The notes under the pieces: model-generated | Told to the model about the DNA's origin: nothing | What the model saw: the letters and a program-made list of their open reading frames with translations, nothing else | Databases searched by the model: none | Shown: in pieces, positions 1 to 64,000 of the stretch | Numbering within the stretch: the stretch's first letter is position 1 | How the letters are laid out: each line of letters starts with the position of its first letter | From: Lutibacter citreus | GTDB taxonomy: Bacteria; Bacteroidota; Bacteroidia; Flavobacteriales; Flavobacteriaceae | DNA length: 64,000 bases | NCBI RefSeq assembly: GCF_003260195.1 | Contig: NZ_QEIH01000007.1 | Location: 124,001 to 188,000 of the forward strand | Direction: 5' to 3' | Made by a program: the position numbers and the translations under genes

Positions 1-1895
<1,895 letters not shown>

Positions 1896-1944
1896 TTAAT
1901 GTGGATTTTCCGTTATTAAAAATAACAACAAAACGAAGTGTATT

Positions 1945-2361
1945 TTACTGTCCTAATTTTATTCCTTCTTCAGAAATAGTAATCAGTTTTTGACGAAATA
2001 AACCTCCAATTGCGTTTTTAAAAGCCTTTTTGCTCATACCTAATTGATGTTTTATATCATTCGGATCACTTTTATCGTGTAAAGCAATTTCACCATCATT
2101 ATTTCTTAAAGCATTTAAAATAATAATTTCATTTTTTACAATGGTATGTTTAAAACCTAAAGCTTGTAAAGTAACGTCTAGCTTTTCATCTTCTCTAATT
2201 TTCTTTACAAAACCAACTAATTTTTCTCCTTCTGCTATTTTTTGGTAAAGCTCATTTTTATAAAGCATCCCTTCAAATTCTTCATTTACTAAAACTGTAA
2301 ATCCTATTGCTGAATTTCTTACAACTATTAAATCTACTTTATCTCCTACTTTTAAATCCAT
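1945..2361 (-). CDS. Short CvfB-like S1 RNA-binding protein
   Basis: A 138-residue protein. The first ~65 residues look like an S1/OB-fold RNA-binding domain (VGDKVDLIVVRNSAIGFTVLVNEEFEGMLY). The last ~60 residues resemble the winged-helix end of CvfB proteins (DPNDIKHQLGMSKKAFKNAIGGLFRQ). CvfB proteins normally carry several S1 domains and run near 280 residues, so this is about half length, with one S1 domain plus the winged helix. The coding sequence shows no frameshift and keeps a normal start 5 nt after menD, which suggests a short family form and not a fragment. A role in RNA binding is inferred from the fold; the target is unknown. Confidence 0.75.
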   Translation of the reverse strand: MDLKVGDKVDLIVVRNSAIGFTVLVNEEFEGMLYKNELYQKIAEGEKLVGFVKKIREDEKLDVTLQALGFKHTIVKNEIIILNALRNNDGEIALHDKSDPNDIKHQLGMSKKAFKNAIGGLFRQKLITISEEGIKLGQ

Positions 2362-2366
2362 TCTAT

Positions 2367-4031
2367 TTATTTTAAATTGTTGAAATATGCTTTTAATATT
2401 TTATCGTTTTCTTGTTGAGGCGTAAATACCTCCAATAATTTAGGTCTTTCTGAAGTTGAATAAAAATCATTTAACTCGTTTTTTAATTCTTCTTCATTTT
2501 GTACAGAAAAATACTCAAAATTATACATTTTACACAAATGTTGAGCAGTTAAATTATGTGGTGTTTCAAAATAATCTAACGCATTAGTTTTTTGAGGGCC
2601 AGGAAGAAACCTAAAAATACCACCTCCACTATTATTTACCAACACAATTCTAAATGTTTTTGGAATGTAATTATTCCAAAGAGCATTACTATCGTAAAAG
2701 AAACTAATATCACCAGTTAAAAATACCGTATTACTTTTTACAATTACAGAAGCTCCTATGGCTGTACTTGTACTTCCATCTATTCCACTGGTTCCTCTAT
2801 TGCAAAATATACGAAGCGATTTATTTATATTAAACAATTGAGTATATCTGATAACCGAACTATTTGCAATTTGCACTTGCGAATTATCTGGTATTGATTT
2901 TAAAACAACATCTATTGTTTTTAAATCTGAATAATCACAGTTTTTTAAAAACTCATGATGCTTTTTTAACCTTAGTTCTTTCTTTTGCAACCAAAAACTG
3001 CTAAAATTACTTTGCTTTGGCTTTGTTAAAAAGAAAAACTGACTAAAAAATAGTTCTGGCGATATCTTAAAATGTTTACTTAAACATTGGTAGGTATCAA
3101 ATGCTCTTTTGCCATCTACATGCCAATGATGTTTTGGTTTGTATTTTCTTAAATGTTGTTTTATTTTTTTTGAAACTATTAACCCTCCTAAACTTAATAA
3201 AATATCTGGTTGAAATTGGGTTAATAAATCATCTTCTAACGGGAAAATTAACTTATCAATACTATTAATAAATTTTGAATGAGAAACATTTCCTGTATTT
3301 TCAATTAATACTAAAACTGAAGGATCTTTTGTTAAATGCTCTAGTTGAATTTGCAACAATTCACTAGGAAAATGTTCACCAACCAGTACAATTTTCTTTT
3401 CTGAAGTATTCCAAATTTTAGCAAAACTATCTAAATAGTCAACATCTAAAGGTTCTTCTTCAAAGCTATTATCAACAGTTTCTAGAGTTAATATATCTTT
3501 AGTTGTTTCATATAACGGTTCATCAAAAGGAATATTAATATGCACAGGACCTTTTTTTAGAATTGCTATTTTAATTGTTTCAAAAAGCATTTCCTGTATA
3601 TTCCCATTAATATTTAAACGATCATCTAAACTAATAGACTCTAAAATGTGATTTTCAAAAACATTTTCTTGTCTTATTGTTTGTCCGTCACCAATATCTA
3701 TTAAATGTCTAGGTCTATCTGCCGATATTACCACCAATGGTATATTACTATAAAAGGCTTCTGCAATTGCGGGATAATAATTTAACAATGCAGAACCAGA
3801 AGTACACACAATTGCAACAGGTTTTTGAAGTTGTTGCGCCATTCCTAAGGCAAAAAAAGCTGAGCATCTTTCATCAACAACACTATAAGCTTTTATGCTA
3901 TTATGGTTTTTAAAACCAATTGTTAATGGAGCATTTCTTGAGCCTGGAGAAATTACAACATGTTCAATATTATTAGCTACACAAGAAGCTATTGTTAGTT
4001 GAGCAAGTTCATTTTTTGGAAACTGAGACAT
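2367..4031 (-). CDS. menD: MenD, SEPHCHC synthase (menaquinone biosynthesis)
   Basis: A thiamine-diphosphate enzyme that joins isochorismate and 2-oxoglutarate to make 2-succinyl-5-enolpyruvyl-6-hydroxy-3-cyclohexene-1-carboxylate, the first committed step to menaquinone. The 554-residue length is normal. Visible family signatures are SPGSRNAPLT near residue 28, the TPP-binding region CTSGSALLNYYPA with ADRPRHL, the RGTSGIDGSTSTAIG loop, and the GDISFFYDSNAL...NNSGGGIF metal/TPP motif near the C-terminus. It lies downstream of an isochorismate synthase gene on the same strand, but 241 nt and a TAACTTTG promoter element separate them, so it may have its own transcript with the CvfB-like gene and ligA. 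Confidence 0.96.
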   Translation of the reverse strand: MSQFPKNELAQLTIASCVANNIEHVVISPGSRNAPLTIGFKNHNSIKAYSVVDERCSAFFALGMAQQLQKPVAIVCTSGSALLNYYPAIAEAFYSNIPLVVISADRPRHLIDIGDGQTIRQENVFENHILESISLDDRLNINGNIQEMLFETIKIAILKKGPVHINIPFDEPLYETTKDILTLETVDNSFEEEPLDVDYLDSFAKIWNTSEKKIVLVGEHFPSELLQIQLEHLTKDPSVLVLIENTGNVSHSKFINSIDKLIFPLEDDLLTQFQPDILLSLGGLIVSKKIKQHLRKYKPKHHWHVDGKRAFDTYQCLSKHFKISPELFFSQFFFLTKPKQSNFSSFWLQKKELRLKKHHEFLKNCDYSDLKTIDVVLKSIPDNSQVQIANSSVIRYTQLFNINKSLRIFCNRGTSGIDGSTSTAIGASVIVKSNTVFLTGDISFFYDSNALWNNYIPKTFRIVLVNNSGGGIFRFLPGPQKTNALDYFETPHNLTAQHLCKMYNFEYFSVQNEEELKNELNDFYSTSERPKLLEVFTPQQENDKILKAYFNNLK

Positions 4032-4058
4032 TACTTAAATATTCATTTTTAATGACTG

Positions 4059-4066
4059 CAAAGTTA
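4059..4066 (-). promoter_or_regulatory. Candidate -7 element of the menD promoter
   Basis: TAACTTTG on the minus strand matches the Bacteroidota -7 consensus TAnnTTTG, 27 nt before the menD start codon. I see no TTG at the expected -33 distance, so support comes from the -7 element and its position only. Confidence 0.42.
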
Positions 4067-4093
4067 CATAAACTTATCCTTGTTTTTTAATGG

Positions 4094-4138
4094 TTTTTAA
4101 TTAGTTATTTTAACCAAATAAAACCAACTAATTAAAAA
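4094..4138. repeat. AT-rich inverted repeat between menF and menD
   Basis: A 13-bp perfect inverted repeat (TTTTTAATTAGTT / AACTAATTAAAAA, spacer 19 nt) sits in the 241-nt gap downstream of the isochorismate synthase gene. It could form a hairpin at the end of the thioesterase-hydrolase-menF transcript. The run after the stem on the minus strand is not U-rich, so a terminator role is only possible. The rest of the gap shows nothing else except the menD promoter element. Confidence 0.4.
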
Positions 4139-4272
4139 ACGTAATTGTAGTAAAAGTTAACTAAAAAACTGCTTTTTAGAACCTGTTATGCGATTAGATC
4201 TTTAGAAATTATTCCAACTACCATTCTAAAACAAATAAATATTCTTACCATTAAGTATAAGCTTATAATTTG

Positions 4273-5337
4273 TTATAAAACTTTTTTCATAACCTCAGCT
4301 TTATCCACCGTTTCATTCCATTCATTTTGTGCAATACTACTTTTGGTAATACCACCACCAATATAAATTGAAATTTGAGATTTTTCAACCTCCATACAAC
4401 GTAAATTCACATAAAAATTAGTAGAATTATTTATATTTAATTCGCCTAAAAAACCTGTATAATAACTTCTATTATACCCTTCGTTAGCTACAATAAAATC
4501 TTTAGCTAATTGCTTTGGCAATCCACAAACCGCTGGTGTAGGATGTAATTTTAATACTAACTTTTCAATTAAATTATTTGATGTTACGGGCGCTAAAATA
4601 TCAGTTCTTAAATGCAATAAACTTCCAGCTTGTACAGTATAAGGACCTTGAACTTTTATTTCTTTAAAAACATTTTTTATAGAATCAATAATAAAATTAG
4701 TCACAAATTGTTGTTCTTCTTTTTCTTTGGATTTCCAAACTACATTTGTAGTGTTTTTGTAAACTTGAGTACCTGCTAAAGAAATAGTTTTAAACTCGTT
4801 ATTTTCAATATTTAAAAACCGCTCAGGTGAGGCTCCCATCCATAAACCAACTAATGGATGAAACCAACAATAGGCAAAGGCATTTTTATAATTGTTAAGT
4901 ATTTTTTTATAGGTTTTAAGAACATCAAAACTTTGTTTCTCTATTGTTTCTTTTCTTGAAACTACTACTTTTTCAGCTTCAGTAGTTTGTAAAAAACTAA
5001 TTGTAGTATTCACTAAATCTATATATTCACTTTCATTTTTTGAGGATGAAATAACATTAAATAAATTTTCACCTTCTTTTGTTTGATTTAATTCAGAATT
5101 TGAAACTTTTATATCACACTTTTCTAAAGGAAAAATTACGTTTACTTCTTTATTAGTAAATGGGGCAAAAACAAACCCTTTTTGATCATAATCTTTAAGC
5201 TGAAATAATTCTTTAGACTGCTGAATGTATAATGTTAATTTCGTTTCATTTGGTTTTCTAAAAGCTACAAAAGGAACTTTTGCAGTTAAAGATTGTTCAA
5301 TTTCGCTAAAAAAATTTTCTAACTGTAAATGCAACAT
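4273..5337 (-). CDS. menF: Isochorismate synthase (MenF/EntC family)
   Basis: Converts chorismate to isochorismate, feeding MenD. At 354 residues it is a compact family member. The C-terminal chorismate-binding half shows the diagnostic blocks ISLAGTQ, WKSKEKEEQQFV, HPTPAVCGLPK, NRSYYTGFLG, and the final IGGGI...EWNETVDKAEVM. The last gene of a compact minus-strand run, with 2 nt to the hydrolase upstream, which suggests one transcript with the thioesterase and hydrolase. The menaquinone role (instead of a siderophore role) is inferred from the adjacent menD and from the absence of any siderophore gene. Confidence 0.93.
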   Translation of the reverse strand: MLHLQLENFFSEIEQSLTAKVPFVAFRKPNETKLTLYIQQSKELFQLKDYDQKGFVFAPFTNKEVNVIFPLEKCDIKVSNSELNQTKEGENLFNVISSSKNESEYIDLVNTTISFLQTTEAEKVVVSRKETIEKQSFDVLKTYKKILNNYKNAFAYCWFHPLVGLWMGASPERFLNIENNEFKTISLAGTQVYKNTTNVVWKSKEKEEQQFVTNFIIDSIKNVFKEIKVQGPYTVQAGSLLHLRTDILAPVTSNNLIEKLVLKLHPTPAVCGLPKQLAKDFIVANEGYNRSYYTGFLGELNINNSTNFYVNLRCMEVEKSQISIYIGGGITKSSIAQNEWNETVDKAEVMKKVL

Positions 5338-5339
5338 TT

Positions 5340-6200
5340 CTAATTTAATTGTTGTTTTAAAACTTGTTTAATATCTTCAAAATTACTCCAAATCAATTCA
5401 TGACCAACATTTTCAAGTGTTATTAATTTAAACTGTTTTGAAGGGAATTCTCCTTTTAAAATAGTGGAATTTTCATACGGCACTATCCAATCTCCATTTC
5501 CTTGCACGCAAATAATAGGTGTCTGATTTTCGTTCCATTTATCATCATAATTTAATAAATCTTTTTTATGAGATAATTTTTCTTTTGAAGCTGCTTGCCA
5601 GGCTTTTGGTAAAATCCATCTTGTTGCTTTCCATTTATAAAAATTAATTGCCCAAGGCATTGGTTCAACCCTTGCAATAACTGCAGGAGCTAATAACACT
5701 ATTTTTTTATATTGTTTTTTTGAAGCAAGCGCTATTGGACCGCCATAAGAATAACCTACTAAAATAGGATTTAAAACGCCCAATTGTAAAATTAAATCTT
5801 CTAATAAAGCAGTTTCAAATTTTATAGATTCTTGTACTTCACCTGTTTGATCTACACCATAACCTACTCTATCATATGAAATTAAGTTTGCCTTTGATTT
5901 TAACTCAACATCAAACATGTATTTTTTAAAATCTAAAGAAGAACCTATTGATCCGTGAACAAAAATGATTGTTGGTTTTAATGAATCAATTTTTTTTTGA
6001 GTTTGTAAAACACGAAATTTAAAATTTTTAAATTTTAATCTATTAATATAAACTTCCGTATTGTTTTCCGAAAATTCTTTTTTAATTGATGTATCACTTT
6101 TTGGAGTTGAAAAGCGATATAGCACTATAAAAAAGCCTACTAATAATACTAAAATCAGAATTCCAATTATTTTAAATATCTTTTTTACAACGCTATTCAT
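5340..6200 (-). CDS. Membrane-anchored alpha/beta hydrolase in the menaquinone cluster
   Basis: 286 residues with an N-terminal hydrophobic segment (about residues 8-28, IFKIIGILILVLLVGFFIVL), then an alpha/beta hydrolase domain. HGSIGSS is the oxyanion-hole region, GYSYGG (~residue 153) carries the nucleophile serine, and GNGDWIVP and NVGHELIW supply the acid and histidine motifs. The gene sits 3 nt after the thioesterase and 2 nt before isochorismate synthase. MenH is also an alpha/beta hydrolase, so the position suggests a MenH-type role, but MenH is normally cytosolic and the membrane anchor argues against simple equivalence. Substrate unknown. Confidence 0.8.
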   Translation of the reverse strand: MNSVVKKIFKIIGILILVLLVGFFIVLYRFSTPKSDTSIKKEFSENNTEVYINRLKFKNFKFRVLQTQKKIDSLKPTIIFVHGSIGSSLDFKKYMFDVELKSKANLISYDRVGYGVDQTGEVQESIKFETALLEDLILQLGVLNPILVGYSYGGPIALASKKQYKKIVLLAPAVIARVEPMPWAINFYKWKATRWILPKAWQAASKEKLSHKKDLLNYDDKWNENQTPIICVQGNGDWIVPYENSTILKGEFPSKQFKLITLENVGHELIWSNFEDIKQVLKQQLN

Positions 6201-6203
6201 ATA

Positions 6204-6623
6204 TTATCTATTCGCTAAAATATAATTAGTTATTTTACAAATAGATATAACTCTATCTCTATCATCGGTTACTATTATTTCAACTAAATGAATGGTTTTC
6301 CCTTTATGAATTATTTTTGCTGTTGCCGTAACCACTCCTTTTCTAACACTTCTTAAATGATTGGCCGAAAACTCAATTCCTCTCGCACTATATTTACTTA
6401 AATCTATTGCTAGCATTGAAGTTGGACTTCCAACACTTTCAGCTAAAGCCATTGTTGCCCCTCCATTTAAAATACCTTCTGGCTGATGCACTCTAGAATC
6501 TACAGGCATTGTGGCTACTAGATAATCCTCTCCACAATCTGTATATTTTATGTTTAAAGTTTCGTTTAATGTGTTTTCACACATTTTGTTCAATTTATTT
6601 AAAATTGCCTCTTTTGAATCCAT
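6204..6623 (-). CDS. Hotdog-fold thioesterase, probable DHNA-CoA thioesterase
   Basis: 139 residues of the PaaI/YdiI hotdog thioesterase family. HQPEGILNGGATMALAESVGS (split here as HQPEGILNGG and LAESVGS) holds the family's HGG-type loop and catalytic acidic residue. YdiI-type members hydrolyse 1,4-dihydroxy-2-naphthoyl-CoA in menaquinone synthesis. Being the first gene of a tight run ending in isochorismate synthase, close to menD, supports that role here. The start ATG at 6623 is 75 nt from the divergent gene at 6699, so the two share a promoter region. The family is clear; the exact substrate is inferred from context. Confidence 0.82.
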   Translation of the reverse strand: MDSKEAILNKLNKMCENTLNETLNIKYTDCGEDYLVATMPVDSRVHQPEGILNGGATMALAESVGSPTSMLAIDLSKYSARGIEFSANHLRSVRKGVVTATAKIIHKGKTIHLVEIIVTDDRDRVISICKITNYILANR

Positions 6624-6668
6624 AATTAAAAGTTAGTTGGTAAAAATAAGAATTAAAACTATAAATAC

Positions 6669-6676
6669 TACCTTTG
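6669..6676 (+). promoter_or_regulatory. Candidate -7 element for the pRiA4b-like gene
   Basis: TACCTTTG fits TAnnTTTG and lies 22 nt before the ATG at 6699. No TTG occurs at a suitable -33 distance. Confidence 0.42.
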
Positions 6677-6698
6677 CATTTTAAAACTAAAAAGTAAA

Positions 6699-7202
6699 AT
6701 GGCCTACAAAGTAAGAGCAATATTAGATGTTGAACAGGATGTATTTAGGGATATTATTGTAAATGAGGCTATTAATTTAGAAGAATTACATTTTACAATT
6801 GCCAAATCATTTGGATTTAAGGGGCAAGAAATGGCTTCATTTTATTTAACCGATGAAGATTGGGAGCAAGGTGAAGAAATTCCTTTATTTGACATGTCTG
6901 AAGATGCTAATTCCTTTTCAATGTCTACTTGTATTACCTCTACAGTGCTTAGAAAAGTTGGAGACAAATTAATTTATGTTTATGATTTCTTTTCAATGTG
7001 GACCTTTTTTATTGAACTTTCAGAAATAATTGAAAATCCAGAAAAAGAACTTCCTTTTATTGCAATTTCAATTGGAAATGTTCCTGATGAAGCTCCTGAA
7101 AAAGAGTTTATTGGAGAAAATACAGACGAAGATAATTTTGACGCCTTTGATGATGAAAGTAATTTTGAAAACTTAGACGATCTTGATTTAGATAATTATT
7201 AG
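6699..7202 (+). CDS. pRiA4b ORF-3-like (IS1096 TnpR-like passenger) family protein
   Basis: 167 residues. The N-terminal ~110 residues resemble the plasmid pRiA4b ORF-3 / IS1096 passenger family (IVNEAINLEELHFTIAKSFGF ... DKLIYVYDFFSMWTFFIEL). The tail after residue 130 is very acidic (DEDNFDAFDDESNFENLDDLDLDNY) and probably disordered. Despite the family name there is no transposase, inverted repeat or other IS part nearby, and the gene looks like a stable chromosomal gene with its own promoter. Molecular function unknown. Confidence 0.75.
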   Translation: MAYKVRAILDVEQDVFRDIIVNEAINLEELHFTIAKSFGFKGQEMASFYLTDEDWEQGEEIPLFDMSEDANSFSMSTCITSTVLRKVGDKLIYVYDFFSMWTFFIELSEIIENPEKELPFIAISIGNVPDEAPEKEFIGENTDEDNFDAFDDESNFENLDDLDLDNY

Positions 7203-7280
7203 TTTAGAACTTGTGAAAACAAGCTAAAACACAAATACTTTTAGTAACTTTTTTTATCCTTAACAAAAAACTAAGAACGT

Positions 7281-8345
7281 TTACCTAATAATATAAGTAT
7301 TCACATTTTCATAGTTTCTTGTAACAAAATCAAAAGCAACTTTTAAAATATCACCCATAGTTTTACATGATTTAAACTTTTTATCTTTTGTATACTTCTG
7401 TAAATCTTGTTTAAGTTGCTTAATTTTTTCTGGAGTTGAAATCTCATCTTTCTCCATACAATCTAATAAATCATTAACTCTTTCATTTGCACCTTTAAGT
7501 CTACGAGCAATTGCTGAACGCTCTTCTTTTTTATACTGCTCAACAGATTCATTTCTTAAATTATCCGAAACCATTTTTACAAACGGAAAATTTTCTTTAA
7601 AATATTGAGGAAAATAAACTCTTAAATTTCCTTCAAAACTCTGCTGGTCAAAATCCATAGCTCTTATTCTATATTCAACCTGATCAAAATCATAAGAAGC
7701 TACAATTACATAATTATAAGCACGCATATCTCCCAATAAACGAATCATACAACGTTCATTAAATTTCACAAACTCTTTGGAAAGTCTTTTTAATCCACTT
7801 TCAGATACAGTACCTAAATTTTCTGCTATAAACTGATCTCCTGGAATTCCTAATACATGTTCTTCAATAAGCGTATCCTTATACACTAAAAAATTAATGT
7901 TATTAGGAGATAAAATATGTTCTAACTCTAAACCATAAACCCTAGAAGCATCAGCTTTTTTAATATACAAATAAGTATGATTATCATTCAATACATTTCT
8001 AACTTTAATTCTAAAAGGTTTAGAATTACCAAACGTACAATAATCAATAGCATCAACAGTTAAAAAGGAAATTGAATCTTCACTACCATCACCATGAAGA
8101 ATTAAGTACATACGTTTTAAACTTAAATCAATTTCATCACGTTCGTGTTCTGCATAATATACTCTAATCCATAAAGTATCATCACCATTTTTATCATACA
8201 CATTAATTGCACCTGCAAAACGTAATAAATCATCATAAAAAACCGGAATTTTAATATTTCTATTATACTCCGTTAAATAATCATATAACTTCTGATTAAT
8301 AGGGAATGCTGGTTTTTTTTGTGAAATTAATTTCTGTTCTTCCAT
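7281..8345 (-). CDS. Conserved unknown with an APH/HipA-like kinase motif
   Basis: 354 residues from the ATG at 8345. A longer reading from a TTG at 8390 is rejected because a full promoter (8366-8397) lies between the two. I do not recognise a named family. Residues 203-233 read LLGDMRAYN...AMDFDQ, in which D206, N211 and D231-F-D233 match the spacing of the catalytic loop and metal-binding motif of aminoglycoside-phosphotransferase and related kinases (HxDxxxxN ... DFD). Lysines and acidic residues lie upstream (YIKKADASRVYGLELEHIL; VYKDTLIEEHVLG), as expected of a small kinase lobe. The C-terminus is helical and charged. Kinase activity is inference only; a fold comparison would decide. 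Confidence 0.7.
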   Translation of the reverse strand: MEEQKLISQKKPAFPINQKLYDYLTEYNRNIKIPVFYDDLLRFAGAINVYDKNGDDTLWIRVYYAEHERDEIDLSLKRMYLILHGDGSEDSISFLTVDAIDYCTFGNSKPFRIKVRNVLNDNHTYLYIKKADASRVYGLELEHILSPNNINFLVYKDTLIEEHVLGIPGDQFIAENLGTVSESGLKRLSKEFVKFNERCMIRLLGDMRAYNYVIVASYDFDQVEYRIRAMDFDQQSFEGNLRVYFPQYFKENFPFVKMVSDNLRNESVEQYKKEERSAIARRLKGANERVNDLLDCMEKDEISTPEKIKQLKQDLQKYTKDKKFKSCKTMGDILKVAFDFVTRNYENVNTYIIR

Positions 8346-8365
8346 TATAATTACTTCTGTTTTGC

Positions 8366-8397
8366 CAAAAATAGTATATTGCTGTAACAAATTTCAA
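8366..8397 (-). promoter_or_regulatory. Promoter of the kinase-like unknown gene
   Basis: On the minus strand, TTG (8397-8395), 21 nt, then TATTTTTG (8373-8366) match the Bacteroidota -33/-7 consensus. It ends 20 nt before the ATG at 8345 and so fixes that start over the upstream TTG at 8390. Confidence 0.72.
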
Positions 8398-8433
8398 TAA
8401 TTGTCGTCTTAATTTTAACTAAACAAACTTATA

Positions 8434-9336
8434 TTGGAAACTATACTCTCATTAAAAAATCTCGACAAACGATTTGGTACTATCCACGCTGTAAACAATT
8501 TATCCTTTGATATTCAAAAAGGAAATGTTTATGGTATTCTTGGTCCAAACGGAAGCGGAAAATCAACAACTTTAGGAATTATTTTAAATGTGGTGAACAA
8601 ATCATCCGGTAATTTTAGTTGGTTTAATGGCAAATTATCAACTCACGAAGCATTAAAAAAAGTGGGTGCTATTATTGAGAGGCCAAATTTTTATCCATAT
8701 ATGACAGCTGTTCAAAACCTTGAATTAGTTTGTAAAATAAAAGGAATTAAAAGTTCTAAAATTGAAGAAAAATTAAAGACAGTTAATTTATTTAAACGAA
8801 GAGATAGTAAGTTTAGAACCTATTCTTTAGGAATGAAACAGCGATTAGCTATAGCTTCTGCCCTTTTAAATGATCCTGAAATTTTAATACTTGATGAACC
8901 AACCAATGGTTTAGATCCTCAAGGAATTCACGAAATCCGACAAATAATTAAAGATATTGCTGCTAACGGAACTACAATTTTGTTGGCATCACATTTATTG
9001 GATGAAGTAGAAAAAGTTTGTACCCATGTTGTTGTAATTAGAGAAGGTGTAAAATTATATTCAGGAAGCGTGGATGAAATGACAGCTTCACACGGTTTAT
9101 TTGAATTAAAAGTTGAATCTAATCAAGATAAATTAATTAGTCTACTATCAAAATTTGAAGGAATTTTATCTACAAAAATTGAAAACGAAACTGTTATTGC
9201 CACACTAAACAAACCAGTTTCTGCAGTAGAGATAAATAACTACTTATTTAAAAATGGCGTTGTTTTATCACATTTAGTAAAACGCAAACCAAGTTTAGAA
9301 CAACAATTTTTAACACTAACTAACAAAATATCATAA
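8434..9336 (+). CDS. ABC transporter ATP-binding protein (ABC-2 type)
   Basis: 300-residue ATPase of an ABC-2 export system. Walker A is GPNGSGKST (~residues 39-47), the signature is YSLGMKQR, and Walker B is ILILDEPTNGLDP; the H-loop is LLASHLLDEV. The C-terminal ~80 residues form an extra domain typical of the NatA/CcmA-like subgroup. Start is a TTG at 8434, which gives an N-terminus (ETILSLKNLDKRFG) of normal length. The stop overlaps the permease ATG by one base (TAATG), so the two subunits are translationally coupled. Substrate unknown. Confidence 0.9.
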   Translation: METILSLKNLDKRFGTIHAVNNLSFDIQKGNVYGILGPNGSGKSTTLGIILNVVNKSSGNFSWFNGKLSTHEALKKVGAIIERPNFYPYMTAVQNLELVCKIKGIKSSKIEEKLKTVNLFKRRDSKFRTYSLGMKQRLAIASALLNDPEILILDEPTNGLDPQGIHEIRQIIKDIAANGTTILLASHLLDEVEKVCTHVVVIREGVKLYSGSVDEMTASHGLFELKVESNQDKLISLLSKFEGILSTKIENETVIATLNKPVSAVEINNYLFKNGVVLSHLVKRKPSLEQQFLTLTNKIS

Positions 9337-10181
9337 TGTTACGACTTCTTAACATCGAAATACATAAATTAAAATACAATAGAGCAAGTAAAATTTTAAT
9401 TTTAATATACTTTCTACTATTAACCTCAATAGCCTTAATTGCCGCCATTAAATTTGATGTTGGCCCCGTTAAATTTCACCTAGCTGAACAAGGAATTTTT
9501 AATTTTCCATATATATGGCACTTTAATACCTTTATAGCATCAATTTTTAAGTTTTTCTTATTATTAGTTATTGTTTCAATGATGGCTAATGAATACAGTA
9601 ACAAAACTTTAAAACAAAATTTAATTGATGGACTTAGCAAAAAAGAATTTATATTATCTAAGTTTTATACGGTAATTGCATTTGCACTTGTTTCAACTAT
9701 TTTTGTTTTTTTAGTATCTATAATTTTAGGTTATAGCTATTCTGACTTTACCGAATTTTCAATTGTAACTACAGATTTAGAGTATTTATTTGCCTTCTTC
9801 ATCAAACTAACCGCATTCTTTTCTTTTGGGTTATTTATGGGCATTTTGGTAAAACGATCAGCTTTTGCAGTTGGAGGTATATTAATTTGGTTTTTTGGTG
9901 AAAGTATGCTAAAAGGTTATTTATTTTGGCAATTTAAAGATTTAGAAAACACTAGTGAGCGTGTAAATAGTATTATGCAATTCCTTCCTTTAGAATCTAT
10001 TTCAAATTTAATAAAAGAACCTTTTACTCGTTTAAGTGCCGTAAAGACAGTTGCTAAACAGGTAGGTGAAAATTTATCTAAAGATTTTTCCGTTCAACCT
10101 TTAGATTTGTTAATAGTTATGGGGTGGACAGCATTATTTATTTATTTCTCATATGCTTTACTAAAAAAACGAGACCTTTAA
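9336..10181 (+). CDS. ABC-2 type transporter permease
   Basis: 281 residues with about six hydrophobic segments (first near residues 20-38, then around 65-85, 112-135, 150-172, 175-195 and a last one near 258-275). No enzyme motif. It overlaps the stop codon of the ATPase gene and forms the membrane partner. The sequence includes a loop NEYSNKTLKQNLIDGLSK typical of ABC-2 permeases with a cytosolic amphipathic segment. The exported compound cannot be deduced; the next gene downstream, a secreted giant, has its own promoter element. Confidence 0.85.
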   Translation: MLRLLNIEIHKLKYNRASKILILIYFLLLTSIALIAAIKFDVGPVKFHLAEQGIFNFPYIWHFNTFIASIFKFFLLLVIVSMMANEYSNKTLKQNLIDGLSKKEFILSKFYTVIAFALVSTIFVFLVSIILGYSYSDFTEFSIVTTDLEYLFAFFIKLTAFFSFGLFMGILVKRSAFAVGGILIWFFGESMLKGYLFWQFKDLENTSERVNSIMQFLPLESISNLIKEPFTRLSAVKTVAKQVGENLSKDFSVQPLDLLIVMGWTALFIYFSYALLKKRDL

Positions 10182-10236
10182 CCATATGTTTCTATTTTTA
10201 GTATATTATTTATCCTAAATATTAAACTTTTACATG

Positions 10237-10255
10237 TAAATTTGGTTTAACCAAA
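10237..10255 (+). promoter_or_regulatory. Candidate promoter -7 element with overlapping palindrome
   Basis: TAAATTTG (10237-10244) matches TAnnTTTG 22 nt upstream of the giant gene's GTG. It overlaps a perfect palindrome TTTGGTT-t-AACCAAA (10241-10255), which lies where the transcript would begin and could be an operator. No TTG is found at the -33 distance. Confidence 0.42.
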
Positions 10256-10265
10256 AAGACCATCT

Positions 10266-13200
10266 GTGAATAATTTTTCTTTTAATCATCTACTTTTCAC
10301 TTTTTTGTGTTTGGTTATAAGTCAAATTAGTTTTGCTCAATTAAGTAAAACGCATTATATACCGCCACTTACATGTTCTGAATTTGGAAATGCAAATCCC
10401 GAAAGTCAGTATATCTACATTTCAACACCAAGTGAAAATGAGGTGCCATATACTGTAATTCCTGTAGGTGGAATAGGTGGTAATATTTCTGGATTTGTTT
10501 CAAAATCTACACCTAAGGAAATTTATATTGGTACTGGTTATTCTCAACTATTTGTACAATCAAGCAAAACAAGTAGCATAACTAACAATAAAGGATATAT
10601 AGTTGAAGCAGAAGGGGTAATTTACGTATCTATAAGAATGAATGCAGGTGGCGGAGCTCAAGCAGGCGCACTTGTGAGTAAAGGACTTTCAGCACTTGGT
10701 AAAGAATTTAGAGTTGGAAGTTTTACTAACGAAAACCCACAAGACAATTATCTAAATTTTGTATCAGTAATGGCTACTGAAGATCGCACTAAAGTTGATT
10801 TCAGTAATCTTCCTTCGGGATTAATTATAAAAAATTATTCTGGTACTACTCCCGTATCAATAAATTTAGACAAAGGAGAAAGTTATATTCTTGCAACAAA
10901 TAGCTTTTCAAGTGTTATTAATCGTGATGGTTTAATTGGCTGTCTTGTTTCTTCAGATAAAGATATAGTTGTTAACTGTGGTTCTGCAAATGGTAGTTTT
11001 CATAACGGAAATGGAAGAGATTATGGTATAGATCAAATTGTAGGAATTGAAAAAGTTGGAACTGAATACATTTTTGTAAAAGGAGATGGACGCGATGAAT
11101 GGGAGAATATTTTAATTGTAGCTCATACTAATGGTACTTCAATAAAAATAAACGGAACAACATCTGGACCAACATTAAATGCAGGTGAATACTATTTAAT
11201 TGAAGGAAATATTTACAACTCTGCAGGAAACATGTATGTTGAAACTTCTGCGCCTGTTTTTGCATATCAAGGTGTAGGTGCTACAACTTCTGAAGCAAAT
11301 CAAGGAATGTTTTTTGTTCCTCCTTTAAGTTGTGAAACAAGAGGAAATGTAGATAATATAGCTGCTATTGAAAGTATTGGAACAACTTATTTTACAGGAG
11401 GAATTACTATAGTTACTAAAAAAAATGCAACAGTAACAATTAATGGTAATCCAATTAGTAATTATTCATCTATTGGGCCAAGTAATGTTAATGGGAAAGC
11501 CGATTATGTAACTTATAAAGTTACTGGTCTTTTTGGCAATGTTTCTGTTGAATGTGATGATGAATTATATTGTTCCTATTTTAATTATAATGGCTCAGCA
11601 ACTTCTGGAAGTTTTTATTCTGGTTTTCCAACAGCTCCAGAAATAAATTTTGATGCTGTTTTTAAAACAAAAGGTATTTGTATTCCAAACATCACATTAG
11701 AAGCCTTAAATTCTGAAAACTTTGACACATTAGAATGGTTTTATGATGATGGTTCTGGTTTTAAAACTACCGGAAATAAAACCAATGAATTAATTCCTCT
11801 TAAACCTGGAAGATATAGATTAGATGGATATATAAATTGTACCAAATTAATTTTACAATCTTTTGAAGTTCCTTTAGGTTATTGTCCCGATGATATTGAT
11901 GATGATGGAATTATTGATAATTTAGATATAGATAATGACAATGATGGAATTTTAAATTGTACTGAATCTAAAGGAGATGTAGTATTAAATTTAACTAATA
12001 CTGCTAATCCAATAGCTATTTTTAATGATGGATCCACCCTTTCAAATTTAGCAACAGGCTCTTTAAATTCTTCAAATAATTCCAGTACACTAAATAGTTT
12101 TACAGGGAATTCTAATGGAAATTTTAAAAGTGTAATTTCTGCAACCTCAGATGGAAGTAATAATTATAAAATTTCGTTTACAAAAAATATTAATTTTAAA
12201 TTTAGTGAGAATACTACAATTTCACATTCAATTATTGAAGGTGAAAAATTTATAGTTAGAATTGCTCCAACAGATAAAAATATAACTTTAATTGACCCTG
12301 ACAATAGACTCTTAGTAGACACAAATTTTGATGAAATATTTGAAAAAGGAGTCTCAAAAATATCTGGGTCTGAAATTCATTTTAAAGTAAACCCATCACC
12401 TACTGGAAAGACTCCCTTTCAATTCTTTGCAAACAGCGTTTCTGGTTTTTCATTTATTCATGAATTAAAAAATACGAATAAAGCATCTACATTTAATGGT
12501 GTGTTTTCACTCACTTGCTATTTTAAAGACAATGATAATGACGGAATTGAAGATTCTTTAGATTTAGATAGTGACAATGATGGAATTCCGGATATTATAG
12601 AAAATTCTGGTAAAAAAGTGATTTTAAGAGGAGTTGATATTGATGAAAACGGATTAGACGATGTTTTTGATATCATATCAATTCCTATTGATACAGACAA
12701 TGATAAAATAGTAGATTTTTACGATTTAGATAGCGATAATGATGGAATCTATGACTTATTTGAATCAGGAAGTAACTTACCCGATACAAATTTTGATGGA
12801 ATTATTGATAATATAAATAAAACCATTGGTTTAAATGGATGGGATAACAATGCTGAAAGCTCTCCTGACAGTAACATTATTGGTTACACATTAAATGATA
12901 AAGACAATGATTTAATTTTTAGCTACATAGATTCGGATTCAGATGGGGATGAATGCTCCGATGTTTTAGAAGCTGGTTTTTCTGATTCAAATAATGATAC
13001 TTATTTGGGTAATTCAACAGTTGTTATTGATGAGAATGGAATTGTTTCAAATGCAACGGATGGTTATACTCTTCCAAATTCTAATTATGGCACTTTTTCA
13101 GAAATTATTATAATAGAGCAACCAAAAGATCTCGCTTCTTGTATATTTTATGATTCAGTTTTTGAAATAACCACAAATTCGGTAAATTCATATCAATGGC

Positions 13201-16200
13201 AAATAAGTAAAGATAATGGCACAACCTGGAACAATATTGTTAATGATGAATTTTATGCTGGTGCTGAAACTGAACAATTGATTATAAAAAACACTCCTTT
13301 TGAATTTAATAATTACAAATTTAGAGTACAATTAAAAAAAGATGGAAATTTTTGCGGTGCTATTTCTGAAGAAGCAAAAATAACTGTAAACCCAGTGCCA
13401 ATAGCTAATTCGGTTTCAAATATAGAACTTTGTGACAATCTAAACGATGAAGACGATACAAATGGGATAGTTCAAAATTTCAATCTAGAAACTCAAACAA
13501 AATTAATTTTAGGAACTCAATCAGAAGCAAATTATACAGTAACTTATCATTTAAATAAAGAAGATGCAGCTTCTGGAGAAAATCATATTATCAGTCCTTT
13601 TGAAAACATATCAAGTCCACACTCTCAAACTATATTTGTTAGTGTTTTAAATAACAAAACACTATGCCGAAATTATAACCTTACGTTTAATCTAATAGTT
13701 AATTCACTCCCAAAAGCCAATGCAGCAACAGATATTAAAGAATGTGATAATTTAGAAGACGGAGATGATTTTAATGGTATTGTTCAAAGTTTTAATTTAG
13801 AAAGTAACACCAATGTTATCTTAGGAACTCAACCAAAAGAAAAATTTTCGGTATCATATCATTTATCAAAAGAAGAAGCTATTACAGGAAACAACCCATT
13901 ATCTAGTCCGCATTCAAATAAATTAAGTCCAGATTTACAAACAATTTATGTACGAGTTTTAAATAAAACAACGGGCTGTGTAAATCCTCATTCAACTTTT
14001 AATGTAATTGTAAATAAGCTTCCTATAGCAAATCTTGTTAATGATTTAGAAGAATGTGATAATTTAAATGACGGAAACGATACTAATGGAATTATTCAAA
14101 ATTTTAATTTAGAAAGTTTAACAAGTGTTATTTTAGGAACTCAAAATAATGCAGACTTTAAAGTAACTTATCACTTAAAAGCTGACCAAGCTATCTCCGG
14201 AAATAATCCAATATCAAGTCCGTTTGAAAATAAAAATAGTGCCCATACTCAAAAAATTTATGTTAGAATTTTAAATAAAATAACTGGATGTGTAAATCCT
14301 CATTTAAGCTTTAATATAATAGTTAATCCATTACCAATTTTAAAAAATAAAACTGTTATTTTAGAACAATGTGATGATGATGAAATTACAGATGGTTTTA
14401 GTATTTTTAATTTAAACGAAGCAAATCAACTCATTTCTAAAGATTATTTAAATGAAACATTTGAATTTTATTTAGACAATGGATATTCAACTAAAATTGA
14501 AGATCCTATCGCTTATAAAAATCCATCAGCAATTAATAGCGTTGTTTTTGTGAAAATAATTACAACAAACGGATGTGAAAGATTTGCTAAAATTCTTTTA
14601 AAAGTTGGTGTAACTCAAATCCCTCCAGATTTTGAAGTATTAAATTATTATAAATGTGAAAACCTTCCATCTAATAACCAAGACGGTAAAACCTTTTTTA
14701 ATTTTAGTGACGCAGAACAAATAATTAAGAATAGTAACCCCCTATTTTCATTACAATCTGTAACAATTTCATTTTATGGAAATTTAGAAGATGCACTTTC
14801 AGAAATAAATAAAATAGAAGACATTTCAAATTACCAAAATACAACAAAGTGGTTTCAAAAAATATACGTACGCATAGATAGTGATGAAGTAAATGCCTGT
14901 TTAGGATTAAATCATGTTGTAACATTAAATGTTGAACCATTACCTATTGCAACTCCAATAACTATTAAAAGACAATGTGATGATAATCACGATGGTTTTT
15001 ATCCTTTTGATGTTTCAACTATTGATTATAAAATTAGAAATGGACAAAAAGATGTTACAATTAGATACTTTAATGAAAAAGGAATTGAATTACCTAGCCC
15101 TTTACCTAATCCCTTTTTAACTAAAAATCAAACTATCAAAATTAAAGTTACAAATAACAATACCAACACAACAAATGGTCCTTGTTCTGATGAAACAGAA
15201 TTGATATTTATTGTAGATGATTTACCTCAAATTTATCCTTTAAATGTTGTTCCAGTATGTGATGAAGAAGATAACAACGACGGTATTTATGATTTTGATA
15301 CATCTAGTATTCAAACTACATTATTAAGAAATCAAAAGGATGTAGAAATTCATTATTATGATCAAAAAGGAAATGAATTATCAAGTCCGCTACCAAATCC
15401 ATTTACAACTTTCTCACAAACTATTTCAGTTGAAGTAATAAATCCAATTAATAGAACCTGCAAAGCAAATAGTTCATTTGATTTAATTGTTAATGAATTA
15501 CCAGAATTTGAAGTAACTACACCTCAAATAATTTGTATTACAGCACCTCAGTCACCTCTTGTTTTAACTCCCAATATTGGAAATTTAGATCAAAATTCCT
15601 TTGAATATTCTTGGCATAATGAAAATGGAAAATTACTTTCAAATGAATTTGAATTCAACGTTTTTAAAGCAGGCCTTTACTATATAACACTTACTAAAAA
15701 TGACGGGTCTTTTTGTTCAAGAACTAAAGAAATACAAGTAAATCCTTCTGCAGTTGCCAATTTTGGTATTTTTGATATAGATATAGTTGATGATTCTGAG
15801 AATAATACTATCACCATTAAAACAGATAATTTAGGTATTGGAGATTATGAATTCTCTCTAGACAATGAAAATTTCCTATACCAAGATAAACCATTTTTTG
15901 AGAAAATTAAACCAGGAATACACACTATTTATATCAGAGATAAAAATGAATGTGGAATTAAATCTGTTGATGTTCCAATAATAGGATATCCAAAATTTTT
16001 CACTCCAAATAATGATGGTCACAACGATACTTGGAAAGTAATTGGAGTAAATGACCAATTTTATGGAAATGCAAAAATTTACATTTTTGATAGATTTGGA
16101 AAATTAGTTCATCAAGTAAAACCAAACGAAAATGGTTGGGATGGAACATTAAATGGCAGACCTTTACCTTCTTCGGATTATTGGTTTACTGCAGAATTAA

Positions 16201-16259
16201 TTGATATTAAAGGGAATATTAGAATTAAAAAGAGTCATTTTAGCCTTGTTAGAAGGTAA
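10266..16259 (+). CDS. Giant IgGFc-binding-like, multi-repeat T9SS type B cargo protein
   Basis: 1997 residues from a GTG start. A signal peptide covers about residues 1-25 (ending QISFAQ). Residues ~26-460 resemble the IgGFc-binding N-terminal family (VGTEYIFVKGDGRDEW, ETSAPVFAYQGVG). From ~540 to ~920 come calcium-binding thrombospondin-type-3-like acidic runs (DIDDDGIIDNLDIDNDNDG and later copies). Residues ~1050-1760 hold seven tandem modules, each opening with a Cys-Asp/Glu and DG...FNL pattern; the first three repeat every 104 residues exactly. The last ~90 residues (from PKFFTPNNDGHNDTW to FSLVRR) are the type B C-terminal sorting domain that directs export through the type IX system. 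Likely a surface adhesin or matrix protein; the ligand is unknown. Two further cargo genes follow. Confidence 0.88.
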   Translation: MNNFSFNHLLFTFLCLVISQISFAQLSKTHYIPPLTCSEFGNANPESQYIYISTPSENEVPYTVIPVGGIGGNISGFVSKSTPKEIYIGTGYSQLFVQSSKTSSITNNKGYIVEAEGVIYVSIRMNAGGGAQAGALVSKGLSALGKEFRVGSFTNENPQDNYLNFVSVMATEDRTKVDFSNLPSGLIIKNYSGTTPVSINLDKGESYILATNSFSSVINRDGLIGCLVSSDKDIVVNCGSANGSFHNGNGRDYGIDQIVGIEKVGTEYIFVKGDGRDEWENILIVAHTNGTSIKINGTTSGPTLNAGEYYLIEGNIYNSAGNMYVETSAPVFAYQGVGATTSEANQGMFFVPPLSCETRGNVDNIAAIESIGTTYFTGGITIVTKKNATVTINGNPISNYSSIGPSNVNGKADYVTYKVTGLFGNVSVECDDELYCSYFNYNGSATSGSFYSGFPTAPEINFDAVFKTKGICIPNITLEALNSENFDTLEWFYDDGSGFKTTGNKTNELIPLKPGRYRLDGYINCTKLILQSFEVPLGYCPDDIDDDGIIDNLDIDNDNDGILNCTESKGDVVLNLTNTANPIAIFNDGSTLSNLATGSLNSSNNSSTLNSFTGNSNGNFKSVISATSDGSNNYKISFTKNINFKFSENTTISHSIIEGEKFIVRIAPTDKNITLIDPDNRLLVDTNFDEIFEKGVSKISGSEIHFKVNPSPTGKTPFQFFANSVSGFSFIHELKNTNKASTFNGVFSLTCYFKDNDNDGIEDSLDLDSDNDGIPDIIENSGKKVILRGVDIDENGLDDVFDIISIPIDTDNDKIVDFYDLDSDNDGIYDLFESGSNLPDTNFDGIIDNINKTIGLNGWDNNAESSPDSNIIGYTLNDKDNDLIFSYIDSDSDGDECSDVLEAGFSDSNNDTYLGNSTVVIDENGIVSNATDGYTLPNSNYGTFSEIIIIEQPKDLASCIFYDSVFEITTNSVNSYQWQISKDNGTTWNNIVNDEFYAGAETEQLIIKNTPFEFNNYKFRVQLKKDGNFCGAISEEAKITVNPVPIANSVSNIELCDNLNDEDDTNGIVQNFNLETQTKLILGTQSEANYTVTYHLNKEDAASGENHIISPFENISSPHSQTIFVSVLNNKTLCRNYNLTFNLIVNSLPKANAATDIKECDNLEDGDDFNGIVQSFNLESNTNVILGTQPKEKFSVSYHLSKEEAITGNNPLSSPHSNKLSPDLQTIYVRVLNKTTGCVNPHSTFNVIVNKLPIANLVNDLEECDNLNDGNDTNGIIQNFNLESLTSVILGTQNNADFKVTYHLKADQAISGNNPISSPFENKNSAHTQKIYVRILNKITGCVNPHLSFNIIVNPLPILKNKTVILEQCDDDEITDGFSIFNLNEANQLISKDYLNETFEFYLDNGYSTKIEDPIAYKNPSAINSVVFVKIITTNGCERFAKILLKVGVTQIPPDFEVLNYYKCENLPSNNQDGKTFFNFSDAEQIIKNSNPLFSLQSVTISFYGNLEDALSEINKIEDISNYQNTTKWFQKIYVRIDSDEVNACLGLNHVVTLNVEPLPIATPITIKRQCDDNHDGFYPFDVSTIDYKIRNGQKDVTIRYFNEKGIELPSPLPNPFLTKNQTIKIKVTNNNTNTTNGPCSDETELIFIVDDLPQIYPLNVVPVCDEEDNNDGIYDFDTSSIQTTLLRNQKDVEIHYYDQKGNELSSPLPNPFTTFSQTISVEVINPINRTCKANSSFDLIVNELPEFEVTTPQIICITAPQSPLVLTPNIGNLDQNSFEYSWHNENGKLLSNEFEFNVFKAGLYYITLTKNDGSFCSRTKEIQVNPSAVANFGIFDIDIVDDSENNTITIKTDNLGIGDYEFSLDNENFLYQDKPFFEKIKPGIHTIYIRDKNECGIKSVDVPIIGYPKFFTPNNDGHNDTWKVIGVNDQFYGNAKIYIFDRFGKLVHQVKPNENGWDGTLNGRPLPSSDYWFTAELIDIKGNIRIKKSHFSLVRR
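13431..15545 (+). repeat. Seven tandem CD-DG-FNL modules inside the giant protein
   Basis: Conserved Cys codons open the modules at 13431, 13743, 14055, 14370, 14655, 14976 and 15258. Spacings are 312, 312, 315, 285, 321 and 282 nt. Modules 1-3 are closely alike (CDNLNDEDDTNG / CDNLEDGDDFNG / CDNLNDGNDTNG, each followed by FNLE...ILGTQ). Modules 6 and 7 form a second similar pair (LPSPLPNPF / LSSPLPNPF). This points to duplication of about 104-residue units, with recent copying in two places. Confidence 0.88.
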
Positions 16260-16315
16260 CTCTTTTATTCTCTTACTTTAATTTTTTATATTTACTAAAT
16301 ACAACTTTAGTATAA

Positions 16316-19150
16316 ATGAAAAAAGGACTCCTTTTAATCACTTTGTTTACTTTCCTAAATTCTTTTTCACAAGGAGAAGCTAACATTTGGTATTTTGGAG
16401 AAAAAGCTGGATTAAACTTTAATTCTGGCAAACCCGTTTCAATAACCAATAGTGAATTAAGTACACGTGAAGGTTGTTCATCTTTTTCTGATTCTAAAGG
16501 AAATCTACTATTTTATTCAGATGGAACTACGGTATGGAATAAAAATCACATTCCAATGCCAAATGGAAGAAATTTAAAAGGTGGTTCTTCAAGCTCTCAA
16601 TCTGCTATGATTATTCCAAAACCAAAAAGTTCAACTTTGTACTATCTTTTTACTGTGGGATCTTTAGCAAATGAAAACCCTGGTTTTAACTATTATACAA
16701 TTGATATGACCAAAGACAGTGGTAATGGTGATATTGTGCAAGGCCCTATTGATTTAAATGAAGGTAGAGAATTTGAATGGTCGGAAAAAATAGCCGCAAT
16801 TAATGGTAAAGAGTGTGAAACCTTCTGGGTAATTTCTTATGTTTCTAATGAATTTAAAGCTTTTAAAATTACAAAAGATGGTGTTGCTGTTAACTCAATA
16901 TCAACAATGGTAGATTTTATAGCTAATGATAGAAGAGGTTATTTAAAAATATCTCCTAATGGAAAAAAAATTGCAATTGCTCATATGAATGATAAAACGT
17001 TGGTTTTATATGATTTCAATAACAGTACTGGAGTAGTTAGCAACCCTCAATATTTTGAATTCCCCCAACCTGCTGATAGCCCTTACGGTATTGAATTTTC
17101 AGGAAGTGGAGATAAATTATATGTACATACCAGTAATGATTTTTTCAGTCAAGAGGAGCATATTTGGAACAATCCAGAAAACCATAAATCTGCATTATAT
17201 CAATTTGATTTAACATTTACCAACGCTTTTCAAATTTCAAATTCTAGGGTACAAATAGATTCTCAAAACCTATATAGAGGCGCGCTTCAATTAGGACCAG
17301 ATCAGAAAATTTATAGAGCACTTTCTTCTTCTTACAATAATGGTACTAACTATTTGGGTGTTATTGAATACCCTGAAAATAATGGCTTAGAATGTTCATA
17401 TAAACATAATGAAATTAATTTGGGTTTAAAAAAATCAACTCAAGGACTACCACCGTTTATTGCTTCAATATTTTATCAAATTGAAATATTAAATGCATCC
17501 AAAAATGATGAAATTGTCACCAATAAAAAAATAAAACTATGTGTTGGAAGTAATTATACTTTTAATACTGAAAGTCTTTCTGGAACTCCTACCTATGAAT
17601 GGAAATTAAACGATTCTATAATTAGCCATAAAAGTAATTTATCCATAAAAAACATTCAAAAATCTAGTGAAGGATTTTACCAACTAGAAGCTCATATTGT
17701 AAATGATTGTGGCAAGAAAATTATTTACAAAGGTAAATTTAATGTAGCTGTTTTTGATCCTCCAATTATTCCTACTAAAATTATTTATAACCAATGTGAT
17801 ATTGATACTGATAGTTTTGATGGAATTACTCAATTTAATCTTGAAAACAAAATTCCAGATATTATAAATAACAATCCTAATTTAGAAGTAACTTTTTATA
17901 AGTCTGAAAGTGATTATGAAAATGAAAAGCCTATAGAAACCCCTTCAAATTATATATCTTCAACAACAAATAATTTACTCTTTAAAGTTAGCAACTTACA
18001 ATCTGAATGTTCGTCTATTGGTAAAATGGAATTAAACGTGTCTCCCACTAGTTTAGAAAACTATAATACTATATATGTTTGTGAAAATGATAATGGACTA
18101 GCAACTAAACATAGTCAATCTAGCGGTGTTGGAAGTTTTAATTTTGAATTAAAAAGAAATGAAATAAAAGACTTATTTAACACATCTGATATTAGTGTAG
18201 AGTTTTATGAAACTTCTAAAGACGCACAACTTCAGCAGCATCCTATTTCAGGTACTAAAGAATATGCAAATCGTGAAATATTCGTTAATTTCTCTAATAA
18301 AAACAGCTGTATTTCAATAGGTAAATTTAATCTTGTAGTTAACAAAATACCTACACCAAATTTTATTGAAGAGGATGTTATTTTATGTGTTGGAAGTATT
18401 GATGATAATCCATCTCAAGAATATTTTATCGCTTTAGATGGAGATTCTCATGTAAATACTGATACATATAAATGGTATTTTAATGAAGAACCAATTTTTG
18501 AAGCTACAAAACCTATTTATTATGCAAATAAAGAAGGGAATTACAGAGTTGAAGTTACTAGAACATTTAAAAATGATATTACTAATAATCACGATACTAC
18601 ACAATGTGAAGGGTTTAGTATTTTTAACGTAATTGAATCTAACAATCCTGTTTTGTATCCTAAATTTATTACAATAATTGATGATTCTTCAAACAATAGT
18701 ATTACAATTGATAAGGATAAATTGGGTATTGGTAATTATCATTTCTCTTTAGATGATCTTTATGGCGAATACCAAGATGAACCTGTTTTTGAAAATGTTT
18801 CAACAGGTTTTCATACCATTTACATTGAAGATAAATATGGTTGTGGTTTTGATCAATCTACAGTTTCAATAGTTGGATTCCCTAATTTTTTTACACCTAA
18901 CAATGATGGTATAAATGATTATTGGAGAATTTCAGGAGTGAATAGCAATTTTTACCCATCTTCAAACATTCATATTTTTAATAGATACGGAAAAATAATA
19001 ACAATTTTAAATCCAGATTCTTATGGATGGAATGGTACTTTTAACGGTAAACAACTCCCCTCTTCGGATTACTGGTATTCTGTAGAATTAACTGATAAAC
19101 TAGGAAACAAAAGGTATAAAAAAGGGCATTTCAGCTTAATTAGAAGATGA
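16316..19150 (+). CDS. Secreted beta-propeller-like T9SS type B cargo protein
   Basis: 944 residues. Signal peptide ~1-19 (MKKGLLLITLFTFLNSFSQ). Residues ~20-390 are a propeller-like domain (EANIWYFGEKAGLNFNSG, EGCSSFSDSKGNLLFYSDG, LKISPNGKKIAIAH) shared with the next gene. A PKD/Ig-like part follows (FNTESLSGTPTYEWKLN). Then come at least one clear CD-DG-FNL module (NQCDIDTDSFDGITQFNLE) and a degenerate one. Residues ~855-944 are the type B sorting domain (FPNFFTPNNDGINDYW ... FSLIRR). It follows the giant gene by 56 nt on the same strand. Probably surface-displayed or released; function unknown. Confidence 0.87.
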   Translation: MKKGLLLITLFTFLNSFSQGEANIWYFGEKAGLNFNSGKPVSITNSELSTREGCSSFSDSKGNLLFYSDGTTVWNKNHIPMPNGRNLKGGSSSSQSAMIIPKPKSSTLYYLFTVGSLANENPGFNYYTIDMTKDSGNGDIVQGPIDLNEGREFEWSEKIAAINGKECETFWVISYVSNEFKAFKITKDGVAVNSISTMVDFIANDRRGYLKISPNGKKIAIAHMNDKTLVLYDFNNSTGVVSNPQYFEFPQPADSPYGIEFSGSGDKLYVHTSNDFFSQEEHIWNNPENHKSALYQFDLTFTNAFQISNSRVQIDSQNLYRGALQLGPDQKIYRALSSSYNNGTNYLGVIEYPENNGLECSYKHNEINLGLKKSTQGLPPFIASIFYQIEILNASKNDEIVTNKKIKLCVGSNYTFNTESLSGTPTYEWKLNDSIISHKSNLSIKNIQKSSEGFYQLEAHIVNDCGKKIIYKGKFNVAVFDPPIIPTKIIYNQCDIDTDSFDGITQFNLENKIPDIINNNPNLEVTFYKSESDYENEKPIETPSNYISSTTNNLLFKVSNLQSECSSIGKMELNVSPTSLENYNTIYVCENDNGLATKHSQSSGVGSFNFELKRNEIKDLFNTSDISVEFYETSKDAQLQQHPISGTKEYANREIFVNFSNKNSCISIGKFNLVVNKIPTPNFIEEDVILCVGSIDDNPSQEYFIALDGDSHVNTDTYKWYFNEEPIFEATKPIYYANKEGNYRVEVTRTFKNDITNNHDTTQCEGFSIFNVIESNNPVLYPKFITIIDDSSNNSITIDKDKLGIGNYHFSLDDLYGEYQDEPVFENVSTGFHTIYIEDKYGCGFDQSTVSIVGFPNFFTPNNDGINDYWRISGVNSNFYPSSNIHIFNRYGKIITILNPDSYGWNGTFNGKQLPSSDYWYSVELTDKLGNKRYKKGHFSLIRR

Positions 19151-19189
19151 TTTTGATTATTTTTCACAAAAATTATTAATAAATACCAA

Positions 19190-21976
19190 TTGAAACGTTT
19201 AGGTTTAATCATATTATTTTTATTTATAAACTCCTCTTTGATTTTTGCTCAAAGAGAAGCTGGGATATGGTTCTTTGGAAAAAACGCTGGTCTGGACTTT
19301 AATAGCGGATCACCAGTAGCTCTAAATGGCGGTCAATTACAGACTACCGAAGGTTGTTCAACAATATCTGATAGAAATGGAAATCTTTTATTCTATACTA
19401 ACGGATCAACTGTTTGGAATGCAAAACACCAGATAATGCCAAATGGAAATGGTTTGTTAGGGCATAAATCTAGTACACAATCCGCTATAATAATCCCAAA
19501 CCCGAGTAATCCTGATATATATTACATATTTACTGTTGATCAACCTGATGAAAAAAATGCTGATGATATCCTAACAAATGATATAGATGATGGTATTAAT
19601 GATGGCTTAAATTATAGTGAAGTTAATATGAGTTTAAATGGTGGATATGGTGCTATAAATTCTTCAAAAAAAAACATCCATTTAGTAACTTACAATCCAA
19701 ATAACCCTAAAGAGGTAGCTTATAAATGTTCAGAAAAAATAACCGCAGTTCAACATTTTGATGGAGACTCTTACTGGGTAATAACTCATTTTATTAACAA
19801 GTTTTATGCTTTTAAAGTATTAAATTCTGGAGTACAACCAACTCCTGTTGTTTCTACAACTGCAACAGAGGTTTCTACTGTAGGTTACAAAAACAATGCA
19901 ATTGGCTATTTAAAATCATCTCCAAATGGTAAAAAACTGGCCATTGCACATGCTGGTACAAAATCTTCAACTCAAACAGGTCCAAAAAATCAAATAGAAA
20001 GAAAAACTGGAAAAGTACTATTGTATGACTTTGACAATGTAACTGGTATTGTCTCAAACCCAACATCTTTATTAAGTTCAACCAATCCTTACGGTCTTGA
20101 ATTCTCTCCAAAATCTAAAAAATTATATGTAACTGTTAATCATTTTGATGATGCAGGAATTACTGAAGGCAGTTCTCTTTTTCAATTTGATTTAGAAAAA
20201 AATGAAATTGCAATTAATAAAGTTTTAATAGTTAAAAATGAATATTCTGCAGGAGCATTACAAATGGCTATTGATGAAAAAATTTACAGAGCGGGATATG
20301 TTCCTTTCTCTAGTGGTAGTAAAACTCTTTCTGTTATTAATTATCCAGAAAAAAACGGAAGTGAATGTGATTATAAATCTAATACAATTAATTTAAATGG
20401 TAATATTGCTTTACTTGGTTTACCTCCTTTTATCCAATCTCTTTTTCTATTCAATTTTAAATTTGAAAATACTTGTTACGGAGATTCAACACATTTTTAT
20501 ATAACTACTTTAGAAACTATAGATTCCGTTTTATGGGACTTTGGCGATGGTTCAACATCAACAAATATTGAAGCTTATCATACATATAAAAATCCAGGAA
20601 AATATACTGTTACATTAACAAAAACAGTTAATGGCGAAATAAAAGAGCCTAGTATTAAGGAAATTATTATTAAAGAAAAACCATTAATTTTAACTTCAAT
20701 TTATCAATTAGCACAATGTGATTCTTATGATAGTGACCCTAATGATGGACTGGCTATATTTAATCTTAAACATAGTATTGAATCATTAACCTTAAACAAA
20801 TCAGAAGATTTTGAGGTCTATTTTTATTTAAATAATAATGATGCTGAAAATGATATTTATAATCAAAACCCATTGCCAACATCTTATAAAAATACAGTAC
20901 CTAACCAAATAATAACTGCAAAAGTAATTTACAAAGATTCTAATTGCTTTAGTTTAGGAAAAGTACAACTTTCCGCAAATTCGAGTATTTCACTTCATAC
21001 AAATGATATAATTAGTTGCGATTTAGGAGAAGGAATTGCCGAATTTAATTTAACAACTAAAAAGAATGAAATAATACAGACATTAAACCTTCCTAATACG
21101 GTTTCCTTTTTATTTTTTGATAATGAAGAAAATGCTATAAACAATACACTTCCTCTAAATGAAATTTACATATCAAGTGAAAAAACAGTGTATTTTAAAG
21201 TAGAAAATAATGGTATTTGCTATGGTTCTGGTTTGTTTAATTTAAAAGTAAACTATTTTCCTCCAGTAGAATTAAATGAAAGCTTATTTATTTGTGAAAA
21301 TAATTTTCCAATAAAAATAAGTCCAAATATTCCTATAGACCAACAAGGGAATTATGATTATAACTGGAGTAATGGCGAAAAATCACACGAAATTTCAGTA
21401 TCTAATGAACAACAAATTTCAGTTACTATTACAGATAAAATTTTATTATGTAAAAAAATAAAAACATTTAAAATTATAAAAGTAACCGCGCCAAAAATTA
21501 TTGATATTGAAATCAATCAAACCAAAAATGAAGTAAAAGTTTTGACTGAAGAGAATCATGATAATTTATACATTCTTAATGATATTAATGGAATTTATCA
21601 AACTGAAAATATTTTTAGTAATGTTAGAGCTGGTACACACACCGTTTATGTGAAAAACAAGTACAACTGTGAAGTTTCAACTAAGAAAATTTTTGTTTTA
21701 GGATTTCCAAAATTTTTCACTCCAAACAATGATGGCATTAATGATGTATGGGAAGTAAAGGGTTTAAATTTTAAAGAATTTAGATATTCCAAGATTCATA
21801 TATTTGATCGTTTCGGTAAATATTTAGCTACTATAAATCCAAACTCAAGCTGGAATGGTTTTTATAACAATGCTTATTTACCTTCAACAGATTATTGGTT
21901 TTCAATAAATATTACTGATAAAAACAATTCAATAACAAAAAATTATAAAGGGCATTTTAGTTTAATTAGAAGATAA
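19190..21976 (+). CDS. Secreted PKD-containing T9SS type B cargo protein (paralog of the previous gene)
   Basis: 928 residues from a TTG start. Signal peptide ~1-22 (ending SSLIFAQ). The N-terminal ~400 residues are clearly paralogous to the preceding protein (REAGIWFFGKNAGLDFNSG, EGCSTISDRNGNLLFYTNG, LKSSPNGKKLAIAH). A PKD domain sits at about residues 440-500 (VLWDFGDGSTSTN). One CD-DG-FNL module (AQCDSYDSDPNDGLAIFNLK) follows. The type B sorting domain spans ~839-928 (FPKFFTPNNDGINDVW ... FSLIRR). It lies 39 nt after its paralog, so this looks like a tandem duplication followed by divergence of the middle region. Confidence 0.87.
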   Translation: MKRLGLIILFLFINSSLIFAQREAGIWFFGKNAGLDFNSGSPVALNGGQLQTTEGCSTISDRNGNLLFYTNGSTVWNAKHQIMPNGNGLLGHKSSTQSAIIIPNPSNPDIYYIFTVDQPDEKNADDILTNDIDDGINDGLNYSEVNMSLNGGYGAINSSKKNIHLVTYNPNNPKEVAYKCSEKITAVQHFDGDSYWVITHFINKFYAFKVLNSGVQPTPVVSTTATEVSTVGYKNNAIGYLKSSPNGKKLAIAHAGTKSSTQTGPKNQIERKTGKVLLYDFDNVTGIVSNPTSLLSSTNPYGLEFSPKSKKLYVTVNHFDDAGITEGSSLFQFDLEKNEIAINKVLIVKNEYSAGALQMAIDEKIYRAGYVPFSSGSKTLSVINYPEKNGSECDYKSNTINLNGNIALLGLPPFIQSLFLFNFKFENTCYGDSTHFYITTLETIDSVLWDFGDGSTSTNIEAYHTYKNPGKYTVTLTKTVNGEIKEPSIKEIIIKEKPLILTSIYQLAQCDSYDSDPNDGLAIFNLKHSIESLTLNKSEDFEVYFYLNNNDAENDIYNQNPLPTSYKNTVPNQIITAKVIYKDSNCFSLGKVQLSANSSISLHTNDIISCDLGEGIAEFNLTTKKNEIIQTLNLPNTVSFLFFDNEENAINNTLPLNEIYISSEKTVYFKVENNGICYGSGLFNLKVNYFPPVELNESLFICENNFPIKISPNIPIDQQGNYDYNWSNGEKSHEISVSNEQQISVTITDKILLCKKIKTFKIIKVTAPKIIDIEINQTKNEVKVLTEENHDNLYILNDINGIYQTENIFSNVRAGTHTVYVKNKYNCEVSTKKIFVLGFPKFFTPNNDGINDVWEVKGLNFKEFRYSKIHIFDRFGKYLATINPNSSWNGFYNNAYLPSTDYWFSINITDKNNSITKNYKGHFSLIRR

Positions 21977-22014
21977 TTTATTAGGCTCTAATAACAAGAT
22001 ACTATAAATAAGTT

Positions 22015-22022
22015 TATTTTTG
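22015..22022 (+). promoter_or_regulatory. Candidate -7 element of the uvrB promoter
   Basis: TATTTTTG fits TAnnTTTG and ends only 4 nt before the uvrB ATG, so a transcript from here would have almost no leader. No TTG at the -33 distance. Confidence 0.45.
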
Positions 22023-22026
22023 TAAA

Positions 22027-24015
22027 ATGCTTTTCAAATTAGAATCTAAATTTAAACCTACAGGAGATCAACCAGAAGCTATAAGACAGTTGGTTGAGGG
22101 AATAAACTCCAATGAAAAATACCAAACACTTTTAGGTGTAACCGGATCTGGAAAGACTTTTACGGTAGCCAACTTAATTGAAAAAGTTCAAAAACCAACA
22201 TTGGTATTGGCTCATAATAAAACTTTAGCAGCTCAATTATACTCTGAGTTTAAACAGTTTTTTCCAAATAATTCGGTTGAATATTTTGTATCTTATTATG
22301 ATTATTACCAACCAGAAGCATTCCTCCCAACCACAGGGACATATATTGAAAAAGATTTATCTATAAATGAAGATATTGAAAAACTACGTATAAGTGCATC
22401 TTCTGCACTTCTTTCGGGGAGAAGAGATGTTATTATTGTGGCTTCTGTTTCTTGTATTTATGGTATTGGAAACCCTGTTGAATTTAAGAAAAATATCATT
22501 TCAATAGAAGTTAATCAAGAAATTGCAAGAACCAGATTTTTAAAACTTTTAGTGAATAGTTTATATTCTAGAACTGAAACTGAAATTAGTAGTGGAACCT
22601 TTAAAGTTAAAGGAGATACCATTACTGTATATCCTTCATACGGTGAACACGCATATAGAATACATTTTTTTGGTGATGAAATTGAAGAAATTGAAAGTTT
22701 TGATGTAACCAATAATATGGTTGTTGAAAAATTTGAACAGTTAAAAATATATCCAGCAAATTTGTTTGTTACATCTCCTGATGTACTTCAAAACGCCATC
22801 CACGCTATTCAAGAAGATTTAGTGAAACAAGTAGACTATTTTAAAGAAATAGGCAAACACTTAGAAGCTAAACGACTTAAAGAAAGAACAGAATTTGATC
22901 TTGAAATGATTAGAGAATTAGGTTATTGTAGTGGTATTGAAAATTATTCAAGATACTTAGATGGTAGAAATCCAGGAACCAGACCGTTCTGTTTATTAGA
23001 TTATTTTCCTGATGATTATTTAATGGTTATTGATGAAAGCCATGTAACTGTACCTCAAGTACATGCTATGTATGGTGGAGACAGATCTAGAAAAGAGAAC
23101 TTGGTTGAGTATGGTTTTAGATTACCTGCAGCAATGGATAACCGACCACTTAAATTTGAAGAATTTGAAGATATTCAAAATCAAATAATATATGTTAGCG
23201 CCACTCCTGCAGATTACGAACTTGAAAAAACTGAAGGGATTTTTGTTGAACAAGTAATTCGCCCTACAGGATTATTAGACCCCGAGATTGAAGTTAGACC
23301 AAGTATCAATCAAATAGATGATTTAATTGAAGAAATTCAAATTCGTGTAGAAAAAGATGAACGAACATTGGTAACAACTTTAACCAAAAGAATGGCTGAA
23401 GAATTAGCTAAATATTTAACTAGAATTCAAATTAGATGTCGTTATATACATTCTGATGTTGATACTTTAGAGCGCGTTGAAATAATGCAAGATTTAAGAA
23501 AAGGGTTGTTTGATGTTTTAATTGGAGTAAACCTATTAAGAGAAGGTTTAGATTTACCTGAAGTTTCTCTAGTTGCAATTTTAGATGCTGATAAAGAAGG
23601 TTTTTTACGTTCACATAGATCATTAACCCAAACAATTGGTAGAGCTGCAAGAAATGTAGAAGGAAAAGCCATTTTGTATGCAGACAAAATTACAAGAAGT
23701 ATGCAGCAAACAATGGATGAAACTTCAAGAAGAAGAATAAAACAAATTGAGTACAACACTTTAAATAACATCACTCCTACTCAAATTAAAAAAAGTATAG
23801 AAAATACATTAGCTAAAAATACAGTTGCGTCTTATAACTATGATAACGCCACAAATTTGGCCGCTGAAGGTCAATTAGATTATTTAACTAAACCACAATT
23901 AGAAACTAGAATAAAGGAAAAACGTAAGCAAATGGAAGCTGCTGCAAAAGCCTTAGATTTTATAGTTGCAGCAAGTCTGAGAGATGAAATAAAATTATTG
24001 AAAGAGAAAATATAA
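22027..24015 (+). CDS. uvrB: UvrB, excinuclease ABC subunit B
   Basis: Damage-verifying helicase-like subunit of nucleotide excision repair. 662 residues, normal length. Walker A GVTGSGKT (~residues 38-45) and the beta-hairpin segment YYDYYQPEAFLPTTGTYIEKD (shown here in part) that inserts into DNA are present. The helicase motifs VIDESHVTVPQ, SATPADYE, NLLREGLDLPE and QTIGRAARN follow. The C-terminal UVR domain (LETRIKEKRKQMEAAAKALDF) contacts UvrC. No partner uvr gene is in the window. It is flanked by the secreted-protein genes upstream, without any visible functional link. Confidence 0.98.
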   Translation: MLFKLESKFKPTGDQPEAIRQLVEGINSNEKYQTLLGVTGSGKTFTVANLIEKVQKPTLVLAHNKTLAAQLYSEFKQFFPNNSVEYFVSYYDYYQPEAFLPTTGTYIEKDLSINEDIEKLRISASSALLSGRRDVIIVASVSCIYGIGNPVEFKKNIISIEVNQEIARTRFLKLLVNSLYSRTETEISSGTFKVKGDTITVYPSYGEHAYRIHFFGDEIEEIESFDVTNNMVVEKFEQLKIYPANLFVTSPDVLQNAIHAIQEDLVKQVDYFKEIGKHLEAKRLKERTEFDLEMIRELGYCSGIENYSRYLDGRNPGTRPFCLLDYFPDDYLMVIDESHVTVPQVHAMYGGDRSRKENLVEYGFRLPAAMDNRPLKFEEFEDIQNQIIYVSATPADYELEKTEGIFVEQVIRPTGLLDPEIEVRPSINQIDDLIEEIQIRVEKDERTLVTTLTKRMAEELAKYLTRIQIRCRYIHSDVDTLERVEIMQDLRKGLFDVLIGVNLLREGLDLPEVSLVAILDADKEGFLRSHRSLTQTIGRAARNVEGKAILYADKITRSMQQTMDETSRRRIKQIEYNTLNNITPTQIKKSIENTLAKNTVASYNYDNATNLAAEGQLDYLTKPQLETRIKEKRKQMEAAAKALDFIVAASLRDEIKLLKEKI

Positions 24016-24069
24016 TTGCGTCTTTACTAAAGCCACACAGCTGAAAGTTTATTTTCAATTACAAATTAA

Positions 24070-24873
24070 TTACATTTTATAATGATTCATTATCAATTTT
24101 TCGTACATCTTGCTTGGTAATATTTTCTTTAGAACTATTGAGAATTTTTGCATAAAGTCACCAACCTTATAATGCACTTTAGGCTTACCTGTATTTATTA
24201 TTTTAAAAATTGCTTCGGCCATTTCAATTGGATCACTTCCTCCGTTTACATGGGCATCCATTAAATTTAAATTTTCCTGATACTTTTGTTTGTAAGGAGA
24301 ATCTTCAATAACAGGAGTATGATATCTACCAGATGCAATATTTGTAGCAAAATCGCCCGGCGCAACATTAGTCACTTCAATTCCAAAGTTTTTAACTTCC
24401 ATTCTAATTGCTTCAGTAACAATTTCAAGAGCTCCTTTAGTTGCAGAATATATACCTCTAAAAGGTAATCCCATATAACCGGCAATAGAAGTTACATTAA
24501 TAATTAAACCACTTTCTTGTTTTCTCATTTGCGGTAAAACAGCTTTCATAACATCAACAGCTCCAAATAAATTTGTATCAAAAACTTTACGCATTTCATC
24601 TGTAGGTGTTTCTTCAATAGGACCTGTTATTCCCATTCCTGCATTATTAACCAATACATCCAATCTGCCTTCATTTTTAATAACTTCTAAAACAGCAGCA
24701 TTAATTGTTTCAATATTTCTAACATCTAAGGCTACTAATTTAAAGGGATGGTTTTTAATATTTATAGGATTCCTACTTGTTCCATAAACAACAAATCCTT
24801 TTTTAGTTAAAAACTCACCAACAGATTTCCCTATTCCGGATGAACCTCCTGTTATTAATACAACTTTAGACAT
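24070..24873 (-). CDS. SDR-family oxidoreductase
   Basis: 267-residue classical short-chain dehydrogenase. The nucleotide-binding motif is TGGSSGIGKSVG (~residues 7-18), with NNAGMG and the catalytic serine NVTSIAG, then YSATKGA. Near the C-terminus it has an extra stretch (MQKFSIVLKKILPSKMYEKLIMNHYKM) found in SDRs often annotated as short-chain oxidoreductases with possible lipid or steroid substrates. Converges on uvrB with 54 nt between the stops. Own promoter at 24903-24934. Substrate not deducible. Confidence 0.88.
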   Translation of the reverse strand: MSKVVLITGGSSGIGKSVGEFLTKKGFVVYGTSRNPINIKNHPFKLVALDVRNIETINAAVLEVIKNEGRLDVLVNNAGMGITGPIEETPTDEMRKVFDTNLFGAVDVMKAVLPQMRKQESGLIINVTSIAGYMGLPFRGIYSATKGALEIVTEAIRMEVKNFGIEVTNVAPGDFATNIASGRYHTPVIEDSPYKQKYQENLNLMDAHVNGGSDPIEMAEAIFKIINTGKPKVHYKVGDFMQKFSIVLKKILPSKMYEKLIMNHYKM

Positions 24874-24902
24874 AAATAGATAATTAATTTGAAAAATTTG
24901 GT

Positions 24903-24934
24903 CAAAAGTACGTTTTCAAACTTTATGAAAACAA
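24903..24934 (-). promoter_or_regulatory. Promoter of the SDR gene
   Basis: TTG (24934-24932), 21 nt, then TACTTTTG (24910-24903) on the minus strand fits the Bacteroidota consensus, 29 nt before the ATG at 24873. Confidence 0.63.
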
Positions 24935-24991
24935 TTTAACCTTTATTTTATTTGAGAGAAAATTTACTTTCAGAACAAAAGTAAAGTGCAT

Positions 24992-25097
24992 AAAAAAAGG
25001 CAAGCTACCTACATCACACTGCTACAACCTAATACCTTTGCTGCGTTCCCGCCCTGGAGGATTCAAAGGGAGCTAGTTGTGTAGGACTTGCCGGCTG
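24992..25097 (-). ncRNA. ffs: Small signal recognition particle RNA
   Basis: RNA component of the bacterial SRP, which with Ffh targets membrane and secreted proteins. On the minus strand the apical helix region reads TCCAGGGCGGGAACGCAGC followed by AAAGGTA, the conserved SRP symmetric loop and its closing helix. The ends GGCAAG (25092-25087) and CTTGCC (25004-24999) pair. GTCCTACAC near the 5' end pairs with the GTGTGATGTAGG side. A run of seven U follows directly at 24998-24992, acting as terminator. The promoter with both elements is upstream. The 400-nt gap 24874-25273 otherwise holds two promoters and an inverted repeat. Confidence 0.9.
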
Positions 25098-25128
25098 CAA
25101 AAATACAATCAATTTTTAGTATAAACAA
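25098..25128 (-). promoter_or_regulatory. Promoter of the SRP RNA gene
   Basis: TTG (25128-25126), 20 nt, then TATTTTTG (25105-25098) on the minus strand. It abuts the 5' end of the SRP RNA and matches both consensus elements. Confidence 0.75.
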
Positions 25129-25221
25129 CCATTTTTCTATAATTTTTTGTAACATTTTTAATTAACTGTTTACTAATATATTATTAACGAAAAATAATTA
25201 ATGTTAAACAAAAAAACAGTG

Positions 25222-25247
25222 TACTAAATGACTATTTAGTATATTTG
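25222..25247 (+). promoter_or_regulatory. DUF4199 promoter element with overlapping operator-like palindrome
   Basis: TATATTTG at 25240-25247 fits TAnnTTTG. A perfect 8-bp inverted repeat TACTAAAT-gact-ATTTAGTA (25222-25241) overlaps its first two bases, in the position expected of a repressor site. No -33 TTG. The ATG follows 27 nt later. Confidence 0.48.
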
Positions 25248-25273
25248 TTTTTCAAAAATCACAACTTAAAATC

Positions 25274-25801
25274 ATGGAAGACCAAAAAACAACATCATCT
25301 AAACAAGTAATGTTAAACTACGGCCTAATATTAGGGTTTGTATCAATTTTAATTGCTCTTACAAATTTTGCTATTGGAGATATTTATAAGCCACACTGGA
25401 GTATTACTATTGTTTCATTAGTTGCAACAATTGTTATTATTGTTTTAGGATTTAAAAAAATTAAAGAAAGTAATGGAAACCTATTAAGTTTAGGGGAAGC
25501 CTTAAAAACAGGATTAGGAATTGCTCTAATTTCTGCTATTCTTTATATTATTTACTTTTATATATTTACAAACTTTATTGAGCCAAGCTATTTTACAAAC
25601 TTAGCTAAAGTTCAAGAAGCAACTTTGATAGATACTTATCCAAATTTCACAGATGAACAAATGGAAAGTGCTATGGAAATGTCTCAAAAATTTTCAGGTT
25701 TTGGTATGATTTCGGCAATTGCACTTATTATGAGTCTTTTCTTTGGATTTATTATTTCTTTAATTGCTGGTTTAATTATGAAAAGAACTGAAGAAGATTA
25801 A
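25274..25801 (+). CDS. DUF4199 family membrane protein
   Basis: 175 residues with four hydrophobic segments (about residues 14-32, 40-58, 76-98 and 147-168). Family of Bacteroidota inner-membrane proteins of unknown function (DUF4199). It is followed after 15 nt by a glycosyltransferase 2 gene, an arrangement that suggests co-transcription and perhaps a role in envelope glycan or lipid handling. The promoter carries an operator-like palindrome. Confidence 0.82.
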   Translation: MEDQKTTSSKQVMLNYGLILGFVSILIALTNFAIGDIYKPHWSITIVSLVATIVIIVLGFKKIKESNGNLLSLGEALKTGLGIALISAILYIIYFYIFTNFIEPSYFTNLAKVQEATLIDTYPNFTDEQMESAMEMSQKFSGFGMISAIALIMSLFFGFIISLIAGLIMKRTEED

Positions 25802-25816
25802 AACAACAATATTAAT

Positions 25817-26764
25817 ATGGATATATCAGTAGTTATCCCACTACTTAATGAAGACGAGTCTTTAAATGAATTACACGATTGGATTGCAAAAGTTATGCAA
25901 TCCAATCGTTATTCTTATGAAATACTTTTTATTGACGATGGTAGTACAGATAATTCTTGGAAAGTAATTGAAAACCTTTCAGAAAAAAACGAATCTGTTA
26001 AAGGAATTCGTTTTCAAAAAAATTACGGAAAATCGCAAGCGTTAAACGCCGGTTTTAAAGAAGTTAAGGGTAATGTTGTAATCACAATGGATGCCGATTT
26101 ACAAGACAGCCCCGATGAAATCCCTGAACTTTATGATTTAATTATAAAAGATGGTTTCGATTTAATTTCTGGGTGGAAGAAAAAACGTTACGACTCTAAA
26201 ATTCGTAAAAATATTCCCTCAAAATTATTCAATGCCGCCGCCAGAAAGACTTCAGGTTTAAAATTACACGATTTTAACTGTGGTTTAAAAGCTTATAAAA
26301 ATGAAGTTGTTAAAAACGTAGATGTTAACGGAGAAATGCATCGTTATATTCCTGTTTTAGCAAAAAATGCCGGTTTTAATAATATAGGTGAAAAAGTAGT
26401 AATTCATCAAGCTAGAAAATACGGAGTTACAAAATTTGGAATTGAACGTTTTATAAACGGATTTTTAGATTTAATTACAATTTGGTTCTTATCTAAATTT
26501 GGAAAGCGTCCAATGCATTTATTTGGCCTTTTAGGAACTATAATGATGTTTATCGGGTTCTTATTCGCTTTTTATCTTGGAATAGATAAATTATTTTTAA
26601 ACCCTGAAGGCAGATTAATAACTCAAAGACCACAATTTTATATATCCCTTGTAACTATGATGATAGGAACTCAATTTTTCCTAGCTGGATTTTTGGGTGA
26701 AATTATTTTACGTTCAAAATCAGACACAAAACGATATTCCATTTCTAATAAAATCAATTTATAA
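25817..26764 (+). CDS. Family 2 glycosyltransferase, membrane-anchored (DPM/ArnC-like)
   Basis: 315 residues. The GT-A catalytic domain occupies the first ~225 residues. The nucleotide-sugar motif is FIDDGSTDNSW, the DxD-type metal motif is MDADLQDSPDEIPEL, and the acceptor region is DFNCGLKAY. Two C-terminal membrane helices (~residues 236-256 and 280-300) match polyprenyl-phosphate glycosyltransferases such as ArnC/GtrB. It probably moves a sugar from a nucleotide donor to undecaprenyl phosphate. It is downstream of DUF4199 in an apparent operon. Confidence 0.88.
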   Translation: MDISVVIPLLNEDESLNELHDWIAKVMQSNRYSYEILFIDDGSTDNSWKVIENLSEKNESVKGIRFQKNYGKSQALNAGFKEVKGNVVITMDADLQDSPDEIPELYDLIIKDGFDLISGWKKKRYDSKIRKNIPSKLFNAAARKTSGLKLHDFNCGLKAYKNEVVKNVDVNGEMHRYIPVLAKNAGFNNIGEKVVIHQARKYGVTKFGIERFINGFLDLITIWFLSKFGKRPMHLFGLLGTIMMFIGFLFAFYLGIDKLFLNPEGRLITQRPQFYISLVTMMIGTQFFLAGFLGEIILRSKSDTKRYSISNKINL

Positions 26765-26782
26765 CGTTTTAGTAAAAACTTA

Positions 26783-26812
26783 TTGAAGTTAATACTAATA
26801 ACATTATTTTTG
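26783..26812 (+). promoter_or_regulatory. Promoter of the phosphosugar mutase gene
   Basis: TTG (26783-26785), 19 nt, TATTTTTG (26805-26812). It ends 26 nt before the ATG at 26839. A start at the TTG of 26821 would leave only 8 nt after the -7 element, which favours 26839. Confidence 0.7.
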
Positions 26813-26838
26813 TATAAAATTTGATTAAAATTACAATT

Positions 26839-28557
26839 ATGAGCACTATAGTAGAAAAAGCAAAACTTTGGTTAACTGATACTTTTGATTCTGAAACTCA
26901 GAAAGAAATTCAACATTTAATTGATACAGATCAAGATCAATTAGCAGAAAGATTCTATAAAAATATGGAATTTGGTACTGGTGGAATGAGAGGAATTATG
27001 GGTGCCGGAATTAACAGAATTAACAAATATACTTTAGGTAAAGCAACACAAGGTTTATCTAATTATTTAATAAAAACAGTTGAAAACAAACAATTAAAAG
27101 TTGCTATAGCCTTTGATTGTCGTCACAATAGTAAACCATTTGCTAAAATTGTAGCTGATGTACTTTCTGCTAACGGAATTAAAGTTTTCTTATTTGAAGA
27201 TTTACGTCCAACTCCAGAACTTTCATTTGCTGTAAAACATTTAAATTGTGATGCAGGTATTGTATTAACAGCTTCACACAATCCACCTGAATATAATGGT
27301 TACAAAGTTTATTGGGCTGATGGCGGACAAATTGTTCCTCCACAAGATGGTGAAATTATTGATGAAGTAAATAGCTTAGCTTTTGCTGATGTAAAATTTA
27401 GCGCTAATGAAGAACTTATTGAAGTAATTGGAGAAAAAGTAGATAACGCATTTATTGATGCTTCTGTAAAAAATGGAACGTTTCCAAGTACAACAGGAAG
27501 AGATGATTTGAAAATTGTATTCACTTCTTTGCACGGAACATCTATTACTGCAATTCCCCATGCTTTTGAAAAAGCAGGATATTCTGATGTTAATATTGTT
27601 GAAGAACAAAGAGTACCTAATGGAGATTTTCCTACGGTAGCTTCTCCAAATCCTGAAGAACCTGCAGCTCTTAAAATGGCAACTGATTTAGCAAATAAAA
27701 TTGGAGCTGATATTTTAATTGGAACAGACCCTGATTGTGATAGATTAGGTATTGCAGTAAGAGATTTAGAAGGTAATATGAAGTTGTTAAACGGTAATCA
27801 AACTATGTGTTTAATGACTAGCTTCTTAATAAAAAAATGGAAAGAAGCAGGTAAACTAAACGGAAAACAGTTTGTAGGTTCTACAATTGTTTCTACAAAT
27901 TTAGTAAACGAAATTGCAGCAAGTTATGGTGTTGAAACTAAAGTTGGTTTAACTGGTTTTAAATGGATTGCTAAAATGGTTCGTGAAGCTGAAGGAAAAC
28001 AAGACTTTATTGGCGGTGGAGAAGAAAGTTTTGGTTATATGGTTGGAGGTTTTGTTAGAGATAAAGATGCGGTAACAGCAACTTTATTAGCTTGTGAAAT
28101 TGCAACTGAAGCTAAAGCAAAAGGAAGCTCTATGTACCAAGAATTATTACAAATTTATGTTGATAATAATTACTATAAAGAACATTTAATTTCTTTAGTT
28201 AGAAAAGGAATGGATGGTGCCGAAAAAATAGCACAAATGATGGTTGACCTACGTAAAAATCCAGTTTCTGAATTAGATGGTTCTAAAGTAAAGTATGTTT
28301 TTGATTATGAAGCTTCTACTAAAACAGATTTAATAACTAATACTGTTGAAACCATTGAAATCCCTAAATCTAATGTTTTAATTTACGAAACTCTTGATGG
28401 TACTAAAGTCGCTGCTAGACCAAGTGGTACTGAACCTAAAATTAAATTTTATTTTAGTGTAAGAGCAGATTTATGTTGTATTGAAGAAGCTAAAAATGTA
28501 GAATCTAAATTAGACGCAAAAGTTCAAAGAATTATTTCTGAAATGAAATTATCTTAA
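26839..28557 (+). CDS. Phosphoglucomutase/phosphomannomutase family protein
   Basis: 572 residues from the ATG at 26839 (MSTIVEKAKLW). It interconverts hexose 1- and 6-phosphates. The phosphoserine loop is TASHNPPEYNGYK, the metal loop GTDPDCDRLG, the sugar-specificity loop GGEESFGY, and the phosphate-binding loop RPSGTEPKIKFY. The ~570-residue length fits the PgcA-type, two-sugar mutases of Bacteroidota and Firmicutes. Its stop overlaps the ATG of the ABC exporter by one base, so the two are translationally coupled. Specificity for glucose versus mannose cannot be told. Confidence 0.93.
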   Translation: MSTIVEKAKLWLTDTFDSETQKEIQHLIDTDQDQLAERFYKNMEFGTGGMRGIMGAGINRINKYTLGKATQGLSNYLIKTVENKQLKVAIAFDCRHNSKPFAKIVADVLSANGIKVFLFEDLRPTPELSFAVKHLNCDAGIVLTASHNPPEYNGYKVYWADGGQIVPPQDGEIIDEVNSLAFADVKFSANEELIEVIGEKVDNAFIDASVKNGTFPSTTGRDDLKIVFTSLHGTSITAIPHAFEKAGYSDVNIVEEQRVPNGDFPTVASPNPEEPAALKMATDLANKIGADILIGTDPDCDRLGIAVRDLEGNMKLLNGNQTMCLMTSFLIKKWKEAGKLNGKQFVGSTIVSTNLVNEIAASYGVETKVGLTGFKWIAKMVREAEGKQDFIGGGEESFGYMVGGFVRDKDAVTATLLACEIATEAKAKGSSMYQELLQIYVDNNYYKEHLISLVRKGMDGAEKIAQMMVDLRKNPVSELDGSKVKYVFDYEASTKTDLITNTVETIEIPKSNVLIYETLDGTKVAARPSGTEPKIKFYFSVRADLCCIEEAKNVESKLDAKVQRIISEMKLS

Positions 28558-30383
28558 TGAGCAGTTTTAAAAAAGTTATATCTTATACCAAACCCTATAG
28601 GAGGTACGCCATTTTAAATATCATATTTAATATATTATATGCCATATTTAATGTTTTATCTGTACTAGGATTTATTCCTGTTTTAGGAATATTATTTGGT
28701 CAAGAAGAAAAAGTATACGAAAAGCCTGTTTATTCAGGCATTTCGTCTTTATTTAAGTATGTTCAAGGGTCTTTAAATTATAAAGTAACTGAGCTAATAG
28801 AGTCTGGAGGAATTGAAAAAGCTTTACTTTTTATATGTATTCTTTCATTTAGTTTATTTTTTCTAAAAAATGTCTCACGTTATTTAGCCTCTTTCTTTTT
28901 AAACTTTTTAAGAAATGGAGTTATAAAAGATTTGCGTGATGGTATTTATCACAAAATTTTAGTGTTACCTCTATCTTACTTTTCTGAGAAGAAAAAAGGA
29001 GATATTATTGCTCGTATGACTTCTGACATACAAGAGATTGAATTTTCATTTTTAAAACAATTAGAAGTTGTTGTTAGAGAACCCTTAACAGTGGTTTTAA
29101 CATTAATTTCAATGTTTGCTATAAGTGTTAAATTAACATTATTTGTATTTATATTATTACCTGTTTCAGGAGGGATTATTGCTTTAATTGGTAAAAAATT
29201 AAAAGCAAATTCAATATTAGCTCAACAAGAAACTGGTAATTTTATTTCTTTTATTGAAGAAACCTTAACAGGATTAAGAGTTATTAAAGGTTTTAATGCT
29301 GAAGATAAGATTGAAGGTAAGTTCACACAATCTACCACTAAATTCAAACTCCTAATGAACAGCGTTTTACACCGTAAAACATTAGCTTCTCCTATGAGTG
29401 AGTTTTTAGGTTCTGCCACAATTATTGCTATTTTATATTTTGGAGGAAGATTGGTTTTAACCGATAACAGCCCTATAAAACCAGAAGAATTTTTTGGCTA
29501 TATTGGTTTGTTTTATTTGGTTTTAAATCCAGCAAAAGCAATCTCAACTGCTTCTTATGAAATTCAAAAAGGAACAGCATCTGCAGAACGTATTTTTAGT
29601 GTTATTGAAACTGAAAATACTATTGTAGACAAACCTGATGCTTTAGAAAAAACATCTTTTGAGAATAATATTTCTTTTGAAAACATTTCATTTAAATATA
29701 AAGATGAATATGTACTTAAAGACTTTTCATTAACTATTAAAAAAGGAGAAACCGTTGCTTTAGTTGGTCAATCTGGTAGTGGTAAATCTACCCTAGCTAA
29801 TTTAATAACTCGTTTTTATGATGTTAACAAAGGTGCTGTAAAAATTGACGGTATTGATATTAGAGATTTAAAACAAAAGTCTCTTCGTAATTTAATGGGG
29901 ATTGTAACTCAAGATTCTATTTTATTTAATGATACAGTAAAAAATAATATTTGCTTAGGAGTTGATCATGCAAGTGATGAAGCTATTTTAAAAGCCAGTG
30001 AAGTTGCAAATGCTTATGAGTTTATAAAAAATTTACCGGAACAATTTGAAACCAATATTGGTGATAGTGGGAATACACTTTCTGGAGGCCAAAAACAACG
30101 TTTAAGTATTGCTAGAGCCGTTCTTAAAAATCCACCAATTATGGTATTAGATGAAGCCACATCTGCATTAGATACCGAAAGTGAACAATTGGTGCAAAAA
30201 GCGTTGGAAGAAATGACTAAAAACAGAACTTCTTTAGTAATTGCTCACCGTTTATCTACTATTCAAAATGCAGATAAGATTGTAGTTTTAAGAAAAGGTA
30301 AAATTGTTGAGCAAGGTAAACACGATGAATTATTAGCAAACAAAGGTGATTACTTCAAATTAGTGACAATGCAGTCTTTATAA
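28557..30383 (+). CDS. MsbA-like ABC exporter (fused permease and ATPase)
   Basis: 608 residues. The N-terminal half is an ABC exporter membrane domain with six helices up to residue ~330. The C-terminal ATPase has Walker A GQSGSGKST, signature LSGGQKQR, Walker B MVLDEATSAL and H-loop AHRLSTI. Half-transporters of this size act as homodimers and flip lipids or lipid-linked compounds; lipid A export as in MsbA is a reasonable guess. One-base overlap with the mutase gene upstream, and a bidirectional terminator downstream. Confidence 0.9.
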   Translation: MSSFKKVISYTKPYRRYAILNIIFNILYAIFNVLSVLGFIPVLGILFGQEEKVYEKPVYSGISSLFKYVQGSLNYKVTELIESGGIEKALLFICILSFSLFFLKNVSRYLASFFLNFLRNGVIKDLRDGIYHKILVLPLSYFSEKKKGDIIARMTSDIQEIEFSFLKQLEVVVREPLTVVLTLISMFAISVKLTLFVFILLPVSGGIIALIGKKLKANSILAQQETGNFISFIEETLTGLRVIKGFNAEDKIEGKFTQSTTKFKLLMNSVLHRKTLASPMSEFLGSATIIAILYFGGRLVLTDNSPIKPEEFFGYIGLFYLVLNPAKAISTASYEIQKGTASAERIFSVIETENTIVDKPDALEKTSFENNISFENISFKYKDEYVLKDFSLTIKKGETVALVGQSGSGKSTLANLITRFYDVNKGAVKIDGIDIRDLKQKSLRNLMGIVTQDSILFNDTVKNNICLGVDHASDEAILKASEVANAYEFIKNLPEQFETNIGDSGNTLSGGQKQRLSIARAVLKNPPIMVLDEATSALDTESEQLVQKALEEMTKNRTSLVIAHRLSTIQNADKIVVLRKGKIVEQGKHDELLANKGDYFKLVTMQSL

Positions 30384-30407
30384 TTTCATCTGAAATAAAA
30401 AACATTT

Positions 30408-30442
30408 AAAAAGCCTAAAGATAATTTCTTTAGGCTTTTTTT
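30408..30442. terminator. Bidirectional terminator between the ABC exporter and cca
   Basis: Inverted repeat AAAAAGCCTAAAGA / TCTTTAGGCTTTTT with a 5-nt loop and flanking A and T runs. The 3' arm contains the cca stop codon, so the two converging genes share the element. Confidence 0.85.
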
Positions 30443-31854
30443 AATCCCAAAATTTCTGCTTTTTTTAGCATAACATTAAAAGCTTGGTCAAAATCATTTT
30501 CAATTTTACCATCTAAAATTGCATCTTTAATTGCATCTTTAATCTGACCAATTTCTCTGCAAGGTTTTAAATTGAAAGTTTCCATAATTAACTCACCTGA
30601 AATTGGTGGTTGAAAATTTCGTACGTGATCGCGTTCTTCAACTTCTTTAATTTTATCACGAACAACTTTAAAATTGTTATGATATTTTTTAAACTTAATA
30701 GGGTTTTTTGTTGTGATATCAGCTTCACACAATGTCATTAAACTATCAATATCATCACCACTATCAAAAACCAATCTTCTAACAGCTGAATCTGTAACAT
30801 CCGTTGCTAAAACAATTGGACGAGAACTTAACATCACTATTTTTTGTACAAATTTCATTTTTTCATTTAAAGGCATTTTTAACCTTTTAAATAATTTGAA
30901 CACCATTTTAGAACCAACAAATTCATGCGCGTGAAATGTCCAGCCCACAACTTTATCGAATTTTTTTGTTGGTGCTTTTCCAATATCATGTAATAATGCC
31001 GCCCAACGTAACCATAAATTATCAGTGTTTTCGGCAATATTATCCACAACTTCTAACGAATGATAAAAATTATCTTTATGTTTTTGTCCTTCTACCTCCT
31101 CTACTCCTTTTAAAGCAGTTAATTCCGGTAAAAAACGCTCTAACAAATTAGTTTTGTTTAATAATAAAAAACCAACAGAAGGTTTAGATGATTCTAAAAT
31201 TTTATTAATTTCAACAACAATTCTTTCTCTTGTAATAATATCAATTCTTACTGCATTTCTTGTAATTGAATTCAAAGATTTCTCTTCAATTTTAAAATCT
31301 AATTGCGTTGCAAAACGAATGGCACGTAACATACGTAAAGGATCGTCTGAATATGTAATATCTGGATTTAGAGGTGTTTTAATAATTTTACGTTCTAAAT
31401 CTCCAATACCATCAAATGGATCTAATAATTCTCCATAATTTCTATCATTTAAACTTAACGCTAATGCATTAATAGTAAAATCACGTCTATTTTGATCATC
31501 TTCTAAAGTACCATCTTCAACAATTGGATTTCTGCTATCTTCATTATAAGATTCCTTTCTTGCACCAACAAATTCAACTTCTAAATCATTGAATCTCAAC
31601 ATAGCAGTTCCATAGGTTTTAAAAACCTGAACTTTAGGCTTGTTAGGTAATAATTGAGCCACTTTTTTAGCCAATTCTATACCGCTTCCTATAGCAACAA
31701 CATCAACGTCTTTTGCTTTACCTCTTTTTAAAATAAAATCACGCACAAAACCTCCAATAACATATGAATCTATGTTTAATTCAGCTGCTGCTTGTTTAAT
31801 ATAATTGAAAACTGGATGCTTTAAGGCATCTAAATAAATAGTATTATTTGTCAT
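30430..31854 (-). CDS. cca: CCA-adding tRNA nucleotidyltransferase with HD domain
   Basis: 474 residues. Adds or repairs the 3'-terminal CCA of tRNAs. The class II nucleotidyltransferase motif IGGFVRDFILKRGKAKDVDVV (residues ~35-55; shown in part) holds the catalytic acidic pair, and RRDFTINALALS is the following conserved block. An HD domain (LLHDIGKAP, ~residue 288) follows, as in many bacterial fused CCA enzymes. The gene lies 3 nt after tsaC and so is probably co-transcribed with it, linking two tRNA-maturation functions. Confidence 0.95.
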   Translation of the reverse strand: MTNNTIYLDALKHPVFNYIKQAAAELNIDSYVIGGFVRDFILKRGKAKDVDVVAIGSGIELAKKVAQLLPNKPKVQVFKTYGTAMLRFNDLEVEFVGARKESYNEDSRNPIVEDGTLEDDQNRRDFTINALALSLNDRNYGELLDPFDGIGDLERKIIKTPLNPDITYSDDPLRMLRAIRFATQLDFKIEEKSLNSITRNAVRIDIITRERIVVEINKILESSKPSVGFLLLNKTNLLERFLPELTALKGVEEVEGQKHKDNFYHSLEVVDNIAENTDNLWLRWAALLHDIGKAPTKKFDKVVGWTFHAHEFVGSKMVFKLFKRLKMPLNEKMKFVQKIVMLSSRPIVLATDVTDSAVRRLVFDSGDDIDSLMTLCEADITTKNPIKFKKYHNNFKVVRDKIKEVEERDHVRNFQPPISGELIMETFNLKPCREIGQIKDAIKDAILDGKIENDFDQAFNVMLKKAEILGLKKA

Positions 31855-31857
31855 AGA

Positions 31858-32418
31858 TTAAGGTCGAAGAATGGTTATTTCTCCATTTTCTTCAACTTTT
31901 AATATTGTTGAAGATTTTACATTTTGTTGTTCTCGCTGCAAACTTACAATATAGTCTACGCTATCCAAAAGAGTTTTACTAATTTCAGAAAAATTTTTAG
32001 GAGTTTCTTCTCCACTTATATTTGCCGAAGTTGAAACAATAGGTTTTCCAAATTTAGAAATCAATTGTTTACAAAACTCATTTTCAGGTATTCTAATTGC
32101 AACAGTATTATCATCTGCAATAACATTTTTAGCCAATCCTATAGGATTTGAATAAATAATAGTTGTTGGTTTTTTAACAGTATTAAGTAAGTTAATAACT
32201 GGTTTTGGAATTGTTGGAATATAAGTTTGTAACATTTCTACAGAAGAAACCAAAATAATTAAACTTTTACTTTCTGCACGTTGTTTTAAATCAAATATTT
32301 TATTTACCGTATTTTTATTAGTTGCATCACAACCCAATCCCCAAACCGTGTCTGTTGGATATAACAGAACTTCCTGGTTATTAAGGGTGTTTAAACTATT
32401 TCTAATTTCAACATTCAT
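31858..32418 (-). CDS. tsaC: Threonylcarbamoyl-AMP synthase (TsaC/YrdC)
   Basis: 186-residue YrdC-domain protein. Makes threonylcarbamoyl-AMP for the t6A modification of tRNAs that read ANN codons. Visible motifs are YPTDTVWGLGCDA near residue 20, ESKSLIILV and the C-terminal STSANISGE. The 186-residue length is that of the short single-domain type; the longer Sua5 extension is absent. Upstream gene of a two-gene run with cca. A TATATTTG promoter element lies just before it. Confidence 0.95.
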   Translation of the reverse strand: MNVEIRNSLNTLNNQEVLLYPTDTVWGLGCDATNKNTVNKIFDLKQRAESKSLIILVSSVEMLQTYIPTIPKPVINLLNTVKKPTTIIYSNPIGLAKNVIADDNTVAIRIPENEFCKQLISKFGKPIVSTSANISGEETPKNFSEISKTLLDSVDYIVSLQREQQNVKSSTILKVEENGEITILRP

Positions 32419-32440
32419 TTTACTGTAAATTTTTAAAATG

Positions 32441-32448
32441 CAAATATA
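32441..32448 (-). promoter_or_regulatory. Candidate -7 element of tsaC
   Basis: TATATTTG on the minus strand, 22 nt before the tsaC ATG. No TTG at the -33 distance. Confidence 0.43.
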
Positions 32449-32474
32449 TTGTTTTAGTATAATTTATTTGAATA

Positions 32475-32514
32475 AAAAATCCTACTTCGTTAAAAACAAA
32501 GTAGGATTTTTTTA
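32475..32514. terminator. Terminator after dapD
   Basis: Stem ATCCTACTT / AAGTAGGAT with A and T runs on both sides; acts on the minus strand downstream of dapD. Confidence 0.82.
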
Positions 32515-32535
32515 ATATTTTCTAATTAATTACTT

Positions 32536-33351
32536 CTAAACAGCAACCTCGTTATCTCTTAACGCATTATTTAAAGAAGTCTTTTTATTAGTACTTTCTT
32601 TACGCTGACCAATAATCATAGCACAAGGAACGTTAAATTCACCTGCTGGAAATTGTTTTTTATAACTTCCAGGAATTACTACTGAACGAGCCGGAACTCT
32701 ACCTTTCATAATAACTGGTTCTGCTCCTGTTACATCAATAATTTTTGTACTCATTGTTAATACAACACCTGCACCTAAAACTGCTTCTTTCTCAACACGA
32801 ACACCTTCAACAACAATACATCTAGACCCAACAAAAACATCATCTTCAATAATAACTGGAGCTGCTTGTAACGGTTCTAAAACTCCACCAATACCAACTC
32901 CTCCACTTAAATGTACGTTTTTACCTATTTGAGCACAACTACCAACTGTAGCCCAAGTATCAATCATTGTTCCAGCATCTATATAAGCTCCTATGTTCAC
33001 ATAACTAGGCATTAAAATTACACCTGCAGAAATATAAGCACCATAACGTGCAACTGCATGTGGTACAACTCTTATTCCTTTTTCTTTATATCCTGTTTTT
33101 AATGGAATTTTATCATGATATTCAAAAATCCCTACTTCTTGAGTTTCCATTTTTTGTATTGGAAAATACATAACTACTGCTTTTTTAACCCACTCGTTTA
33201 CTTGCCATCCACCATCAATTGGTTCAGCAACACGTAAAGTTCCAGCATCTAGCAATCCTACTACCTCTCTAATAGTTTTTTGAACTACTTCATCTTTTAG
33301 TAATTCTCTATTTTCCCAAGCGTTCTCAATAAGTTGTTTTATTTGTTCCAT
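32536..33351 (-). CDS. dapD: Tetrahydrodipicolinate N-succinyltransferase DapD
   Basis: Transfers succinyl from succinyl-CoA to tetrahydrodipicolinate in the lysine/meso-diaminopimelate pathway, needed for peptidoglycan. 271 residues, normal length. The left-handed beta-helix of hexapeptide repeats covers ~residues 110-215 (VNIGAYIDAGTMIDTWATVG, VHLSGGVGIGGVLEPLQA). The DIDAGTM-like and GAVLEP-type signatures match the succinylase DapD and not the acetyl variant. A TATATTTG element at 33376-33383 precedes it. No other lysine genes are nearby. Confidence 0.97.
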   Translation of the reverse strand: MEQIKQLIENAWENRELLKDEVVQKTIREVVGLLDAGTLRVAEPIDGGWQVNEWVKKAVVMYFPIQKMETQEVGIFEYHDKIPLKTGYKEKGIRVVPHAVARYGAYISAGVILMPSYVNIGAYIDAGTMIDTWATVGSCAQIGKNVHLSGGVGIGGVLEPLQAAPVIIEDDVFVGSRCIVVEGVRVEKEAVLGAGVVLTMSTKIIDVTGAEPVIMKGRVPARSVVIPGSYKKQFPAGEFNVPCAMIIGQRKESTNKKTSLNNALRDNEVAV

Positions 33352-33375
33352 GTTCTGATTTTTCTAATTTTTTCA

Positions 33376-33383
33376 CAAATATA
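33376..33383 (-). promoter_or_regulatory. Candidate -7 element of dapD
   Basis: TATATTTG on the minus strand, 24 nt before the dapD ATG; no clear -33 TTG. Confidence 0.42.
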
Positions 33384-33414
33384 TTACTTATATCGATATG
33401 TAGTTGAAATTGAT

Positions 33415-33422
33415 TAAATTTG
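33415..33422 (+). promoter_or_regulatory. Candidate -7 element of ruvX
   Basis: TAAATTTG, 26 nt before the ruvX TTG start; no TTG at the right -33 spacing. Confidence 0.42.
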
Positions 33423-33448
33423 CACAATTTTAAAATTTATGTAAAATT

Positions 33449-33859
33449 TTGGCACGCATTTTAGCTTTTGATTACGGTATAAAAAGAATTGGTTTAGCTG
33501 TTACAGATGAACTTCAAATTATAGCATCTGGATTAACAACTGTTAACACCAAAGAAATATTTTCATTTTTAACAAAGTATTTAAAAAATGAAAATGTTGA
33601 ATTATTTGTTATTGGTGAACCTAAACAAATGAATAATACGGTTAGTGAAAGTGAACAATACATTGTTGTTTTTATTGAAAAATTAAAAAGTACTTTTCCT
33701 AAAATTCCAATTGTAAGGGTTGATGAACGTTTTACGTCTAAAATGGCTTTTCAAAGCATGATTGATGGTGGTTTAAAGAAAAAACAACGACAAAATAAAG
33801 CCTTAATCGATGAAATTAGCGCAACCATTATTTTACAAACCTATTTAGAACAGAAATGA
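33449..33859 (+). CDS. ruvX: RuvX/YqgF family putative Holliday junction resolvase (pre-16S rRNA nuclease)
   Basis: 136-residue RNase H-fold nuclease. AFDYGIKRIGLAVTD near the N-terminus contains the first catalytic aspartate, and VIGEPKQMNNT and RVDERFTS hold the others. E. coli YqgF functions in 16S rRNA 5'-end maturation, so that role is as likely as junction resolution. Start TTG at 33449: the only upstream ATG (33439) runs straight into a stop. The stop overlaps the next ATG by four bases (ATGA). Confidence 0.93.
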   Translation: MARILAFDYGIKRIGLAVTDELQIIASGLTTVNTKEIFSFLTKYLKNENVELFVIGEPKQMNNTVSESEQYIVVFIEKLKSTFPKIPIVRVDERFTSKMAFQSMIDGGLKKKQRQNKALIDEISATIILQTYLEQK

Positions 33860-34530
33860 AAAACAACATATTTAGAAAGTTAATTGTATTTATTAGAAGA
33901 AAATACCGCGTCTTCAATAAAAAAAAATATAGTGAACGTGACATTGAATTATTAAAAGATAAGAATTTTGTTATTGTTTGTGATAATTGTTGGGCAGGAT
34001 CTGTATATCAATGGTTAAAACGCCCTTATAATTCACCTTTTATAAGTATTGGTTTTTATGGAGATTGTTATATAAAATTATTATCCAATTTTGATCATTA
34101 TATGAGTCTCCCTATAAAATTTATTACTGAAAGTAAATATAAAAATAGAGAAATTACATATCCCTTAGCCTTATTGGGAGATATAGAACTTCACTTTACA
34201 CATTATAAAACTGTTGAAGAAGCCCAAACAAAATGGACAAGAAGAACAGCCAGAATGTTAGAAGAAACCAATAAAGACAACTACATTTTTATGATGTCTG
34301 ATGCTTGGTACGCCAAAGAGAAAAATTTTGAAGATTTTGGAAAACTACCTTATAAAAATAAGCTGTCATTTTCAAATCATAAATTTGAACATTTAAATTT
34401 AAAAAACCATTATCAAGTTTTAGAAGTTGATAAAAACTTTAAAGACAGAGTTCCTAACGGGGTAAAACTTTTTAAAATAATGTTTATTTATATGGATTTA
34501 TATAAGTGGATGAAAAATAGCCTTTCCTAA
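33856..34530 (+). CDS. DUF1919 family protein
   Basis: 224 residues of the DUF1919 family, often near exopolysaccharide genes and described as a glycan biosynthesis protein without proven activity. Recognisable parts are CDNCWAGSVYQWL, YNSPFISIGFYGDCYIKLL, YPLALLGDIELHFTHY and EEAQTKWTRRTARM. Coupled to ruvX by a 4-nt overlap, though no functional link is obvious. No exopolysaccharide cluster is visible here, so it may act alone. Function unknown. Confidence 0.85.
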   Translation: MKNNIFRKLIVFIRRKYRVFNKKKYSERDIELLKDKNFVIVCDNCWAGSVYQWLKRPYNSPFISIGFYGDCYIKLLSNFDHYMSLPIKFITESKYKNREITYPLALLGDIELHFTHYKTVEEAQTKWTRRTARMLEETNKDNYIFMMSDAWYAKEKNFEDFGKLPYKNKLSFSNHKFEHLNLKNHYQVLEVDKNFKDRVPNGVKLFKIMFIYMDLYKWMKNSLS

Positions 34531-34554
34531 ATTATTCAATTTAGATACTTTTTT

Positions 34555-34583
34555 TTGCTTTCAACATATTATTTGTACTTTTG
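34555..34583 (+). promoter_or_regulatory. Promoter of the def operon
   Basis: TTG (34555-34557), 18 nt, TACTTTTG (34576-34583), 22 nt before the def ATG. Both consensus elements are present. Confidence 0.7.
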
Positions 34584-34605
34584 CACCCTCTAAAATAATA
34601 ATATA

Positions 34606-35193
34606 ATGATTTTACCTATTATTGCCTATGGTGATCCTGTTTTAAGAAAAGTAGGAGTTGACATTGATAAAGATTATCCTAATTTGGATGAACTTATTGA
34701 AAACATGAAAGAAACAATGGTTAATGCTAGTGGTGTGGGATTGGCTGCTCCTCAAATTGGAAAAGCAATTAGATTGTTTATAATAAATGCAACACCTTTT
34801 AGTGAAGATGAAGAGTTAGAAAAAGCGGAAAGAGAATTTTTATCTAAGTTTGATAGAGTTTTTATAAACGCTAAAATAATTAAAGAAGAAGGTGATGAAT
34901 GGGCATTTAATGAAGGTTGTTTAAGTATTCCAGACATTAGAGAAGATGTTTTTAGAGAAGAAAAAATAACAATTGAATATTTAGATGAAAATTTTGAAAA
35001 ACATGTTGAAGAAATAAATGGCATTGCAGCCCGAATTGTTCAACACGAATATGATCATATTGAAGGTATATTATTTACCGATAAAATATCATCATTAAAG
35101 AAAAGATTAATTAAAAAGAAATTAGAAAATATTTCAAAGGGGAAAATAAAATGTGATTATAGAATGAAGTTCCCTTTATTAAAACGAAGATAA
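34606..35193 (+). CDS. def: Peptide deformylase
   Basis: Removes the N-formyl group from nascent proteins; a metal-dependent hydrolase. All three family motifs are present: GVGLAAPQIG, EGCLSIP (metal-ligand Cys) and QHEYDHIEG (two metal-ligand His and catalytic Glu). 195 residues, normal for Bacteroidota. It begins a run of genes ending with the SDR at 37620, with 4 nt to the DUF5606 gene, and has a full promoter upstream. Confidence 0.97.
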   Translation: MILPIIAYGDPVLRKVGVDIDKDYPNLDELIENMKETMVNASGVGLAAPQIGKAIRLFIINATPFSEDEELEKAEREFLSKFDRVFINAKIIKEEGDEWAFNEGCLSIPDIREDVFREEKITIEYLDENFEKHVEEINGIAARIVQHEYDHIEGILFTDKISSLKKRLIKKKLENISKGKIKCDYRMKFPLLKRR

Positions 35194-35197
35194 ATTT

Positions 35198-35617
35198 ATG
35201 GAATTAAAAGATATTGTATCTGTAAACGGTAAACCAGGGTTATTTGAAATAAAAGCTCAATCCAAAGGTGGAATTATTGTAAAATCATTAATTGATGGTA
35301 AAAAATTTCCTGTTACTGTTACACATAATATGAGTGCTTTAAATGAAATAGCTATTTATACTTATGAGGAAGAAGTTCCACTTCGTATAATATTTAAAGC
35401 TATTGCTGAAAAAGAAAATGGTAAAGAATCAATTAGCCATAAAGAAAGCGGAAAAGTATTAACTTCTTTTTTTAGAGAAATTTTACCAAATTTTGATGAA
35501 GAACGTGTTTACACTTCAAACATTAAAAAAATATTACAATGGTATAATTTATTAGCATCAAAAAATTTCGATTTCACAGCTATACAAGAAGTGGAAGAAG
35601 AAACAGAAGAAGCATAA
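35198..35617 (+). CDS. DUF5606 family protein
   Basis: 139 residues, Bacteroidota-specific DUF5606 family. The N-terminal part (DIVSVNGKPGLFEIKAQSKGGIIVKSL) looks like a small beta-barrel, and the C-terminal half is helical with an acidic end. The gene nearly always sits between peptide deformylase and mazG in this group; here the gaps are 4 and 3 nt. Function unknown; its position suggests a link with translation or nucleotide quality control. Confidence 0.85.
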   Translation: MELKDIVSVNGKPGLFEIKAQSKGGIIVKSLIDGKKFPVTVTHNMSALNEIAIYTYEEEVPLRIIFKAIAEKENGKESISHKESGKVLTSFFREILPNFDEERVYTSNIKKILQWYNLLASKNFDFTAIQEVEEETEEA

Positions 35618-35620
35618 ATT

Positions 35621-36400
35621 ATGAATTCCCGCGAACAACAACTTAAAGCCTTTGGCAGGTTATTAGACATTATGGACGAATTGCGTTTAAAATGTCCGTG
35701 GGATAAAAAACAAACTTTTCAATCTCTTCGTCATTTAACAATTGAAGAAACTTATGAATTAGGAGACGCCATTCTTAATAACGATTTAGAAGAAATCAAA
35801 AAAGAACTTGGTGATGTTTTACTTCATATTGTTTTTTATGCAAAAATAGGTTCGGAAACAGACTCATTTGACATTGCTGATGTTGCAAATGAAATTTCAG
35901 AAAAACTTATTTATCGTCATCCACATATTTATGGAGATATAAAAGTTAAAGACGAAGAAGAAGTTAAGCAAAACTGGGAAAAATTAAAATTAAAAGAAGG
36001 CCGAAAATCAGTTTTAGAAGGAGTTCCAAAATCGCTTCCAGCTTTGGTAAAAGCGAACAGAATTCAAGATAAAGTTGCTGGAGTTGGCTTTGATTGGGAA
36101 AAACCAGAACAAGTTTGGGAAAAAGTACAAGAAGAATTATCTGAATTAAACGAAGAAATAAAAAAAGGAAACACAGATAAAATTGAAGCTGAGTTTGGAG
36201 ATGTTTTATTTTCAATGATTAATTATGCTCGGTTTATAAAGGTAAATCCCGAAAATGCCCTTGAACGCACCAATAAAAAATTTATCAATCGATTTCAATA
36301 TTTAGAACAAGAATCTAAAAAAATAAATAAATCTCTTCACGAAATGTCTCTTGAAGAAATGGATGTTTTTTGGAATGAATCTAAAAAGTTCTATAAATAA
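35621..36400 (+). CDS. mazG: MazG nucleoside triphosphate pyrophosphohydrolase
   Basis: 259 residues with two MazG domains in tandem, as in E. coli MazG. It hydrolyses (d)NTPs to NMP and PPi and helps clear non-canonical nucleotides. The first domain has KCPWDKKQTFQSLRHLTIEE (shown in part) and ELGDVLLHIVFYA. The second has EELSELNEE and EFGDVLFSMINYARF, the EExxE...ExxD metal-binding pattern. 3 nt downstream of the DUF5606 gene. Confidence 0.95.
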   Translation: MNSREQQLKAFGRLLDIMDELRLKCPWDKKQTFQSLRHLTIEETYELGDAILNNDLEEIKKELGDVLLHIVFYAKIGSETDSFDIADVANEISEKLIYRHPHIYGDIKVKDEEEVKQNWEKLKLKEGRKSVLEGVPKSLPALVKANRIQDKVAGVGFDWEKPEQVWEKVQEELSELNEEIKKGNTDKIEAEFGDVLFSMINYARFIKVNPENALERTNKKFINRFQYLEQESKKINKSLHEMSLEEMDVFWNESKKFYK

Positions 36401-36429
36401 TTTTAAATTAGCATAGTAAAACAACCACT

Positions 36430-36885
36430 ATGCAAATTAAAGCAAATAACCCAAAAGCATATATTACTCAAATTCCGGAAGATCGGATTTCCTTTTTTAA
36501 AAAACTAAGACAAACTATTTTAAATAATATTCCTGAAGGATTTGAAGAACAAATGAGTTATGGAATGATTGGTTATGTTGTTCCAAAAAGTATTTACCCT
36601 GCAGGTTATCATTGTGATACTAGCTTACCTTTACCTTTTGTTAATATAGCATCTCAAAAGAATTTTATAGCGCTGTATCATATGGGGATTTATGCAAATG
36701 AAGAAATTTTAGATTGGTTTATTACCCAATATCCAAAACATTGTAAGCGAAAATTAGATATCGGAAAAAGTTGTATTCGTTTTAAAAAAGCTGAAGAAAT
36801 TCCATTTGAATTAATTGCCGAACTTATGCATAAAATAACCGTTAATGATTGGATTAAATTATACGAAAAGAATATTAAAAGATAA
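36430..36885 (+). CDS. DUF1801 (YdhG-like) protein
   Basis: 151 residues of the DUF1801 family. Recognisable are EEQMSYGMIGYVVPKSIYPAGYHCD (in part), FIALYHMGIYANEE and the C-terminal KSCIRFKKAEEIPFELI. Structures of this family show a compact fold with no assigned activity. It ends on the base before the SDR start, so it is likely co-transcribed. Function unknown. Confidence 0.83.
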   Translation: MQIKANNPKAYITQIPEDRISFFKKLRQTILNNIPEGFEEQMSYGMIGYVVPKSIYPAGYHCDTSLPLPFVNIASQKNFIALYHMGIYANEEILDWFITQYPKHCKRKLDIGKSCIRFKKAEEIPFELIAELMHKITVNDWIKLYEKNIKR

Positions 36886-37620
36886 ATGGAAAAAGTTGTA
36901 ATTATTACTGGAGGCAATAAAGGTATTGGATTTGGACTTGCCAAAGAGTTTCATAAAAATGGATATAGAGTTATTTCAATAGCTAGAAATAAAATTGAAA
37001 AACTATATACAGTTGAACAATATCAATGTGATTTAAGTATAACTGAATCAATTGAAAATGTTATTGATGAAATATTTTCTCATCTAGACAGAAGTTCTAC
37101 AAAACGATTAATGCTTATTAATAACGCCGGAGATTTAGGCCCAGTAGATACATTGGATAATATTGATCCAAAAACTATTGAATACCTCATTAAACTTAAT
37201 TTAACTGCACCGTTAATTTTAAATTCTCTATTTATAAAATTATCTAAGGGATGGGAATGTAAAAAGAAAATAATTAACATTTCATCTGGTGCTGCAATTA
37301 ACCCTTATGAAAGTTGGACTTTATACTGTTCCGCAAAAGCAGGAATAGATATGATGACAAAAGTTCTATCAAAAGAACAAAAAGAAATTAAAAATGGTGT
37401 TAAGGTAGTTTCTATTTATCCTGGAGTTGTGGATACTGATATGCAAGCCAAAGCTAGAAACACTCCTAAAGAAAAATTTAAATCAGTACAACGTTTTATA
37501 GATTTCTATGAACATGGAGAATTATTTACTCCTAAACAAGTAGCTGAAAAAATATATAGATTGCAAACTAAAGGCAAATTAAAAAACGGTAAAATTCTAG
37601 ATATTAGAAATGTAGAATAA
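36886..37620 (+). CDS. SDR-family oxidoreductase (benzil/sepiapterin reductase-like)
   Basis: 244-residue short-chain dehydrogenase. The N-terminal motif is ITGGNKGIGFGLAKEF, then NNAGDLGP, the serine block NISSGAAINPYESW and the catalytic YCSAKAG. The layout resembles YueD-like benzil reductases and sepiapterin reductases. It follows the DUF1801 gene without a gap and ends in a bidirectional terminator shared with lon. Substrate unknown. Confidence 0.87.
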   Translation: MEKVVIITGGNKGIGFGLAKEFHKNGYRVISIARNKIEKLYTVEQYQCDLSITESIENVIDEIFSHLDRSSTKRLMLINNAGDLGPVDTLDNIDPKTIEYLIKLNLTAPLILNSLFIKLSKGWECKKKIINISSGAAINPYESWTLYCSAKAGIDMMTKVLSKEQKEIKNGVKVVSIYPGVVDTDMQAKARNTPKEKFKSVQRFIDFYEHGELFTPKQVAEKIYRLQTKGKLKNGKILDIRNVE

Positions 37621-37650
37621 AAAAGGCAGCCAAATGGCTGCCTTTTTTAT
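37621..37650. terminator. Bidirectional terminator between SDR and lon
   Basis: AAAAAGGCAGCCA / TGGCTGCCTTTTT with a 2-base centre and A/T tails, between two converging genes. Confidence 0.88.
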
Positions 37651-40104
37651 TTATAATTTTTTAGCATTTTTCACTTTCTGCTTTGTTAGCGCTATATCAA
37701 TAACCTCAGTCATTTCAGTAACATAATGAAATTTTAAGCCTTTTAAATAAGATTCCTTAATTTCTAAAATGTCCTTTTCATTTTCCTTACATAAAATTAA
37801 TTCTTTAATATTTGCACGCTTAGCCGCTAATATTTTTTCTTTAATTCCTCCTACTGGTAACACTTTACCTCTTAAAGTAATTTCACCTGTCATAGCCAAC
37901 CTAGATTTTACTTTACGCTGTGTAAATACTGAAACTAACGATGTTAACATTGTAATCCCTGCGCTTGGTCCATCTTTTGGTGTTGCACCTTCGGGAACAT
38001 GTATATGAACTTTATAATCTGTCAATACTTTAGCTGGAATACCAAAGTCACTTGCATTTGCTTTAATATATTCCATTGCAATTGTTGCAGACTCTTTCAT
38101 TACCGTCCCTAAATTACCTGTAATGGTTAATCCTTTACCTTTAGAAATAATAGATTCAATAAACAATATATCTCCTCCAACGCTTGTCCAAGCTAAACCT
38201 GTAACTACACCAGCAACATCATTACTTTCATATTTATCACGTTCTAAATGAGAAGGTCCTAAAACTTTTTCTATTGTTTCAATGGAAATATCAATATCAT
38301 ACTCCTCCTCCATTGCAATAGATTTAGCCGCATAACGAACCATTTTAGCAATTTGTTTCTCCAAACCTCTAACTCCAGATTCTCTTGTGTAAGCAACAAC
38401 AATTTTTTCTAATTGTTTTTTACCTATTTTAAGTTGTGAAGTTGTAATCCCGTGCTCTTTTAATTGTTTAGGCAACAAGTGTCTTTTCGCAATTTCAACT
38501 TTCTCTTCAACAGTATATCCTGAAACGTTAATAATTTCCATTCTATCTCTTAATGCCCAAGGAATAGTTGATAAACTATTTGCTGTTGCAACAAATAATA
38601 TTTTAGATAAATCGTAATCTAGTTCTAAGTAATTATCATAAAATGTTGAATTTTGCTCAGGATCTAACACTTCTAACATTGCTGAAGAAGGGTCACCATT
38701 ATGACTAGATGTAGCTAATTTATCAATCTCATCTAAAACAAAAACAGGATTAGAGGTTCCAACCTTTTTTAAGTCTTTTATAATTCTACCTGGCATTGCT
38801 CCAATATAGGTTTTTCTATGTCCACGTATTTCTGCTTCATCACGAACTCCACCAAGAGACATACGTATATATTTTCTACCTAAAGATTCTGCAATAGATT
38901 TACCTAAAGAAGTTTTACCAACACCTGGAGGTCCATATAAACAGATAATTGGAGACTTCATATCACCTTTAAGCTTTAAAACAGCCAAATGTTCTATAAT
39001 ACGATCTTTAACTTTTTCCAAGCCAAAATGATCACGATCTAATATTTTTTGAGCTCTTTTTAAATCAAATTGATCATTTGTATATTCATTCCAAGGCAAA
39101 TCCAACAATAAATCCAAATAGTTTCTCTGAACGGAATATTCAGCAACCTGCGGGTTCATACGTTGTAAACGTCCTAATTCCTTTTCAAACGTTTCTTTAA
39201 CCTCTTTACTCCACTTCTTTTTGTGAGATTTTTCACGCATTTCTTCCAATTCTTCATCGTAAGAAACACCTCCCAATTCTTCTTGAATTGTTTTTAATTG
39301 TTGATGTAAATAATATTCACGTTGTTGCTGATCCATATCAGAACGTGTTTTAGATTGAATTACATTTCTCAATTCTAAACGTTGAAATTCTTCATCCATC
39401 TTTTTTAAAGTAAGAAGCGCTCTTTCCTTTAAATTTTCTGTTTCTAATAATTCTTGTTTCTCTTCAACTTTCAAATTCATATTTGAAGAAACAAAATTTA
39501 TTAAAAAAGGTTTACTTTCAATATTTTTTATTGCAAAAGAAGCTTCAGTTGGTAAACTTGGGTTGGCTTTAATAATTTTAGTTGCCATTTCCTTAATTGA
39601 ATCAATTATAGCTTCAAATTCAGGCTCTTTCTCCTCTTTTCTATCTTCTAAACGCGGTTTAGTAATTGCCTGCATATAAGGATCCTCTTGAACCATCGTA
39701 TCAATCTCAAAAGGTTTTTTTCCTTGAATAATAACAGTTATATTACCATCAGGCATTTTAAGCATTCTTAAAATACGGGCCACAGTTCCTACCTTGTAAA
39801 CATCTTTTGCTGTTGGATCTTCAATAGCTTCATTTTTTTGAGCTACAACTCCAATAGTTTTATTTCCTTTATTAGCTTCTTTTATTAGCTGAATAGATTT
39901 ATCTCTCCCTGCTGTAATAGGAATCACAACCCCTGGAAAAAGTACCGTATTACGCAAAGGTAATATTGGTAAAACATCTGGAACTTGTTCATTATTTATT
40001 TCCTCTTCATCTTCAGGAGTCATTAACGGTATTAAATCCGCATCTTCATCCAATATGTTCTGTAATGACATATTGTCTATATTTAAAAAATTTGAATCAC
40101 TCAT
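37651..40104 (-). CDS. lon: ATP-dependent Lon protease
   Basis: 817-residue cytosolic AAA+ protease for misfolded and regulatory proteins. The N-terminal LON substrate domain starts near residue 45 ([15 protein letters not shown]). The AAA+ domain has Walker A GPPGVGKT and Walker [10 protein letters not shown]. The C-terminal peptidase has the Ser in DGPSAGITM and the Lys of the [13 protein letters not shown] block, a Ser-Lys dyad. The length matches Bacteroidota Lon. It is transcribed alone. Confidence 0.98.
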
Positions 40105-40340
40105 AGTATGTATATGGTCATTTTGTCATTTAAAAACTATTTCCTTTTTCAATTAAAAAACACAAAAGGAAACACCTTATTGATTTACAACACTTTATAG
40201 CGTTGTTTCTACATTTTACAATTATTAAATTTCAATTGTTATGCCAAATTGAATTTAACTGCAGCAATTTATTTTTCGTAATTTTAAACAAAAGTGTAAC
40301 AGTAGTAAAAATCTATTGTCTTTTAAGTAGAAACTATTTT

Positions 40341-40898
40341 TTGAAAGAGAACAATCAACATAGTAACCAGCTAATTGAGAAATGTAAAAAAGGCGATAAA
40401 ACCGCTCAATTTGCATTATACAAGCAATATTATAAAGCTATGTATAATACTTCTTTAAGAATAGTTAATAATAGTTTTGAAGCTGAAGATATAATGCAAG
40501 ACTCATTTTTATCTGCATTTACAAAATTAGATTCTTATAGTGGTAATGTAACTTTTGGAGCTTGGTTAAAGAGAATTGTAATTAATAATAGTTTAACAGC
40601 GCTAAAGAAAAATAATAGAATAAAAACAATATCTCTTGAAAAAACAAGAGAAATTCAAGAAGAAATTGAAAGTGTTGATTATTCTAAATTTAACTCTAAG
40701 GAAATATTAATTAACATGAATAAACTAAAAAATAATTATAAAGTCGCTTTAACACTAAATTTAGTAGAAGGTTACGATTCTGAAGAAATTGCTAGTATTA
40801 TGGATATTTCTTATGAAAATAGCAGAACAACAATTTCTAGAGCTAAAAACAAATTAAGACAACTTTTATCTCAACAATATGAAAGACAACTTAGATAA
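40341..40898 (+). CDS. ECF-type RNA polymerase sigma factor
   Basis: 185 residues from the TTG at 40341, which gives the start KENNQHSNQLIEKCKKGDKTA normal for this group. An in-frame extension to 40203 reads as hydrophobic and lacks sigma features, so it is rejected. Region 2 is LYKQYYKAMYNTSLRIVNNSFEAEDIMQDSF; region 4 is VALTLNLVEGYDSEEIASIMDISYENSRTTISRAKNKL (both shown by key parts). It overlaps the next gene by 20 nt and heads a four-gene run with two repetitive surface proteins, so it probably drives that envelope programme. Targets unknown. Confidence 0.88.
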   Translation: MKENNQHSNQLIEKCKKGDKTAQFALYKQYYKAMYNTSLRIVNNSFEAEDIMQDSFLSAFTKLDSYSGNVTFGAWLKRIVINNSLTALKKNNRIKTISLEKTREIQEEIESVDYSKFNSKEILINMNKLKNNYKVALTLNLVEGYDSEEIASIMDISYENSRTTISRAKNKLRQLLSQQYERQLR

Positions 40899-41421
40899 CA
40901 TATTTAAAAATATAGAAGGAACTTTTGACATTGAAGAACCAACTATAGGTCATTTTAATAGGTTTGAAGCTAAACTAAATAAAGTAACAACTAAACCTTT
41001 AAAAAGAAGAAAAAAAATATATACTTTTATGGCTATAGCTGCATCATTTGTATTGTTTTTTGGTATTTGGATTGGAGCTAACTTTAACAACTCTGGAATG
41101 GAATTAGCCGAAATTTCTCCAGAAATGCAAGAAACCCAAAGTTATTTTGTTTCTCTTATTGAAAAAGAATTAGAAACAATTGAACTTGCACGAAATAATA
41201 ATACAGAGGTACTTATTTCTGATGCTTTAAAGCAAATTAATAAACTTGAAAATGAATACAAACTACTTACTTTAGAACTAAAAGAAAGTACAGAAGATAG
41301 ACGAATAATTTTTGCTATGATTTCAAATTTTCAACAACGTATTGAATTATTGCAATCCCTATTGCAACAAATTGAATATGTTAAACAATTAAACCTACAA
41401 AACAATGAAATATTTTTATAA
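40879..41421 (+). CDS. One-TM protein, candidate anti-sigma or sensor partner
   Basis: 180 residues. The first ~48 residues are cytosolic. One membrane helix lies at ~50-68 (TFMAIAASFVLFFGIWIGA). The remainder is a periplasmic, mostly helical and coiled-coil segment rich in Glu, Leu and Gln. The start overlaps the sigma gene by 20 nt and the stop overlaps the next gene by 17 nt, so translation is coupled. The cytosol-TM-periplasm layout and the position next to an ECF sigma fit an anti-sigma factor, but no known anti-sigma domain is visible. Role inferred. Confidence 0.68.
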   Translation: MKDNLDNIFKNIEGTFDIEEPTIGHFNRFEAKLNKVTTKPLKRRKKIYTFMAIAASFVLFFGIWIGANFNNSGMELAEISPEMQETQSYFVSLIEKELETIELARNNNTEVLISDALKQINKLENEYKLLTLELKESTEDRRIIFAMISNFQQRIELLQSLLQQIEYVKQLNLQNNEIFL

Positions 41422-42475
41422 AATTATCATCCTTACAATGTTTATTCCGCTTGCTACGTATGCAACAGAAAGAGGCAAATACAATAAAAACAAAGTAATA
41501 AAAAAGGAATTTACAGTAAATAAAAACGCAACATTAAATGTTTCAAATAAATACGGAAACATTGATATTGTAACTTCAAACACTAATAAAATTATAATTA
41601 ATGTAAGTATTACAACCAATGGAAATGATGAAGAAAAAGTTGCAGAAAAACTGAAACATATTAATGTAATTTTCGATTCAAATTTGAACTTTGTTTCAGC
41701 CAAAACTAAAATTGAAAAAACATCAAATTCCTGGAGTTTATTTGGTAAAAGCAACAATGTAAATATGCAGATTGATTATACAATTTATATGCCCGTTACA
41801 AATAATTTAGAAATTTCAAATGATTATGGAGGAGTTCGTCTTGATAAAATTGAGGGCTCTACAAAATTTAATGTAGACTATGGAGAAATTTCCATTGGTG
41901 AATTATTAAATTCAGATAACAATATAAATATTGATTATACTAATAATTCAAATATTGAATATATGAAAGATGGACATATTAATGCCGATTATTCAACTCT
42001 TCACATTGAACGTTCTGAAAAATTAAATTTAAATGCAGACTATTCTCATTTATCCTTTGGCAAAGTATCTAATTTAGATTTTAATTGCGACTACGGAAGC
42101 TTAAAAATAAACCAAGTTGGAAATGCAAATGGAAACACTGATTATATTTCAGTTAAAATAAATAAATTAAATGAATCTGGAGTATTTGTTGCTGATTATG
42201 GCGGATTAAGTATTGGTAATTTAGGATCTAATTTTAAATTCTTAAAAGTAAATGCAGAATACGCAGGTGTAAAAATTGGAATTAACAATGAAACATCTTT
42301 TAACATAACCGCTTCAACAAGCTATGGAAACCTAAATTTTGGAGATGGTTTTACTTTTTATAAAGAAATTAAAAAAAGCTCATCTAAATATTATGAAGGT
42401 TATTTTGGAACCGAAAACTCAGGAAACCGTATTGAGTTAAAAACAAGTTACGGAAATATTTCACTAATAAACTAA
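41405..42475 (+). CDS. Secreted DYG-repeat beta-solenoid (DUF4097-like) protein
   Basis: 356 residues with a signal peptide ~1-20 (ending IPLATYATE). The mature part carries about a dozen copies of a ~20-residue repeat centred on (N/A/V/C)DYG: SNKYGNI, SNDYGGV, NVDYGEI, NIDYTNN, NADYSTL, NADYSHL, NCDYGSL, NTDYISV, VADYGGL, NAEYAGV, TSYGNL, TSYGNI. Such runs fold as right-handed beta-solenoids. It resembles the DUF4097/adhesin-like proteins found behind Bacteroidota sigma factors. Likely periplasmic or outer-membrane associated; function unknown. Confidence 0.82.
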   Translation: MKYFYKIIILTMFIPLATYATERGKYNKNKVIKKEFTVNKNATLNVSNKYGNIDIVTSNTNKIIINVSITTNGNDEEKVAEKLKHINVIFDSNLNFVSAKTKIEKTSNSWSLFGKSNNVNMQIDYTIYMPVTNNLEISNDYGGVRLDKIEGSTKFNVDYGEISIGELLNSDNNINIDYTNNSNIEYMKDGHINADYSTLHIERSEKLNLNADYSHLSFGKVSNLDFNCDYGSLKINQVGNANGNTDYISVKINKLNESGVFVADYGGLSIGNLGSNFKFLKVNAEYAGVKIGINNETSFNITASTSYGNLNFGDGFTFYKEIKKSSSKYYEGYFGTENSGNRIELKTSYGNISLIN

Positions 42476-42482
42476 ATCAACT

Positions 42483-43199
42483 ATGAAATTTACAACAACA
42501 TTTTTAGCACTATTATTTTTTGTTTCACTGAACGCACAATGGAATAAAAAAGTTAAAGGAAACGGATCTATTACAACGGAAATACGATCTGTATCAGATT
42601 ATGATAAAATTAGTATTAGTGGAAATTTTGATGTTTTACTTGTTAAAGGAAGTGAAGGAGAAATTTCAATTAAAGCAGATGAAAATTTAATGGAATATAT
42701 ATCTTGTGAAGTAAAAAAAGATCTACTTAGCATAAAAACAAAAAAAGGATATTCTTTAAAAAGTAGTAAAACTATTGAAATTATAATTCCTTTTAAAGAT
42801 ATAAACTCAGTTTCTCTTGCGGGTTCAGGTAATATAAAAACTGAAGACTCTATAGAGACTAACAATCTAAAAATAAATCTAGCCGGTTCTGGAAATATGA
42901 ATATGGAAGTTTCAACAAGAAAAATTGATACACATATTGCAGGTTCAGGTAATATTAATTTAAAAGGTGATTCCAATGAATTTAGTTGCAATATTGCTGG
43001 TTCAGGTAATTTAAATGGAGAAAGTTTAAAAACGGATATTGCAATTGCTAAAATTGCAGGCTCTGGAAATATTAAAATAAAAACCAATAAAGAAATACAA
43101 GCTAAAATTGCTGGATCAGGAAATGTTTTCTACTATGGAAATCCAAAAATAGTAAAATCTAATTCCATTGGGTCTGGCTCAATAAAAAAGAAAGGCTAA
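42483..43199 (+). CDS. Head GIN domain-containing secreted protein (AGSGN repeats)
   Basis: 238 residues with a signal peptide ~1-18 (MKFTTTFLALLFFVSLNAQ). A head GIN (DUF2807) domain follows, with six AGSGN(I/M/L/V) repeats near-regular at 18-22 residues and a closing GSGSI. This gives a predicted beta-solenoid. It is 7 nt after the DYG-repeat gene and ends at a bidirectional terminator, so it closes the sigma-factor operon. Family function is unknown. Confidence 0.87.
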   Translation: MKFTTTFLALLFFVSLNAQWNKKVKGNGSITTEIRSVSDYDKISISGNFDVLLVKGSEGEISIKADENLMEYISCEVKKDLLSIKTKKGYSLKSSKTIEIIIPFKDINSVSLAGSGNIKTEDSIETNNLKINLAGSGNMNMEVSTRKIDTHIAGSGNINLKGDSNEFSCNIAGSGNLNGESLKTDIAIAKIAGSGNIKIKTNKEIQAKIAGSGNVFYYGNPKIVKSNSIGSGSIKKKG

Positions 43200-43205
43200 C
43201 AATCT

Positions 43206-43244
43206 AAAAAAAAGGCTTAAACAAATTGTTTAAGCCTTTTTTTT
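43206..43244. terminator. Bidirectional terminator after the sigma operon
   Basis: AAAAAAAGGCTTAAACAA / TTGTTTAAGCCTTTTTTT between two converging genes. Confidence 0.88.
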
Positions 43245-43959
43245 ATTCTTTATGTATAATAAATATAGTTGGTTTCTTAACTAAATCTGGTTTTTCATTT
43301 TTCCAATCTTTTATTTCCAAAGTTCTAATATATTCATCTGCCAAAGTTATATTACAAGCAATACACAGTTTAGCTGTAGGAGTTAAAGTACTCTTTAAAT
43401 CCGTAAACATTTTATCGTTTCTATAAGGAGTTTCAATAAATATTTGAGATTGATTTTTTTCTTTTGACAACCTTTCTAAACTTTTAATTGCCTTTTTTCT
43501 TTCAGCTGTATCAATTGGTAAATAACCATTAAATGAGAAATTTTGACCATTAAATCCTGAAGCCATCATTGCTAAAATAATTGAAGATGGGCCAACTAAT
43601 GGTATTACTCTAATATTTTTTTCATGGGCTAATTTAACAATCTCCGCTCCTGGATCTGCAATAGCTGGAACACCAGCTTCAGAAAGCAAACCAACAGAAA
43701 CACCTGTTTCACAAGTATCCAAATATGTTCTAACCTCTAATTGATCTGCATATTTATCAAGCATTAAAATAGTTAAAGATGGTTGAGACTTTCTTGGAGT
43801 AATTCTCTTAATAAATCTTCTTGCAGTTTTTTCATTCTCAACAATAAAACAATCAATTTCTTCAATTATTTTTTTTACCGAAATAGGCAAAACCTCCAAA
43901 GGTTCATTGTCTCCTAAAGTTGTTGGAATTAAATATAATTTTCCTTTTTGATTATCCAT
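43243..43959 (-). CDS. Tetrapyrrole-methylase-fold SAM methyltransferase (RsmI-related)
   Basis: 238 residues of the TP-methylase fold to which RsmI (16S rRNA ribose methylase) belongs. Visible motifs are KLYLIPTTLGD, LLSEAGVPAIADPGAEIV (in part, RsmI-like GxPGISDPG loop) and IETPYRNDKMF. It is shorter than RsmI (about 280) and starts differently, so this is a related clade and not RsmI itself. It overlaps the LMW phosphatase gene by 8 nt, in a run with dnaA. Target unknown. Confidence 0.82.
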   Translation of the reverse strand: MDNQKGKLYLIPTTLGDNEPLEVLPISVKKIIEEIDCFIVENEKTARRFIKRITPRKSQPSLTILMLDKYADQLEVRTYLDTCETGVSVGLLSEAGVPAIADPGAEIVKLAHEKNIRVIPLVGPSSIILAMMASGFNGQNFSFNGYLPIDTAERKKAIKSLERLSKEKNQSQIFIETPYRNDKMFTDLKSTLTPTAKLCIACNITLADEYIRTLEIKDWKNEKPDLVKKPTIFIIHKE

Positions 43960-44413
43960 TATTATTTATTCTTTTAGCAATAATATCACATGCCTCGTCT
44001 AACATATCATAAACATTTTTAAATCCAGAATCTCCACCATAATATGGGTCAGGTACATCTAAATTCTCCCCAGGAAATACTTCATTTAAAATAAATCGAA
44101 CTTTTGATTTATCTTCTTCATTTTTAGCTAAAGAGACAATATTTTTATAATTTGAATTATCCATAACATAGATAAAATCAAACAATTCAAAATCTTGTAT
44201 AGAAAATTTTCGAGCTTTTTGATCAGTAAGATCAATTCCGTTTAATTTTGCAATGGCAATAGATCGTTTATCTGGCTTATTTCCAATATGGTATGCTCCA
44301 GTACCAGCAGAATCAACAAAAGCTTTTAAACCTTCTACTTTTGATTTCAAAATCCCCTCTGCTAATGGTGAACGACATATATTGCCGAGACAAACCATTA
44401 ATATTTTAGTCAT
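43952..44413 (-). CDS. Low-molecular-weight protein-tyrosine phosphatase
   Basis: 153 residues. The P-loop is VCLGNICRSP (residues ~7-15) with the nucleophilic Cys and Arg. The general acid DPYYGG sits near residue 121. The family dephosphorylates tyrosine residues; in bacteria it often pairs with a tyrosine kinase for polysaccharide control, and no such kinase is in this window. It lies 8 nt after dnaA and overlaps the methyltransferase by 8 nt. Confidence 0.94.
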   Translation of the reverse strand: MTKILMVCLGNICRSPLAEGILKSKVEGLKAFVDSAGTGAYHIGNKPDKRSIAIAKLNGIDLTDQKARKFSIQDFELFDFIYVMDNSNYKNIVSLAKNEEDKSKVRFILNEVFPGENLDVPDPYYGGDSGFKNVYDMLDEACDIIAKRINNNG

Positions 44414-44421
44414 CTTATTTA

Positions 44422-45849
44422 TTAAAAAGTAAGTTTCTTAGTAATATCATCAACGTATCTTCTAAACTGCTTATCTGTCTCTGTTAAATTATCAACAGTT
44501 TTACAAGCGTGCAGAACAGTTGCGTGATCTCTTTTCCCAATTTGAGAGCCAATACTTGCAAGTGATGCTTTAGTCATACGTTTTGCAAAATACATTGCTA
44601 GTTGACGTGCCTGTACAATATGACGTTTACGAGTTTTAGATTGCAAAGTGGCAACATCTAATTCAAAATAACTTGAAACAATTTTTTGAATATACTCTAT
44701 AGACACTTCTCGTTTGGTATTCTTTACAAATTTGTCAACAATTTGTTTTGTTAATGAAAGTGTAAATTCTTTTCTATTAAAGGATGCTTGTGCAATCATT
44801 GAAATTAAAACACCTTCTAATTCACGAACGTTAGATTTAATATGTTTCGCTATATATTCAACTATTTCTTTTGGCATTTCAACACCATCACGATATAGTT
44901 TATTTTCTAAAATTGAGACTCTAGTTTCATAATCTGGTGCTTGCAACTCTGCAGACAATCCCCATTTAAACCTAGATAGTAATCGTTGTTCAATATCCTG
45001 CATATCAACAGGAGCTTTATCTGAAGTTAAAATTACTTGTTTTCCATTTTGATGTAAATGATTAAATATATGAAAGAACACATCTTGAGTTCCTGTTTTA
45101 CCAGATAAGAATTGTACATCATCAATAATTAAAACATCAATCATTTGATAGAAATGAATAAAATCATTTCTAGTATTTCCTTTTACGGAATCTATATATT
45201 GTTGTGTAAATTTCTCAGAAGAAATATACAATACTGTTTTATCTGGATATTTATCTTTTATTTCAACACCTATTGCATGCGCAATATGAGTTTTACCTAA
45301 ACCAACACCTCCATAAATTAATAATGGATTAAAAGAAGTTCCTCCTGGTTTATTTGCAACTGCCATTCCTGCAGAACGAGCCAACCTGTTAGAATCACCT
45401 TCTACAAAACTTTTGAAATTATAATTTGGATTCAGTTGAGATTCAATCTTAACTTTCTGAATTCCAGGAATAATAAAAGGATTTTTTAATTCTCGCTTAT
45501 CAAAATCAATTGGTACAGTTACTCCCTGTGCTTTTATAGGATTTCTATTTGAACTTGGAAATTTAACAGTATGTGGATTATTACTACTGTAATTATTTTC
45601 CATTCTAACATCATAAATCAGTTTTGCATCCTCACCTAATTGTTTTACTAAAGCAACTCTTAATAATTTAATATAGTGCTCCTCAAGCCACTCATAAAAA
45701 AACTTACTAGGTACTTGAATAGTTAATGCCTCACCCGACAATTTAATAGGTTTAATAGGTTCAAACCATGTTTTAAATGCTTGTTGTTTAATGTTGTCCT
45801 GTATAAAGGAGAGACATTCAGTCCAAACTGATGATGCAGTTTTATTCAT
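44422..45849 (-). CDS. dnaA: Chromosomal replication initiator DnaA
   Basis: 475 residues. N-terminal DnaB-interacting domain I (VWTECLSFIQDNIKQQAFKTW), variable domain II, AAA+ domain III with Walker A GGVGLGKTH and Walker B VLIIDDVQFL, and DNA-binding domain IV with HTH signature RDHATVLHACKTV near residue 440. It binds the origin and opens it. Upstream, 45850-46014 is AT-rich with no consensus DnaA boxes visible. It is followed closely by the phosphatase and methyltransferase genes. Confidence 0.98.
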   Translation of the reverse strand: MNKTASSVWTECLSFIQDNIKQQAFKTWFEPIKPIKLSGEALTIQVPSKFFYEWLEEHYIKLLRVALVKQLGEDAKLIYDVRMENNYSSNNPHTVKFPSSNRNPIKAQGVTVPIDFDKRELKNPFIIPGIQKVKIESQLNPNYNFKSFVEGDSNRLARSAGMAVANKPGGTSFNPLLIYGGVGLGKTHIAHAIGVEIKDKYPDKTVLYISSEKFTQQYIDSVKGNTRNDFIHFYQMIDVLIIDDVQFLSGKTGTQDVFFHIFNHLHQNGKQVILTSDKAPVDMQDIEQRLLSRFKWGLSAELQAPDYETRVSILENKLYRDGVEMPKEIVEYIAKHIKSNVRELEGVLISMIAQASFNRKEFTLSLTKQIVDKFVKNTKREVSIEYIQKIVSSYFELDVATLQSKTRKRHIVQARQLAMYFAKRMTKASLASIGSQIGKRDHATVLHACKTVDNLTETDKQFRRYVDDITKKLTF

Positions 45850-46014
45850 TGCGGATTTATAGCTTTTTTTAATTTAATTTTACCCTCTAAAATATAGAAA
45901 TACCTAATGCTTTTTCGGTGTACAAAAATGTGAATATTTTTCGTTATAAAAAAATCAAACATCTATTGATTATTAATTATTTTTTATGTAAATAACAGTT
46001 TTTAAATATACAAA

Positions 46015-46431
46015 ATGATTTCGAATAAAATAGAATTTAGAGTCAGATATAATGAAACTGATCAAATGAGTTACGTCCATCATGGCAATTATGCGCAATA
46101 CTTTGAAATGGGAAGAATTGAATGGTTAAGGGCCATGGGGGTCTCTTATAAAAAAATGGAAGAGGATGGTATTATGTTACCTGTAATTAATCTTAATATA
46201 AATTACATAAAGCCAGCCATATATGATGATTTACTTACCGTAAAGACTTCTATAACAAAAAAACCATCAGTTCGAATACAATTTGAATATGAAGTTTATA
46301 ACGAAAAAAAAGAATTAATTACCACAGCCTCAACAACTTTGGTTTTTGTAAATTCAGAAACAAGGAAGCCAACTAGAGCGCCTCAATATTTATTAGATAA
46401 ATTGGATGAAAACGAAATTAAATTTCTTTAA
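46015..46431 (+). CDS. YbgC-type 4-hydroxybenzoyl-CoA thioesterase family protein
   Basis: 138-residue hotdog thioesterase. The signature is RYNETDQMSYVHHGNYAQYFEMGRIEW (shown in key parts: the catalytic Asp in TDQM and the HGNY block). It hydrolyses short-chain acyl-CoAs. In proteobacteria YbgC lies next to tol-pal; no such genes are here. The 3' end overlaps the opposing YigZ gene by 14 nt. Confidence 0.9.
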   Translation: MISNKIEFRVRYNETDQMSYVHHGNYAQYFEMGRIEWLRAMGVSYKKMEEDGIMLPVINLNINYIKPAIYDDLLTVKTSITKKPSVRIQFEYEVYNEKKELITTASTTLVFVNSETRKPTRAPQYLLDKLDENEIKFL

Positions 46432-47029
46432 TTTTTAAACATCGTAAATCTGTAAAGAGTTTTTTAATTCTTATTGAATTTTTCTTTCTAACAGGAATTG
46501 TAAACTCACAATTCAATTCCATTTTTTGAGGCGAAATTTGAAGGTTATTTTCCTTCACAATTCGCATCACTTTATTCATATGCGCATATTCAAAAATTAA
46601 TTCAAAATGAACATCAATTGTTTTTTCTACAATTTTCGCTTCATCCAAAACCATTTTTGCAGAAGTTCTGTAAGCACTAATTAAACCTCCTACTCCAAGC
46701 TTTGTTCCTCCAAAATAACGAACAACAACTACTAAAATATTGGTAATATCTTTTGATAATATCTGTCCGTAAATTGGCTGTCCTGCTGTATTACTAGGCT
46801 CTCCATCATCATTTACACGATATCTTATTGTATCAATTCCTATTTGATACGCATAACACCAATGCCTAGCAGCATGATGTTTTTTCTTTAATTCTTCTAA
46901 ATGCAGTTTTACTTCATCTTCATTAAAAACAGGAAACACATAACTAAAAAACTTACTCCCCTTCTCTTTAAAAAGCACATCTCCTTTGCCAATTTCAATA
47001 GTATTATAAGTGTCTTTTTCTGAATTCAT
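46418..47029 (-). CDS. yigZ: IMPACT/YigZ family protein
   Basis: 203 residues of the UPF0029/YigZ family. The N-terminal domain carries HHAARHWCYAYQIG, YRVNDDGEPSNTAGQPI and VVVVRYFGGTKLGVGGL. The C-terminal domain is an EF-G-IV-like alpha-beta part. Related to the eukaryotic regulator IMPACT that modulates GCN1/GCN2; bacterial function is not settled. It converges with the thioesterase (14-nt overlap) and lies 13 nt after the ribD gene. Confidence 0.9.
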   Translation of the reverse strand: MNSEKDTYNTIEIGKGDVLFKEKGSKFFSYVFPVFNEDEVKLHLEELKKKHHAARHWCYAYQIGIDTIRYRVNDDGEPSNTAGQPIYGQILSKDITNILVVVVRYFGGTKLGVGGLISAYRTSAKMVLDEAKIVEKTIDVHFELIFEYAHMNKVMRIVKENNLQISPQKMELNCEFTIPVRKKNSIRIKKLFTDLRCLKIKEI

Positions 47030-47042
47030 AGTTTTAACCGAA

Positions 47043-48092
47043 CTAAATATTTGTAAAGTATGTTAATAGATCATTTCCTATTTTATTTATTTCTGAAGAA
47101 GATTTTTTAATTATAGGTGCATTCAATCCTTTATTAAACAAAACATCTCCAGTAAAAACAAAAGCTTCATCCCATAAATTGGTATCAATAAAGCTTTGTA
47201 AAGTCTGCTTTCCTCCTTCAATAATTACCGACTGAATTTCATATTTAAACAATACTTTACAAATTTGTTGTGGTACATTATTTTTAAAATCAATTCTTTC
47301 AAAAATTACGTTACCATTAGAATCTATAATATGTTTTACTTCAGAAAAAACAATGGTTTTAATTCCATCACTTAATAAATTATAATCTCTTGGTATTTTT
47401 AAACTTCTATCTAAAACAACTCGAATAGGATTTTCACCACTCCAACTTCTAACAGTTAAACTAGGATTATCATTTAAAGCCGTTTTTGTACCAACTAAAA
47501 TAGCCTGCTCTTCAGCTCTCATTTTATGCACAAACTGCTGAGAATATTCATTTGAAATCCAATTTGGTGTATTTTCCGCAATATCATCTCTAAACTTATC
47601 AATAAAACCATCTTTAGTTTCAGCCCATTTTAAAATTACAAACGGTCGTTTTTTATTATGAAACGTAAAAAAACGTTTATTTAAGCTATAACATTCATCC
47701 TCTAAAACACCAACTTCAACCTTACAGCCATTATCTTTTAAATACTTTACTCCTTTCCCACTAACTTTACTATTAGAATCTACAATTCCAATGACCACAT
47801 TTTTAATTCCGCTATTAACAATTAAGTTTGCACAAGGGGGAGTTTTTCCAAAATGAGAACAAGGCTCTAGACTAACATAAATTGTAGCCAGTTTTAAAAG
47901 TGATTTATCTTTAACTGAATTTATTGCATTTACTTCTGCGTGTGGCTCTCCTGCTTTTTTATGCCAACCCTCTCCAATTATTGCATTATTCACAACAATT
48001 ACACTACCTACCATAGGATTTGGATATGTAGTTCCTAAACCATTTTCGGCAAGTTCAATGCAACGTTTTATGTATTTTTCGTGTATATTCAC
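47043..48092 (-). CDS. ribD: RibD, bifunctional riboflavin deaminase/reductase
   Basis: 349 residues from the GTG at 48092. A longer reading to 48137 is rejected because it crosses a TATTTTTG promoter element and because the N-terminus (NIHEKYIKRCIELAENGLG) then matches family practice. The deaminase domain has HAEVNAI and PCSHFGKTPPCANLI zinc motifs. The C-terminal reductase domain (~residue 145 on) begins PFVILKWAETKDGFI. It catalyses the second and third steps of riboflavin synthesis from GTP. No other rib gene is near. Its start is opposite the GNAT gene, sharing a 22-nt promoter zone. Confidence 0.93.
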   Translation of the reverse strand: MNIHEKYIKRCIELAENGLGTTYPNPMVGSVIVVNNAIIGEGWHKKAGEPHAEVNAINSVKDKSLLKLATIYVSLEPCSHFGKTPPCANLIVNSGIKNVVIGIVDSNSKVSGKGVKYLKDNGCKVEVGVLEDECYSLNKRFFTFHNKKRPFVILKWAETKDGFIDKFRDDIAENTPNWISNEYSQQFVHKMRAEEQAILVGTKTALNDNPSLTVRSWSGENPIRVVLDRSLKIPRDYNLLSDGIKTIVFSEVKHIIDSNGNVIFERIDFKNNVPQQICKVLFKYEIQSVIIEGGKQTLQSFIDTNLWDEAFVFTGDVLFNKGLNAPIIKKSSSEINKIGNDLLTYFTNI

Positions 48093-48096
48093 CACG

Positions 48097-48104
48097 CAAA
48101 AATA
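48097..48104 (-). promoter_or_regulatory. Candidate -7 element of ribD
   Basis: TATTTTTG on the minus strand, 4 nt before the GTG at 48092. Transcripts would be nearly leaderless. It rules out the longer ribD reading to 48137. No TTG at -33. Confidence 0.5.
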
Positions 48105-48114
48105 ATACTTTAAA

Positions 48115-48606
48115 ATGACTCTTTCAGATTTTAACATTAGAGAAATTCAGCAAAAAGATAATCCGAAAATCGCAACAGCTATTCGTGAAATTTTAATTGA
48201 ATATGATGTTCCAAAAGTAGGAACTGCCTATGCCGATAAAATTTTAGACACATTATTTGAAGCTTATAATTTCAACAAAACAATTTATTATGTAATTGAA
48301 AAAAATGGAGAAATTTATGGAGGTGCAGGAATTAAGCAATTAGACAATTTTGACGGTAATATTTGTGAGCTTCAAAAAATGTATTTTAAAAATGAAGCTC
48401 GCGGAATTGGTTTAGGCAGTAAAATGATGGATATTTGCCTACAGAAAGCCAAAGATTTTGGCTTTGAAAAATGTTATTTAGAAACCTTACCATATATGGA
48501 AGAAGCCAGAAAACTATACCGAAAAGTTGGTTTTAAAGATTTGGACGCTCCTATGGGAAATACTGGTCATTTTTCATGTAATTTATATATGCTTAAAGAT
48601 TTATAA
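48115..48606 (+). CDS. GNAT-family N-acetyltransferase
   Basis: 163 residues. The acetyl-CoA binding core is visible as ARGIGLGSKMMDICLQKA (the R/QxxGxG/A motif), followed by CYLETLPYMEEARKLYRKVGF, a common C-terminal GNAT layout. The stop TAA overlaps the prmC ATG by one base. Substrate unknown; a link to ribosomal or release-factor modification is possible only by neighbourhood. Confidence 0.88.
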   Translation: MTLSDFNIREIQQKDNPKIATAIREILIEYDVPKVGTAYADKILDTLFEAYNFNKTIYYVIEKNGEIYGGAGIKQLDNFDGNICELQKMYFKNEARGIGLGSKMMDICLQKAKDFGFEKCYLETLPYMEEARKLYRKVGFKDLDAPMGNTGHFSCNLYMLKDL

Positions 48607-49451
48607 TGCTAATAAAAGAATTTAAAACTCAGTTTTTTACTGAACTTAGTGAGTTATATCCTCAAACCGAAATACAATCATTTTTTAATATAATTATTGA
48701 ATACAAACTAAATTTAACTAGGATTGATGTTGCATTACAACCTGATTTTGAAATTAAATCAGTTGATTTAAATTTTCTTAAAAATGCCTTATCAGAATTA
48801 AGCAAATTTACACCAATACAATATATAATAGGTGAAACTGAATTTTTTGGACTAAAATTTAAAGTGAATAAAAACGTATTAATTCCAAGACCTGAAACGG
48901 AAGAATTAATACAGTCTATTATTGAAGATTCTAAAAACTTGGGTGAAATTAAAATTCTAGATATTGGAACTGGAACCGGATGCATTGCAATTTCATTAGC
49001 TAAAAACTTACCAAACGCAACCATTTTTGCTCTTGATATTTCTTCTGAAGCTTTAAAAACCGCCAAAGAAAATGCACTTTTAAATAATGCTTCTGTAAAA
49101 TTTATTGAAGCCGATATTTTAAATTTAGATGAATTACCTTCAACCTATTCAATCATTGTAAGTAATCCTCCTTACGTAAGAGAGCTTGAAAAACAACATA
49201 TGCAGAAAAATGTGTTAGATAATGAACCTCATTTAGCTTTATTTGTTGAAGATGACAATCCATTATTATTTTATAACAAAATTGGTGATTTAGCTAAAAA
49301 ACATCTTTCTTCAAAAGGAAATCTTTATTTTGAAATCAATCAATATTTAGGAAAAGAAACAGCTGAATTAATTAGTGAAAAAGATTTTAAAAATGTTCAA
49401 CTAAAAAAAGACATGTTTGGTGAAGACAGAATGTTAAAAGCTAGTATTTAA
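48606..49451 (+). CDS. prmC: Peptide chain release factor N5-glutamine methyltransferase PrmC
   Basis: Methylates the glutamine in the GGQ motif of release factors RF1/RF2. 281 residues. The N-terminal helical domain includes PIQYIIGETEFFGL. The SAM-binding loop is ILDIGTGTGCIAISLAK (near residue 118) and the glutamine-binding NPPY motif is IVSNPPYV. Translationally coupled to the GNAT gene (one-base overlap). The 263-nt gap after it (49452-49714) is AT-rich with only a promoter element near its end. Confidence 0.95.
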   Translation: MLIKEFKTQFFTELSELYPQTEIQSFFNIIIEYKLNLTRIDVALQPDFEIKSVDLNFLKNALSELSKFTPIQYIIGETEFFGLKFKVNKNVLIPRPETEELIQSIIEDSKNLGEIKILDIGTGTGCIAISLAKNLPNATIFALDISSEALKTAKENALLNNASVKFIEADILNLDELPSTYSIIVSNPPYVRELEKQHMQKNVLDNEPHLALFVEDDNPLLFYNKIGDLAKKHLSSKGNLYFEINQYLGKETAELISEKDFKNVQLKKDMFGEDRMLKASI

Positions 49452-49702
49452 TTGACAATTGTTGGTTATTATTCTTTTAAATAAAATAGTAAGTGTTATT
49501 ACTTTAAGATTCATGAACTCCAAAAAGGCACTAATAATTGTATGAATAAAACAGAAATCTAAATCAACTTTTTAAGGATTCTTTCCTTCACAGAAATCAC
49601 AAAATACCTTAACATTTAGAATTAAAAGAGTTTCACAAAAAATTTAATTTATTCAACACTTTACTTAATTTCTCCAACCTTCTAAATTACAACTAAAACA
49701 AG

Positions 49703-49710
49703 TACCTTTG
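49703..49710 (+). promoter_or_regulatory. Candidate -7 element of the helicase gene
   Basis: TACCTTTG directly before the helicase ATG at 49715 (4 nt). No -33 TTG is visible. Confidence 0.45.
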
Positions 49711-49714
49711 CCAA

Positions 49715-51028
49715 ATGGCAGAAAACATAAAAAATCAGCAAGCAATTTTATCCAAATTAGGAATTGAAAAATTGAATGCAATGCAAGAAGAAGCTTTTAA
49801 CACCGTTACTTCTAATGCAGAAACTATATTATTATCACCTACAGGAACTGGAAAAACATTAGCATTTTTATTACCTTTAATTGATGGATTAAACCCAAAC
49901 ATTAAAAATATTCAAGCTTTAATTGTTGTTCCATCAAGAGAACTCGCCATACAAATTGAACAAGTTATACGTGAAATGGGAAGCGGTTATAAAGCCAATG
50001 CCGTTTATGGTGGAAGATCGGGATCAAAAGATAAAGTTGAATTAAAACATCCACCAGCAATACTTATTGGCACACCTGGAAGAGTTGCAGATCATATTGA
50101 AAGAGAAACTTTTGAAATTAATGATATTAAAACCTTAATTTTAGATGAATTTGACAAATCTTTAGAAGTAGGATTTGAAGAAGATATGAAATTTATTTTA
50201 CAAGAATTATCGTCTGTAAAGAAAAAAGTTTTAACATCAGCTACTCAAAAGGTTAAAATCCCTTCTTTTATGGGGCTTAAAAATCCTAAAAGAATTAATT
50301 ATTTAACTAAAAAAACTTCCAACTTAAAAATTCAAACTGTAGTTGCTAACAAACCAGACAAATTAGATTCTTTAGAGAAATTGTTAGGTCAGGTTGGAAA
50401 AGGAAGTGGAATTATATTCTGTAATTTAAAAGCTAGTATTGAAATTGTTAGTAATTTTCTTTACAATAAAAAAATAAATCACGGTTGTTTTTCTGGTGAT
50501 TTAGAGCAATTGGATAGAGAAAGAGCTTTGATAAAATTTAGAAATGGAACACATAAAATACTGGTTGCAACAGATTTAGCTGCCAGAGGTATTGATGTTC
50601 CCGAAATGGACTTTATTATACATTATGAATTACCAACAAGACCCGATGAATTCATTCATAGAAATGGTAGAACTGCCAGAATGCATAGTAATGGAACAGC
50701 TTATATCTTAAAATCTCAACACGAAGAATTACCTATTTTCATTAAAGATTATGAAGAACTTCAGATAAATTCTATCAAAAATATAGCAAAAAGCAACTGG
50801 AATACAATTCATATTTCCGGTGGAAGAAAAGACAAAATTTCAAAAGGAGATATTGCAGGATTATTTTTTAAACAAGGAAATATTAACAAAGAAGAACTAG
50901 GTGTTATTGAATTAAAACAAGATTGTGCTTATGTAGCTGTTTCAAATTCAAACATTAATGAATTAATAAATAAGTTAAACAACACTAAGCTTAAAAAGAA
51001 AAAAGTTAGAGTTAGTATTTTAAAATAA
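49715..51028 (+). CDS. DEAD-box RNA helicase with a DEFD motif II
   Basis: 437 residues of the DEAD-box superfamily. Visible in order are Q-motif region, Walker A SPTGTGKT, PSRELAIQ, TPGR, motif II LDEFD in place of DEAD, motif III SAT, DLAARGIDVPE, and motif VI HRNGRTAR. The second and fourth acid positions are kept, so ATPase activity is likely retained. The C-terminal ~80 residues form a small basic domain (GGRKDKISKGDIAGLFFKQGNINKEELG) seen in DbpA-like RNA helicases that bind rRNA. That C-terminal match points to ribosome assembly. Confidence 0.9.
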   Translation: MAENIKNQQAILSKLGIEKLNAMQEEAFNTVTSNAETILLSPTGTGKTLAFLLPLIDGLNPNIKNIQALIVVPSRELAIQIEQVIREMGSGYKANAVYGGRSGSKDKVELKHPPAILIGTPGRVADHIERETFEINDIKTLILDEFDKSLEVGFEEDMKFILQELSSVKKKVLTSATQKVKIPSFMGLKNPKRINYLTKKTSNLKIQTVVANKPDKLDSLEKLLGQVGKGSGIIFCNLKASIEIVSNFLYNKKINHGCFSGDLEQLDRERALIKFRNGTHKILVATDLAARGIDVPEMDFIIHYELPTRPDEFIHRNGRTARMHSNGTAYILKSQHEELPIFIKDYEELQINSIKNIAKSNWNTIHISGGRKDKISKGDIAGLFFKQGNINKEELGVIELKQDCAYVAVSNSNINELINKLNNTKLKKKKVRVSILK

Positions 51029-51056
51029 TAAAACCTCTAAATTTTAATCAAAAAAG

Positions 51057-51064
51057 TAACTTTG
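51057..51064 (+). promoter_or_regulatory. Candidate -7 element of trmD
   Basis: TAACTTTG, 4 nt before the trmD ATG. No -33 TTG is visible; leaderless start implied. Confidence 0.43.
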
Positions 51065-51068
51065 CAAC

Positions 51069-51746
51069 ATGCGATTTGATATAATAACAGTTTCACCAGA
51101 ATTAATTAAAAGTCCGTTTGAATTTTCAATAATTAAACGTGCAATTGATAAAGAATTAGTTGAAGTTCATTTTCATGATTTAAGAAATTACGCCTTAAAT
51201 GATTACGGAAAAATTGACGATTATCAATTTGGAGGCGGTGCAGGTATGGTTTTAATGATAGAACCAATTGATAAATGTATTTCTAAATTAAAAGCTGAAA
51301 GAGATTATGATGAAATAATTTATATGACACCAGACGCTCCAACCTTAAACCAACAAACGGCCAATACACTTTCATTAAAAGAAAATATGATTATTCTTTG
51401 CGGACATTATAAAGGTGTTGATCAAAGAGTAAGAGAATTGTTTGTTACAAAAGAAATTTCTATTGGTGATTATGTATTAAGTGGCGGAGAATTAGGCGCA
51501 GCAGTTTTATGCGACACCATTATAAGACTTATTCCTGGTGTTTTAGGCGATGAAACTTCTGCACTTACAGACTCATTTCAGGATGATTTATTATCACCTC
51601 CAGTATACACCAGACCTTCTGAATATAAAGAACTTAAGGTACCTGAGATATTGTTATCTGGCAATTTTCCTAAAATTGAAGAATGGAGAAATGAACAAGC
51701 TTTTGAAAGAACAAAAAAAATTAGACCAGATTTGTTGGAAGACTAA
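51069..51746 (+). CDS. trmD: tRNA (guanine(37)-N1)-methyltransferase TrmD
   Basis: Methylates G37 of tRNAs that read CNN/UGG-type codons, preventing frameshifts. 225 residues, SPOUT fold with trefoil knot. The signature [12 protein letters not shown], the knot blocks [12 protein letters not shown] and [15 protein letters not shown], and the C-terminal [13 protein letters not shown] are present. In many bacteria trmD precedes rplS; here the same order holds, but rplS has its own promoter inside the trmD end. Confidence 0.97.
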
Positions 51747-51764
51747 TTTTTTTAGTTAAATTTG
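51735..51764 (+). promoter_or_regulatory. Promoter of rplS
   Basis: TTG (51735-51737), 19 nt, TAAATTTG (51757-51764). The -33 lies in the trmD 3' end and the -7 lies just after the trmD stop. Confidence 0.7.
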
Positions 51765-51770
51765 CACACT

Positions 51771-51832
51771 CAAAATCAACCTCTGACGAAAATCGTGAAT
51801 GTTGGTCATTGAAAACCATTAAAATTAAAAAA
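51771..51832 (+). promoter_or_regulatory. Candidate rplS (L19) leader with two hairpins
   Basis: About 60 nt between the rplS promoter and its ATG. It contains ACGA-aaa-TCGT and TGGT-cattgaaa-ACCA as two short hairpins, with no Shine-Dalgarno. An autoregulatory ribosomal-protein leader is plausible because Flavobacteria have a reported L19 leader motif, but I cannot match it to a consensus here. Confidence 0.4.
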
Positions 51833-52183
51833 ATGGAAAGTTTAGTAAAATTTGTACAAGACGAATATGTACCAAAAAATGAGTTTCCTGAATTTCACGC
51901 TGGAGACGCTATAACAGTTTATTACGAAATTAAAGAGGGACAAAAAACTCGTACTCAGTTCTTTAAAGGTACGGTTATTCAAAGAAGAGGTTCTGGTAGT
52001 TCAGAAACTTTTACTATTAGAAAAATGTCTGGAACTGTTGGTGTAGAACGTATATTCCCTATGAATTTACCTTCTATTCAAAAAATTGAAGTTAACAAAC
52101 ACGGTAGAGTTCGTAGAGCTCGTATCTTCTACTTTAGAGGATTAACTGGTAAAAAAGCAAGAATTGCTGAAAAAAGACGTTAG
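51833..52183 (+). CDS. rplS: 50S ribosomal protein L19
   Basis: 116 residues from the ATG at 51833 (MESLVKFVQDEY). A TTG eight codons upstream is in frame but is not needed. L19 lies at the 30S-50S interface. Recognisable parts are FHAGDAITVYYEI, GTVIQRRGSGSSETFTIRK (in part) and GVERIFPMNLPSI; the C-terminal KHGRVRRARIFYFRGLTGKKARI is standard. It ends at a strong terminator 20 nt later. Confidence 0.97.
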   Translation: MESLVKFVQDEYVPKNEFPEFHAGDAITVYYEIKEGQKTRTQFFKGTVIQRRGSGSSETFTIRKMSGTVGVERIFPMNLPSIQKIEVNKHGRVRRARIFYFRGLTGKKARIAEKRR

Positions 52184-52203
52184 TCTTATTTCAATAAAAA
52201 TTT

Positions 52204-52234
52204 AAAAACCACTTCTATTCGAAGTGGTTTTTTT
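52204..52234 (+). terminator. rplS terminator
   Basis: AAAAACCACTTC / GAAGTGGTTTTT with 5-nt loop and a T run. Confidence 0.88.
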
Positions 52235-52239
52235 AGTTA

Positions 52240-52711
52240 TTAACAATTGTTAATAAGTCTAGTTTATATATTGTTAATATATAAACTTTAGTTAATTTGT
52301 TAACTTAGTGTAAAAAGACGTATCTTAGAGTAGAATTAATTAGGAAGTTAGTTTAAACATTAAGATGTAACTTTTTAAAGTTTAAAATATTTTTTAATTG
52401 ATTCTAAAATGTTCTTGAACATACGTTTTTAAAATCTAACTTTAAATAGGTAATGTGCCCAAGTATTTAGCATAAATAAGTGGAAACATGATTTTAGAAG
52501 CATTTTTAAAACAACTCTCTAAGCGAGTAATATTTAGTTTACTAAATTTTGCAACAAAGTTTTAGGAGTTCTTTTAAACGAAACAACTAGTTTAATAAAA
52601 AGTTACAATTCTTTGAAAAGTAACTAATTAGATGAACATTAACTATGTGATTTGAAAAAATGGCAAAAATGGTTAAATTCATTGAAACTTATTAAAAAAA
52701 GTATTTCAGCA
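52240..52711 (+). ncRNA. Candidate structured non-coding RNA region upstream of icd (unidentified)
   Basis: A 715-nt gap (52235-52949) holds no normal gene. 52263-52285 is a 10-bp perfect inverted repeat (TTTATATATT-gtt-AATATATAAA). Further small hairpins are ATTTAG-ttta-CTAAAT near 52530 and AGTTAC...GTAACT near 52600-52625. The stretch ends in a perfect terminator at 52712-52756, which would need a transcript upstream. It does not match RNase P, tmRNA or SRP RNA features. The 6S-Flavo motif of flavobacteria is one possibility I cannot test by eye. Strand is taken from the terminator's T-run; the 5' end is unknown. Confidence 0.35.
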
Positions 52712-52756
52712 AAAAGCCATAATAGCGAGAAATCAGTATTATGGCTTTTGTTTTTT
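52712..52756 (+). terminator. Strong terminator with no gene before it
   Basis: Perfect 13-bp stem AAAAGCCATAATA / TATTATGGCTTTT, 12-nt loop, then a T run. No coding gene ends within 500 nt upstream (rplS has its own terminator). Confidence 0.82.
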
Positions 52757-52815
52757 ACCTCTTTACGAATCTCTTAAAAAACATCCCTCATTTTTACACA
52801 ATTTCCAAATTGAAA

Positions 52816-52839
52816 CCTCGATTTATAACGTTTTCGAGG
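52816..52839. repeat. Inverted repeat next to the icd promoter
   Basis: CCTCGA (52816-52821) and TCGAGG (52834-52839), 12-nt spacer, immediately before the -33 element of icd. Operator-like by position. Confidence 0.4.
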
Positions 52840-52840
52840 C

Positions 52841-52869
52841 TTGTATTTTATTGATATTTATTACATTTG
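52841..52869 (+). promoter_or_regulatory. Promoter of icd
   Basis: TTG (52841-52843), 18 nt, TACATTTG (52862-52869), 80 nt before the icd ATG. Both consensus elements are present; the leader is long. Confidence 0.62.
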
Positions 52870-52928
52870 TTAAAGACAATTTAAAATTAATATCAATCTT
52901 TATAATTGTATTTAACAACAATTATTAA

Positions 52929-55196
<2,268 letters not shown>

Positions 55197-55216
55197 TCCA
55201 CAATTTATATAAATAT

Positions 55217-55254
55217 AAAAGCGAACAACTAAATCAGTTGTTCGCTTTTTTTCT
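55217..55254. terminator. Bidirectional terminator between icd and mscS
   Basis: AAAAGCGAACAACT / AGTTGTTCGCTTTT, 5-nt loop, A and T tails, between converging genes. Confidence 0.88.
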
Positions 55255-55277
55255 CTTTTTCTTATTTCTCTAAACTT

Positions 55278-56108
55278 TTATTTTGTCATAGTAACTACAC
55301 GTTGAGGGAAAGGAGCTTCATACCCTGCCTCTCCTAAAGCTTCTACTATTTTCTGACGAGTATCCCAATAAACATCCCAATATCCTTCAACACTTGAATA
55401 AGGTAATGCCAATAACTCAACTCCATTTGGCCCTAAATTATTAACTGCAACTCTTGGTTTTGGATCTGCTAAAACATTTTTATCATTAGATAAAATATCA
55501 TTAACAATTGATTTTGCCTTATTAATATCGGTTCCATATCTAATTCCAAAAGGCATATCAACCCTTAAGTTACCAATAGTTGTATAGTTTATAATTTTAT
55601 TAGCTGTTATAGAACCATTAGGTAAAATTGATGTTTTATTTTGAAATGTTTCTAAAATTGTAACAAAAACTGATATTTCCTTAACAAAACCTAATTCCCC
55701 ATTTACTTCAATTAAATCCCCCACTTTAAAAGGTCTAAAAATTAATAACATTACACCTGAAGCTAAATGTCCCAAAGAACCATTAAATGCGGCTCCAATA
55801 GCAATACCAACACCTCCTAATAGCACTGCAAAGGATGTCATAGGTACTCCAACTATTTGAGCAATTGTTATAAATAATAAAGCTTTAAGAGCAAAACCTA
55901 TTAATGTAATTAAAAACGGTTTTAATGTATCATCAATTTTTGATTTCTCAAAAGCTTTGGATATACCTTTCATTATAATCCTAATAATCCAAAACCCAAT
56001 AATTAAAGAGACAAAAGCTCCTATTAAATTTAATCCCCAATCTCCTATTCCTTCTGAAATAGAATTAAAAAAACCTGACAATGAATCTGTAATATTTCCC
56101 ATAAACAA
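55278..56108 (-). CDS. MscS-family small-conductance mechanosensitive channel
   Basis: 276 residues. Three membrane helices lie at ~22-45, 60-82 and 88-115, the third being the Gly/Ala-rich pore helix (VLLGGVGIGAAFNGSLGHLASGVML by key residues). The cytosolic beta domain begins at FRPFKVGDLIEVNGELG and the C-terminal domain contains NGSITANKIINY and the RVAVNNLG. It releases solutes on hypo-osmotic shock. Size matches E. coli MscS. Single gene, own transcript. Confidence 0.93.
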   Translation of the reverse strand: MFMGNITDSLSGFFNSISEGIGDWGLNLIGAFVSLIIGFWIIRIIMKGISKAFEKSKIDDTLKPFLITLIGFALKALLFITIAQIVGVPMTSFAVLLGGVGIAIGAAFNGSLGHLASGVMLLIFRPFKVGDLIEVNGELGFVKEISVFVTILETFQNKTSILPNGSITANKIINYTTIGNLRVDMPFGIRYGTDINKAKSIVNDILSNDKNVLADPKPRVAVNNLGPNGVELLALPYSSVEGYWDVYWDTRQKIVEALGEAGYEAPFPQRVVTMTK

Positions 56109-56188
56109 TAATTTAAAATTTGTTAGTTATATAAAATATGACACCACATTTTTATTAAGGTCACATTCATTAATAGTTTTCAATTCAC

Positions 56189-56196
56189 TATTTTTG
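56189..56196 (+). promoter_or_regulatory. Candidate -7 element of the murQ operon
   Basis: TATTTTTG 4 nt before the murQ ATG. No -33 TTG. Confidence 0.48.
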
Positions 56197-56200
56197 AAAA

Positions 56201-57022
56201 ATGAGTTTTATAAAAACAACAGAACAATCTTCAAAATACAATCATTTAGAAAAAATGACTCTCAAAGAGTTATTATCTAATATAAATAATGAAGATAAAA
56301 CTGTTCCTTTAGCTGTTGAACAAGTTATTCCGAATATTGAAAATCTTGTTTATCAAATTGTTGAAAGAATGAAAAAAGGTGGACGTCTTTTTTATATTGG
56401 AGCCGGAACTAGTGGACGCTTAGGTATTTTAGACGCTTCAGAATGCCCTCCTACCTTTGGTGTATCTTATAATTTGGTTATTGGAATAATAGCAGGTGGA
56501 GATTCCGCAATAAGAAAAGCTGTTGAATTTGCTGAAGATTCAAGAACTCAATGTTGGAAAGATTTACAAGAATACTCCATTAACTCTAATGATACTGTTA
56601 TAGGAATTGCGGCTTCGAGAACCACACCATATGTTATTGGAGCTCTTGAAAAATGCAATGAAAATAATATTTTAACTGCTTGTATTACTTGCAATAAAAA
56701 TAGTCCAATGTCTAAAGTTTCTAAACATCCAATAGAAGTAATTGTTGGACCAGAATTTGTTACTGGAAGCTCAAGAATGAAAGCTGGTACTGCACAAAAA
56801 ATAACTCTAAATATGATTTCTACTAGTGTTATGATTCTTCTTGGAAAAATAAAAGGAAATAAAATGGTAGATATGCAATTATCTAATCAAAAATTAATAG
56901 AAAGGGGAACTAAAATGCTTATAGATGAGTTGGAAATCTCACAAAATGAAGCAAAGAGTTTACTTTTAAAACATTTGAATGTTAGGGACGCTATAAATTA
57001 TTATAAAAATGGGAACAGATAG
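56201..57022 (+). CDS. murQ: N-acetylmuramic acid 6-phosphate etherase MurQ
   Basis: Cleaves the lactyl ether of MurNAc-6-phosphate to give GlcNAc-6-phosphate and lactate in cell-wall recycling. 273 residues, a little shorter than E. coli MurQ. The SIS domain signature GAGTSGRLGILDASECPPTFG (split: GAGTSGRLG, DASECPPTFG) and GITASRTTPYV-like IAASRTTPYV are present; TGSSRMKAGTAQK is the other diagnostic block. It starts a run with a DUF6095 gene (14-nt overlap) and an ATP-grasp gene. Confidence 0.96.
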   Translation: MSFIKTTEQSSKYNHLEKMTLKELLSNINNEDKTVPLAVEQVIPNIENLVYQIVERMKKGGRLFYIGAGTSGRLGILDASECPPTFGVSYNLVIGIIAGGDSAIRKAVEFAEDSRTQCWKDLQEYSINSNDTVIGIAASRTTPYVIGALEKCNENNILTACITCNKNSPMSKVSKHPIEVIVGPEFVTGSSRMKAGTAQKITLNMISTSVMILLGKIKGNKMVDMQLSNQKLIERGTKMLIDELEISQNEAKSLLLKHLNVRDAINYYKNGNR

Positions 57023-57233
57023 AAAAGAACTTGCTAGGGGAATAAAATATGAATTTGCCGCTTTACCCCTTTTACTTATTTCTCCTATATTAATTACAAT
57101 AGGATTTAAAGCTATTAAACATCAAAATAATTATATCTGGTTAATTCTTGGAATTATATTAGCTATTATAGCAATAATAATAGGATTTATTGGAATACGT
57201 ATAATATTAAATGCTTTTTTCAATTCAAAATAG
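57009..57233 (+). CDS. DUF6095 family small membrane protein
   Basis: 74 residues with two hydrophobic segments (LPLLLISPILITIGF and IWLILGIILAIIAIIIGFIG). Bacteroidota-specific DUF6095, function unknown. It overlaps murQ by 14 nt and ends directly before the ATP-grasp ATG, so the three are co-transcribed. Possibly a membrane partner of the neighbouring ligase. Confidence 0.83.
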   Translation: MGTDRKELARGIKYEFAALPLLLISPILITIGFKAIKHQNNYIWLILGIILAIIAIIIGFIGIRIILNAFFNSK

Positions 57234-58280
57234 ATGAGATTACTTAAAACAAAACCTTTTAATAACTGGGAATTTTGGCCTTCTTATATGTTTTATATTC
57301 CCATACTTCCATATGCCATTTATTTAGCTATAAAAGCAAGAAATTTAGTTTTTTATTCGGCCACAAACCCAAGTATAAATCATTCTGGTAATGGCAGTGA
57401 ATCTAAATTTAAAACTTTAAATTTAATTCCGAATGAATTTATACCTATTTCCATTTTTATAAAAAAGAAAGAAGATTTAAATTGGGTTCTGAATGAAATT
57501 TCTATAAAAAAATTAACGTTCCCTCTTATTATTAAACCAGATATTGGATTTAGAGGTTTGCTTGTTAAGCAACTTCATTCTAAAAAAGATTTACAAAATT
57601 ATTTATTAAAGTACAATTGTATAGATTTAATATTGCAAGAATTTATTGATTTTAAAAATGAATGTGGTATTTTTTATTATAGAATACCAAATGAAAAAAA
57701 TGGAGCAATTAGTTCCATAACTTTAAAGAAATTTTTGACTGTTATTGGAGATGGTTCTTCTAATTTAGAAAAATTAATTAAAGAAGATAAAAGAGCTTTT
57801 CATTATTATGATTTTCTAAAAGAACTGCATCATAAAGATTTTAAAAACATCCCAAACAAGAATACCAACATTCAACTAAACGTTATAGGAAACCATTCAA
57901 AGGGAACTCAATTTATTAATGGCAATCATCTTATATCAAAAGATTTAAATAAAATTATTGATCAATTTATGAAACAAATACCAGATTTTTATTACGGTAG
58001 ATTAGATCTTAAATTTAATTCTTTTGAAAACTTAATTAAAAAAAATGAATTTAAAGTTCTTGAAATAAATGGTATTATTTCAGAACCCACTCATATTTAT
58101 GATTCAACTTCTATTAATTATTTCAACGCTTTAAAAAGTTTAAAACTTCATTGGGGCATTATCTATAAAATAGCTGTGAACAATAATAAAAATGGTGTGA
58201 AATATGATACAGTGCCTGTTTTTTTAAAAAGCTTAATAGATTTAAAAAAGTATACTAAAATTATAAAAAAACTAGTTTAG
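57234..58280 (+). CDS. ATP-grasp family ligase of unknown substrate
   Basis: 348 residues. The N-terminus (WEFWPSYMFYIPILPYAIYLAIKAR ... ATNPSIN...SESKFKTL) matches a known but uncharacterised ATP-grasp family sometimes labelled D-alanine-D-alanine ligase-like. ATP-binding lysine region FPLIIKPDIGFRG (~residue 95), LILQEFID, and the magnesium site KVLEINGIISEPTHIYD near residue 280. The D-Ala ligase label is unproven. Co-transcribed with murQ and DUF6095, suggesting a ligase step linked to cell-wall fragments. It ends 4 nt into the opposing gene. Confidence 0.8.
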   Translation: MRLLKTKPFNNWEFWPSYMFYIPILPYAIYLAIKARNLVFYSATNPSINHSGNGSESKFKTLNLIPNEFIPISIFIKKKEDLNWVLNEISIKKLTFPLIIKPDIGFRGLLVKQLHSKKDLQNYLLKYNCIDLILQEFIDFKNECGIFYYRIPNEKNGAISSITLKKFLTVIGDGSSNLEKLIKEDKRAFHYYDFLKELHHKDFKNIPNKNTNIQLNVIGNHSKGTQFINGNHLISKDLNKIIDQFMKQIPDFYYGRLDLKFNSFENLIKKNEFKVLEINGIISEPTHIYDSTSINYFNALKSLKLHWGIIYKIAVNNNKNGVKYDTVPVFLKSLIDLKKYTKIIKKLV

Positions 58281-59434
58281 CGTTTTAAATAAATCCAACC
58301 TTGCCAATTAATATCTTCATCATGAAATTCTAAAAAGTAAAAATAAGTTCCTACTGGTAATCCTTTACTTTTATTAAGAGTTAAATCATGCTCAGAAACT
58401 CCTCCCCAGGAATTATCATAGCCTTTTTTAGAGTAAAGTAATGTTCCCCATCTATTGTAAATATAAATTGTATTATTTGGTCTCTGCTCAATACCTTCAA
58501 TTACAAAAGTATCATTTAAACCATCCCCGTTTGGTGTAATACCAAAATTATGACTTTCAGTAACTGTAACTCCCTGCACCTCACGATGATCAGTTCCAAT
58601 TGTTAACACTTCATAATCATCAGGAATAAAAGAGGTTGATTTTATTGTACCAGAATCAATATCTCCTTTAATTTCTTCCCCTCCTAAATCTACCCATTTT
58701 CCGGTTGCTTTAGACCAACCAACCACACGTAAACTCTCAATATCTGACGTTAATTGATCTATATTACTTTCAGTATTCCAAGTTAAAATTAATGAAGTTT
58801 CAACAGAACCATTTAAATCCCAAAATTCAGTATCGTTTATTTTTTCTAATATTAATTGTTTTGTATCTGTATTAAAGGATTTTGTAAAAACCGAAGGGTT
58901 ATTTGGATCTTCTTTAAAATAAGCTCCTTTATAAATACTATTTTTTACCTGATTTGGAATAATCATTGGTCTAAAGGAGTCATTATCTCCAATTGGAAAG
59001 ATAAATTCACCTTCGCTTACTATTTTAGCATAGCCATCTACATGAGTATAATCTCCTTCACCTCCATATAACTGATGATTTAAAAAATCTAGTGAAATCT
59101 CATTATCATCTCTTGGTGTTACTACTTTACCTGTAATAAATGATAAATTATTAGATACTCCCAATGATGTTTCTAAAAACAAATTATCATATACATCAAT
59201 CTCTAAATCATTAAAAATAGCCTTATTACTACCCGAAACTTTTAAAAAGTTATTTAGACTATAAAACCCTACTGAACCAGAATTTTTATCGAATTTACCA
59301 TTATTTACCAAATCTATATGAAAACCTATTGCTCCATTATCATGTATTTGTATATTACCATTATTTTGAAATGCAGATTGTGCAAAACAAAAATGACCAA
59401 CAAAAAATATCACAATAAAAAATAGATCTCTCAT
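58277..59434 (-). CDS. Secreted T9SS type B cargo protein (last gene of the surface operon)
   Basis: 385 residues. Signal peptide ~1-18 (ending HFCFAQ). The central part is a beta-rich region with GNIQIHDNGAIGFHIDLVNNG and LEINDTEFWDLNG-like blocks. The C-terminus (SHNFGITPNGDGLNDTFVIEG ... GWIYLKR) is the type B sorting domain of the type IX secretion system, here as ITPNGDG instead of FTPNNDG. Downstream end of a four-gene run; the next upstream gene is 6 nt away. Likely the exported surface anchor or tip of that run. Function unknown. Confidence 0.85.
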   Translation of the reverse strand: MRDLFFIVIFFVGHFCFAQSAFQNNGNIQIHDNGAIGFHIDLVNNGKFDKNSGSVGFYSLNNFLKVSGSNKAIFNDLEIDVYDNLFLETSLGVSNNLSFITGKVVTPRDDNEISLDFLNHQLYGGEGDYTHVDGYAKIVSEGEFIFPIGDNDSFRPMIIPNQVKNSIYKGAYFKEDPNNPSVFTKSFNTDTKQLILEKINDTEFWDLNGSVETSLILTWNTESNIDQLTSDIESLRVVGWSKATGKWVDLGGEEIKGDIDSGTIKSTSFIPDDYEVLTIGTDHREVQGVTVTESHNFGITPNGDGLNDTFVIEGIEQRPNNTIYIYNRWGTLLYSKKGYDNSWGGVSEHDLTLNKSKGLPVGTYFYFLEFHDEDINWQGWIYLKR

Positions 59435-59440
59435 TCTTTT

Positions 59441-60109
59441 CTATTTATAAGCTGTATAGAAAACTAGAACTTTTTCTTTTTGAAATTGCCCCCAATTAGC
59501 AGATCCTTTTTCATAATCTGGAATAATTGTAAATCCATCATTTGTTAAAACCCCTAATTTACCTCTAATAACTCCTAACTTATTTCCATCTTGATCTCCA
59601 TACCTTAAACCAATGCAATATGACGAACTAGAATATCTAGAGATATCATTAATTGAATTACCATTACCTCCAACAAAAATAACTCCTTGTTTAGTACCGT
59701 TTATAAAACCATTCATTGTTCCAAATGAATTATTAAAACCTGCATTATTATTTCCGCTACCATTATTACCATCAGTACCAAATACCTCAACATTTGCATG
59801 TGCCACAAATGTAATTTGGCTCGGTTTAAAACCTAAACCTGAAACTGAAATACTACTATTATTACTAACTGTAAAAGAACCTGTATAAACACTTTGTCCT
59901 CCTTCATTACTAACCCAGTTTGTACCATTATAAACCATCATTTTTTTAGTATCTGTATTATAGACTAAGGCTCCTTCTTCTAAAGGTGTAACCGAATTTA
60001 TTTCGGTAGTTGAACCTAAAGGAATTCCCATAACAGAATATTCATCTAATTGAGAAAAAACTATTAAACTATTAAAAATAAAAAAAAATATTAATATATA
60101 TTTTTTCAT
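59441..60109 (-). CDS. Secreted protein with YNGTNWV motif (surface operon)
   Basis: 222 residues, signal peptide ~1-20 (ending LIVFSQ). It has the motif EEGALVYNTDTKKMMVYNGTNWV, frequent in flavobacterial tail-fibre-like or surface proteins. The middle is Gly/Asn-rich (GTDGNNGSGNNNAGFNN). The end (GQFQKEKVLVFYTAYK) is a beta-rich fold. No known enzyme motif. It lies 2 nt after the 328-residue gene and 6 nt before the type B cargo gene. I do not recognise a functional family. Confidence 0.72.
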   Translation of the reverse strand: MKKYILIFFFIFNSLIVFSQLDEYSVMGIPLGSTTEINSVTPLEEGALVYNTDTKKMMVYNGTNWVSNEGGQSVYTGSFTVSNNSSISVSGLGFKPSQITFVAHANVEVFGTDGNNGSGNNNAGFNNSFGTMNGFINGTKQGVIFVGGNGNSINDISRYSSSSYCIGLRYGDQDGNKLGVIRGKLGVLTNDGFTIIPDYEKGSANWGQFQKEKVLVFYTAYK

Positions 60110-60111
60110 AA

Positions 60112-61098
60112 TTATCTTGTATAAAATGTAATTGTTATGGGTGCAATATTACTCTTATTATAATTAGTACCTGCAGGTGAAGGTTTGTTCCCATTAACAG
60201 TTACGCTAGAATAAGGACCTAATGATGATGTACTAGTAATTAAATGATTATAGGTTCCATCCCCATTATCTGCTGAATTTAGCGTATAGCTACCTGAAGA
60301 TATATTAGGAATAGTACTATAAGGTGTATTACTAATCAACACTTCATAATCTATTGATGCTCCTTTACTATTTCTAAACTGCATGTGAAAATCATTTGCA
60401 TCCCCAAAATCATCTAAAACCAACGTACTTCCATCAATTGTACCTATAGGTGTTACTCCTACAGTTACAGGTGGATTATTAGTTTCTGTTACCTGAATAT
60501 CTGTTATAATTTCTTTTGTTGCTGAAGTATTAAAAGACCAAACTTCATCTACTAAAACATCTGCTGTAGTACCATTATCACCTGTAAGAATAATCACATC
60601 GAAACCTTTTGCTGTCTGTGTACCTGCTACAACTGAAACTATTCTTGAGTCTCGTCTATTATTAGCATCTTCTACTTGCGCTCCAAAAGTAATATCATAA
60701 TTAGCACCATTTGGGTGTTTTACTCCAAACTCAACAGTAAACCTTCCAGTTTCAGTTTTAGAAACCTTACAATTAATATTAAAAGAATTATCTCCATTAG
60801 CTTGTACTTGTGCAGCCGCAAATACATAACCAATAGTTTCTTTTTTAAACTCAATTTTAGGAGAAGTTCCATCCGCTCCTGCTGGTCCTGCTGGACCTTG
60901 AGGACCTGATTCTCCCGTTATTTTTCTAAGTTCTCCTGTTTGTATACCAACGTATAATTCATCCGTATCAGTTGTAATATAGTGGTCTCCTTCACCCGCA
61001 TTTGAAATAATCGATACTTCTGAAGATAATATTTTAATTTGAGAATACCCAAAAATAATACCTCCTAATAAAAATATAATAGTTAGAATTTTTTTCAT
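60112..61098 (-). CDS. Secreted protein with short collagen-like segment (surface operon)
   Basis: 328 residues, signal peptide ~1-19 (GGIIFGYSQ). Near residue 63 a short collagen-like run GES-GPQ-GPA-GPA-GAD-GTS (six Gly-X-Y triplets) precedes a long beta-rich domain. Collagen-like runs of this kind often trimerise fibres in phage tails and bacterial surface proteins. Two nt separate it from the next gene. No sorting domain is recognised at the C-terminus, so export may rely on Sec alone or on a different signal. Function unknown. Confidence 0.75.
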   Translation of the reverse strand: MKKILTIIFLLGGIIFGYSQIKILSSEVSIISNAGEGDHYITTDTDELYVGIQTGELRKITGESGPQGPAGPAGADGTSPKIEFKKETIGYVFAAAQVQANGDNSFNINCKVSKTETGRFTVEFGVKHPNGANYDITFGAQVEDANNRRDSRIVSVVAGTQTAKGFDVIILTGDNGTTADVLVDEVWSFNTSATKEIITDIQVTETNNPPVTVGVTPIGTIDGSTLVLDDFGDANDFHMQFRNSKGASIDYEVLISNTPYSTIPNISSGSYTLNSADNGDGTYNHLITSTSSLGPYSSVTVNGNKPSPAGTNYNKSNIAPITITFYTR

Positions 61099-61109
61099 TT
61101 GTAAATCTA

Positions 61110-63482
61110 TTATTTAATTCGTTTAACTATTAATGAAGATCCTTGATCAATCATAACAGGTATACCATTATTACTTCCACTTGCATTACTAAATCTTTGT
61201 CCTTTTATTTTAATTGTAGCATTTGCAGCTAACTGAACAATTTTAGTAACCGTTGCTGTAGAACTTCCAACATTATTATTTCTTGAATAAGTATAAGCTC
61301 TTGTTCCTGGTAATTCAGAACCACCAGCCTCTAAATAGAATTCTGCACCTGCTCTTGCGTTATTACTTGTTTTTGCAGAAACTCTATATATAATTTCATA
61401 ACGGCCAGCATTTGTAACTGTAATGGAATTTGAAGAAGTTGTATAATCAGGATCCACAATTCCACCTGTATTTAATTCAATATCGTTAAATGTATTTAGT
61501 GCTAAAATTTGTCCACCAATTGCATCATAAATTTCAGCTACTGTTGGTGAAAATACATTTATCCATTTAGTTCCTGTGCTTGTTGAAGACAACACTTGTC
61601 CTGCCGTTCCAGCATTTCCATCTGAATCTAAATAACTACCTACTACACTTAAATTTTTGTGAATATTAACTTGTTGATTAGCATCTATTCTTAACGCTTC
61701 TGTTCCTCCAGTTGTTAATGCCAACTCATCATCTACATTACTAAACATTCCTGTATTAGAATCATCTGTAAATCTATAAGATGGCTGCCCTGCAGTTCCT
61801 CTAGAATTATTTAAACCACTGGTTCTTGTTGTTCCTCCTATATTTAAAGTATTAGATCCTGACAATGCTGAATTACCTATATACAATCTACTATTTGTAT
61901 TATTCCAAAATAATTCGGAATTATTTTCTGTTGGTTTTCCATCAGACCCTGCAAAAAATACAGAACCAGTTGTTCCTGTATGCGCTAAATCTGTTAATGG
62001 CAGTGTAGATGCAACTCCATTTATAGTACTTGTCAAATTCCCTGAGACTACACTTAATGCGTTTGTATTAATTATTGGAGCTGATAAAGCTCCATTTGAA
62101 TCTGTAACTGTTAATGTGTTTGCCGATGAAGTAAAACCTGTATTAATTTCGTTTGTTATGCTACCATCAACTTCAGTTCCTAATATCTCATAAGGACTAG
62201 TTGAAGTACCTAAACCCAAAACTTGGTTAATTCCTCCTCCAGTAATTTTTGTTTCTGATCCATCTGCTGCCAATGATGATAAATTCACCATTTTAGGAGT
62301 TCCTCCTGATTCTATACCTACTTGTAATTCATAGGTTGAACCATTAAAAGCAAAAAAGTCAATTTCTTGATCATCTGAAGATATAGTACTTATTTGATGC
62401 CAATTACTACCATCACTTTGTATTTGTAATGAAGATTCATCAACTATTGTAGTAGACGCAGAATTTGTCATATCTAAATATGACGTTATTGTTCTTGTAC
62501 TCCCTGAGTTATTTTTTAAAATATAAATTCTTCCTTCGCAAGTATTTGCGTTTGGTAAAGTTATATTGTGATTTCCAGCAATAATAACACTATAATGATC
62601 TTCACCTAATGTTAAATTACTTGTTGTTGTAAAAATTGATTTTGAAATTGATCCCTTTACTTGAAAAGTACTATTTGCAACATTTCCTGTATCATTTCCA
62701 TTATAAGTTCCATCTATAGGAACACCTGTAGGATTAATATTAATACCAAATCTAGGTTTTGCTCCTGATGAATTAACACTTCCTTGCACTCTAAATAACT
62801 CTTTGTGAGTTTTATCGTAGTAATTGTAACGTTTAAATATAAAAGGCTCTGCTCCATCATCACCAATAATAAACTCTAATCGTCCATTATTGCTTGCCCC
62901 TGCTGAACCAATTTCAAATAAATCTGAACCACCTGCACTTCCTTTTAATCTAAAACTCCCATTAGTAGTAGTATAAAACATTGGTTTATAAAACGAAGCT
63001 CCACTAGCTGCAAACTGTAATGCTGAAGTTGAACCATTTCCATTTACAAAAACCAAAGGCTGATCATTATCTGTATAATCAGGATAAGATTGAGTTAAAT
63101 TTAATATTTGCCTTCTTCCAAACTCTAACATTGGCAAATTATTTGATCTAATTTGCATTTTTACATCATCTGTAGTTCCTAAGAAATTAGTTCCTGATGT
63201 TAAACCTGAGTTTCCTGTTAAAGACCAAAAATCACTCGCAAATGATAACCAAGTAGTTCCATCCCAAACCTTAACTGCGGTTGGAGTAGCATTGGTATCA
63301 AACCATAAATCATCTATTTGAGGATTTATGGGAGCTGAATTTGAAGTTGTTACTTTATTATTAGTAACGTTAATTTTTGTCCCTTTTTGATTAATAACAG
63401 TAACCTGTTGCGCAAAACCTATTTGCACAAAAGCTACACATAGTGTAAATAATAAAAATCTTATGACTTTTTTATAAAACAT
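61110..63482 (-). CDS. Secreted tail-fibre-like protein with C1q-like end (surface operon)
   Basis: 790 residues, signal peptide ~1-24 (ending QIGFAQ). The N-terminal part includes PQIDDLWFDTNATPTAVKVWDGTTWLS, a tail-fibre-like motif also seen in the shorter genes of the run. The middle has fibre-like repeats (LGTSTSPYEILG, DDSNTGMFSNVDDELALTTGG, GQVLSSTSTGTKW). The C-terminal ~140 residues (GGQILALNTFNDI ... NAGRYEIIYRVSAKT ... QGSSLIVKRIK) resemble the C1q/TNF-like jelly-roll heads that form trimers. Likely a trimeric surface fibre. First gene of the four-gene run, 11 nt before the next. Confidence 0.75.
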   Translation of the reverse strand: MFYKKVIRFLLFTLCVAFVQIGFAQQVTVINQKGTKINVTNNKVTTSNSAPINPQIDDLWFDTNATPTAVKVWDGTTWLSFASDFWSLTGNSGLTSGTNFLGTTDDVKMQIRSNNLPMLEFGRRQILNLTQSYPDYTDNDQPLVFVNGNGSTSALQFAASGASFYKPMFYTTTNGSFRLKGSAGGSDLFEIGSAGASNNGRLEFIIGDDGAEPFIFKRYNYYDKTHKELFRVQGSVNSSGAKPRFGININPTGVPIDGTYNGNDTGNVANSTFQVKGSISKSIFTTTSNLTLGEDHYSVIIAGNHNITLPNANTCEGRIYILKNNSGSTRTITSYLDMTNSASTTIVDESSLQIQSDGSNWHQISTISSDDQEIDFFAFNGSTYELQVGIESGGTPKMVNLSSLAADGSETKITGGGINQVLGLGTSTSPYEILGTEVDGSITNEINTGFTSSANTLTVTDSNGALSAPIINTNALSVVSGNLTSTINGVASTLPLTDLAHTGTTGSVFFAGSDGKPTENNSELFWNNTNSRLYIGNSALSGSNTLNIGGTTRTSGLNNSRGTAGQPSYRFTDDSNTGMFSNVDDELALTTGGTEALRIDANQQVNIHKNLSVVGSYLDSDGNAGTAGQVLSSTSTGTKWINVFSPTVAEIYDAIGGQILALNTFNDIELNTGGIVDPDYTTSSNSITVTNAGRYEIIYRVSAKTSNNARAGAEFYLEAGGSELPGTRAYTYSRNNNVGSSTATVTKIVQLAANATIKIKGQRFSNASGSNNGIPVMIDQGSSLIVKRIK

Positions 63483-63537
63483 ATTTACTATTCTATTAAT
63501 CTAAATTTTAAAAATTAACTATTTATTATTTTTATTC

Positions 63538-63591
63538 CTTGTTTGAAGAGTTGATTACAAAGCAACCAACTCTTCATATATTTTAAACAAG
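63538..63591. repeat. Long stem-loop upstream of the surface operon
   Basis: Nested inverted repeats: outer CTTGTTT (63538-63544) with AAACAAG (63585-63591) and inner GAAGAGTTG (63545-63553) with CAACTCTTC (63567-63575). It lies in the 130-nt gap between the partial gene and the 790-residue gene. No U run follows on the minus strand, so it is not a standard terminator; it may be an attenuator or processing site. Confidence 0.5.
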
Positions 63592-63612
63592 AAATATAAT
63601 TTAGTGATTAAA

Positions 63613-64000
63613 TTATTTAATATATTGGATTTCAATTATGTCTCCAACATAAAATGGAACCTCTGCATTATCAAAAGTAACAGTCCCAGCTGCAGCAATT
63701 GAAAAATCTGTTCCAAAACGTAGTTTAGCCCCATTTCTATATACAAATAATTTAGCAGCTGTACTAGTTGCTGTTAAAGTTGGTAACCCAACAACTGCAA
63801 TATCAGTAGTTCCTGAAGTTACATTAGCAGTTTGAGGAGATTCTAATCTTATTCCACTAACTAAATCTGAAGCTAACATTTTTTTAGTTACTCCAGTTGC
63901 TTCATCTCTAACTAATAAAGTATAACCAGTTGTTGCTGTCTCATCTGCAGCTGGAACATCGGTAGCAGCTATATAATCTATTCCTTGAATTTTGAAAGTA
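63613..64000 (-). CDS. Tail-fibre-like protein, 5' end cut by window edge
   Basis: At least 128 residues, open to the right edge in the frame beginning at 63999; an internal Met at 63879 is not the true start because the frame continues upstream without a stop (TFKIQGIDYIAATDVPAADETA ... LVRDEATGVTKKMLASD). The C-terminus (RNGAKLRFGTDFSIAAAGTVTF, then GDIIEIQYIK) is a small beta domain typical of phage-tail or surface fibre ends. It lies upstream of the surface run in the same direction, and probably belongs to the same locus. No function can be assigned. Confidence 0.7.
   Translation of the reverse strand, partial: TFKIQGIDYIAATDVPAADETATTGYTLLVRDEATGVTKKMLASDLVSGIRLESPQTANVTSGTTDIAVVGLPTLTATSTAAKLFVYRNGAKLRFGTDFSIAAAGTVTFDNAEVPFYVGDIIEIQYIK

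What the first reader, a model, noticed from the sequence alone, without database searches (positions are those of the whole stretch)
58277..64000. Four-gene secreted fibre operon capped by a type IX cargo protein
Four consecutive minus-strand genes, separated by 11, 2 and 6 nt, each have a signal peptide. They carry tail-fibre-like motifs (YNGTNWV, WDGTTWLS), a collagen-like run, a C1q-like head, and finally one type B sorting domain. A fifth fibre-like partial gene lies just upstream. No phage structural, lysis or integration gene is near, so this looks like a host surface-fibre apparatus that may use one T9SS cargo as its anchor or tip. I do not know a described system of this composition.
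Basis: partly seen in the sequence, partly recalled or inferred. Interest (0 to 1): 0.72.

Follow-up and report, generated by a model that had tools for sequence, protein, structure and literature searches.

The report
Secreted fibre genes with T9SS partner
A flavobacterium-like bacterium carries a block of six genes that appears to build tail-fibre-like threads on the cell surface, in which one small protein bears the only known export tag; close versions of this pairing recur in many related bacteria, and I found no description of it.

Summary
The window cuts a six-gene, one-strand cassette (58277 to about 65383): five signal-peptide proteins with phage-tail-fibre-like, collagen-like and C1q/TNF-like modules, then a 385-residue protein ending in a T9SS type B signal ("cap"). 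No prophage was seen to the right. The cap's 270-residue body has no Pfam family but defines a family: strong matches in 94 of 397 genomes of the same family. Of 71 distinct core caps (49 genomes), 65 have a fibre-marked gene immediately upstream; 0 of 59 other type B genes do. No T9SS signal was found in the C-termini of 87 genes adjacent to caps. Diverged caps are followed by a PorP/SprF shuttle gene (17 of 20), then a PorE-like gene (16). One relative has the cap body on a type A signal, again beside a fibre gene. In both same-genus genomes examined the site is empty.

Best reading: a modular surface-adhesin fibre whose cap is the T9SS-exported adaptor that displays or anchors it. Linkage, modules and a predicted C1q fold are shown; export route, contact, trimerisation and ligand are inferred. 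New variant of a known kind (T9SS type B surface adhesins); possibly hitch-hiking T9SS export, untested.

The parts
58277..59434 (-). Cap protein, 385 aa: signal peptide, about 270-residue body (no Pfam or PHROG match), T9SS type B sorting domain at residues 296-385. Last gene of the cassette.
   Evidence: family alignment A1 (24 sequences, mean column identity 47%); AlphaFold2 mean pLDDT 86.6, all-beta body; no convincing PDB fold match (best E 2e-3, TM 0.2 or less).
59441..60109 (-). Fibre subunit, 222 aa: signal peptide, N-module (PLEGALVYNTD...YNGTNWV), C-terminal head shared with relatives
   Evidence: head in 8 ORFs, ending at the ORF C-terminus in 6.
60112..61098 (-). Fibre subunit, 328 aa: signal peptide, short collagen-like run, tail-fibre-like domain (PHROG 5073, E 0.0019), C-terminal domain shared with L042
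61110..63482 (-). Fibre subunit, 790 aa: signal peptide, WDGTTWLS module, two shared middle domains, C-terminal C1q/TNF-like head (residues 641-790)
63483..63612 (-). 130-nt intergenic stretch with a 15-bp hairpin (MFE -30.4 kcal/mol, z -6.8), no U-run; possible processing or attenuation element
   Evidence: no Rfam match in L009.
63613..64000 (-). C-terminal part of the 239-aa secreted fibre-like protein (whole gene L009:7614-8333, about window 63613-64332). The first gene of the cassette lies wholly outside the window: L009:8386-9384 (about 64385-65383), 332 aa, N-module QVKVGNNP...SLC, W-motif repeats, and a C-terminal domain that also matches the 239-aa protein.

Best explanation
A host-encoded, accessory surface-adhesin cassette. 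Five Sec-exported proteins, or in most relatives one long protein, form tail-fibre-like, collagen-like or C1q/TNF-headed fibres: a constant N-terminal module, a variable stalk and a swappable C-terminal head. The sixth protein, the cap, has a conserved all-beta body and is the only member with a T9SS signal. It is most likely the adaptor that the T9SS puts on the cell surface and that holds the fibre there, through its type B domain bound to a PorP/SprF-like outer-membrane barrel. Shown here: gene content, one-strand operon, fibre-cap linkage, no T9SS signal found in the fibres, a predicted C1q fold, PorP/PorE linkage of diverged caps, an empty site in two congeners. Inferred: that fibre and cap touch, that the cap is base rather than tip, trimerisation, that fibres cross the outer membrane with the cap, and the adhesive function.
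For:: fibre-marked gene immediately upstream of 65 of 71 core caps (49 genomes) and 13 of 20 diverged caps, versus 0 of 59 other type B genes; 61 of 71 core gaps are 30 nt or less; the N-module starts within 60 residues of the N-terminus in 100 of 102 matches over 68 loci; head-type fragments end at the ORF C-terminus in 18 of 20, 11 of 12, 6 of 8 and 18 of 24 matches (but 8 of 20 for the first gene's C-terminal domain); no T9SS signal among the families listed for 87 C-termini of genes adjacent to caps (87 of 91 caps gave one; E 0.01 NCBIfam, 0.001 Pfam); PHROG tail-fibre families; Collagen, BclA_C, C1q, Collar, Peptidase_S74. PorP/SprF immediately downstream of 17 of 20 diverged caps, then a TPR/PD40/OmpA PorE-like gene in 16; in G143 the cap body carries a type A signal (TIGR04183 23.2 bits, cut-off 23) and still neighbours an N-module/collagen gene; empty site in both same-genus genomes. 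PorP/SprF and SprA present in the genome. PMC9143113 (passages): PorE-PorP-type B substrate complex as surface anchor.
Against: No physical or genetic evidence links cap and fibre; linkage may mean shared regulation only. No shuttle gene is next to the window's cap, and one was seen next to only 1 of 71 core caps. The genome's one unpaired PorP/SprF (P0007) and the unpaired one of F. johnsoniae CI04 are mutual best matches (48%), but the cap's signal is 35-42% identical to 10 of 13 paired-type signals (18-27% to the other 3) and 30-37% to 5 unpaired ones: a small difference that does not favour P0007. P0007-like proteins are near-universal in the family, so not cassette-specific, and one core-cassette genome (G091) lacks a close one. 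6 of 71 core and 7 of 20 diverged caps had no fibre mark immediately upstream (of the six, three are contig-end fragments and one an ORF-caller artefact). Fibre marks were partly learnt from cassette loci and control loci span other Bacteroidota, so 0 of 59 shows specificity, not an independent rate. In G143 the gene order is reversed. Related loci are not independent.
Confidence: 0.6

Rival explanations
1. Fibres and cap are separate proteins that are only co-transcribed; the fibres reach the surface, or stay in the periplasm, by another route, and the cap is an ordinary type B adhesin.
For: No contact shown. One signal-bearing protein among six, with no shuttle gene beside it. In G143 the order is reversed.
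Against: The pairing holds for 65 of 71 core caps in 49 genomes, survives a swap of the sorting signal in one genome, and tandem copies seen carry both partners.
Confidence: 0.22
2. The cap is the tip or a second adhesive head of the fibre rather than its base.
For: Cap genes are usually last, next to genes whose products carry head domains; the cap body is a conserved all-beta domain.
Against: The body is well conserved (mean column identity 48%) while heads are swapped between cassettes; diverged caps sit with PorP and PorE-like anchor genes.
Confidence: 0.12
3. Remnant prophage or contractile-injection-system tail fibres.
For: PHROG tail-fibre similarity. The viral structure library gives weak hits to the cap model, among them phage-labelled proteins named 'gliding motility-associated C-terminal domain' and tail proteins (E 7.5e-5 and weaker, TM 0.54 or less).
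Against: Signal-peptide-like starts on all six proteins; no phage or injection gene seen by eye in 27 kb to the right or in the window's last 12 kb; P0001 and P0004, the two of six that were searched, have no match in 50,697 phage records; what is missing in the congeners is exactly this gene block.
Confidence: 0.03

Closest known systems
T9SS type B substrates with PorP/SprF shuttles (SprB-SprF, Fjoh_3952-Fjoh_3951-Fjoh_3950, PG1035-PorP-PorE)
   Same: Signal peptide plus TIGR04131/PF13585 signal; diverged caps have the same substrate-PorP-PorE gene order. Literature seen: PMC12618676 (Discussion section and passages), PMC9143113 (passages).
   Different: In the passages seen the substrate is treated as the (putative) adhesin itself; here the signal-bearing protein is small and the adhesin-like parts are separate genes in which no signal was found. 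Core caps have no adjacent shuttle.
BclA/BxpB-type collagen and C1q/TNF proteins of the Bacillus exosporium
   Same: C1q/TNF head by fold; collagen stalks in relatives.
   Different: Spore surface of a Gram-positive, no T9SS (recalled); here export across an outer membrane is needed.
Phage and eCIS tail fibres (catalogue in PMC12923769, passages)
   Same: Modular fibres with varied C-terminal binding domains including C1q and S74.
   Different: Those are parts of a particle; these have signal-peptide-like starts and a T9SS partner, and no particle gene was seen.
GhpA grappling hook protein of Aureispira
   Same: Only convincing PDB sequence match of the cap profile, limited to the T9SS signal region (9flp, E 3e-14; four others at E 0.68-0.86).
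   Different: GhpA is one 5898-residue chain with the signal region at its own end; here fibre and signal are on separate proteins.

Membership tests
T9SS type B substrate (cap only) | C-terminal TIGR04131/PF13585 domain over cut-off | tested here: met
   93.5 bits (cut-off 27) and 55.2 bits (cut-off 35).
T9SS type B substrate (cap only) | Sec signal peptide | tested here: met
   Home-made rule only; sequence.
T9SS type B substrate (cap only) | PorP/SprF shuttle gene directly downstream (common, not universal) | tested here: not met
   Not in the window; seen at 1 of 71 core caps, 17 of 20 diverged caps and 55 of 90 control type B genes (some loci end before the next gene). Unpaired substrates are known (PMC12618676, passages).
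T9SS type B substrate (cap only) | Genome encodes the translocon and shuttles | tested here: met
   SprA_N 527 bits in a 2349-residue frame; 7 PorP/SprF. Other T9SS parts not tested.
T9SS type B substrate (cap only) | Actual secretion by the T9SS | not testable with these tools
   Needs experiment.
T9SS substrate (fibre subunits) | Own T9SS signal | tested here: not met
   No such match for the 790-, 328- and 222-aa proteins and the C-terminal part of the 239-aa protein (Pfam and NCBIfam) or the 332-aa protein (Pfam only), nor in 87 C-termini of genes adjacent to caps.
SprB/GhpA-like single-chain T9SS adhesin | Fibre and signal in one polypeptide | tested here: not met
   Separate genes in the window and in the cassettes listed.
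C1q/TNF-headed fibre (BclA-like) | C1q/TNF jelly-roll head | tested here: met
   Predicted model only: pLDDT 89.4, Foldseek probability 1.00 to BxpB, 4-1BBL, ExsFA, BclA.
C1q/TNF-headed fibre (BclA-like) | Collagen stalk | tested here: inconclusive
   About 6 triplets in the window's 328-aa protein, no Pfam Collagen match; 219 to 408 triplets in some relatives.
C1q/TNF-headed fibre (BclA-like) | Trimerisation | not testable with these tools
   Only monomer prediction was offered.
Prophage or eCIS tail fibre | Linked particle genes and no signal peptide | tested here: not met
   (ORFs read by eye).

The most novel reading that the evidence does not exclude
A two-partner branch of type IX secretion: multi-subunit tail-fibre-like and collagen/C1q fibres without a sorting signal of their own are carried across the outer membrane, or captured on it, by one dedicated signal-bearing adaptor. 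That would be hitch-hiker export by the T9SS feeding a swappable receptor-binding head system, spread as a removable cassette through Flavobacteriaceae.
Probability: 0.35. Interest if true: 0.82.

Novelty: new variant of a known kind. Interest (0 to 1): 0.62.

Why it matters
T9SS cargo is described as carrying its own C-terminal signal (PMC12618676, abstract). A widespread cassette in which only one small protein has the signal and no signal was found in the long fibres makes it directly testable whether the T9SS can carry or display partners. It also points to a large pool of host surface fibres with exchangeable heads in this bacterial family, likely (inference) to matter for attachment and as phage receptors and easily mistaken for phage tail proteins, and it suggests a role for a cap body that Pfam does not cover.

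Tried and rejected
Rejected: prophage or eCIS remnant (signal-peptide-like starts; no particle gene seen; no phage-record match for the two proteins searched). Not accepted: that the unpaired PorP/SprF P0007 is the cap's shuttle. It is the mutual best match of the unpaired shuttle of F. johnsoniae CI04 among 16 PorP proteins compared, but the cap's signal is not nearer to unpaired-type signals, and P0007-like proteins are near-universal (91 of 100 genomes at E 1e-20; 81 of 100 at 240 bits or more, counted by eye). CI04 genes could not be mapped to Fjoh locus tags.

Led nowhere: fold match for the cap body (viral library: 3 hits at E below 1e-3 with TM under 0.35); PDB sequence searches of P0002, P0003 and P0004 (none); whole-length alignment of the 790-aa protein misplaced domains, so only its head was folded; sigma-70 scan at chance level; Rfam (none). 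Papers: searches returned no title or abstract start describing a fibre-plus-type-B-cap system; the library is open-licence PMC only and most listed papers were not opened, so this is not proof of absence.

Limits of the counts: a home-made ORF caller; regions chosen by me from hit lists, mostly with room upstream; duplicates with identical last 300 residues counted once. A first, smaller count gave 23 of 32 immediately upstream, 25 of 32 within three genes, and 0 of 60 controls. One body match without a type B signal (L222, G143) is outside the 71 and 20 and is described apart. Core means body E below 1e-60; one core cap (L056) is PorP-linked. The body model was built from 24 of these caps. 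The 94 of 397 was counted by eye (123 at E 1e-10 or less; 29 of them weaker than 1e-60), the window's own genome included. Class-wide, 115 of 295 genomes match at 1e-10, mostly weakly and in longer frames, so the body module is not confined to the cassette.
Full report
WHAT IS THERE. The window is C33:124001-188000 of a 5.1-Mb genome, taken as Flavobacteriaceae from named contigs with close caps. Reading on to the right completes the operon: six minus-strand genes, in order of transcription 332, 239, 790, 328, 222 and 385 aa, with gaps of 52, 130, 11, 2 and 6 nt. All six have a signal-peptide-like start (home-made rule). To the right follow a DinB-like gene and glycan-type genes; to the left lies an ATP-grasp-like gene on the other strand (these names are my reading of the sequences, not a database result). 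The only TTG-N17-23-TAnnTTTG pattern (Bacteroidetes promoter, recalled) in both strands of the 19.9-kb locus L009 lies at the head of the first gene, just before an in-frame TTG that would give a clean signal peptide. This is a pattern match, not proof.

THE CAP. The 385-aa protein has a type B T9SS signal. Its body, about 270 residues, has no Pfam or PHROG match, is modelled with confidence as all-beta (24 sequences) and has no convincing solved relative (in one search only the T9SS signal region matches well, to the GhpA grappling hook protein). With a body-only profile, 123 of 397 genomes of the family match at E 1e-10 and 94 at better than 1e-60 (the second count by eye). Both same-genus genomes in that sample lack it. 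Across the class, 115 of 295 genomes match at 1e-10, mostly weakly and inside longer frames. So the module is more general, but the dedicated cap is a family of its own; the 71 distinct core examples are 376-448 residues long, median 385.

LINKAGE. I fetched regions around caps. Of 71 distinct core caps in 49 genomes, 69 have a same-strand gene within 200 nt upstream, 61 within 30 nt, and in 65 the gene immediately upstream carries a fibre mark (N-module, shared head, collagen run or W-motif). The six exceptions are three contig-end fragments, one unmarked 321-aa gene with marked genes behind it, one ORF-caller artefact, and one PorP-linked cap. Diverged caps: 13 of 20. Type B genes without the body: 0 of 59. 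The marks were partly learnt from cassette loci, the control genes come from wider Bacteroidota, and the loci are related, so this is specificity rather than an independent rate. Among the regions fetched, 18 of 49 genomes hold two to four core caps, several in tandem. Most closed cassettes have one fibre gene (41 of 55); with a 250-nt gap limit five genes were counted once, which fits the window's own cassette; L043 has more secreted genes upstream at wider gaps.

MODULES. The N-module of the first gene matches 102 ORFs over 68 loci and starts within 60 residues of the N-terminus in 100. Head-type fragments end at the C-terminus of their ORF in 18 of 20 (middle of the 328-aa protein), 11 of 12 (C1q-like), 6 of 8 (222-aa head) and 18 of 24 (middle of the 790-aa protein); the C-terminal domain of the first gene does so in only 8 of 20. 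This is the pattern of a constant base and exchangeable tips. The C1q-like head of the 790-aa protein models at pLDDT 89.4 and matches Bacillus BxpB, ExsFA and BclA, 4-1BBL and C1q domains; its sequence profile points there weakly (best E 0.01). The C-termini of 87 genes adjacent to caps match PHROG tail-fibre families, Collagen (8), BclA_C (3), C1q (1), Collar (1) and Peptidase_S74 (1), and no T9SS signal was listed.

ANCHOR. Diverged caps, including one in F. johnsoniae CI04 (where a 72-aa ORF separates it from a collagen-bearing gene), are followed by PorP/SprF in 17 of 20 and then by a PorE-like gene in 16. PorP binds a type B substrate and PorE binds PorP and the wall (PMC9143113, passages); five F. 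johnsoniae operons are said to hold a PorE homologue, a substrate and a shuttle (PMC12618676, Discussion). An adjacent shuttle was seen at 1 of 71 core caps. The genome has ten type B signals and seven PorP/SprF; by position six are paired, leaving four signals and one PorP, P0007, unpaired. P0007 and the unpaired PorP of F. johnsoniae CI04 are each other's best match (48%). But the cap's signal is 35-42% identical to 10 of 13 paired signals (18-27% to three) and 30-37% to five unpaired ones, so which shuttle serves the cap is open.

A NATURAL SWAP. In G143 the body (E 6e-87) carries a type A signal (TIGR04183 23.2 bits against a cut-off of 23; PF18962 23.7 against 27) and sits 89 nt upstream of an N-module/collagen gene of 1138 aa. 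The order is reversed and the signal type changed, yet body, T9SS signal and fibre stay together. This is the best single argument that export of the body by the T9SS and the fibre belong together; it is one case, with a score just at the cut-off.

MOBILITY. In G269 and G047 (same genus) the ATP-grasp-like and DinB-like genes are direct neighbours (8-nt overlap and 26-nt gap), with largely collinear flanks. The 7.1-kb cassette was therefore gained or lost as a unit (two congeners only). Its GC, 0.309, exceeds all 103 overlapping 7.1-kb windows of the rest of the window (mean 0.288, maximum 0.300). In G003, of another genus, a cap lies beside the matching DinB-like gene in the other orientation.

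MECHANISM. Most likely the six products are Sec-exported; the cap is recognised by the T9SS (SprA present) and handed to a PorP/SprF-type barrel; the fibres, in which no signal was found, are carried with it or captured by it at the surface, giving threads with exchangeable heads for attachment. Confidence is 0.6 for a cap-held surface fibre and 0.35 for hitch-hiking export. No experiment backs contact, trimerisation or ligand.

NOVELTY. Nine paper searches listed nothing matching in an open-licence library. Parts are known (type B signals, PorP/SprF, C1q/collagen fibres); the combination looks undescribed: a new variant of a known kind.

Noticed in passing
window 10266-21976: Three consecutive plus-strand genes (1997, 944 and 928 aa) each end in a type B T9SS signal; no PorP/SprF was found near them in the genome search. 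They may be the natural clients of the unpaired shuttle P0007.
   Followed up: partly
window 63483-63612: Strong 15-bp hairpin without a U-run between the second and third cassette genes (z -6.8).
   Followed up: partly
L222:2383-3414 and L280:9883-10914 (G143): Cap body fused to a type A instead of a type B T9SS signal, beside a collagen-rich fibre gene.
   Followed up: yes
L044-L054, L194-L231 and others: In many relatives the cassette sits in one chromosomal neighbourhood, next to a 244-aa MQRRSFIKK-type gene and a 254-aa MRRGSWKIR-type gene and, further on, a phosphoglycerate-mutase-like gene (names are my reading).
   Followed up: no
G000:C8:8041-8253 (L282): A weak match to residues 8-79 of the 790-aa protein elsewhere in the genome (41%, 36 bits), in a 245-residue frame.
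   Followed up: no
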